Assembly (NCBI GenBank): GCA_021129655.1
Contig: JAJOLC010000017.1
Location: forward strand, 1 to 33,887
DNA length: 33,887 bases
Source of the DNA: Minisyncoccota bacterium
GTDB lineage: Bacteria > Patescibacteriota > Minisyncoccia > Phycocordibacterales > UBA918
Direction of reading: 5' to 3'
The position numbers were made by a program, and so were the translations under genes. Below the pieces are notes generated by a model that had not been told where the DNA came from, searched no databases, and saw nothing but the letters and a program-made list of their open reading frames with translations. Positions 1-33,887 of the stretch are shown here, piece after piece (position 1 is the stretch's first letter; every line of letters starts with the position of its first letter).

Positions 1-3000
1 CTCCAATATTTACTTTCGTAACCACCGATCCACAGTTGGATGATTTAGAGTATGAAATTTCTTACGGGACAGATATTACATTCGTTAGCAGCACTACTAT
101 AAACTCAACTACAACTCCGGCCGATTGGGCTAATGTGACTACACCAGCTGATATTGGGCCGTTCAATTCTGGCGATACTGTTTCGTATACGATTCCAGGT
201 GGTTCAGCTCTGACAGATGACACAACCTACTGGTGGAAGGTGCGTGCAAAAGACCCAAATGGTGCAAACTCATGGTCGCCGTGGTCTGATGCTGATTCAT
301 TTACGATTGATACTACAACGTTGGTTTCAACATGGTTCCAGACAACTCAGGAGCAGTTTGAACAGGGAACATTGAGTGGATTAGTGGCATCAACTTCGGA
401 CTCAGTAGAAGTCAGTACTCAAGTGGGTGAGTACGGTAAGGTGATAGTTACTGATGAAGATTGGTCAGAAATTACAACTCAAGTCCAATATAATAATCCA
501 GTCGTGGTGGCATCTTTGCGGTACAGTCCAACTGGTGATGTTCAACGGTCAGTTAGAGTGAGAAATAAAACTGGAAGCACTTTTGAAATTAAAGCTGATG
601 ATCCTAATGGCCTTCTCTCTGGAACTACTACTGTTGACTACATGGTTATGGAGGCTGGTACCTGGACAATTGAAGATGCATCTGGCGGTACACAAGTAAT
701 TGCTGGAACATACTCTGATGTAACTGACGTACAGGGTGGTAATAGTTATGCTGCTAGCGGGTATGGGGCTGACGTTACATTTTCTCCGGCCTTCAGTACG
801 CCACCAGCTGTTATTGCAACAGTATCAACTGAAAACGACAGTTCGTGGGTGGTTGCACACTTAAATGACGGTAATACAAGGAATAATCCACCAACTGTGT
901 CAGCTATGGGCTTATATCTGGGTAGAAGTGGACTCTCAGCAGTTCATGACCCAGAAGATATTGATTATGTTGCGTTTGAGCCTGGACATGGAACAAACAA
1001 TGGAGGAGAGTTTGATGCTGATTTTGGAGCGGATGCTCATAACCAAGCACCAGCTACTGCTGAAGCTTTCAACGCTCCCTTTGGTGCAGCACCGGAGGTT
1101 ATATTGACTATGCAGGGTGCAGAGCAGGGAGGAAATGGTGCATGGATGTCAATATATGCAGCCTCTACTATGACTGGGTCCAATTATTTTCCAGTCAGTG
1201 ACGAATCTGGTGACCGTAATCACACGCTAGAACCTACCTTAACGATTTCTTTTGAAAATAGTTCTGGAATTTTATTGAGAGACCAGTCTTCAGGTGGTGA
1301 CCTCTCCGGTACAATTTACAGTGAGCCTATCCTGTTTAGTGATGGAGCTGGACCGAAATTTGAGCAATTACTATGGACAGATGATGAGGTTGGAACTAGT
1401 ACTGCAGTCTATCAACTACAATATTTCACCAGCACTTCGTCATGGGCATTTATCCCTGATGTAGATTTGCCAAATAACAGTACCGGTACAACTACTTCTC
1501 CAATTGATTTAACAGGGTTGAATGTTTCGACTTACGATACTTTACGTATTCTTGCCACACTACAATGTGCCAGTTCAAACTGTCCAGAATTAGATGATTG
1601 GACTATTGAATGGTCTGAAGGTGTGACTATGAGCGGTACTTTGAAACAATATGACCGTAGCACAAATGTTGCAGCTGGAACTGTAACAGTATCAATTAAC
1701 GGTGGTATTCCTGTTCCAACCGGTTCAGTCGCAGCCGGGGTTTGGAGTATAGATAATGTGACTGCCTTTGAAGGAGACATTCTGACAGTCTTCGTTGATG
1801 GCGCCAATGAAGCAAATGAGGCGGTGGCTGTGTTCCAGTACGACGGTCTAGGTGATATTACAAATGTGAATATGTTTGAGGGACACCTATCACTCACTTC
1901 AGATGAACTAAGTACCACAACAATGGCCGAATTGGCCTTAGGAGATAATAGTGTAATTGGCGACGAGGATGTCTTCTTCGATGTTAGTGGTGGAGATCTG
2001 ACAGTTTGTGCAGTAGGTTCCTGTGAGGCAGCTAATCTGTATATTGATACTGGAAATATATTTATCCCAGCTTCCTCTACCAGTCAAAGTCTAACGACTC
2101 ATGACTTCCTTAATTACGGAACTGTAGAGCTTGATGGAACGACATTCAGAGTTTCTGGTTCTTGGGATAATCAGGGTTCAGTATCAACTGATATTTCCAG
2201 TCTTATATTCACCGCCACCTCAAGCGCTGAAACCGTTGATGATTTGGCTGGCACTTTGCCTTTCTATAATTTAACTTTTGGTGAAACTTCAGGAACAGCT
2301 ACTTGGACAACTAAAGACCCGATGGATATAGATGGTGATTTAGCCGTTACTTACGGAACTCTGGCTCGGGCATCTTCTACCATTACTGCAGCTAAAGCGA
2401 TTGCTACCGGAGTGAACGGTTATTGGACTGGGATTTCTACCACCACATTTGATGGGTCAGGAGCAGCTAACTGGTCTGATGCAAATCCTACTTCTCAAGA
2501 TATTGGAAGGGTGCTGGTTGATGGCGCTGTGCGTACTGTAAACGTAGCATCAGATGTGCGAGCTGATTCCATTGTGATTGGTGCTAATGATACTTTGAAT
2601 GGAGGAGGTAGTTACGATATCCAAATCGCTGGTGACTTTACGAACAATAATGTATTTGTACCAAGTACTAGTCGAGTTGTAGTATTGGGTGATTCAACAT
2701 TGTCTGCCATTACAATTGGAGGCAGTAACCTATATGCACTGCGGGCCTCAACTACCAATGGATCAGTTTCATTTACCGATGTTAGTGTTTCTTTGCTTGA
2801 TAATTTTGAATTAGCAACTGGTACAGTCACACTGCCAACGGCACTTCTTCAGGTTGGTGGTTCGTTCCTAAATACGGGTGGTGATTTTGCCCACAATAAT
2901 GCTGAAGTTAGGTTTAATGGTTCTGGTGTAGAAATAATTGAGCAGCAAGGAACCAATTTCCTAAATGCTTTTTATGATGTTTCTTTCACCGGTTCTGGAG

Positions 3001-6000
3001 CCTGGAGCTTTAATGATACGATTGCTACGACCACAAATGACTTCGAAATTCAAAGTGGAGCCGTAACTCTTCCCTCATCCGAACTAACTGTTGGCGGACT
3101 CTTTAGTGTCTCAGGCTCCGGTGTGTTTATACACAACAGCGGCGAGGTTATTCTTTTGATTCAAGATGGTAATACTGTATTAACAAATGGGTCTGATTTT
3201 AACGACATACGTATTCGTTCAGAAGGAGGTGCTGGAGCTTGGTATGACAATAATTGGGGGTACCGTAAAGCAGTAACTATTTCAGCATCTGCTGTTGATG
3301 CGACACTTACTGATTTCCCTGTGTATGTTGATGTGAGTGACTTTGACTCGGGATTCTTTGCTGAAGTAACTGCAAGTGGTGGTGATATTCGGGTGACACA
3401 AGGTGACGGCATGACTGAGTTGGCTCGTGAAATTGTTTCTATTGATACAGGAGCTGAAACTGGTGAGCTGTATTTTAATGCTAATAGTATTTCAAGCACC
3501 ACAAATACAACATTCTACCTCTATTACGGCAATAGCGGCGCTTCTGACTATGCAACTACAGACCCCTATGGTGCAGAGAATACTTGGAGCAACAGTTACG
3601 AAGGTGTTTGGCACATGAATGATGTTGGCACCACAATAACTGACAGTACTTCAGGAGGGTACACCGGGACCAAGGGTGGTGGTTCAGCCGCTCCAACTGA
3701 AGTTGATAGTCCACATGGTAAAGCTCAGAGCTTTGATGGTGGTGATTACATTGACCTTGGAGACGTTCTCGATGTCGGTTCTAATTCATGGACGATAGAT
3801 GTTTGGTATAGCCCAACTGCTGTTGGTGTGTCGCGAGCAGGGATTCTTTACAATAAGGAAAATAGCTACGAAGCTTCGGCAGGGGGTAATAATAGTCAGT
3901 ACGCATGGCGGCCGGCATGGGCATGGTATGGTGCGGGTACATTTACTACGAGTATCAATAATTGGTATTTTCACTCAGTTACCTTTGATCACATAACACA
4001 ACGTCTTTATAAAGACGGTTCAGAGGTATTTAGTCGTGCACAAACTGGTAATGTAGGTTCAAACACTGAACGTCTTCAGTTTGGTGCGCGTGGGAATACT
4101 GGGCACACATCACTCTTTACTGGGGAGATGGATGAAGTTCGTATGTCTTCTGCGGCACGTAGTCCTTCATGGCTAAAGTCAACTCATATTAACTTTGCAA
4201 CAACTTCAGATTTTTATAGTATTAGCACCTCAGAATCAGCATTTGTACGAACTTTTAGTGATGTAAATACATCAGTTCTTGGGAATTTTGTAATTGAAAG
4301 TGGGGAAGTTGTGTTTCCAACGGGAGTATTGTCAGTCGGAGGCTCGTTCGATAATGACGGTACGTTCAATTCAAACAGCGGTACAGTCGAATTTGATTCA
4401 ATAGCTGGTGCAGAAACAATCGCGGTCGGCAGCTCCACTTTCGCTACTCTTGCCTTCGATAGTTCTGCTGGTGATTTCACTATTATAGAAAACGCTACAG
4501 CAACTGTTGCTGTCGAGTTAACTGATGCTTCATCCTTCACTCTCAATTCAGGGTTCGTACTTGAGTCTATTGGAACTTTCTATACTGAGTTGGCAAACGC
4601 CACAACTACCTGGACTGGTTCAACTCTACGTTTAAGTAGTGGAACCGATTATGCGATCAACAGCAAAACAAATAGTGGTGATACATATGCAATTTTGTAT
4701 CTAACAGACGATACGGATATTAGTATATGGAACTCTACTGCTGGTACATATGCCACCAATGATACAGCTTCAATTTACTCGCAGGATCACGCTGCAACAG
4801 ATGGTGATTTGTATGTGTTTGGTGATTATGTTCGAGCGTTAGGAACGGAACATTGGAGCTATGAAACTGACTTCGACGGTGCAGATTTAGTAGCTTCTAG
4901 TACTGAACGACAAGTAAATGTCCGAGTGGTTAGTGGTGGCTCAGTCACCGCTAGCTCCTCAATACTATCTATAGCAGGCTCTTCAACAGCGACCACTACG
5001 ATTGATTCTCAGTCTGGTACTTTCACTCTGCTTGCTCAGACAGCTACAGTTACTGCCTCATACTTTGAAATGACTGGGACAGACGCCGACGGATTTAATC
5101 TAACTAGTTCCTCAACTGTTACGCTGCTAGACAATGCTTTGTTCACTATTGGTGCAGGTGTGTCTGCAATTACAGTTGATGCAACTACCATCGACACGAG
5201 TCCTGGTGCTCAGTTCTTTAACACAGACTTCGTGACTGGCGGCGGTTCAGCGAACGTTACGCTAAGCGGTGGTCCGACTTCGTACTGGTGGTTCCGTGAT
5301 GGTGCCGGTGATAGGTATGGTGAAGCTTTCGATAATGCAGATGGCGACCCTGGTTCAATTCGTTGGGACGATAGTAGTTATACTATTAATATTTCCGGCA
5401 CAGTTTATTCTGATGACGGGGCTACCGTTATGGGTGGTCCGACATGTGATGGTTTGACAACAAATGTACGAATAGTTGTTGATGGTGGTGTTTACACTGA
5501 TTCTGCAAGTTGTAGCGGGGTTGACGGCTCGTATAGTTTTGCTGGAGTGGCTTATGTCGGTGACCCTAACATTGTTGTTTATCTGAATACGAATGGAGGG
5601 GAGAATGGAACAGTCGTCACCAAGACTCCGACTGCGGATGTTACAGATTTAGATATTTATGCCGATAGGGTAATGACTCGACATGAAGATACGGCCCCTC
5701 TAACTATTGCTGACATGGTTAGTTATGATGAGACTGACGACACCGACATTAAATTTGTGGCAGCTACTGGAACTCCCGATACTCTGATAGTGAGGCAAGA
5801 CACTGAGTTGATTGTGGCATCTAGTACCATTTTCTCTCCAGGAGGGAATTTGACTCTAGAGTCAAACGGAAGCGGAAATGCTTGGGACGGTTCATTGCAT
5901 ATTGATGATGGGGCCACATTTACTGCCGCAGGAACAGAAGCTCATCTTATTGGCGGTAGTTTCTTCAACGACATAAACAGTTCATTTACTGCTGCATCAT

Positions 6001-9000
6001 CAACCTTTGAATTTACTGCTACCACTAGTGGTAAGGGTATTACTAATGCCGATGCCGGTACATTAGATTTTAATGAAGTTCAGTTCACCGGTGTAGGAGG
6101 AGGTTGGAACATAACTGCCGATATAAAAGCCGAATCAGACGTTACTGTTGCGACTGGTACAGTAACTGGTACTGGTGATATAACAATGACCTACGGTGCA
6201 ATTACTGGTAACGGTTTACTATCGATGGGCGGAGGAACTACAACTATTCTGACCAGTACAACCCTTGGGGGTAGTTCCGCTTGGACGTTTTACGACCTTG
6301 TTCTGGGTGATGGGGCAACTATTAGTACAACAACCCGCAGCGACAATGCGACTACAACAATTTCTGGTCAACTAGTTATCGAAGGTGCTCATTATCTAGA
6401 TACCGGTTCTTCAGTCTGGAGTCTCGCTGGTACAGGAGACGTTATTGTTGAAAATGGAACTATTCTTGAAGATACAAGTACCTTTGTTTATTCTGGTGGT
6501 ACCGGTTCAAATGTTCTTTCAACCAATTATTACAATCTGCAATTTGCAGCAGCCGCGGGAACTCCAACATACACTTTCCCTGTTCTCGGTGTTCTGGTTA
6601 ATAACAATTTCAATGTGCTCGGTTCAGTCACTACTACCGCTGATATAAATTCAAACGATACAGTAGTTGCTGTGCTCGGAGATGTGAATATTGGTGTGAA
6701 TGGAGTATTGCTGGCAAGTAACAACACAGCTTTGACGGTCTCTGGAAGTTACGATAATGATGGAACGTTCACCAGCAATGCAGGGGAAATAGTGTTCGAT
6801 AGTGTTGACGCCTACACCATTGCAGCCGGTTCTTCATCATTAGCTGATGTGACTCTGAATGGTGCTGGTGCGGTTACTATTACTGAAAATGCCACGTCAA
6901 CTGGCCTATTCACAATTGCTTCTGCTTCAGACTTTACACAACAGGCAGCTACCGTTCTGGCAATTGGTGGACAGTTGGATATACAGTCAGCTACTACAGA
7001 TTGGCTAGGTTCAACTTTGTCACTATATGGCGGAGGCGATTATTTAGTGAATCCAAAGACTGTTGTTGAAGAGTTTGAAAACATAGTTGTTGGAGCTAAT
7101 ACTGAAATAAGACTTTGGAATACTACAGCCACTACTACAACAGTAGATGCAGCCGGTTCCTTGTACTCTCAAGACCATAATAATATTGCTGGAGACTTGT
7201 ATATATTCGGTCTGTACCAAGAAGAAACTCGGGCTGACTACTGGAGTTACGAGACTGATTTTGATGGTGTCGATTTGAGTGGTGGAAGCGAGCGACAAGC
7301 TGATATTTATCTTGAATCATCAGCATCTGCAACTTGGACTGGAGGAAGTCTGTCAGTGATAGGTAGTTCTACTGCTAGCTCCACCGTTCAAAATCAAGGT
7401 TCTGGCACTTATTCATTGACGATTGGCGGCACAGCTACAACCGACTGGGATTATCTGTCAGTCCGTGACATAGATAGTAATGGAATTACCTTCACCGGCA
7501 CTCCAACCGTGACAGGCTTTAACCGGGCTGATTTGTTGGTAGAAATAAACAGTGCCTCAGCAATGACTGTCGGCGGCACAGCTATAAATGCAAGTCCAGC
7601 CCGAACCTTCACCGGAGTAATAATAAATGATGATATTGCTGTAACAGGAGCTGTGAACGTGACTGCAACAGGAACTTCAATTAGTGGATGGAGGTTCACT
7701 GCTCATACTGGAGATGTTTCTGGCGAAGCCTTTGATAGTGACCCAGCCGGTGACCCTGGTTATGTTATTTGGGATGACTCTGCCGCTATTATTTCCATCT
7801 CTGGAAATGTGTATGAATCAGATACATCTTCTGTTTCGAGCGCTTGTGATGATTCGACTACTAATATCGTTCTTTCAATTGCTGGAAGTATCGCTCAAAA
7901 TGCATCGTCAAGCTGTTCTTCTGCAGATGGTTCCTACTCAATCAGTGGAGTTTCATTTGGCTCGCTTGATGAATTGATGATTTACATTGATGGTAATGCT
8001 GCTAAAGGTGTTGTTGTTACAAAGGATCCCGTATCTTCCATTTCTGATATGAACATTTACGAAAATCACGTGATTGTCAGGCATGAGAACACAGCAGCTA
8101 TTAGTATCGCTGATATGTCAATTTGGGATAGTTCAGATGATGCAGACATCCAGTATACTGCTGTGACTGGTTCTCCGGACACTATAACTCTGCCAGCTGA
8201 CACCAAGCTGATTGTTTGGACTAATAAAGAATTCGAGCCGTTAGGTGATGTTGTTTTGGCAGGAGGTGGTGCTGGAGCAGCGTACGATGGAACATTAGAA
8301 TTGCTCGTTAATGCAATCTGGACTGGGCAGGGAACAGAAGCTTTGTCAGTAGGAGGCAGTATGACTCTCGGTGCAGGTGCGACATTCGCAGCTAGTAACG
8401 GCACAACCACATTTACCACGACTGGAGCAGCAAGAATAATTGATACTAACGAAGATGCCTTCAATAACGTAGCCTTCACAGGCAGTGGCAGCTGGACTAT
8501 GGCTGATACTAATGCAAACATTAATGGCGATGCAGAAATTTCCAGCGGAGTACTGACATTGTCTACCGGTACGTCTACATTCGGTGGCTCGTTCATAAAC
8601 TTAGGTGGAAGCTTCAATGCGAGTAACGGATTAGCTTTCTTTGTTGGTAGTTCAGAAACTGTAACTATGGGAGGCTCTGACCTGGCAGAGGTTGAGTTTG
8701 CTGGAGGAGATTATGTCTTTAGTGATACAAATGCTACTACAACAGAATCATTTACTATCTCTAGTGGAGATGTGACTTTACCGAGCGGAATTATGTCAGT
8801 TGCGGGAGACTTCCAAAACACCGGCGGTACTTTTACTCATAACACCTCTGAATTAGTGCTTACTAACGCGGTGTCTGGCACTGTTTTAGCTTCTAGTTCA
8901 GATCTTTATGCAGTAACCTTTAATGGCGGTGGTTCTTACATTTTTGATGATGAGAACCTAACACTACTAGATAGTTTGTTCATCCTTAATGGTACGACTA

Positions 9001-12000
9001 CACTAGCCTCCGGAACTCTGGCTATTGGTGGAAGCTTTGATTCAACTGGCGGAACATTCATTCACTCTTCCGGTACAGTTCTGTTCAACTCTGGTGATGC
9101 TGGAGAATTTATCGATGCAGACACTAGTCATTTCTATAACGTACAAATCAGTTCACCAGCTGGCGGATATACTTTGTTGTCAGATGCGACAACAACTAAT
9201 AATTTCGTGCTGGCGAGCGCTGGTGACTTCACTGCCCAAACTGGCTCAGTCTTGGTGGTAAATGGTGTCTTCCAAAATACGGTTTCTGGAGCAAACACAA
9301 CATGGTTAGGCAGTACTTTGAAGTTGGATGGAGTTAACGCCTATACTGTAAATACAAAAATATCTGGTGATGACAGGTATGACACACTTATTGTTGGAGA
9401 TGATAGTGATATTCGACTATGGAATTCTTCCGCAACGACTACTTCCGTAGCTTCTTCGAGTTCGCTTTATTCACAGGACCACGCTGCTGTTGATGGAGAC
9501 TTGTACATATATGGAGACTTCGCAATTGCTACTACATCTGAATATTGGAGCTACGCCTCAGACTTCGATGGAGCTTCCTTGACCGGTGGCAGCCGGAGAG
9601 CAGTAACTGTTTCATTGGCTTCTTATGCTACAACAACAGTGACTACGGCTGGTAGCTTAGCAATATTAGGAGAAGCTGGTGCAACTACCACGATTCAAAA
9701 TCAAGGAGCCGGCAATTATACATTTATTGTAGATGATGGTTCTCTAAATATGGAGTACTACGCACTAAGGGATATGGATATAAACGGATTGAACTTGTCT
9801 GGTAGTCCGGTTATTACTTCACTTTCATACGGTGATTACGAGTTATCAGTTGATACCGGAAGTTTGATTACCTTGGAGCAATTAACTCTTGATTCGAATC
9901 CTTCATTCACAATACTGAACACAAGATTTGCAACCTCAGCTCCTGCCACTACTGGAACTAACGTTAACCTAAGTGCCACCACAACTAATAGCTGGACTTT
10001 CAGAAATGAGTACGGCCCGCTCTCAGGAGAAGATTATGATATAGATGGAGACACAAATTGTGATTCTATCCGCTGGGATGATAGCTCATGTCTTTTGACC
10101 GAACAGACAGAATACCGATGGCGTTATGATGATGGCGGTATCGATGTTCCTGATGGAGAATGGCTTAACGCCAGTTGGGCCAAGAGGACTCGTGTTCGAG
10201 TAGCTAATAACGATAATGTCGCTTATTCAAACGCTGTAACATTAGTTACAGTAGCCTACGACTCAGATATGCAGGCTGACTTTGACGACCTACGATTCAC
10301 TTCCAGTGATGGAGTAACTGCTATAGATTTCTGGGTAGAGAAGTTCACTTCTAGTATCTCGGCTGATGTCTGGGTAGAAGTGCCAGCCTTAGCAGCTGAT
10401 GATGCTGAGTCTTTGTTCATGTATTACGGAAATGTTGGAGCAGCCTCAATCAGCTCAAGCACGGCAGTGATGATTGTAGTAGATGATTTTGAAGACAACA
10501 ATATAACTGAGTATTCTGGTGATACTTCACTTCTGACCACTGCTGCAGCTTCAGCTTATGGTGGTTCATATGGACTAGAACTAACTTCTGGTAACGAGGG
10601 CACTAGATTAACCGACGGTATTGCTCGGTTTGGTCAAACCTCAACTACTAGTCAAGGTGAAACGATTCGATATAAGCAATACGTAGATACTGGTTCAGGA
10701 AGTTCCGATGAGGCTTGTACTATGTTCGGTGTTCAGCTGCCTGTAACAGCTAACCAAAACTACGGTGTTTGTCTGGAGCTGTTTGGTACCGACCGTATTT
10801 CATTAGTTAAGGATGTTGAAAGTACTGACACCTACGGCGGGGTATCAGTCCTTGCTTCAAGTACTTTGACATACTCAACTGGCTGGTACGAAGTTGAGAT
10901 TGATTGGTTGACTGACAATACAATCTTTGTTTCTTTGTACGACAATACTGATACTCTTGTTGCTACAACAACTGCAACTGACAGTACTTACACTTCAGGT
11001 GGATTTGGATTTACATCATGGGGTCAAAATGGAGGTTGGGATAGCTTCACATCTCGTACCTATATGGAAACTGACCCAACAATATTCCTAGGAGCTGAAC
11101 AGATTGGCGGGGGAGCAACCTACGCTGCAGCTCAAAACACTCAATCACCAAATTTCCAGGTTGGCGATGTCGCTAGGTTACGATTAGCTATTGAGAACAC
11201 CGGGCTAGATATTACTGGTCAACTGTTTGCTCTAGAGTATGCCGCCAAAGGTGTCGCGCCTAGCTGTGCGGCAGTTGATCCTGGTAATTATGTTGCTGTG
11301 CCAGTTGATGCATCATGTGGTGTTAATGCGATATGTATGGCGACGTCAACTAGTGTAGCCAATGGAGTAGCTACTACTGACTTGCTGGATGTAAACAGAA
11401 ATACATTTACTGCCGGTGAGTTTGTTGAGGATCCATCAAATCAAACTTCTGGAATTGATGTTAATCAAAACTTCTATACTGAGTTAGAGTACGCTATCTC
11501 AGTAACTGCCAACGCATCAGATCAGAGCTATTGCTTCAGAGTTACTGATAACGGTTCTGCTTATGATTCATACGTAAATGTGCCTGAAATAACACTTAAG
11601 TTCGATCCAGTAATGAGTGCTATCACCTTTAATGAAGGGAATGATATTACCTTGCTACCGGGAGCCACTACCACCGTATATGCAACAGGTACAGCTACTG
11701 ACTTAAATGGCTATGCAGATTTAACTTACGCTAGTTCTACTATGTACAGAAGCGGTGTGGCTGGAGGAGCAGCTTGTAGCGCAGACAACAATGATTGTTA
11801 TATCTCAACAACCGCTTCTACTTGTTCCTTTACTAACTGTTCTGGCAATAGTTGTACTGTAGAGTGTTATGCAGATATATACTTCCATGCTGATCCGACC
11901 GACACCGGCAGTACTTATGATGGTCAGGAGTGGCTGGCGTTCGTAGAAGTTGAAGACTCAGCTGCCGGTTATGATTTTGCTTCTGCTATAGGGATTGAGT

Positions 12001-12404
12001 TGATGACTCTACGAGCAATCGAAGTGAGTGGAGCGATTGACTACGGAGCACTGGCTGTAAATGCTGATACAGGGGCATTCAATGCTTCTACTACAATAGC
12101 TAATTTCGGTAACGTAGAGTCAAACCTTGAAATTACTGGTACAGACTTATCTGACGGTGTTACTTCAGTTATTCCAGCCCCGCAGCAAATATTTGCTACA
12201 TCCAGCTTCACATATTCGTCTTGCGGAGCGACTTGTGACCCACTTTCAAGCACTACACCAATAAGCCTAGATGTTGATCTGGCAAAACCAGCAGTCGATA
12301 CACCACCGGTCGAAGATGAAGTTTATTGGGGAATTGCGATTCCGTTCGGTACTAATAGTGCAGCTCACCAAGGAGTTAATATCTTTACGGCAGTTAGTCC
12401 GTAA
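1..12404 (+). CDS. Giant repetitive secreted/surface adhesin-like protein, 5'-truncated by the window edge
   Basis: Frame is open from position 3 (PIFTFVTTDPQLDDLEYEISYG...), upstream of the listed TTG start at 36, and stops at TAA 12402-12404. Contains FnIII-like, H-type-lectin-like, DUF2341-like (two), LamG-like and many beta-helix-like VGGSFxNxGGxFxxNxxxVxF units. Ser/Thr rich. Confidence 0.93.
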   Translation, partial: PIFTFVTTDPQLDDLEYEISYGTDITFVSSTTINSTTTPADWANVTTPADIGPFNSGDTVSYTIPGGSALTDDTTYWWKVRAKDPNGANSWSPWSDADSFTIDTTTLVSTWFQTTQEQFEQGTLSGLVASTSDSVEVSTQVGEYGKVIVTDEDWSEITTQVQYNNPVVVASLRYSPTGDVQRSVRVRNKTGSTFEIKADDPNGLLSGTTTVDYMVMEAGTWTIEDASGGTQVIAGTYSDVTDVQGGNSYAASGYGADVTFSPAFSTPPAVIATVSTENDSSWVVAHLNDGNTRNNPPTVSAMGLYLGRSGLSAVHDPEDIDYVAFEPGHGTNNGGEFDADFGADAHNQAPATAEAFNAPFGAAPEVILTMQGAEQGGNGAWMSIYAASTMTGSNYFPVSDESGDRNHTLEPTLTISFENSSGILLRDQSSGGDLSGTIYSEPILFSDGAGPKFEQLLWTDDEVGTSTAVYQLQYFTSTSSWAFIPDVDLPNNSTGTTTSPIDLTGLNVSTYDTLRILATLQCASSNCPELDDWTIEWSEGVTMSGTLKQYDRSTNVAAGTVTVSINGGIPVPTGSVAAGVWSIDNVTAFEGDILTVFVDGANEANEAVAVFQYDGLGDITNVNMFEGHLSLTSDELSTTTMAELALGDNSVIGDEDVFFDVSGGDLTVCAVGSCEAANLYIDTGNIFIPASSTSQSLTTHDFLNYGTVELDGTTFRVSGSWDNQGSVSTDISSLIFTATSSAETVDDLAGTLPFYNLTFGETSGTATWTTKDPMDIDGDLAVTYGTLARASSTITAAKAIATGVNGYWTGISTTTFDGSGAANWSDANPTSQDIGRVLVDGAVRTVNVASDVRADSIVIGANDTLNGGGSYDIQIAGDFTNNNVFVPSTSRVVVLGDSTLSAITIGGSNLYALRASTTNGSVSFTDVSVSLLDNFELATGTVTLPTALLQVGGSFLNTGGDFAHNNAEVRFNGSGVEIIEQQGTNFLNAFYDVSFTGSGAWSFNDTIATTTNDFEIQSGAVTLPSSELTVGGLFSVSGSGVFIHNSGEVILLIQDGNTVLTNGSDFNDIRIRSEGGAGAWYDNNWGYRKAVTISASAVDATLTDFPVYVDVSDFDSGFFAEVTASGGDIRVTQGDGMTELAREIVSIDTGAETGELYFNANSISSTTNTTFYLYYGNSGASDYATTDPYGAENTWSNSYEGVWHMNDVGTTITDSTSGGYTGTKGGGSAAPTEVDSPHGKAQSFDGGDYIDLGDVLDVGSNSWTIDVWYSPTAVGVSRAGILYNKENSYEASAGGNNSQYAWRPAWAWYGAGTFTTSINNWYFHSVTFDHITQRLYKDGSEVFSRAQTGNVGSNTERLQFGARGNTGHTSLFTGEMDEVRMSSAARSPSWLKSTHINFATTSDFYSISTSESAFVRTFSDVNTSVLGNFVIESGEVVFPTGVLSVGGSFDNDGTFNSNSGTVEFDSIAGAETIAVGSSTFATLAFDSSAGDFTIIENATATVAVELTDASSFTLNSGFVLESIGTFYTELANATTTWTGSTLRLSSGTDYAINSKTNSGDTYAILYLTDDTDISIWNSTAGTYATNDTASIYSQDHAATDGDLYVFGDYVRALGTEHWSYETDFDGADLVASSTERQVNVRVVSGGSVTASSSILSIAGSSTATTTIDSQSGTFTLLAQTATVTASYFEMTGTDADGFNLTSSSTVTLLDNALFTIGAGVSAITVDATTIDTSPGAQFFNTDFVTGGGSANVTLSGGPTSYWWFRDGAGDRYGEAFDNADGDPGSIRWDDSSYTINISGTVYSDDGATVMGGPTCDGLTTNVRIVVDGGVYTDSASCSGVDGSYSFAGVAYVGDPNIVVYLNTNGGENGTVVTKTPTADVTDLDIYADRVMTRHEDTAPLTIADMVSYDETDDTDIKFVAATGTPDTLIVRQDTELIVASSTIFSPGGNLTLESNGSGNAWDGSLHIDDGATFTAAGTEAHLIGGSFFNDINSSFTAASSTFEFTATTSGKGITNADAGTLDFNEVQFTGVGGGWNITADIKAESDVTVATGTVTGTGDITMTYGAITGNGLLSMGGGTTTILTSTTLGGSSAWTFYDLVLGDGATISTTTRSDNATTTISGQLVIEGAHYLDTGSSVWSLAGTGDVIVENGTILEDTSTFVYSGGTGSNVLSTNYYNLQFAAAAGTPTYTFPVLGVLVNNNFNVLGSVTTTADINSNDTVVAVLGDVNIGVNGVLLASNNTALTVSGSYDNDGTFTSNAGEIVFDSVDAYTIAAGSSSLADVTLNGAGAVTITENATSTGLFTIASASDFTQQAATVLAIGGQLDIQSATTDWLGSTLSLYGGGDYLVNPKTVVEEFENIVVGANTEIRLWNTTATTTTVDAAGSLYSQDHNNIAGDLYIFGLYQEETRADYWSYETDFDGVDLSGGSERQADIYLESSASATWTGGSLSVIGSSTASSTVQNQGSGTYSLTIGGTATTDWDYLSVRDIDSNGITFTGTPTVTGFNRADLLVEINSASAMTVGGTAINASPARTFTGVIINDDIAVTGAVNVTATGTSISGWRFTAHTGDVSGEAFDSDPAGDPGYVIWDDSAAIISISGNVYESDTSSVSSACDDSTTNIVLSIAGSIAQNASSSCSSADGSYSISGVSFGSLDELMIYIDGNAAKGVVVTKDPVSSISDMNIYENHVIVRHENTAAISIADMSIWDSSDDADIQYTAVTGSPDTITLPADTKLIVWTNKEFEPLGDVVLAGGGAGAAYDGTLELLVNAIWTGQGTEALSVGGSMTLGAGATFAASNGTTTFTTTGAARIIDTNEDAFNNVAFTGSGSWTMADTNANINGDAEISSGVLTLSTGTSTFGGSFINLGGSFNASNGLAFFVGSSETVTMGGSDLAEVEFAGGDYVFSDTNATTTESFTISSGDVTLPSGIMSVAGDFQNTGGTFTHNTSELVLTNAVSGTVLASSSDLYAVTFNGGGSYIFDDENLTLLDSLFILNGTTTLASGTLAIGGSFDSTGGTFIHSSGTVLFNSGDAGEFIDADTSHFYNVQISSPAGGYTLLSDATTTNNFVLASAGDFTAQTGSVLVVNGVFQNTVSGANTTWLGSTLKLDGVNAYTVNTKISGDDRYDTLIVGDDSDIRLWNSSATTTSVASSSSLYSQDHAAVDGDLYIYGDFAIATTSEYWSYASDFDGASLTGGSRRAVTVSLASYATTTVTTAGSLAILGEAGATTTIQNQGAGNYTFIVDDGSLNMEYYALRDMDINGLNLSGSPVITSLSYGDYELSVDTGSLITLEQLTLDSNPSFTILNTRFATSAPATTGTNVNLSATTTNSWTFRNEYGPLSGEDYDIDGDTNCDSIRWDDSSCLLTEQTEYRWRYDDGGIDVPDGEWLNASWAKRTRVRVANNDNVAYSNAVTLVTVAYDSDMQADFDDLRFTSSDGVTAIDFWVEKFTSSISADVWVEVPALAADDAESLFMYYGNVGAASISSSTAVMIVVDDFEDNNITEYSGDTSLLTTAAASAYGGSYGLELTSGNEGTRLTDGIARFGQTSTTSQGETIRYKQYVDTGSGSSDEACTMFGVQLPVTANQNYGVCLELFGTDRISLVKDVESTDTYGGVSVLASSTLTYSTGWYEVEIDWLTDNTIFVSLYDNTDTLVATTTATDSTYTSGGFGFTSWGQNGGWDSFTSRTYMETDPTIFLGAEQIGGGATYAAAQNTQSPNFQVGDVARLRLAIENTGLDITGQLFALEYAAKGVAPSCAAVDPGNYVAVPVDASCGVNAICMATSTSVANGVATTDLLDVNRNTFTAGEFVEDPSNQTSGIDVNQNFYTELEYAISVTANASDQSYCFRVTDNGSAYDSYVNVPEITLKFDPVMSAITFNEGNDITLLPGATTTVYATGTATDLNGYADLTYASSTMYRSGVAGGAACSADNNDCYISTTASTCSFTNCSGNSCTVECYADIYFHADPTDTGSTYDGQEWLAFVEVEDSAAGYDFASAIGIELMTLRAIEVSGAIDYGALAVNADTGAFNASTTIANFGNVESNLEITGTDLSDGVTSVIPAPQQIFATSSFTYSSCGATCDPLSSTTPISLDVDLAKPAVDTPPVEDEVYWGIAIPFGTNSAAHQGVNIFTAVSP
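430..1190 (+). other. Tandem H-type-lectin-like segments within the giant protein
   Basis: WSEITTQVQYNNPVVVASLRYSPTGDVQRSVRVRNKTGSTFEIKADDPNG...VDYMVMEAG and VTFSPAFSTPPAVIATVSTENDSSW...VDYVAFEPG resemble the H_lectin pattern; by-eye family assignment. Confidence 0.5.
3235..3545 (+). other. DUF2341-like domain within the giant protein
   Basis: WYDNNWGYRKAVTISASAVDATLTDFPVYVDVSD...LYFNANSISSTTNTTFYLYYGNSGASDY. Confidence 0.75.
3597..4215 (+). other. LamG/concanavalin-like domain within the giant protein
   Basis: YEGVWHMND...SPHGKAQSFDGGDYIDLGDVLDVGSNSWTIDVWYSP...NWYFHSVTFDHITQRLYKDGSEV...GEMDEVRMSSAARSPSWLKSTHINF, typical LamG following DUF2341. Confidence 0.8.
4605..10110 (+). repeat. Three long diverged super-repeats in the giant protein (starts near 4605, 6997 and 9297; third copy truncated)
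   Basis: Each copy contains (T)TWxGSTLxL ... IxxWNxxATTT ... SLYSQDHxxxxGDLYxFGxYxxxxxxxYWSYxxDFDGxxL ... RWDDSS. Start-to-start spacing about 2.3-2.4 kb. Confidence 0.85.
10150..10440 (+). other. Second DUF2341-like domain within the giant protein
   Basis: GEWLNASWAKRTRVRVANNDNVAYSNAVTLVTVAYDSDMQADFDDLRFTSSDGVTAIDFWVEKFTSSISADVWVEVPALAADDAESLFMYYGN. Confidence 0.75.
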
Positions 12405-12413
12405 GTTGATGAT

Positions 12414-13976
12414 ATGATTACCTTAATGTTTAGAAGCGTTCTTGCTACCTTGGTCCTGTCACTAGTATTTGGTAGTTTTGGTGTTGTTAATGCTGCTGAC
12501 CAGGAAGCACCAGTTATTAGTGGAGTCCAAATTTCTGAAGTGTCAGAATCTAGCGTAACGGTGTCCTGGACTACTGATGAAAATTCAGACTCTGCAGTAA
12601 ACTATGGTCTTCAGCCCGATTATGGAATAGTTCGTATTCCTGTAGCTGAGCGGACTACCCACTCAATTACGCTAGATGACCTTGAGCCAGGTAGGGTGTA
12701 TTACTTTCGAGTAGTATCGGCTGACGATAATGGTAATCAGGGTATCTCAGCTGATTACCGAGTTCAAACCTCGGGGACACCCCAAACAGGTGATGGTAGT
12801 GCCGATGGAAACTCGTCAGCTCAAGGTGATGGCGCAGGGGCAGCGGCTGGTGACAATGCTGGTCAGGGGCAGCAGGCTACTCAATCAACTTCTCAGTCTG
12901 AATCTCAAACTGAGTCACAGGCAACTCAGGAAATTGTCGAACAAATCAATCAGATAACCAATCCTCAACAGCTGAAGGAGATTTTGAATGAAACAGTCAA
13001 GGCTGTGAAGGGTATTACGGAAGATCTCACAATTGTTGGTCCGCCGACAGTAATTCCAGAGACAACTACAGCAATTGTGAAATGGACCACCGACCGTGAA
13101 GCTTCATCAGAAGTTGTTTTCTCACCAGAAAATGGTTTCGATGGTACGAATTACGCATTTTCTCAGCAATCTACAGGAGGTAATACTACAGATCACGAAA
13201 TTCAACTTATTGGTCTTAATCCTTTTACTAATTACAATTTCAAGGTTATTTCGACAGATACTTTCGGTATTACTGGCACAAGTCGTAATTTCACTTTTCA
13301 AACAAAGGCCACTGCCCCAGGTATTCGTAACTTGAGAGTAGTAAAAGTAGAAGAGAATGCCGCTACTCTGGCCTGGGACACCAATGTACCAGCCAAGGCA
13401 TTGGTTGAATACCAAGACCTCACTACCGGCGCACAAAACTCAGTTGGACGACCAACTCTTTCAACTACTCATCAAATGCGTTTAGCTGACCTTACTTTAG
13501 GTACTCGTTACGTTGCTTTTGTGACAGCAGAAAACTCTGGCGGAGATAGAATCAGAAGTCAGCCAATCCAGTTTATTACGGTGCGAGATATCGCAGCACC
13601 TATTATTACAAATGTGACCAACGAGTCTACATTGTTCCCGGGTGGTGAGTCTCGGGTTCAGACTATTGTTGAATGGGATACTGATGAACCTTCAAGTTGC
13701 CTCATGACATATCAAGAAGGTGTGGCTGGAGGTACTGATCCATTTACTATTGAAAGAGAGCAGGTTTCGTATGTTCAAAGTCACGTAGAGGTGATTGTCG
13801 ATTTTGCTCCCGGTACTGTTTATCAGTTCTATGTTACTTGTACCGATGAGGCAGGGAACAGTCTCCAATCTGAAAACTTCGTACTCTTTACACCAATCCA
13901 GGAAAAGAACATCATCGATTTGATTCTAGAGAACTTTGAAAGTACGTTTGGTTGGGTTAAGAATATTGGAGCCTAG
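12414..13976 (+). CDS. Secreted protein with multiple FnIII / purple-acid-phosphatase-N-like domains and a Gln/Ser-rich linker
   Basis: Signal peptide (MITLMFRSVLATLVLSLVFGSFGVVNAA). Repeated APVISGVQISEVSESSVTVSWTTDENSDSAVNYG...L-PGxxYYFRVVSADDNGN-type domains. Begins 9 nt after the giant CDS stop. Confidence 0.9.
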   Translation: MITLMFRSVLATLVLSLVFGSFGVVNAADQEAPVISGVQISEVSESSVTVSWTTDENSDSAVNYGLQPDYGIVRIPVAERTTHSITLDDLEPGRVYYFRVVSADDNGNQGISADYRVQTSGTPQTGDGSADGNSSAQGDGAGAAAGDNAGQGQQATQSTSQSESQTESQATQEIVEQINQITNPQQLKEILNETVKAVKGITEDLTIVGPPTVIPETTTAIVKWTTDREASSEVVFSPENGFDGTNYAFSQQSTGGNTTDHEIQLIGLNPFTNYNFKVISTDTFGITGTSRNFTFQTKATAPGIRNLRVVKVEENAATLAWDTNVPAKALVEYQDLTTGAQNSVGRPTLSTTHQMRLADLTLGTRYVAFVTAENSGGDRIRSQPIQFITVRDIAAPIITNVTNESTLFPGGESRVQTIVEWDTDEPSSCLMTYQEGVAGGTDPFTIEREQVSYVQSHVEVIVDFAPGTVYQFYVTCTDEAGNSLQSENFVLFTPIQEKNIIDLILENFESTFGWVKNIGA

Positions 13977-14084
13977 TTATAAAGATCTAAGCTTACCTGT
14001 AAATTATGACTGGGTAGAGAAAATGAGACATGATTCAAATGCTCATTAAAAAAGGTCTTATTCAATGAATTCTGAGGCATAAAA

Positions 14085-14110
14085 AAAGACCACCCGGGAG
14101 GGTGGTCTTT
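14085..14110 (-). terminator. Rho-independent terminator for the minus-strand gene
   Basis: aaagaccaccc-ggga-gggtggtcttt is a perfect 11-bp stem. On the minus strand it is followed by a T tract (complement of aaaaaaa at 14081-14087). Confidence 0.85.
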
Positions 14111-14120
14111 ACGTAATGAA

Positions 14121-14657
14121 CTATTGGTTCTGTATAGCTACTTTTGCGTCAAAATTATTAACTTGTTGCTTAAGGACTTCATTAGGATGAAGTGGAGTTA
14201 CTGCGAGAAAAAAATCTCCTATAATTTCAAATGAAATATATAAGGCCCCTATAAGTATGGCTGGAGTACCAAGTGCAAAATACCAAACGAAAGTAACGGT
14301 TGAATGTAATGCTACTGATACAAGTAAATCCTTAAGAATTCGTATTTCAACCGGATTTCTGCATCCTTGCCTAATAGCTTCGTAGGTTATAGCTTCAACG
14401 AATTTAATATAAAAATTTCTAAGAAGATATGATGACTCTGCAATAATTGGTGTGACCAATATAGTGATTACTACTCCAGATTCAGAAATCTTATCTAGAA
14501 GTATCAGAAGCAGTAAAGCAAATGATAGGCTGATGTACAGCTTGTACCTGCTTATTATTCTGACTAGCCAAAAATTATCTCTATCATAATTAATTTGGAA
14601 CCAGTGTGTTACTGTCTCACATTTTTCCAAGAACAAATAAATTTTTTCTTTAAACAT
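14121..14657 (-). CDS. Hypothetical multi-pass membrane protein (start adjusted from 14684)
   Basis: Hydrophobic segments (LYISLSFALLLLILLDKI, VVITILVTPIIAE, LLVSVALHSTVTFVWYFALGTPAILIGALYI). ATG complement at 14655-14657 has a GGGAGGC Shine-Dalgarno just upstream, so MFKEKIYLF... is the better start. Confidence 0.75.
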   Translation of the reverse strand: MFKEKIYLFLEKCETVTHWFQINYDRDNFWLVRIISRYKLYISLSFALLLLILLDKISESGVVITILVTPIIAESSYLLRNFYIKFVEAITYEAIRQGCRNPVEIRILKDLLVSVALHSTVTFVWYFALGTPAILIGALYISFEIIGDFFLAVTPLHPNEVLKQQVNNFDAKVAIQNQ

Positions 14658-14787
14658 AACGCCTCCCCAGACGAAATATGCCAAAATTAGCTATTACAAT
14701 AATAACATACATGGATAGTTTGTTAATGCTATTTTGCGTGTTTATTACGGGTTGGGGATAGGTGTGACGTATGCTTAACGGTAAGGT

Positions 14788-14802
14788 GTCATAATACACA
14801 CA
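14788..14802 (+). promoter_or_regulatory. Candidate extended -10 (TGtCATAAT) giving a leaderless or near-leaderless start
   Basis: ggtgtCATAATacacacaATG: the -10 ends 7 nt before the start codon. The same tgtCATAATa occurs before the permease gene. Confidence 0.5.
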
Positions 14803-16125
14803 ATGGCAAAACCGCTCATTGTGTGTCGGGATTTATCTATTATCTATAACCAGGGTAAACCGAACGAATTTAAGGCTCTTTCCGGCGTAAGTACCGATAT
14901 TTTTGAGGGTGAATACATCATTCTCTTTGGTGCATCAGGTTCAGGAAAGTCTACTCTCATGTATTCAATTCAAGGTTCTTTGCCACCTGGTGAAGGAACT
15001 TTGTTGATTAAAGGAGATGATATTTATTCGTATCCACCATCTGAGCGAGTTTACTTTCAGCGTTACGTGATGGGAATTATCTTCCAGCAGTTTAACTTGA
15101 TACCTTCTTTGACAGTGCTGGATAATGTAGCCTTACCGATGATTTTTTGTGATGCTGACAAAGCAACTCGTGATCGTCGAGCACAGTCTCTCTTGGATAG
15201 GTTTGGCGTAGGGCATGTGTCGCACAAAATTACTCCCATGCTTTCTGGTGGGCAGCAACAACGTGTATCGGTGTCTCGGTCAATGGTTAATGACCCGAAG
15301 ATTTTGCTGGCTGATGAACCGACTGGTAACCTCGACTCCGTATCAACTCAGCAGGTGATGGACAAGATTGACGAAATTAATACTTTCGATAGGCGGACAG
15401 TTATTATGGTGTCCCACAACGCAGCTCACCTTAGTTACGCTCATCGAGTGTATTACTTGAAGGACGGTAGGGTAGTGCGTGAAGTCGTTAATCCGCAAAG
15501 AAAACAGATAAAGCCAGTACGAGAAGGGGAGACGATTGTGACAGAGCTTGAGGAGTTAGCTCGGCTGTTCCCTTATGATTCAATCGAAACCTTGCGCGTG
15601 AAAAGTCTGGTTAATTTCCTAACTCAGGACTATTCATTCAGCCAACTAACCAGACTCGAACACGCATCTTCCTTGTTTTTACAAGGACGCATGGAAAGAG
15701 AAGCTTATATCAAGAGTCTAATTCTACCAATCGAGAGAGGCGGTATAGAGATTGGTGAAAAAGAGGCTAGACGAATGGCTGGCGTGGCTGACAAAATGAT
15801 TAGCCGCTCAGATGATATTAGACGTTTCCGGGCCAAAAAAGATAACGACGGAGTATTCTTCAGTCAGCATAAATTAGCAGAGAGACTGAAGGAGTATTTG
15901 GTAAAAGAGTACAATATCAGTCTTTCAAAGGAACAAAATACCAATATGGTGGAGAGTATCGCTGATCGAGTTACTGGAGTGGTTGATGATAATGAGATGA
16001 ATAAACGAATGATGAAAGGTATTCGCGCTGGCGGTCTTGCTTTCAGTGAAAAAGAGGCTGATCAAGTGTCCCGTTATTTTGAAAAATTAATCGCTCAGGG
16101 GGTAGATGTGAGTTATAAGAGTTAA
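14803..16125 (+). CDS. ABC transporter ATP-binding protein, MacB/LolD type, with C-terminal helical extension
   Basis: Walker [10 protein letters not shown], signature LSGGQQQR, Walker [12 protein letters not shown]-loop MVSHN. Residues from about 235 to 440 extend beyond the usual domain. Confidence 0.95.
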
Positions 16126-16137
16126 TCGTATGGCTGT

Positions 16138-16153
16138 GTCATAATATATAAAC
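16138..16153 (+). promoter_or_regulatory. Candidate extended -10 (TGtCATAAT) directly before the GTG start of the permease
   Basis: gctgtgtCATAATatataaacGTG, 8 nt between hexamer and start codon. Confidence 0.45.
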
Positions 16154-17368
16154 GTGAGAATTCAAGATTTAGCACAATTGTCGACCAGAATGTTTAAGAC
16201 CAATCCATTACGTACCTGGCTGACGATTTTGGGTATGGGTGTAGGAACTGGAGCGGTAGTAGTTCTGGTGGGTCTAGGTTTTGGGTTGCAGCAGATTATT
16301 CTTGAGCAAATTGTGTTCGGAGAAACTCTCCTTTCGCTAGGCGTCTCTTCTACTGGAGCACAAGGTTTGCGTCTAACTCCTGAAACAGTAACTGATTTTG
16401 AAGATAATGATAATGTTCTTGACGCTGCACCAATGGCTCGTTTTCCGGCACTGGTCACCTATAAAGGACTCACCGGTAACGTGTTTGTTCAAGGTGTCGA
16501 ACCCCCTTATCTACGATATGCTGGAGTCGTTGCTTTGGCCGGTGAAGTTTTTCTTGAGGAAGATATAGATGACACAAATTCCCTTATGCTTTCTCCCGCA
16601 ACCCTAAAGCTTTTTGGTATTCCAGATGAAGAGATGGATAATTTTATCGGTGAAAAGGTAGCTTTGAGATTACTAGTGCCAGCTGATGACGGTACTGAAG
16701 ATGTAAATGAGATTATTATCGACAAGGAATACATAGTGCGAGGAATCACTAAAGAGGAAGGAGTTCTAAATGCTATGATGATGCTTCCTGAGCTACGTAA
16801 CTACGTAGGTATTGAAGAGTACGAGCGTATTCAAGTGCGAGTGACTTCCAACGAAACTCTCCCAATTGTAGAAAATGAACTTATCGAGGCAGGGTATAGA
16901 GTGTCAGCTTTATCAAAGACTGTAGAACAAGCTTCAAAAATCTTCCAAGGTATTCAGGCCGTATTGGCTACCTTCGGTGGTATTGCGCTCATTGTGTCTG
17001 CGATAGGGATGTTTAATACCATGACAGTGACTCTGCTTGAGCGTACTAAGGAAATTGGAATTATGCGTACAATTGGAGCATCGCCGAACGACGTTAAATA
17101 TCTCTTTGTGTCTGAATCAGTAATTGTAGGATTTCTTGGGGGAGTAACAGGCATTATGATGGGTGTAGCTTTAGGTATGTCTGTTAATCTATTTTTGAAT
17201 ATTGTAGCCAGCCAGTTTGGGGGCCAATCTGTTAGTTTGTTCTCATTTCCACTAGACTTCCTTGCTTTTATAACCTTGTTCTCTGCAGCAGTGGGCTACT
17301 TAACTGGAATTTTTCCAGCTCGACGAGCCTCAACTCTGAACCCTTTGGACGCAATTCGATACGAATAG
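16154..17368 (+). CDS. ABC transporter permease, MacB/FtsX family
   Basis: GTG start. MacB_PCD-like N-terminus (NPLRTWLTILGMGVGTGAVVVLVGLGFG) and FtsX C-terminus (ERTKEIGIMRTIGASPNDVKYLFVSESVIVGFLGGVTG ... PARRASTLNPLDAIRYE). Confidence 0.95.
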   Translation: MRIQDLAQLSTRMFKTNPLRTWLTILGMGVGTGAVVVLVGLGFGLQQIILEQIVFGETLLSLGVSSTGAQGLRLTPETVTDFEDNDNVLDAAPMARFPALVTYKGLTGNVFVQGVEPPYLRYAGVVALAGEVFLEEDIDDTNSLMLSPATLKLFGIPDEEMDNFIGEKVALRLLVPADDGTEDVNEIIIDKEYIVRGITKEEGVLNAMMMLPELRNYVGIEEYERIQVRVTSNETLPIVENELIEAGYRVSALSKTVEQASKIFQGIQAVLATFGGIALIVSAIGMFNTMTVTLLERTKEIGIMRTIGASPNDVKYLFVSESVIVGFLGGVTGIMMGVALGMSVNLFLNIVASQFGGQSVSLFSFPLDFLAFITLFSAAVGYLTGIFPARRASTLNPLDAIRYE

Positions 17369-17371
17369 GAA

Positions 17372-17420
17372 GAGTTATCCACAAGCTTTCAGTTTGTTGT
17401 GTATAACTCCAAATTTTTTT
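17372..17420 (+). terminator. Putative rho-independent terminator; stem embeds DnaA-box-like sequences
   Basis: GAGTTATCCACAA (17372-17384) pairs with TTGTGTATAACTC (17397-17409), 12/13 bp, then caaaTTTTTTT. Confidence 0.6.
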
Positions 17421-17467
17421 CTAAAGACTCGGTACAATGTAATAAAGTTTGTTAGTTATTTATTGAT

Positions 17468-19342
17468 ATGTCGTACAACAATGTAGAATTCCCACAATAC
17501 GTGAAGACCGCCGGTAAGGTCACTGTGCTAACAGCCATCTCAGGGCTCTTAGTTTTTATGGTAGCCTTCATTTTTGATGTGGGAACCCAAGAGTTTAATC
17601 GAGTCTCGGCTCAATCAGCCTCAACAACACTAACTGTGCTTAACACTCCTCCTTCCTTCACCCTCAATCCGTACGAGGTAATTGAATCATCTACATCAAC
17701 TCCAACAAACTCAGGTGTAGTTCAGCAGTGGTCAGCTATTGGTACTGACAGTAATAATGCCCCTTACTTTTTGCTAATCTGTAGTACAGATGCGACACCA
17801 ACTGCTAATGCAGCAGTCAATTCCTTCAGTCTAGGTACAGCTCCTCCAGATTGTGACGCTGGAGCTATCCAGTGGGGAGTGTCTGCAAGCACCACTAGTG
17901 GGGCTTTAGCCTCAGTGTCTACAACTACTGAAGAGGCAGGTACTGGTCAATTCCTTGAGATTCAGGATTGGTATGCATGGGTATGTGACGATGACCCAAT
18001 CATTCCAGCTTGTAACCTAACTCCTGAACAAGGTGATTACGCTACCAGCTCATCACCCTTCAATGTAAATAACCGACCAGTGCTTACGAACTTCTACAAT
18101 GATGCCCCAGCCGACCCTGGTGCTACTTTCAACTTCCTCTCTACGTCAACTGACCCAGATATTGTGGGTGGTGAAGACGATATATTCTTGATAATTTGTA
18201 ACTCAAACACCGACTACAATACTGTTACTAACACCTGCCCTAACGACTTCATTGCGTCTACAACAGTAGGAGTTGTTGCCACAGCTACTGCTGCTTATGC
18301 TCTACCTTCCGTCATTAGGGATGATGTCTACCCAGCGTATGGATATCTTGTTGATGAGCATGGTCACGAGGCATTAGCTAATGCTCAGTTGTTTAACTTT
18401 GTCGTGAATAATGTTGCCCCGACTATTGTTTCTGGTGACATTGACCTTAATGGCGGAACAGATATGATAGTCAGTGTCGAGGCTGGTGAGACAACAGGCT
18501 TCACTTTAGACTTTACCGCTAGAGATGCTAATAGTTGTAATGATTCAGGTTCATCTACAGAAATGGAGCTAGCTAACTTCGGAATATCAATATTTAGGTC
18601 AGGAGTAGGCTCTAGCACATGTGATGCTACCGGAACTAACTACGACCCGAATAATTGTTACGATAATGCTATTGGTTCAGGAACCTGGAATTTGTCTTGC
18701 TCAGCTTCAACAACTTGTATGAATGCTACTCAGGATCATATGGAATATGCCTGTACGTTCCCGTTGTGGTTCGTAGCAGACCCAACTGACCCTGGTACAC
18801 CTGAAGCTCTTGATGATTGGAGTGCCGCTGTTTTCATTGGTGATAACAATTTTGCTACTAGTAGTTACGCGACAAGCTCAATCCGAGACATCGATGTTAT
18901 CAGCTTCGCAGCGATTGATATTTTGGCGGCAGATATTGCTTACGGTGGGATTGCTCCTGGTTCAGATAGTGGAACTTTGACTGCTACGTCAGTACTACAA
19001 AATGTTGGTAACACAGGACTCGATGAAGAAATTCGTGGTGAATCAATGTGTGGAACTTATTCCTTAGCTACTGAATGTCCAGTTTCTGCAACATCAACCA
19101 TACCTGCTTTTCAGCAAGAATTCGCTTCTACAAGCGGTATATTTTATGGCTCAGGACAAGATTTAGCCTCAACAACAGACTTTGAGCTTGAATTGAACGC
19201 AAATAAGACGACTTCAACCTCCACTCCGTTACAAGCTACGACTTACTGGGGTATTGCAGTTCCAGCATCGATTACTTTATCTGGTAGCTATACAGGACTC
19301 AACACGTTTACTGCCGTTGTTGCGGAACCTGCTGATTGGTAG
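17468..19342 (+). CDS. Surface-exposed protein with N-terminal signal anchor and a C-terminal module shared with the giant protein
   Basis: Hydrophobic N-terminus (VTVLTAISGLLVFMVAFIFDVG). C-terminus TTYWGIAVPASITLSGSYTGLNTFTAV parallels EVYWGIAIPFGTNSAAHQGVNIFTAV of the giant protein. Confidence 0.88.
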   Translation: MSYNNVEFPQYVKTAGKVTVLTAISGLLVFMVAFIFDVGTQEFNRVSAQSASTTLTVLNTPPSFTLNPYEVIESSTSTPTNSGVVQQWSAIGTDSNNAPYFLLICSTDATPTANAAVNSFSLGTAPPDCDAGAIQWGVSASTTSGALASVSTTTEEAGTGQFLEIQDWYAWVCDDDPIIPACNLTPEQGDYATSSSPFNVNNRPVLTNFYNDAPADPGATFNFLSTSTDPDIVGGEDDIFLIICNSNTDYNTVTNTCPNDFIASTTVGVVATATAAYALPSVIRDDVYPAYGYLVDEHGHEALANAQLFNFVVNNVAPTIVSGDIDLNGGTDMIVSVEAGETTGFTLDFTARDANSCNDSGSSTEMELANFGISIFRSGVGSSTCDATGTNYDPNNCYDNAIGSGTWNLSCSASTTCMNATQDHMEYACTFPLWFVADPTDPGTPEALDDWSAAVFIGDNNFATSSYATSSIRDIDVISFAAIDILAADIAYGGIAPGSDSGTLTATSVLQNVGNTGLDEEIRGESMCGTYSLATECPVSATSTIPAFQQEFASTSGIFYGSGQDLASTTDFELELNANKTTSTSTPLQATTYWGIAVPASITLSGSYTGLNTFTAVVAEPADW

Positions 19343-19360
19343 ACTTGAAATATCTACTAA

Positions 19361-19402
19361 AGCAAACAGCCACTGTTATACAGCAGTGGCTGTTGCTTTT
19401 TG
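19361..19402 (+). terminator. Rho-independent terminator
   Basis: agcaaacagccactg-ttatacag-cagtggctgttgct followed by ttttt, between 19342 and 19437. Confidence 0.85.
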
Positions 19403-19436
19403 TCTCAAATAAAACGATAATAGACTAAACATCCAC

Positions 19437-20390
19437 ATGAGTTTAACCCTTAAAAAGTTGGCTGTATTTACAATGCTGATCCCGGTGTTTTTTTTGAGCA
19501 CCGGAGCGGCTGATGTGCTGGCTGGGTTTGGTATTACGCCACCCTATGTTCGTAATTCTAGCTTGACCCGAAACTCTGTTTACGAGCAACAGATTCTACT
19601 AGTTCGTGGAGATGCTAACGTGGCCCAGAAAGCTGAAGTTAGCATAGATGCTCCTGAAATTGAGGGTTGGCTATACCTTGTAGAAGGTCAAGAAATAATT
19701 ATGGAGAAAGGCGTTCAGAAAGTACCTATGACTGTTCGAGTGACAGTCCCCGATGATGCCGACTTTGGTGACTATAGAGGAAAGATTCGCATCAGAACTC
19801 TACCTGCTGATGGTGAGGTTGCAGCTGGTGCTGTAAGTATTTCTTTAGGTGCGCTAGTCGATGTGTACTTATCTGTGATAGACCGAGAAATCAGAGACTT
19901 CAGAGTTCGTAGAATTTCAGCTGCAGACCTGAATGAAGGTTCAAAAGTAGGTTGGTTATTTTTCCCTGGAAAGATAAATTTCTCAATGCTTATCGAGAAT
20001 ACTGGTAACGTTGACATATCTCCTTCAAAAGTAGAATTTAGTATTTTTGATCGAACAGGAAAAATACTCCTCGAAGAAACTAAAAATATAGGAAAAATAG
20101 AAAAAGTTCTTCCTTATGGAACTGAGACAGTAACGGCGGAGATACCAACTAGATTACCAGCTGGTAGCTATATTGCTCGTTACACTGTTTATAATGACGA
20201 GGACATTAAACAGGAAGGTGACATTACATTTAATATCGTAGCTGAGGGCACCTTACAGACAGCAGGATTTGGCTTTAGTGGCTTGTCTATATCTCACAAA
20301 ATTTCTGTATTATTACCAGTCTTTGCTGTCATGATTGCAGCTCTCTATATTTGGAGTGCAAAGCGTAAATATAAAGTTATTAGGCAATAG
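19437..20390 (+). CDS. Secreted, C-terminally membrane-anchored protein with WxL-interacting (DUF916)-like fold
   Basis: Signal peptide; ITPPYVRNSSLTRNSVYEQQILLVRGDANVAQKAEVSIDAPEIEGW...VPMTVRVTVPDDADFGDYRGKIRIR; C-terminal TM (ISVLLPVFAVMIAALYIWSAKRKYK). Confidence 0.8.
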   Translation: MSLTLKKLAVFTMLIPVFFLSTGAADVLAGFGITPPYVRNSSLTRNSVYEQQILLVRGDANVAQKAEVSIDAPEIEGWLYLVEGQEIIMEKGVQKVPMTVRVTVPDDADFGDYRGKIRIRTLPADGEVAAGAVSISLGALVDVYLSVIDREIRDFRVRRISAADLNEGSKVGWLFFPGKINFSMLIENTGNVDISPSKVEFSIFDRTGKILLEETKNIGKIEKVLPYGTETVTAEIPTRLPAGSYIARYTVYNDEDIKQEGDITFNIVAEGTLQTAGFGFSGLSISHKISVLLPVFAVMIAALYIWSAKRKYKVIRQ

Positions 20391-20392
20391 TT

Positions 20393-21499
20393 ATGAATAA
20401 ATTAGGACTTTTCCTGATATTTCTATTTTCGGCTGTTCCATCATTTACCCAGGCAGCAACTATTGGCTACGCATCCACAACCCTGACTCTGAGTATTTGT
20501 GGAAACATGCTAGTGGATGATGGTGAGGAATGTGATGTGCCAGGCGAAACTGGTGTTTACAGTCAGACTATCATTGGCAGACAGTGTTCAGCTCAGTGTC
20601 TTTTTGGTCCATATTGTGGTGACGGTATTTTACAAACCATTCACACCGAAGAATGCGATGATGGTAATAACGACAACGGAGATTTTTGCTCAGCTACTTG
20701 CAAGATTGAGCCGGCTGGTTCTGGGGGCGGCGGTTCGTCCGGTGGAGGTTCTAGTGGCAGCGGCGGCAGCACGGTAGATTTAGGGGACACAATCATTAAC
20801 ATTATTGGACGCGGCTATCCTTCTCAAACTATTAATTTTTTGCTCGATACAGTCTCGGTTGGTTCAGTTCGCTCTGATAGTTCTGGAGACTTTGAGTTCG
20901 CGACTGATGCATCACCAGGAACGGCCACTCTAGGTATCTGGGCTAATGATAGCGATAGTAATCGCTCTATTACTCTAAACAGTACCTTTGATGTCACTCA
21001 AGGTGCAGTTACTAACCTTAACGGCATACTGTTGCCGCCAACTTTGACTGTGCTGAGTCAGAATATCAACCCTGGAGATCAAATTACAATTTCGGGTGAA
21101 GGTGTTCCGAACACCACGTTGGAATTACATATTGACGACAGTGTCATTATCGAAGAAACTACTACCGATGAGGAAGGTAAGTGGTCTCTCATTTTTGATA
21201 CTAGCAAGGTGACCGTGGCTGAACATATAATAAGAGCCAGAACAGTTATTGGTAGTCCACCGCTTACCACCGAGAGTACCTTTAGTACATCCGTACAACT
21301 CTTTATTGGAGTTGAGGGTCAGGCATCTTTGTCTTCTGACTTGAATCGTGACGGCTTTGTTAATCTTATCGATTTCTCTATTTTGATTTTCTGGTGGCAA
21401 ACAGATGGTGGTACCTCTGACCCACCTGCCGACATTAACTTGAATGGTCGAGTGAGTCTGGAAGATTTTTCCATTTTGCTATTTAATTGGACAGGTTAG
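20393..21499 (+). CDS. Secreted protein with DUF4215-like Cys-rich repeats, Gly/Ser linker, Ig-like region and C-terminal type I dockerin
   Basis: CGNMLVDDGEECD... and CGDGILQTIHTEECDDGNNDNGDFCSATCKIE; linker GSGGGGSSGGGSSGSGGS; duplicated dockerin loops SDLNRDGFVNLIDFSILIFWW and ADINLNGRVSLEDFSILLFNW. Starts 2 nt after the upstream stop. Confidence 0.9.
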   Translation: MNKLGLFLIFLFSAVPSFTQAATIGYASTTLTLSICGNMLVDDGEECDVPGETGVYSQTIIGRQCSAQCLFGPYCGDGILQTIHTEECDDGNNDNGDFCSATCKIEPAGSGGGGSSGGGSSGSGGSTVDLGDTIINIIGRGYPSQTINFLLDTVSVGSVRSDSSGDFEFATDASPGTATLGIWANDSDSNRSITLNSTFDVTQGAVTNLNGILLPPTLTVLSQNINPGDQITISGEGVPNTTLELHIDDSVIIEETTTDEEGKWSLIFDTSKVTVAEHIIRARTVIGSPPLTTESTFSTSVQLFIGVEGQASLSSDLNRDGFVNLIDFSILIFWWQTDGGTSDPPADINLNGRVSLEDFSILLFNWTG

Positions 21500-21597
21500 T
21501 AGTATAAACAAAGACCTAAAGTGCCTATTGCGCGCCCTAATTTCTAAGGAGGCTTTTGCCGACTGTAAAAATGGAAGTACTCTTAGGGTGAATGAAT

Positions 21598-21633
21598 CGC
21601 GGACATTTTCCTTTCCAAAGGAAAATGTCCGCG
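21598..21633. repeat. 36-bp near-perfect palindrome / hairpin
   Basis: CGCGGACATTTTCCTTT-CC-AAAGGAAAATGTCCGCG, 17-nt perfect arms. Confidence 0.95.
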
Positions 21634-21686
21634 GGTAGAAACAAAACTCTAAAACGGTAGTAACCAAATGCATCTCGAGCATGATC

Positions 21687-21709
21687 GTCCCGAGGTCGGA
21701 CCTCGGGAC
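21687..21709. repeat. Perfect GC-rich hairpin
   Basis: GTCCCGAGGT-CGG-ACCTCGGGAC, 10-bp arms. Confidence 0.95.
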
Positions 21710-21756
21710 AGTTAGACTGAACTACTTATCTAGCTAACTACTACGATTAAGAATTT

Positions 21757-21783
21757 AAAAACTCCCCAGTTGGGTGTTTTTTT
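21757..21783 (+). terminator. Rho-independent terminator-like hairpin
   Basis: aaaaactccc-cagtt-gggtgttttttt, one T-T mismatch, followed by a T tract. Confidence 0.65.
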
Positions 21784-22063
21784 AAAAGATATTCACAGCT
21801 TTTCCACAGAAATTTGACCCTATTTTAATTTTAGTTTTGTAAGCACCGTACAATAGGTAGGTACTTGCAAAGGAGGTAATCAATTAGCATTACTGCACGC
21901 GCATTTTTTATGTACGTGGACACTTCAGCCGGTGTTACTTTGCTCGTATACTTACGGTGCAATTTTGAGTCCGGAGTGGAGACCGTGGCTCAGTACGAGA
22001 CGTATGTCTTGTCTGTATCCTCAAATATAAATACAGGCCGTGAGGTAAACAACGTAGAGTACT

Positions 22064-23218
22064 ATGATTAGAACGTCCAACTCGTTCTCAGTACTCCGAG
22101 CAACCGCAGCAATTGCCGGTCTAGCTGTCCTATTGTGGTCACTAGGTTTGTCATCATTTCACTTTGTGAATGCTGCAAATGTCACAACTATTAGCGATAC
22201 TCTGTCGGACTCAGCTCCAGCAGTTGTATCAAACCACACCATCACGTTCACTACTCCAACTGGAGTGGCGGCAGGTGAAGATATCGTTATTACTTTCCCC
22301 GCTGGATTTACAGGAATCGGCAGTCTAGTAGCAGCCGACCTTGACCTCCTTAATGGAGCTACTGACGAAGATCTGATTGATGGTGCTGCCTCAGCCGCTA
22401 ACTGGAATGTTACTGCTGCTGGTCAGGTAATCACTATTACTAGTGGAACTGACACTATACCGGGAGCAACAACGGTTACCATTGAAATTGGTACCAATGC
22501 AACATTCCCAGGAGCAGGTACTAACCAAATCACTAATCCAGCAACAGGTTCATATCAAGTTGAGATAACTGTTGGTTCTGGTAATGATACTGGTGCGATG
22601 AATTTAGCTATTGTAGACAACGTTACAGTTAATGCTTCTGTCGATACCCTTTTCACTTTTACAGTGACTGGAGTAGCATCAGCGCAGACTGTGAACGGTA
22701 CCACCACTGGTGGAGCTACAACAGCTACGAACATTCCGTTTGGTGCGCTTGATGCAAACACAGCTAGTACAGCTGCCCAAGACTTAAGTGTTACAACAAA
22801 TGCAGCTAATGGATTTGTCGTAACAGTTACAGCCAACGGACAGCTAAACTCAACTACTGGTGCAGATATCGATGGTTTCCGAAATGGAAACTTCGACACA
22901 ACATCTGTGCAGTGGGAAAGCCCTGCTAGCACACTAGGATCAGAAGAGACGTATGGTCACTGGGGTATTACTTCAGATGATGCAACGCTTACTGCTGGTG
23001 CTGCTACTGACTTGTAAGATGTTGGGGGTGATGGACAGAACTATGTGTCCGCCTCAACAACAGCAGTAGAAGTCTTCCGACACGACGCTGTCGCAGACGG
23101 TACTGTGCAAGGTGAAGGTTTTGCTCGTGTAGGTTACACAGTTGAAATTGGCTCTTTGCAAGAAGGAGCCGAAGATTACACCGCTATACTGACATATATA
23201 GCAACGCCAGTGTTCTAA
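22064..23218 (+). pseudogene. Secreted surface protein gene interrupted by one in-frame TAA (23015-23017); intact part 22064-23017
   Basis: Signal peptide, then NVTTISDTLSDSAPAVVSNHTITFTTPTGVAAGEDIVITFPAGF... Same frame continues after the TAA as DVGGDGQNYVSASTTAVEVFRHDAVADGTVQGEGFARVGYTVEIGSLQEGAEDYTAILTYIATPVF to TAA 23216-23218, followed by a terminator. Type call is provisional: could be nonsense mutation, readthrough or sequence error. Confidence 0.75.
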
Positions 23219-23252
23219 AGAATATTGGCTCCAAGCTTGGAGTTAACAACGC

Positions 23253-23288
23253 AAAAAACCCTATCTCCCACCACGAGACGGGTTTTTT
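23253..23288 (+). terminator. Rho-independent terminator
   Basis: AAAAAACCC-ta-TCTC-ccaccac-GAGA-c-GGGTTTTTT, just after the extended end (23218) of the interrupted gene. Confidence 0.8.
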
Positions 23289-23323
23289 GAATGAGAAAAG
23301 GAGCCAAAGGCGACTATTTCGAA

Positions 23324-23361
23324 TTTAGGCAGACGCTTAGCATATTTCGACCCCGAAGGGA
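23324..23361. repeat. 38-nt direct repeat, copy 1
   Basis: tttaggcagacgcttagcatatttcgaccccgaaggga, identical to 23411-23448. Confidence 0.97.
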
Positions 23362-23410
23362 GAAATAGGCTGAAGCGGGCTGCAAGAAACTCCACATAAC
23401 CACGAAATCT

Positions 23411-23448
23411 TTTAGGCAGACGCTTAGCATATTTCGACCCCGAAGGGA
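23411..23448. repeat. 38-nt direct repeat, copy 2
   Basis: Identical to 23324-23361. An 11-nt inverted partial copy (gtctgcctaaa) lies at 23587-23597. Confidence 0.97.
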
Positions 23449-23477
23449 TGAAAAGCAAACTTCTTTGCTTTTCATCC
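23446..23477. repeat. Perfect 14-bp hairpin
   Basis: GGATGAAAAGCAAA-CTTC-TTTGCTTTTCATCC, overlapping the end of repeat copy 2. Confidence 0.93.
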
Positions 23478-23690
23478 GGTTCTGGCACTAGCTAGAAGTT
23501 TCCGATATTCATGAGGAAATAGGTGGGACCCAACGTTAAATATCTCACTCTGTGCAGCAGAATTTTGTCTTTAGAAAATATGTAGTGTCTGCCTAAAGTT
23601 CCCTCTATCCACCAAGTCAAGAAGCTCTAGACAGTCACCACTTTAGTAGTGCTCACCGTGTGTACAGAACGTTTTTTGTACTTTCAATAT

Positions 23691-23708
23691 TGTTATACTG
23701 AATACATA
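23691..23708 (+). promoter_or_regulatory. Candidate extended -10 promoter (TGTTATACT)
   Basis: ttgTTATACTgaatacataATG: predicted start site a few nt before ATG 23709. Confidence 0.5.
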
Positions 23709-24815
23709 ATGAAACGTTTTAGCGCCTTATTCTTATTTGCGGTTTTTGTACTAGTCAGTCTCCCGACTGTAACCAGCGCTGCTTCCTTATACATTGACCC
23801 AGGCATGTCATCACTGAACCGAGGTGACTCGATTTCAATGAAGGTCCGCCTTGATACAGATGAGGAGGCTGGTGAATGTGTGAATGCTGCTGACGTTGTT
23901 TTGACTTATTCAGATAATATCGAACCGGTCGATATATCAATCGGATCCTCCATTTTTAACATGTGGGTTGAGAAGCCCACTATTAACAAAGTTGACCGCA
24001 CAATTACTTTTGCTGGGGGTATACCAAATGGTTATTGTGGTCGAGTGATTGGTGACCCTCGTCTATCAAATATTCTTACTGAAATTATATTCCGTTCGCC
24101 AGGCTTCACTGTTGGTGGCTCAGATTCAACTACTGCTGTTATAGAATTCACTGATGCTAGTACAGCTTATTTGAATGATGGTAGAGGGACAAAGGCAAAA
24201 CTGACAACCTTCGGTTCATTAATAGAGCTCAGTTCGTTACCTAGCAATATTCCAATCAATCCCTGGAAAGAGCAGGTGACAGCTGACGATATCCCCCCTG
24301 AGGAATTTTCGATTTTGCTACAGAAAGATGAAAAAGCCTTTTCTAGAAAATGGTACATAATCTTTAACACCTCTGACAAACAGACAGGTATCGACCATTA
24401 CGAAGTAATTGAAGAACCATTGGCCCAGTTCGGATCCTTCAAGTGGGGAAGGGCAGATGCTCCATGGTTAGTACAAAGAAGTCCCTATATCCTAAATGAC
24501 CAGTCCTTGAACAGTGTTATTCGAGTTAAGGCTATAGATAAAGCCGGTAATGAGTATATTGCTACTATCATTCCTGACGAAACTAATCGTAGTTATTCAA
24601 CCAATCAGATTCTGACAGTCTTTGTTAGCGCAAGCTCAGTATTAATATTGCTTACAATAATTTTCTTACTGTACCGTTTGTACAGAAGTAGAAAAATGAC
24701 AGCTGTATCAAACGAAGGTAAAGAAGGTGAAATTAATACCGAGGACGATGATACTCAAAATCAGGATTATACTCAGACAAATAATGAAGTAAATGATTAT
24801 GATCAACACATATAG
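23709..24815 (+). CDS. Membrane-anchored cohesin-domain protein (start corrected from 23649)
   Basis: MKRFSALFLFAVFVLVSLPTVTSAA signal peptide begins at 23709. Cohesin-like LYIDPGMSSLNRGDSISMKVRLDTDEEAGECVNAADVVLTYSDNIEPVDISIGSSIFNMWVEKPTIN...FAGGIP. C-terminal TM (TVFVSASSVLILLTIIFLLYRLYRSRK) and acidic cytoplasmic tail. Confidence 0.88.
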   Translation: MKRFSALFLFAVFVLVSLPTVTSAASLYIDPGMSSLNRGDSISMKVRLDTDEEAGECVNAADVVLTYSDNIEPVDISIGSSIFNMWVEKPTINKVDRTITFAGGIPNGYCGRVIGDPRLSNILTEIIFRSPGFTVGGSDSTTAVIEFTDASTAYLNDGRGTKAKLTTFGSLIELSSLPSNIPINPWKEQVTADDIPPEEFSILLQKDEKAFSRKWYIIFNTSDKQTGIDHYEVIEEPLAQFGSFKWGRADAPWLVQRSPYILNDQSLNSVIRVKAIDKAGNEYIATIIPDETNRSYSTNQILTVFVSASSVLILLTIIFLLYRLYRSRKMTAVSNEGKEGEINTEDDDTQNQDYTQTNNEVNDYDQHI

Positions 24816-26568
24816 CTCTCTAACAGTAAAGTTTGTGCAGTTGTTTATGGCGACTCTGCTTGGATTCACCCTGTACCTATCTTCAGCAATTATTGCTGAA
24901 GCGGCTTCTCTGGCACTGTCCCCAAGTACTGGTGTCTATACTAGCAATAGCACCTTTACGGTTAGGGTTGTTGTGAATACCTCCGGCCAGTCTGTTAATG
25001 CTTCCGAAGGTTCGTTGTCTTTTAATCCTAGTGAATTATCGGTAGTTTCGGTTAATCGGACAGGCTCTATATTTAGTCTTTGGGTAGCTGAGCCATCTTT
25101 TTCAAATAGTGCAGGAACTATTAGTTTCAGTGGTGGTTTGCCTTCTGGCTACTCAGGCATGGTGGGAACTATCATGAATGTAACCTTCAGAGCTAAAGGG
25201 TCTGGTGCAGCTAAGGTTAATTTTAACAGCGGATCAGTGCTTGCGAATGATGGCAGAGGAACAAATATTTTAACCTCAATGAATGGTGGTACTTATACTA
25301 TTCAGGCAAAATCCTTAGCACCACAACCCGAGATTATTGAGTATGTCGCTCCGGCTAACACCCCAGCCGCGCCCAAAATAACATCCCCAACTCATCCCGA
25401 TTCCAGTAAGTGGTATTCGAGCAATGTAGCAGAATTGAGCTGGTCTCTACCAAGCGGAGTTACCGCAGTGAGAACTTTACTGAATGAAAATCCGACATCA
25501 GTCCCAACAAAAGTTTACGATAATCCAATCGAGTCGATTTCTATAAACGAATTAGATGAGGGGGTATCTTACTTCCATCTACAGTTGAAGAATTCTGATG
25601 GGTGGGGAAGAGTCACTCACTATCGCTTAGGAGTTGATACAGCTAATCCTTCGAGTATTCAAGTATCTACAGTAGAAGGGTCTGATTTAGCTAATCCTAT
25701 ACAGACTCTGAAGGTTGATGTGGTAGATGAAACTTCGAATGTTTTGAGATTTATGGTGAAGTTGGATTCTGACGAACCTTACGAGTTTATTGATGTGACA
25801 GGGTCAAGTACTATTGAGATGCCTTCACTTGAACCAGGTTATCATTCCGTGATTATTGAAGCTTTCGATCAAGCAGGAAATAGCATTGTTGGAACCTATT
25901 CATTTACTATTCTAGCTTTTGATAAACCAATTTTTACGGATTACCCAACTGAAATTAATGAAGAAGTAATTCCTGTCATTAAGGGTATAACACGTCCGAA
26001 CTCTGATGTTGAAGTTACTATCACTAAGGTGGGAGGCGAGCCGACAGCCTACTCGGTTACTAGTGATGCTGATGGACAATTTATATTTATTCCGGAAGGC
26101 ACATTTTCAAACGGAGTTTACGAGTTAGTAGCTCAGGCATCTGATGCCTTTGGTGCTAAGAGTGAATTCTCAGACACTGTGCGGATTGCTGTGCAGCAAC
26201 CAGGGTATCTGAGAGTTGGTTCTCTGATTGTTAGTGTACTCTCTGTTCTTATTCCACTACTTGTACTGCTGTTTATTCTGATAATTGGTGGTTGGTACAT
26301 GTTTGTTTACGCACGTCGCTTTAGGAAGCGAGTGCGAGTAGAATCTGCTGAAGCTTTACAGATTCTCAATAGCGAATTTGCTTATCTTAAGAGAACGCTA
26401 AGCGAGCAGGAAGCCATTATTCAAAGTACCAGAAAGACCAAAAAGCTTACAAAGGCAGAAGCTGAAATGATTGAAGTTATGAATACCGCATTGCAGGCAT
26501 CAAGACAAAAAGTTGAAAAAGAGATTGAAGATGTTGCAGACTTAGCTCGAAAAGAAAATAATAAATAA
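24793..26568 (+). CDS. Membrane-anchored cohesin-domain protein with Ig-like repeats and cytoplasmic coiled-coil tail
   Basis: Signal peptide; cohesin SLALSPSTGVYTSNSTFTVRVVVNTSGQSVNASEGSLSFNPSELSVVSVNRTGSIFSLWVAEPSFSNSAGTISFSGGLP...NDGRGTNI; TM SLIVSVLSVLIPLLVLLFILIIGGWYMFV; charged tail with coiled-coil character. Overlaps the upstream CDS by 23 bp. Confidence 0.9.
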   Translation: MIMINTYSSLTVKFVQLFMATLLGFTLYLSSAIIAEAASLALSPSTGVYTSNSTFTVRVVVNTSGQSVNASEGSLSFNPSELSVVSVNRTGSIFSLWVAEPSFSNSAGTISFSGGLPSGYSGMVGTIMNVTFRAKGSGAAKVNFNSGSVLANDGRGTNILTSMNGGTYTIQAKSLAPQPEIIEYVAPANTPAAPKITSPTHPDSSKWYSSNVAELSWSLPSGVTAVRTLLNENPTSVPTKVYDNPIESISINELDEGVSYFHLQLKNSDGWGRVTHYRLGVDTANPSSIQVSTVEGSDLANPIQTLKVDVVDETSNVLRFMVKLDSDEPYEFIDVTGSSTIEMPSLEPGYHSVIIEAFDQAGNSIVGTYSFTILAFDKPIFTDYPTEINEEVIPVIKGITRPNSDVEVTITKVGGEPTAYSVTSDADGQFIFIPEGTFSNGVYELVAQASDAFGAKSEFSDTVRIAVQQPGYLRVGSLIVSVLSVLIPLLVLLFILIIGGWYMFVYARRFRKRVRVESAEALQILNSEFAYLKRTLSEQEAIIQSTRKTKKLTKAEAEMIEVMNTALQASRQKVEKEIEDVADLARKENNK

Positions 26569-26569
26569 T

Positions 26570-27262
26570 ATGACAAATACCCAAACATCTGAACCATCAA
26601 AAATTAAAACTATCGCACTACTGATTGTTGTGGTAGTTGCTGCTTATTTTCTCGTCACAACTCTAGTCAATAATAAATTTAGTGAGATTGAAGATTCTGT
26701 AATGGTACAAGTTTATGATCAGGAAGAATTACTTAAGGCTATTGTCAAAATTGTCTATGCTGATAGTACTGACCTAAAAATTGAATCAGTAATCACTGAC
26801 TGCAACACATCCGAACGTACTCAATTCCACGATTCGCTTGACCGTCTTAATCAGAATTTATCTATCCAAGAACTAAAGGAGCTAGAGCTCCTCTTTAGTC
26901 GTTGTGGTAGTTTTGACTCAGAAAGTAAATTGATTTTGATAGCAAGACTAACTAGAGAAGTTGAGGTTTATGAAACATACGTTAGTACCCTAAGTGTCAT
27001 TACAGGGGGGGATGTGTATTCTGAATTTTCGGTTGATAAGTGGAAAGGTTTAGCAGCAGAGGAACAAAGACAGGCACTTCTGTATTCTAATTTGGTTAAC
27101 CTTCAGGGTGAAATTATCACTAGCTTATTATCTGGCAAGGATCAAGCGTCACCAGAAATTAATAAAATACTACAAGAAGTGTCAGAAGTTAAAGGTAATT
27201 TAATCGTACTTAACCAGCAGACTGAAAAAGTTCGTACAGAGCTTGTTCCTATACAGAATTAG
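26570..27262 (+). CDS. Hypothetical single-pass membrane protein with extracytoplasmic helical domain
   Basis: N-terminal TM (IKTIALLIVVVVAAYFLVTTLV); Leu/Glu-rich helical sequence; starts 1 nt after the upstream stop. Confidence 0.8.
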   Translation: MTNTQTSEPSKIKTIALLIVVVVAAYFLVTTLVNNKFSEIEDSVMVQVYDQEELLKAIVKIVYADSTDLKIESVITDCNTSERTQFHDSLDRLNQNLSIQELKELELLFSRCGSFDSESKLILIARLTREVEVYETYVSTLSVITGGDVYSEFSVDKWKGLAAEEQRQALLYSNLVNLQGEIITSLLSGKDQASPEINKILQEVSEVKGNLIVLNQQTEKVRTELVPIQN

Positions 27263-27269
27263 CTAATCT

Positions 27270-28016
27270 ATGAACCAGTTACTTCATTCGATTAAATTAT
27301 TCTTTAAATTCCGAAATCGGGGCGGTACGGTTCGTTATATGTTTTCAGCCGTGCTTTCATTTGCAGTCTTGCTTGGTGCCGCTGTTATCACATCCAACGA
27401 TTCTTCGTATATCAGGCTGCAGTCGTCAGCTGCAACGATTGAGCAAGGAAAACCCTTTTATGTTGATGTTTTCGCCTATGCTCATGTTCCTGTCAATGCT
27501 GTTGATATCACTATTAATTTTGATCAAGAAGCTGTGTCGGTAACAGGGGTTGATACAGGCCAGTCTGTGCTAACTATCTGGACAGAGGAACCGATAATAG
27601 AATCAAAGAAGGTAATCCTGCGAGGAGGCACTTTCCGTAAGGGATTTGTTACTGAACACAAGATCGCTACAATTAAACTAAAGGCAAATAAAACTGGAAA
27701 TAGTTCAGTTAGTGCTTCCGACGTAATTCTTTTGGCAGGTGATGGTGCTGGTACACCCGTGACAGTGACAGAATCTGTAGATAATTACGTTAATTTATAT
27801 GTTTATGACCAAAATTCTGAACCCGGTAGTATCGGAGTGAATGTTTCAGTTAGCATCGTTACTGACATAAACCGTGACGGCAAAGTGAGCCTTCAAGATA
27901 TTAGTATATTCATGTCAGCCTGGGGTACTAAAAGTCAGATCTTTGATTTTAATAATGACGGCAAGATGACATTTAAAGATTTCTCGATTATCTTATCTGA
28001 TTTCTTTACTAGGTGA
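27270..28016 (+). CDS. Secreted or anchored protein with both a cohesin-like domain and a C-terminal dockerin
   Basis: Cohesin-like YIRLQSSAATIEQGKPFYVDVFAYAHVPVNAVDITINFDQEAVSVTGVDTGQSVLTIWTEEPII...; dockerin loops TDINRDGKVSLQDISIFMSAWG and FDFNNDGKMTFKDFSIILSDFF. Confidence 0.88.
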   Translation: MNQLLHSIKLFFKFRNRGGTVRYMFSAVLSFAVLLGAAVITSNDSSYIRLQSSAATIEQGKPFYVDVFAYAHVPVNAVDITINFDQEAVSVTGVDTGQSVLTIWTEEPIIESKKVILRGGTFRKGFVTEHKIATIKLKANKTGNSSVSASDVILLAGDGAGTPVTVTESVDNYVNLYVYDQNSEPGSIGVNVSVSIVTDINRDGKVSLQDISIFMSAWGTKSQIFDFNNDGKMTFKDFSIILSDFFTR

Positions 28017-28141
28017 TTATAAAAGTTATAAAACTGTTGATAATAAAGCGTCTAGTATTATGATTAGCTGGTATTATTGACGTGTGGTGTGTAGCCAGCG
28101 CCGCATAATTCGTACGACGTAGAGTGTAATTCATCTAATGA

Positions 28142-30043
28142 ATGCACTCTAATCTCAATTTAAATAATTCGCGAGGTAACAGCCGGGTTGGTTTGTATGC
28201 CTTTGTTTTTGCAAGCAAAATCTCACTGATTGTTGTGGTATTTTTGTTTTTTTCATTTTCAATACAGCCTGTACATTTGGCTTATGCTAATGAGGCCGAA
28301 GCAGTTGCTGAGGCCGCTGAAGCTGCAGAGTTTGCTGAGAAAGTTGTTCCTCATGAAGCTGTAGAAAAAGACCTAGAGGTAGTAGAGGAAGTTATTACTG
28401 AAGAAGTTGCTGTCGAGACTGCAACTGAATCTCCGGCAGCTGAAGATGTTGAGACTGTTACAGATGATGGGTCTGTTGATGCAGTCAGCAATGAAGAGAT
28501 AGATATAGACGTTGACGTTATGTCTCCTGATGCTCAGATTTCTGACATCAGCAGCTCAACTGATGAATCTGTTGCTGCTACGTCCGAAGAAACTACCGCC
28601 TCAACCACGGCTCCTATAAGCGATAGTACTGATTCTGAAGCAACAGCGTCTACAACAGATACTGCAAACATTCCTGATGATTCAACCGCAAGCTCAACAG
28701 ATGAGTCTTCTGATACTGCCTCTAGCACTGACGAATCAGTTGACGCGACGGGCGTAGCTTCCTCATCTTCATCTTCTAACTCTGGCAACGAAGCTTCTTC
28801 TGATGAAGGTTCTGGCTCTGATGCAAATTCTAATACTAATACTAGTGACAGCTCTCCCAGTGATGGTAGTAATGTGTCTGATGAGAACGATACTGCTGCC
28901 CCTGTTGACCCCGCCGATACAGCTGCCGAAACTGCAGGGTCAGAAATCACAACAGCCACCTCTGCACCAACTGCTGAAAATGTTAGTAAAGTACAGACAA
29001 TTGTTACTGACGACAATTTTTACCAGTTTGGTAAACAAGCTTGTGTTTCAGTAGGGGAAGGTTCCTATCACTGTAGTGTTACTGATGGCGATATCGTTGG
29101 CTCTCAGGCAGTAGTTTATTCAGAAGTTGGCCCAAGTGGAAGTCCTGAGATTTTTATCCAGACATCACTAGGAGAAGTTAAGCAGGTTACTGATAATAAT
29201 TTTGAGGATTCATCACCTCACTATGATGCTGAGTCTCAAAAAATTGCTTGGCAGCGTTTAATTCAAGGTCGGTATCAAATTGTTATTTATGATATCGATA
29301 CTGGTAAAGAGAAACAATTGACCTTTTCTCGAACCAATAACATGGAGCCAGCTGTGACCATTGATGGAGTTGTGTGGCAAGCTTGGGATAATAATGACTG
29401 GGAAATAATGTATTACGATGGAACTTACACAGACCAGCTAACATCTAATAATGTTCAGGATTTAGCTCCTGTAATGGAGGATGATTACATAATTTGGACT
29501 GTAATTGGCGGAGGTTCCCAATATGCCCAGGTCTATTCTTTTGATACAAAAGAAGCTGTGACTATTAATAATCACGAAGGAGGCTCTATTGTTAACCCCC
29601 GCTTCGTTCTGGTCTATGATACTAAGTTTGATAATGGTGATGTTATTACTCAGAGGTTTGACCCTGAAACTGGTTTTGCGGAAGCAATTGCTGCGCAGCC
29701 TGCTGAGGCACCGTTAGAAATTCCTGACGCTGATAGCACTCTTGAGATTAAGGCTTTGATTCAGACTAAGTCAACCTCGAAGCAGACTGTGGTAATTGAT
29801 ACTGATGGAAATAATTCAACAGGAGGTGCTACTGGTACATCCGATACACTCAATCTATTTGAACCCGATTCTGACCTTACTCAGGAGACAGTGTCTACAT
29901 CAACTGACGGCGTGATAGATGCTGATGAAGAAATAGGTAATGATGACTACCTCGAGCTGAACGAATACGACTTGATTCTTCCGCCAACACAGCCAGTAGA
30001 AGCAACAATTTCTGTCTCAGTCTCTAACGCTTCTAGCACCTAG
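28142..30043 (+). CDS. Secreted protein with long acidic Ser/Thr-rich linker and TolB/WD40-like beta-propeller
   Basis: Signal peptide (ISLIVVVFLFFSFSIQPVHLAYA); low-complexity acidic region; repeats GEVKQVTDNNFEDSSPHYDAESQKIAWQR / KEKQLTFSRTNNMEPAVTIDGVVWQAWDNNDWEIMYYDG / TDQLTSNNVQDLAPVMEDDYIIWT. Confidence 0.85.
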   Translation: MHSNLNLNNSRGNSRVGLYAFVFASKISLIVVVFLFFSFSIQPVHLAYANEAEAVAEAAEAAEFAEKVVPHEAVEKDLEVVEEVITEEVAVETATESPAAEDVETVTDDGSVDAVSNEEIDIDVDVMSPDAQISDISSSTDESVAATSEETTASTTAPISDSTDSEATASTTDTANIPDDSTASSTDESSDTASSTDESVDATGVASSSSSSNSGNEASSDEGSGSDANSNTNTSDSSPSDGSNVSDENDTAAPVDPADTAAETAGSEITTATSAPTAENVSKVQTIVTDDNFYQFGKQACVSVGEGSYHCSVTDGDIVGSQAVVYSEVGPSGSPEIFIQTSLGEVKQVTDNNFEDSSPHYDAESQKIAWQRLIQGRYQIVIYDIDTGKEKQLTFSRTNNMEPAVTIDGVVWQAWDNNDWEIMYYDGTYTDQLTSNNVQDLAPVMEDDYIIWTVIGGGSQYAQVYSFDTKEAVTINNHEGGSIVNPRFVLVYDTKFDNGDVITQRFDPETGFAEAIAAQPAEAPLEIPDADSTLEIKALIQTKSTSKQTVVIDTDGNNSTGGATGTSDTLNLFEPDSDLTQETVSTSTDGVIDADEEIGNDDYLELNEYDLILPPTQPVEATISVSVSNASST

Positions 30044-30058
30044 AATTAATACTCAATC

Positions 30059-33000
30059 GTGCTTACTCATCATGAAAAATTCAAGCATATACTAACAACG
30101 TGGCGACTAAGCTTTGGTCAATTTGTGAACACCTTCCCTCGAAAGACTAAGAAAACCCTCACCGTATTGGCTGTACTTTCACTAGTATTTACTGACATAT
30201 TCACCGTCCTGACCCAACCATTCTCTTTTTTGGATGATTTTACTGGTACTGAAACCGCTAGAGCTGCCACTGGTGATTTTGCGACTTTTTCTGAAAACGG
30301 TGGAGGGGAGTCTGTTAATTCTAACGGAACTCCTTTTGATGTTACTTGGGATAATACTGTAGACAGTAATTCAAATATTACTTTACAAGCTAATACGTCT
30401 GACATTGATTTAGCTGACGGAGGTAAATATTTAGTTCTTTACAACACCTGGGTGCACGAAGGTGGTTCCGGCGGTGCTAACAGGCGAGGAGTAGATTCAT
30501 ACCTAACTCTGGCTGGCACACAGTTACCCTACGGTCGCAGTGCGGGATACATTAGAGACAATGAGTCTTTAACCACAGCTTGGATTAATGGCTCGACTAT
30601 TATTGATGCCACTGCTGGTGATGATTTACAATTGCATGTAAAAAGAAACGATGGTAATTCTACAGCCGGTACAGAAATGGCTGCGGGAGAAAATGGTGTT
30701 TCTATTATTAAATTACCAGACGGGAATGATTACTTGCGAGCCATTCTGGCTGCTACCAGCAGCAGCATAAATGGTAATACTACCTTTACTGATGTGCAGT
30801 GGGATACAGTTGATGAAATCGACACAGATTCTTTTGCTTTAACTCCTACTTCGGCAAACATCACGTTAAAGGGGGCTGACGGTGACTATTTTATTGTTAA
30901 TGCAAACGTGGGTTTGTATGTAACAGCTGGTGGGTCTACTCGGCAGAATTACGAAATGATCTTGACTTTAGATGGTGCAGAAATACCTGGAACTGCTGTC
31001 ACTTCGTATTTACGTGGTACCAATGATACATGGGAAGGTCAGCTAGTTTACACTGGCTTAATTGCAAAAGACGCTGCCGGTGATCAGACTCTTAATGTTG
31101 AGGTGCGCCGGGAATCAAGTGCTGGTGCCACGACTGTAGTAATGGGAAACAAGACATCTCTCAGTATAATGTCCGTCCCAACTACGGCTGAAGTGGTGCG
31201 TTTGTCAGATGGCTCGGGCACTCAAACTTTAGCTGATACTAGCAAAGTTCTGACTTTTGACACCGAGGATGAAATAAATTCCAATAAATTTTCTCATTCT
31301 TTAGTTTCAAATACCGACCGAATTGAAATTGATAGTGCGGATGACTATCTCTTTTTTGCCACTGCCTACACCGAGACTACTGTCAACAGTAACGACCGTG
31401 AACCTTTTGATATTACTTGGAATCTCACTGGGTCAGATGTTAGTCGTGGATCGTTCGCTTCTTTTAATCGGGACAACAACGCCTTCACGGCTGGAGCATC
31501 TGGTGCCTTATTGTTAAGTGGTTTGACTGCCAGTGACTATGTTGCCATGTCACACGTGAACGCTAGTACTGACACTGTTGACGATGCGACATTTGCTGCC
31601 GACAGAGTCGCTGTGCAAGGTATTGCTTTGAATGATAATTTCTATGGACTCGATACGGTGGTTAGTGTGAGTGGTGCTCATGTGACAGCCGCTGATATAT
31701 CAACTACAGGTTTCTACACCGGTGGACAGTTCGCAATCGTTGAGAGTAGTGCTTCTAGAAATGTTACGGGTTTAACAATTGATGAATCCGGAACAGTAGA
31801 TGGCTCTACAGGTATTTCAAATGTAGAACTCTATTATGATTTAGATACTTCCGCTCCTTATGATTGTGCTAGTGAATCTTATGGTGGAGCTGAAAGCCAG
31901 TATGGCTCTACAGATAGTAATGGCTTCTCAGGTGCTGATGGAAGCTCCAGTTTCACTGATTCAGTTGTAATTTCTCCTACTCAAGCTTTGTGTGTTTATC
32001 CAGTTATGGACATCGTCGGTGGCGCACTAGATGGAGATACTCTTATTGTATCTATTGATACTCCGCTAACAGATATTGTAGTAACGGGTGGGGCGTCCAT
32101 CGGACCGTCTGATAGTTTACTAATAAGTGGTTCGACAGTGTTAAGAAATGCAGAGTTGACACAGATTCACTACCAATGGTTGAACGACGACGGGGTTGAA
32201 GGGTCGGCTACTTCTATCGAAGGTGGCGAGGACTTACCTGCAATCGGTTTTGCCAATGGCACAATCAGGCGGTTGCGAACACAAATTTCAGCTGAAGGTT
32301 CAACATCTTCAGTGTCCACCGCTTTCCGTTTAGAGTATGGGCAAAAGGTAACAACCTGTTCTGCTATTGCTGTCTGGACAGATGTAGGAGCAGTAGGAGG
32401 TGATTGGGATATGGCCAATTCTGCCTTTATTACTGATGGTAATGATTCATCGGACTTAACTGTAGCTAATGGCGGTACAACAAATGAAAACACCACTCAC
32501 TTGCCCACTAATGGTGCACTCCGTGATACTAATTCTCAAACTGGATCGTTAATTTTTGCAACCACTAATTTTCTTGAACTAGAGTATGCTTTTCAGCCAA
32601 CTGCCACAGCACCTCAAGGTAATACCTACTGCTTCAGACTTTCGGACGCCGGAACGGCTCTTCGTAATTATGATATTTATCCTGAAGGTACTATCTCGGC
32701 TGATGTTGATGTTAGTGCCACTAGTACTCACGTTGCTAATTTAGATGTTGGTAGTAATGCTCAGTATTTGGGCGGAGGTTTTGTTATTGAACGGCCTGGT
32801 ACTGTTAGAGCAGTAACGTCGGTGACACTAACTGAGGTCGGCACAGTTGATGCTTCCACAGATTTGGCCGATATAGAATTATTCTATGATTTGGATACAA
32901 CTGCTCCTTATGACTGTACCGGTGAATCGTATGGTGGTGGAGAAACTCAGTTTGGCAGTACAGACACCGACGGCTTTTCTACTGCCAACGGCACCTCAAC

Positions 33001-33887
33001 CTTTACTGGCTCCGAAACCATCTCGAGCACCCGGAGTATGTGTTTATATGTCGTGCTAGATGTGAGCGCTACTGCTGTAGATGGAGAAACAATTGAGGTG
33101 CAAATAGCTGACCCTTCTACGGAGGTGGTTGTTACATCGTCAAGTGTGGGACCAAGTACCGCTGTTTCACCAACTTCAAACACAACAATAGCCGGACCAG
33201 TACTAACACAAACTCACTATCACTGGAGAAATGATGACGGTAATGAAGCTGGGGCTACATCAGCGAGTGGAGATGCTGAAGATACCGGTCTCTTGAATAT
33301 TGCGAAGGAGACTACCTATAGACTGAGGTTGCAAGTATCTAATGAAGGCTCCGTTTCTAGCCCGGCTACCACTTACAGACTAGAGTATGGAACTAAACTT
33401 ACTACCTGTGGGGGTGTTGTCTCGTGGACAGATGTTGGAGCTGTCGGCGGTGCTTGGGACATGTCGCTAAGCTCTAATATTGCTGACGGTAATACAACTG
33501 ATATTGCTTTGGCGAGCTTGGGGGCCATGACTGATGAGAACACTAACTTCATTGGCACTGGAGCTCTGCGAGAAACCACTTCAGATTCTGGCTCAATAAC
33601 TCTAACTAGTACTCAATTTACTGAGTTGGAATATTCCATTGAAGCTACGGTGGATTCTGGATACGATACAGATTATTGTTTTCGGGTATCTGATGCAGGT
33701 GCAGACTTAAATTCGTATACAACTTATGCCGAGCTAACTACTATGGAAAAACAAGATTACTTCATCCAGCGTGGTAATGAAACTGTGTCTGGAACAGGAA
33801 TTACCTTGACGGCCGGTGTCGACTACACAGCACCAGCCTCAACCTCAACAGCCTTTGTAAGGATTACAAATTCACAACTTACTGGTG
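30059..33887 (+). CDS. Large secreted repetitive surface protein, 3'-truncated by the window edge (absent from the ORF track)
   Basis: Hand translation from GTG 30059 (alternative GTG 30125, MNTFPRKTKKTLTVLAVLSLVFTDIFTVL...) finds no in-frame stop to 33887. Coding-like throughout, including LEYG...TELEYSIEAT...YCFRVSDAG. Confidence 0.92.
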   Translation, partial: MLTHHEKFKHILTTWRLSFGQFVNTFPRKTKKTLTVLAVLSLVFTDIFTVLTQPFSFLDDFTGTETARAATGDFATFSENGGGESVNSNGTPFDVTWDNTVDSNSNITLQANTSDIDLADGGKYLVLYNTWVHEGGSGGANRRGVDSYLTLAGTQLPYGRSAGYIRDNESLTTAWINGSTIIDATAGDDLQLHVKRNDGNSTAGTEMAAGENGVSIIKLPDGNDYLRAILAATSSSINGNTTFTDVQWDTVDEIDTDSFALTPTSANITLKGADGDYFIVNANVGLYVTAGGSTRQNYEMILTLDGAEIPGTAVTSYLRGTNDTWEGQLVYTGLIAKDAAGDQTLNVEVRRESSAGATTVVMGNKTSLSIMSVPTTAEVVRLSDGSGTQTLADTSKVLTFDTEDEINSNKFSHSLVSNTDRIEIDSADDYLFFATAYTETTVNSNDREPFDITWNLTGSDVSRGSFASFNRDNNAFTAGASGALLLSGLTASDYVAMSHVNASTDTVDDATFAADRVAVQGIALNDNFYGLDTVVSVSGAHVTAADISTTGFYTGGQFAIVESSASRNVTGLTIDESGTVDGSTGISNVELYYDLDTSAPYDCASESYGGAESQYGSTDSNGFSGADGSSSFTDSVVISPTQALCVYPVMDIVGGALDGDTLIVSIDTPLTDIVVTGGASIGPSDSLLISGSTVLRNAELTQIHYQWLNDDGVEGSATSIEGGEDLPAIGFANGTIRRLRTQISAEGSTSSVSTAFRLEYGQKVTTCSAIAVWTDVGAVGGDWDMANSAFITDGNDSSDLTVANGGTTNENTTHLPTNGALRDTNSQTGSLIFATTNFLELEYAFQPTATAPQGNTYCFRLSDAGTALRNYDIYPEGTISADVDVSATSTHVANLDVGSNAQYLGGGFVIERPGTVRAVTSVTLTEVGTVDASTDLADIELFYDLDTTAPYDCTGESYGGGETQFGSTDTDGFSTANGTSTFTGSETISSTRSMCLYVVLDVSATAVDGETIEVQIADPSTEVVVTSSSVGPSTAVSPTSNTTIAGPVLTQTHYHWRNDDGNEAGATSASGDAEDTGLLNIAKETTYRLRLQVSNEGSVSSPATTYRLEYGTKLTTCGGVVSWTDVGAVGGAWDMSLSSNIADGNTTDIALASLGAMTDENTNFIGTGALRETTSDSGSITLTSTQFTELEYSIEATVDSGYDTDYCFRVSDAGADLNSYTTYAELTTMEKQDYFIQRGNETVSGTGITLTAGVDYTAPASTSTAFVRITNSQLTG
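31755..33740 (+). repeat. Two tandem ~1.05-kb coding repeats in the 30059 protein
   Basis: GTVDGSTGISNVELYYDLDTSAPYDCASESYGGAESQYGSTDSNGF (from about 31795) and GTVDASTDLADIELFYDLDTTAPYDCTGESYGGGETQFGSTDTDGF (from about 32845), with parallel downstream sequence. Confidence 0.9.

Follow-up and report, generated by a model that had tools for sequence, protein, structure and literature searches.

A dockerin-cohesin gene cassette conserved in Patescibacteria and its possible role as a non-cellulosomal surface tether

A gene for a dockerin-tagged secreted protein, followed by the genes for the cohesin proteins CohA and CohB, forms a conserved unit across the Patescibacteria and is not a local oddity of the genome studied here. 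The unit probably serves to tether, without enzymatic activity and in a calcium-dependent manner, a secreted protein with Ig-like and cysteine-rich domains to membrane-anchored cohesins. Our literature searches found no prior description of this DOC-CohA-CohB cassette. The window, that is, the whole stretch of DNA analysed, comprises 33,887 nucleotides of contig JAJOLC010000017.1, and all window genes described below lie on its forward strand.

Results

An ORF check of the window recovered every named ORF at the position given by the first-pass annotation. DOC1 (20393-21499), the secreted client, has a cysteine-rich DUF4215 region, two Ig-like regions and a C-terminal dockerin (match at 21335-21478). 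CohA (23709-24815) has a signal peptide, a cohesin at about residues 20-177, a C-terminal transmembrane (TM) segment and a cytoplasmic tail. CohB (24793-26568), whose ORF overlaps that of CohA by 23 nt, has a signal peptide, a cohesin at about residues 38-172 (24904-25308), an Ig-like region (Big_13, E 3e-11), a TM segment and a helical cytoplasmic tail of about 100 aa. The C-terminal hydrophobic anchors with cytoplasmic tails that had been noted in two of the cohesin proteins are those of CohA and CohB. CohDoc (27270-28016) begins with a hydrophobic stretch, either a signal peptide or an anchor, and has a cohesin at about residues 43-181 and a C-terminal dockerin (27861-27992).

A WxL-interacting-protein-like (WxIP-like) membrane protein of 317 aa, with an N-terminal signal and a C-terminal TM segment, is encoded directly upstream of DOC1 (19437-20390). 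In the window's genus, the SLP gene (22064-23017), from a family of secreted surface proteins, lies between DOC1 and CohA, and the gene for P230, an N-terminally anchored protein (26570-27262), lies between CohB and CohDoc. Relatives of SLP have 372-389 aa; the window copy stops at an in-frame TAA, beyond which the frame stays open until about 23216, like that of the full-length relatives. No match supported SLP as a WxL protein or as a known fold. P230 had no Pfam match at E≤1 and was present in eight of nine fetched genus/family loci (L081-L089), being absent from L089. The gene at 28142-30043, also kept in 8/9 of these loci, encodes a surface protein with TolB-like beta-propeller repeats; NCBIfam TolB models gave 6.8e-10 and 3.7e-8, at scores well under the model cut-offs. 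The neighbouring giant surface protein (30059-33887) exceeds the window end, has complete relatives of 2,046-2,059 aa and gave no Pfam match at E≤1. An ABC-transporter ATPase and an FtsX/MacB-type permease (14803-17368; ABC_tran 3.4e-31, FtsX 4.7e-17, MacB_PCD 3.1e-16) are further neighbours kept in the genus by synteny.

The two dockerins recognised from the sequence alone were confirmed by Pfam. Dockerin_1 (PF00404) matched both DOC1 (E 7.2e-6) and CohDoc (E 5.7e-6) over its gathering cut-off of 22.9 bits. DOC1 also matched DUF4215 (1.2e-8) and Big_6 (4.5e-6, slightly below the Big_6 cut-off). Among relatives we found 68 dockerin-tagged client ORFs, and their dockerins show the duplicated pair of calcium loops, with ligand positions conserved, that is characteristic of type I dockerins. 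Across the 68 domains, the loop 1 ligands were D in 67, N in 62, D in 68, N in 67 and D in 67, and those of loop 2 were D in 57, N in 61, D or N in 68 and a final D in 68. The Pfam scan took 59 of these ORFs together with DOC1 of the window and DOC2 of contig C40, and the nine omitted from the 68 were mostly cut by a contig end. Dockerin_1, which is independent of our purpose-built profiles, recovered 56 of the resulting 61 cassette clients at E≤0.001. The window genome encodes three dockerin proteins.

Cohesin identity is supported by other routes. PF00963 gave no direct match to CohA, CohB or CohDoc of the window at E≤1, so the first-pass annotation, which had called all three cohesin-like, saw something that Pfam misses. 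The Pfam check it proposed held for PF00404 in both dockerins; PF00963 matched relatives scanned singly at E≤0.01 (15/21 for CohB, 4/9 for CohDoc and 1/16 for CohA). A paralogue on contig C40 and proteins in 29 of 49 family genomes exceeded the PF00963 cut-off. Profiles of CohB, CohA and CohDoc reached cohesins among PDB sequences at E 0.058 to 0.34 only, below significance, and comparison of folds was therefore needed. Matches of the A4 profile to glycine-rich linkers of engineered PDB proteins were spurious and were discarded, as were those of the A3 profile to calmodulins. AlphaFold models had a mean pLDDT of 81.8 for CohA and 66.8 for CohDoc. Compared with the PDB (VIA), the CohDoc model was closest to 2vo8 (Z 16.2, rmsd 2.3 over 130 residues) and the CohA model to 6kgd (Z 14.3, rmsd 2.5 over 137 residues); rows 1-39 and rows 1-45, respectively, of the 50 listed were all cohesins. 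The models thus indicate a cohesin fold for CohA and CohDoc. CohB is assigned as a cohesin through its alignment to CohA by hhalign (E 1.5e-42; CohDoc against CohB, E 2.9e-19) and the PF00963 matches of its family. A search of the window genome with PF00963 (one match) and CohB as query found four cohesin proteins, CohA, CohB, CohDoc and CohD (contig C40), with one cohesin region each and no scaffoldin with several cohesins among them.

The proposed search for conserved synteny was borne out. Scanning contigs with single proteins returned no relatives; scanning with alignments gave 376 matches, of which the best 80 were used as named loci. Among these, a dockerin-tagged gene lies upstream of CohB in 58 of the 59 loci with at least 3 kb of upstream sequence. 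The profiles behind this count drew in part on relatives of these loci, and several of the loci coincide with contigs L081-L095. A second cohesin gene lies beside CohB in 58/59 testable loci once the allowed overlap is relaxed (49/59 under a stricter overlap rule), and a dockerin-only gene downstream of CohB was found in 0/60. This sharing of gene order goes beyond chance. The genes are tightly packed, with a median gap of 3 nt between DOC and CohA (37 loci) and of -14 nt between CohA and CohB (57 loci), and at locus L179 CohA and CohB are fused as a single 865-aa ORF. In other families of the order the cassette was kept in 6/6 fetched loci with otherwise mostly unrelated flanks, a comparison covering six of the seven genomes with a match (all except G056).

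Cohesins and dockerins also tend to occur together. In the family, 27 of 49 genomes have both, three cohesin only, one dockerin only and 18 neither, and in the dockerin-only genome (G018) a cohesin gene adjoins the dockerin gene. In the phylum sample of 379 genomes the corresponding numbers were 76, 36, 73 and 194 (odds ratio 5.6), that is, 36 of 112 cohesin-positive genomes had no dockerin match. Among the 150 matches listed per search, a dockerin lay within 5 kb of 29/58 cohesin matches, in 20/35 genomes, counting cohesin matches in genomes with a listed dockerin. Separately, the cohesin match in G013 did not come back as an ORF in the non-overlapping set and was set aside.

At 42 loci outside the window's genus, dockerin divergence correlated with that of the CohB cohesin (r 0.70) and the CohA cohesin (0.52), compared with 0.15 for the CohB Ig-like region and 0.05 for the CohB tail; shared ancestry partly remains in these values and the less conserved regions may be noisier. 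The CohB-cohesin correlation exceeded that of each other region in 500/500 bootstrap replicates. The DOC region directly before the dockerin also tracked the CohB cohesin at these loci (0.76); what correlates is therefore the DOC protein and not the dockerin alone. With the genus included (62 loci), an earlier run yielded 0.78 for CohB and 0.68 for CohA. At 43 loci with the WxIP-like gene the values were 0.80 for CohB, 0.76 for CohA and 0.64 for the WxIP-like protein, and at the 28 of these outside the genus they were 0.79, 0.50 and 0.16. Partial correlations in this run, with the rest of DOC controlled, did not favour CohB over CohA (0.32 vs 0.54).

The WxIP-like gene precedes the dockerin gene in 43/59 testable loci from the best 80 of the 376 matches. 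PF06030 (WxLIP_PGBD) matched 4/15 members of its family (best E 5.5e-6) and gave no direct match on the window copy. Pfam listed no WxIP host-binding domain and identified no WxL-domain partner at E≤0.1 in 15 members of family A5 or 13 of family A6.

Discussion

Our data suggest that the anchored cohesins act as receptors and the dockerin-tagged secreted protein as cargo outside a cellulosome, as the first-pass annotation had proposed. This reading draws on the fold, the conserved calcium ligands, the gene order, the co-occurrence and the correlated divergence. In the proposed mechanism, DOC1 would be secreted and two calcium ions would fold its C-terminal dockerin. The folded dockerin would then plug into the cohesin of CohB, the likely main partner, and probably of CohA, exposed on the outside of the cytoplasmic membrane. 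Docking would keep the Ig-like and cysteine-rich domains of DOC1 at the cell surface, where they may have a role in contact with other cells, perhaps in the host attachment that the first-pass annotation had raised. The WxIP-like protein encoded upstream is a probable additional partner in the envelope.

In an alternative that we regard as quite unlikely, the dockerin is a module for binding glycans or some other partner, the cohesins are mere Ig-like spacers, and the genes are adjacent because all encode surface proteins. An essential dockerin protein of S. epibionticum, SEML1_0315, has been interpreted as possibly targeting host glycans (PMC10633639, in the part consulted), and the 73 dockerin-only genomes of the phylum sample fit such a module. 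However, the strict gene order with no dockerin-only gene downstream speaks against it, the models of CohA and CohDoc are specifically cohesin-like, and dockerin divergence tracks the cohesin and not the Ig-like region of the same CohB chain. CohB might in addition be a signalling receptor whose tail reports docking to the cytoplasm. The helical tail, marked by a common LTkeE...KEi.Di pattern, is present in the CohB proteins that were aligned as well as in their paralogue CohD, but it is among the less conserved parts of CohB (mean identity 0.37 vs 0.55 for the cohesin), and no recognised signalling domain or cytoplasmic partner was found. We regard a signalling function as very unlikely.

The cellulosome reading of the locus was rejected, as no glycoside-hydrolase domain occurs among the 61 clients (Pfam, E≤0.001). 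The 15 window ORFs scanned likewise contain no catalytic CAZyme or glycoside-hydrolase domain, in agreement with the first-pass annotation, which had recognised none nearby. The cassette shares with clostridial cellulosomes (type I/II) a surface-anchored cohesin and domains that both fold and Pfam identify as cohesin and dockerin. Unlike them, the window locus has no dockerin-tagged enzymes, multi-cohesin scaffoldin or CBM, and its cohesins are anchored by TM helices at the C-terminus, followed by cytoplasmic tails. Clostridia have dozens of dockerin proteins per genome, compared with three here. A reduced cellulosome displaying carbohydrate-active enzymes is therefore highly improbable, although CAZyme-like proteins with a dockerin tag do occur in some other patescibacterial genomes (L101, L102), in one of them beside a scaffoldin with two cohesins, and expressed cohesin and dockerin genes of a CPR genome, of the Shapirobacterales, were interpreted as a cellulosome in the section consulted of PMC9123182.

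Cohesins and dockerins outside cellulolysis were reportedly the subject of a review by Peer et al. in 2009, which PMC10066038 and PMC9012536 cite. One of the best structural matches to the CohDoc model is a non-cellulosomal cohesin of Archaeoglobus fulgidus (2xdh, Z 15.4). The cassette differs from such proteins in its three genes, its two dedicated TM anchors and its retention across a large bacterial group. Dockerin/cohesin systems of ANME archaea are proposed to attach functional proteins to the cell exterior and include cohesin and dockerin on one chain, but their clients include transporter substrate-binding proteins and their scaffoldins have up to five cohesins; the section describing them contains no DOC-CohA-CohB cassette (PMC9012536). 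The CPR reports share cohesin and/or dockerin genes in Patescibacteria with our locus, but the parts consulted mention neither a cassette nor a cohesin receptor with a TM anchor (PMC9123182, PMC10633639). The PF06030 matches of the upstream gene family are reminiscent of the WxL/WxIP surface complexes of Gram-positive bacteria. In contrast to these, no WxL-domain protein was identified, and the 15 family members gave no listed match to the host-binding domain.

CohDoc had been proposed as the adaptor of the system, and our data do not bear this out as a general feature. In the genus/family group to which the window belongs, 18/22 loci have it (a few of these loci are truncated), compared with 0/58 other named loci from the best 80 matches. 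The cassette therefore works without CohDoc, which is an accessory of one genus and not a general adaptor. The term scaffold was likewise overstated for a genome with three dockerin proteins and one cohesin per protein examined. The role of CohDoc does not follow from the core tether model; within the window's group it may either join a second component or chain with itself. In the latter case its dockerin would bind the cohesin of the next copy and form a head-to-tail fibre, with or without a CohA/CohB base. Such self-assembly is possible but rather unlikely. It is consistent with the retention of both domains on one chain in the genus/family loci, and genome G031 (98% complete) hints at self-association, since a stand-alone Coh-Doc protein is the sole cohesin found there, with a dockerin seen by purpose-built profiles below the PF00404 threshold. 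However, this single genome is weak evidence, and the CohDoc dockerin differs in sequence from that of DOC1 and could equally bind CohA or CohB as an adaptor. A combined reading, which we consider unlikely as a whole, is of a Patescibacteria-wide tether older than the families, in which one dockerin, its two faces near-identical with DFSI in each repeat, is held by two different membrane cohesins from adjacent genes and CohDoc self-assembles head to tail into a fibre. The client would then be clamped and not merely hung.

The assembly of the patescibacterial cell surface, where contact with other cells takes place, is still poorly understood, and few Patescibacteria are genetically tractable. 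The cassette is compact and nearly invariant and makes an explicit prediction, namely calcium-dependent binding of a given dockerin to a given cohesin, for which recombinant E. coli offers a test that needs no culture of the organism, and its loci provide many naturally paired cohesin-dockerin sets for studies of specificity. The tether offers an alternative reading for CPR dockerin domains, which the parts consulted of PMC9123182 and PMC10633639 take as signs of a cellulosome or of glycan binding. If SEML1_0315, the essential dockerin protein known from cultured Saccharibacteria, is part of such a cassette, it would dock to a cohesin of its own cell and not to host glycans.

Divergent cohesins and their probable dockerin partners

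The window genome (722 kb, 64 contigs, 97% complete; the window is its contig C4) has Candidatus Kaiserbacteria and other Parcubacteria-group genomes as its closest relatives among the named matches listed in a scan of genome contigs. All ORF coordinates of the first-pass annotation were confirmed. The dockerins it placed in the secreted client DOC1 (20393-21499) and in CohDoc, a cohesin-dockerin protein (27270-28016), both exceed the Pfam cut-off for Dockerin_1 (PF00404). The Pfam cohesin model, PF00963, gave no direct match to CohDoc or to the TM-anchored proteins CohA (23709-24815) and CohB (24793-26568), and these were therefore tested through relatives and structure. Among relatives scanned singly, PF00963 matched 15 of 21 for CohB, 4 of 9 for CohDoc and 1 of 16 for CohA (E<=0.01). 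CohDoc and CohA were folded with AlphaFold (mean pLDDT 66.8 and 81.8); cohesins fill rows 1-39 of the 50 listed in VIA for the CohDoc model (top Z 16.2) and rows 1-45 of 50 for CohA (top Z 14.3). CohB was placed through profile comparison, which linked it to CohA (E 1.5e-42) and CohDoc (E 2.9e-19). The proposal of cohesin-like domains in three window proteins is upheld by these results. Sequence profiles gave no significant match to PDB cohesins, and the three proteins are therefore divergent cohesins.

Three dockerin proteins were found in the window genome, the third being a 654-aa protein (DOC2) on contig C40. It lies in a second, paralogous locus with a cohesin protein (CohD), an Hsp20-like gene recognized by sequence reading and a WxIP-like gene. 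In the genus this locus (L006 on C40, L096-L100) has the order SLP-WxIP2-P133-DOC2-Hsp20-like-CohD-giant protein, the small heat-shock-like gene standing between the dockerin and cohesin genes.

Cohesins and dockerins tend to occur together. Among 49 family genomes, 27 contain both domains, 3 just a cohesin, 1 just a dockerin and 18 neither; in the dockerin-only genome, G018, a cohesin gene turned out to adjoin the dockerin gene. For 379 genomes sampled evenly across the phylum the counts were 76, 36, 73 and 194, respectively (odds ratio 5.6, Fisher P 3e-13, relatedness ignored).

In the dockerin domains of 68 clients, the dockerin-tagged proteins of cassette loci, the calcium ligands are conserved, as is a repeated DFSI motif; most of these domains end in W-T-G. 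In 42 loci outside the window's genus, the dockerin (mean identity 0.61) and the CohB cohesin (0.55) are the most conserved parts, the CohB Ig region (0.40) and tail (0.37) less so. Dockerin divergence correlated with that of the CohB cohesin at 0.70, the CohA cohesin at 0.52, the CohB Ig region at 0.15 and the CohB tail at 0.05, and the CohB-cohesin correlation exceeded each other one in 500 of 500 bootstraps. The DOC region ahead of the dockerin correlated with the CohB cohesin as well as the dockerin did (0.76), and the signal therefore belongs to the whole DOC protein; an intermediate analysis with partial correction did not favour CohB over CohA. Judged from these sequence comparisons, CohB would be the likelier dockerin partner and CohA a possible one.

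A conserved gene cassette

A protein search of 59 genomes, comprising the window genome and 58 relatives, found CohB relatives in 36 genomes and 8 of 25 genera. The order WxIP-like (19437-20390), DOC1, SLP, CohA, CohB is kept in nine fetched genus and family loci (L081-L089), and P230 (26570-27262), CohDoc, the beta-propeller protein (28142-30043) and the giant protein (30059-33887) are additionally present in all of these except L089. Loci L090-L095, one from each of six further families of the order, share DOC-CohA-CohB, their flanks being otherwise mostly unrelated; G056, a seventh genome with a match, was left out of the fetched loci.

An alignment scan gave 376 matching places in named genomes, of which the best 80, partly overlapping L081-L095 (same contigs), were retained. 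Their titles include Kaiserbacteria, Wolfebacteria, Niyogibacteria, Nealsonbacteria, Portnoybacteria, Colwellbacteria, Komeilibacteria, Falkowbacteria, Magasanikbacteria, Uhrbacteria, Doudnabacteria, Sungbacteria and Microgenomatus. NCBI taxonomy assigns Falkowbacteria to the Parcubacteria group and Microgenomatus to the Microgenomates group; the Patescibacteria group contains both. Of these best 80 loci, 59 reach at least 3 kb upstream of CohB. A dockerin-tagged gene lies in that upstream stretch in 58 of them, a second cohesin gene is present in 58, and a WxIP-like gene precedes the dockerin gene in 43. No dockerin-only gene lay downstream in the 60 with at least 5 kb on that side. The dockerin profile for these counts derives from 16 relatives; independently of it, Pfam detects a dockerin in 56 of 61 clients. 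Synteny in related genomes is borne out for DOC-CohA-CohB.

In L179 (6790-9387) a single ORF of 865 aa contains both CohA and CohB; its cohesins occupy residues 26-164 and about 320-456. L104 and L106 have three or four consecutive cohesin genes behind one dockerin gene, and L106 has two cassettes in tandem. The contig bearing the L145 cassette has the title Candidatus Methylomirabilis sp. and is possibly misbinned.

Among the named loci (best 80 of 376), CohDoc is present in 18 of the 22 from the window's group, some of which are incomplete, and in none of the 58 from outside it. Further Coh-Doc proteins, about 200-265 aa long, are located elsewhere in several genomes. Those of L201, L203, L205, L208 and L209 (about 240-265 aa) have no second cohesin gene in the fetched stretch. 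L201 comes from G031, a 98% complete genome in which the Coh-Doc protein is the sole cohesin found. CohDoc may act as an adaptor or in self-assembly, and the hydrophobic segment at its N-terminus may serve either as signal peptide or as anchor.

The SLP family gene (22064-23216) has an in-frame TAA at 23015-23017, after which the frame continues to about 23216; its relatives are full length (372-389 aa). The stop reflects either a nonsense mutation, a mixture of strains or a sequencing error. Two copies of the repeat aggcagacgcttagcatatttcgaccccgaaggg lie between SLP and CohA (23300-23460). Part of an open-ended surface ORF of 4,133 aa with DUF2341 (3-12404) is related, at about 30-32% identity, to the 17468-19342 protein.

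Known systems and clients

Non-cellulosomal cohesins and dockerins were reportedly reviewed in 2009. Published work describes them in ANME archaea (PMC9012536) and also in Omnitrophota. A Shapirobacterales (CPR) genome reportedly expresses cohesin and dockerin genes, interpreted as cellulosomal (PMC9123182), and S. epibionticum (CPR) has an essential dockerin protein, interpreted as possibly glycan-targeting (PMC10633639). Cohesin and dockerin genes in CPR are already published. We call the DOC-CohA-CohB cassette an apparently new variant because no description of it was found in the portions of open-licence PMC literature consulted.

L101 (3870-17359, G141) and L102 (958-11354, G168) are runs of dockerin-tagged genes in roughly 1-Mb patescibacterial genomes. 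Each includes an apiosidase-like glycosidase with CBM6/35 (PF13204, E 1.5e-52 and 1.3e-54). The other dockerin-tagged genes encode a beta-helix protein and proteins without match, and L101 also has a scaffoldin-like protein of 939 aa that carries two cohesins and a dockerin. These runs may represent a true cellulosome-like system within the Patescibacteria phylum.

The smallest clients of the cassette are under 250 aa long, and the giants measure at least 1,792 aa (L151) and at least 2,429 aa (L094). A Pfam scan of 61 clients (E<=0.001) found no catalytic CAZyme domain; besides dockerin it found Ig-like domains (Big_6 in 47), DUF4215 (18), macroglobulin-type MG2 (4), fn3 (3) and similar domains. 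From the domain content of these clients, the cassette looks like a means of displaying binding or structural proteins at the cell surface.

Follow-up and report, generated by a model that had tools for sequence, protein, structure and literature searches.

The in-frame TAA at 23015-23017 of this locus raises the question of whether it ends a surface protein gene or breaks a longer one and, if a gene is broken, by what kind of event. The analysed window, that is the whole stretch of 33,887 nucleotides, is contig C4 of a metagenome-type genome of 722 kb (97% complete, 64 contigs), and the gene and its UTR elements lie on its forward strand. The frame opened by the ATG at 22064 runs to a final TAA at 23216-23218, and the TAA at 23015-23017 is its sole internal stop. 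A sequence-only reading of this DNA had quoted a tail of 66 codons (23018-23215) following that stop in the same frame, and the tail has been read again, with an exactly identical result up to the final stop. An open frame of this length is expected with a chance of about 2% in random sequence of the local composition, and its bare length is weak support for coding. The tail is nevertheless more than a chance open frame, because its codon use is coding-like in the frame of the gene only and because it is homologous to the C-termini of real proteins.

This homology has been established through the comparison with Kaiserbacteria, Paceibacterota and ‘Elulimicrobium’ genomes, where the related contigs recovered represent other species and none is conspecific. 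The best orthologues (54-70% identity, about 370-390 aa) are uninterrupted through the stop position, and some 50 homologues in related genomes cross it without a stop and share the end ...LTYVATPVF*. The same genome encodes an intact paralogue of 362 aa (contig C53) with the same C-terminal end, whose last 58 residues align to the tail with 59% identity (E 1.5e-17); toward its relatives in general the tail shows 59-72% identity. The gene thus extends, by whole-length homology to intact orthologues and to the paralogue, from 22064 to 23218 and comprises 384 codons plus the internal stop. The earlier claims that the TAA truncates a longer gene and that the segment behind it is coding are therefore borne out, as homologues continue past the stop column and the coding sequence behind it is conserved. 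Among the 31 aligned proteins this column holds Phe in 27 (TTT or TTC), Tyr in two and Val in one, the stop occurring in the window only, and it sits in a loop of variable length. The sense codons one base away from TAA, listed by the sequence-only reading as possible sources, form a generic set; the homologues have Tyr, one step from TAA, or the prevailing Phe, two steps away.

Strong family matches occur at 56 places in 99 related genomes, part of them cut by contig ends, and interrupted among them are only the window gene and, in a single further genome, G039, two genes. The lesions of these two (L092 and L024) are a TGA in place of a conserved Trp, accompanied by an apparent frameshift, and a TAG at residue 110 of the aligned stretch. 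The gene order around the locus is kept in relatives, where the window's other genes have uninterrupted alignments over most of their length. The locus is best read as belonging to a Patescibacteria (Kaiserbacteria-like) family whose members are exported surface proteins of about 384 aa with two beta-sandwich domains.

The architecture of the family has been modelled with AlphaFold2 on the intact orthologue L009 (pLDDT 84.8), in which two beta sandwiches follow an N-terminal helix that would suit a signal or membrane anchor. Four strands of this model lie past the stop column (residues 326-328, 335-340, 350-362 and 372-382), and the 66 codons behind the TAA make up the latter half of the C-terminal sandwich. 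In the model of the truncated window protein the first domain is confident, while the second reaches a pLDDT of only about 50-70 and has lost most of its strands. The truncated product, without four strands of its C-terminal domain, would most likely be non-functional. A Pfam search assigned no family to the window protein.

Other elements were noted in the surroundings of the gene. Two type I dockerin proteins (20393-21499 and 27270-28016) belong to the same surface-protein cluster. A giant surface protein (30059-33887) is cut by the window end and probably continues on contig C29 (L105, G000:C29), whose open frame of 588 aa closes with a C-terminal domain of the same kind. The intergenic stretch preceding the gene holds perfect inverted repeats at 21598-21633 (17-nt arms) and 21687-21709 (11-nt arms). 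Downstream, the intergenic gap measures 490 nt in the window versus 106-264 nt in 12 of 13 orthologues and 680 nt in one; a possible insertion of 274 bp at 23324-23597 has inverted TTTAGGCAGAC flanks and an internal 45-nt direct repeat. This paired repeat was considered as a multicopy element and rejected, there being two copies only in the whole genome.

The selective regime of the tail bears on the age of the lesion. Against the nearest relatives pN is about 0.2 and pS 0.5-0.8, the body of the gene lies in the same regime, and the terminal branch of the window tail shows no overall elevation; the tail is largely under purifying selection. A slight loss of constraint is suggested at a finer scale. 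Of the 25 tail columns on which the other 15 orthologues all agree, the window breaks four, compared to one of 60 in its body (p 0.025), and these four breaks stand against three in all the other tails together (p 7e-4). In a leave-one-out profile the tail-minus-body score of the window is the lowest of 16, by a slight margin. Two of the four changes are adjacent (AV for GP) and common to the same-genome paralogue; gene conversion of the tail from this paralogue was rejected, since the underlying codons differ. The excess, resting on four substitutions, is a hint of mild relaxation after a real and recent nonsense change. Because frame, UTR signals and neighbouring genes have stayed intact and tail constraint is only slightly lost, we infer that such a change would be recent compared with the divergence from the nearest species sampled.

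The untranslated regions carry elements whose conservation, at the 3' end, far exceeds that of the protein. A terminator, placed by the sequence-only reading downstream of the tail, is present at 23252-23289 as a hairpin with the conserved loop TATCTCCCACCACGAG, recognized by orthologue conservation and stem covariation; the loop shared in the orthologue group reads CUCCCACCACGAG. It is preceded at 23220-23246 by a segment, likewise conserved among orthologues, that contains a palindrome (CTCCAAGCTTGGAG). The hairpin with the exact apical 15-mer ATCTCCCACCACGAG is found in 15 of 16 close orthologues; in the sixteenth, L021, CCCACCACG is retained on a different stem. The outer stem covaries, with 94% of cells paired and 21 two-sided changes, a level reached by none of 500 shuffles. 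A search of 146 related genomes for exact copies of the 15-mer placed 27 of 30 distinct copies 23-112 nt past the stop of a family gene; this set was chosen by exact match and is invariant by construction, the unbiased figure being the 15 of 16 orthologues. In the window the 15-mer lies 44 nt after the stop at 23218, against mostly 38-60 nt in orthologues, which again identifies 23218 as the true end of the gene. Paralogues outside the orthologue group have ordinary terminators without the 3' element. In 387 sampled genomes of the class, a model of this element searched with strict filters was clear in two genomes of the genus only, with three weak matches elsewhere.

At the 5' end, orthologue comparison and an arm-swap test identified a conserved hairpin at 21966-21992 with the invariant loop GTGGAGAC (loop shared in the orthologue group: GGAGUGGAGACC), and a conserved ACAACGTAGAG stands directly before the start codon (22049-22059). 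The arms of the hairpin vary in sequence between species with complementarity kept, and none of 300 arm swaps was as stable. The 5' motif accompanies 21 of 23 testable genes that have the 3' element and none of 26 that lack it; the window retains both elements intact. Neither element matched Rfam at the gathering score, nor did the 3' element at a lax threshold, and a literature search for Pam pili or for UTR motifs of the CPR returned nothing relevant. The two conserved, covarying UTR hairpins of this orthologue group appear to be undescribed so far. Their role might be protection of the mRNA ends, release of a 3'-derived small RNA or provision of a protein-binding site. Pairing between the 5' and 3' loops (about -10 to -15 kcal/mol) is unsupported, as 12% of window-pair shuffles equal it, and CsrA, considered as a binder of the GGA-containing loop, was not found in the genome. 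It is conceivable, though doubtful, that the transcript of this orthologue group acts as a functional RNA platform bracketed by the two hairpins, which would stay under selection even in this genome with its broken frame; its 3' end could, for example, give rise to a small regulatory RNA, or both ends could be bound by a dedicated RNA-binding protein.

Whether the stop is passed during translation has been considered in several forms. Readthrough of the TAA, whether programmed or driven by a suppressor, would yield a short and a full-length protein; it is very improbable. In a regulated form it had been offered as an option by the sequence-only reading. Purifying selection on most of the tail would agree with it, as would the G directly after the TAA, since in E. 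coli a G after the stop lowers termination accuracy (PMC11126739), but the same source gives TAA as the least read-through of the E. coli stops. A hairpin beginning 3 nt past the stop (z -2.4 to -3.1) also speaks in its favour, but it is not specific within the gene: other segments of the gene reach equal stability and most relatives lack it. Further evidence against readthrough is that the stop at this column is unique to the window among the homologues, that the other interrupted close members have different stops elsewhere, that four invariant columns are broken in the tail, and that ARAGORN called none of the 29 tRNA loci of the genome with a UUA anticodon. A tRNA gene at L140:916-1012 (G000:C18) has a long anticodon-loop insert, probably an intron; it was not called by ARAGORN and its loop is without TTA. 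An alternative code with a sense TAA was rejected on the grounds that no UAA-reading tRNA was found and two class-I release factors are present; TAA also terminates ordinary genes of the window. A frameshift bypass was dismissed too: the tail is read in frame 0, both remaining forward frames are broken by stops, and a shift therefore cannot produce it.

The remaining explanations concern the reality and the spread of the base change. The gene may be intact in the organism, with the TAA stemming from a base-calling error or from strain mixing in the metagenome assembly, in accordance with the metagenome-type genome in 64 contigs and with the functional appearance of the rest of the gene, the UTRs and the neighbours; a single wrong base would give a nearly identical picture. 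Such an error would not account for the slightly raised number of changes at tail columns that are otherwise invariant, and the other genes of the window show no interruption, which makes this explanation unlikely, though the next in rank. Less likely still is a segregating polymorphism or on/off allele, with TAA in one part of the population and a sense codon in the other. The brokenness of other family members, including the two in G039 at different positions, and the intact UTRs, which suggest a recently functional gene, are in keeping with it, whereas inspection of the sequence at the stop revealed no repeat tract or invertible element that would allow reversible switching.

The preferred explanation, held with moderate confidence and assuming a true base, is that the TAA is a fairly recent nonsense allele and the gene an ordinary broken one; consensus error, strain polymorphism and the unlikely programmed readthrough follow in this order. 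The homology of the tail, the absence of the stop in relatives and the truncation of the domain in the model are established directly, and the consensus base at the TAA is presumably true. A nonsense codon would have been gained where Phe or Tyr normally stands; in the C-terminal domain this position falls within a variable loop. Because TAA is an ordinary stop here, translation would end at 23015-23017 and leave a product short of four strands of that domain. The transcript may still be used despite the stop, given the intact UTR elements. Accepting the nonsense allele, the gene model is corrected to 384 codons rather than 317, and the surface protein is flagged as probably defective in this strain. 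The RNA elements may be more interesting than the stop and deserve a separate study; if the hairpins are true regulators, it becomes possible to test directly how ultra-small bacteria control a surface protein post-transcriptionally.

The comparison has also exposed a Patescibacteria surface-protein family weakly similar to the pilins of Pam pili. The NCBIfam model NF058581 (CPR_Pam_pilin_C, the C-terminal domain of the pilin subunit of the Pam pilus system) weakly matches 22 of 30 aligned members at E up to 0.1 (best 3e-8) and is aligned end to end by the C-terminal domain of the C29 protein, while the truncated window protein itself gives no match. CPR origin and the C-terminal position of such a domain are common to both sides. 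The C-terminal domain of the family thus appears distantly similar to NF058581; membership is not claimed because scores of 16 bits for L009 and 18-22 bits for the C29 protein fall far under the curated cut-off of 55 bits. The best Foldseek matches of the intact orthologue model are the MSCRAMM-type tandem Ig-like adhesins ClfA, ClfB, FnBPA and SdrE, which also consist of two consecutive beta sandwiches, although a TM-score of about 0.2-0.3, an rmsd of about 20 and 10% identity indicate a general fold resemblance only. Young nonsense pseudogenes among bacterial surface-protein genes likewise combine one premature in-frame stop with an otherwise intact gene and intact relatives. In contrast to typical nonsense pseudogenes, the window gene shows very little decay and has retained its UTR signals.
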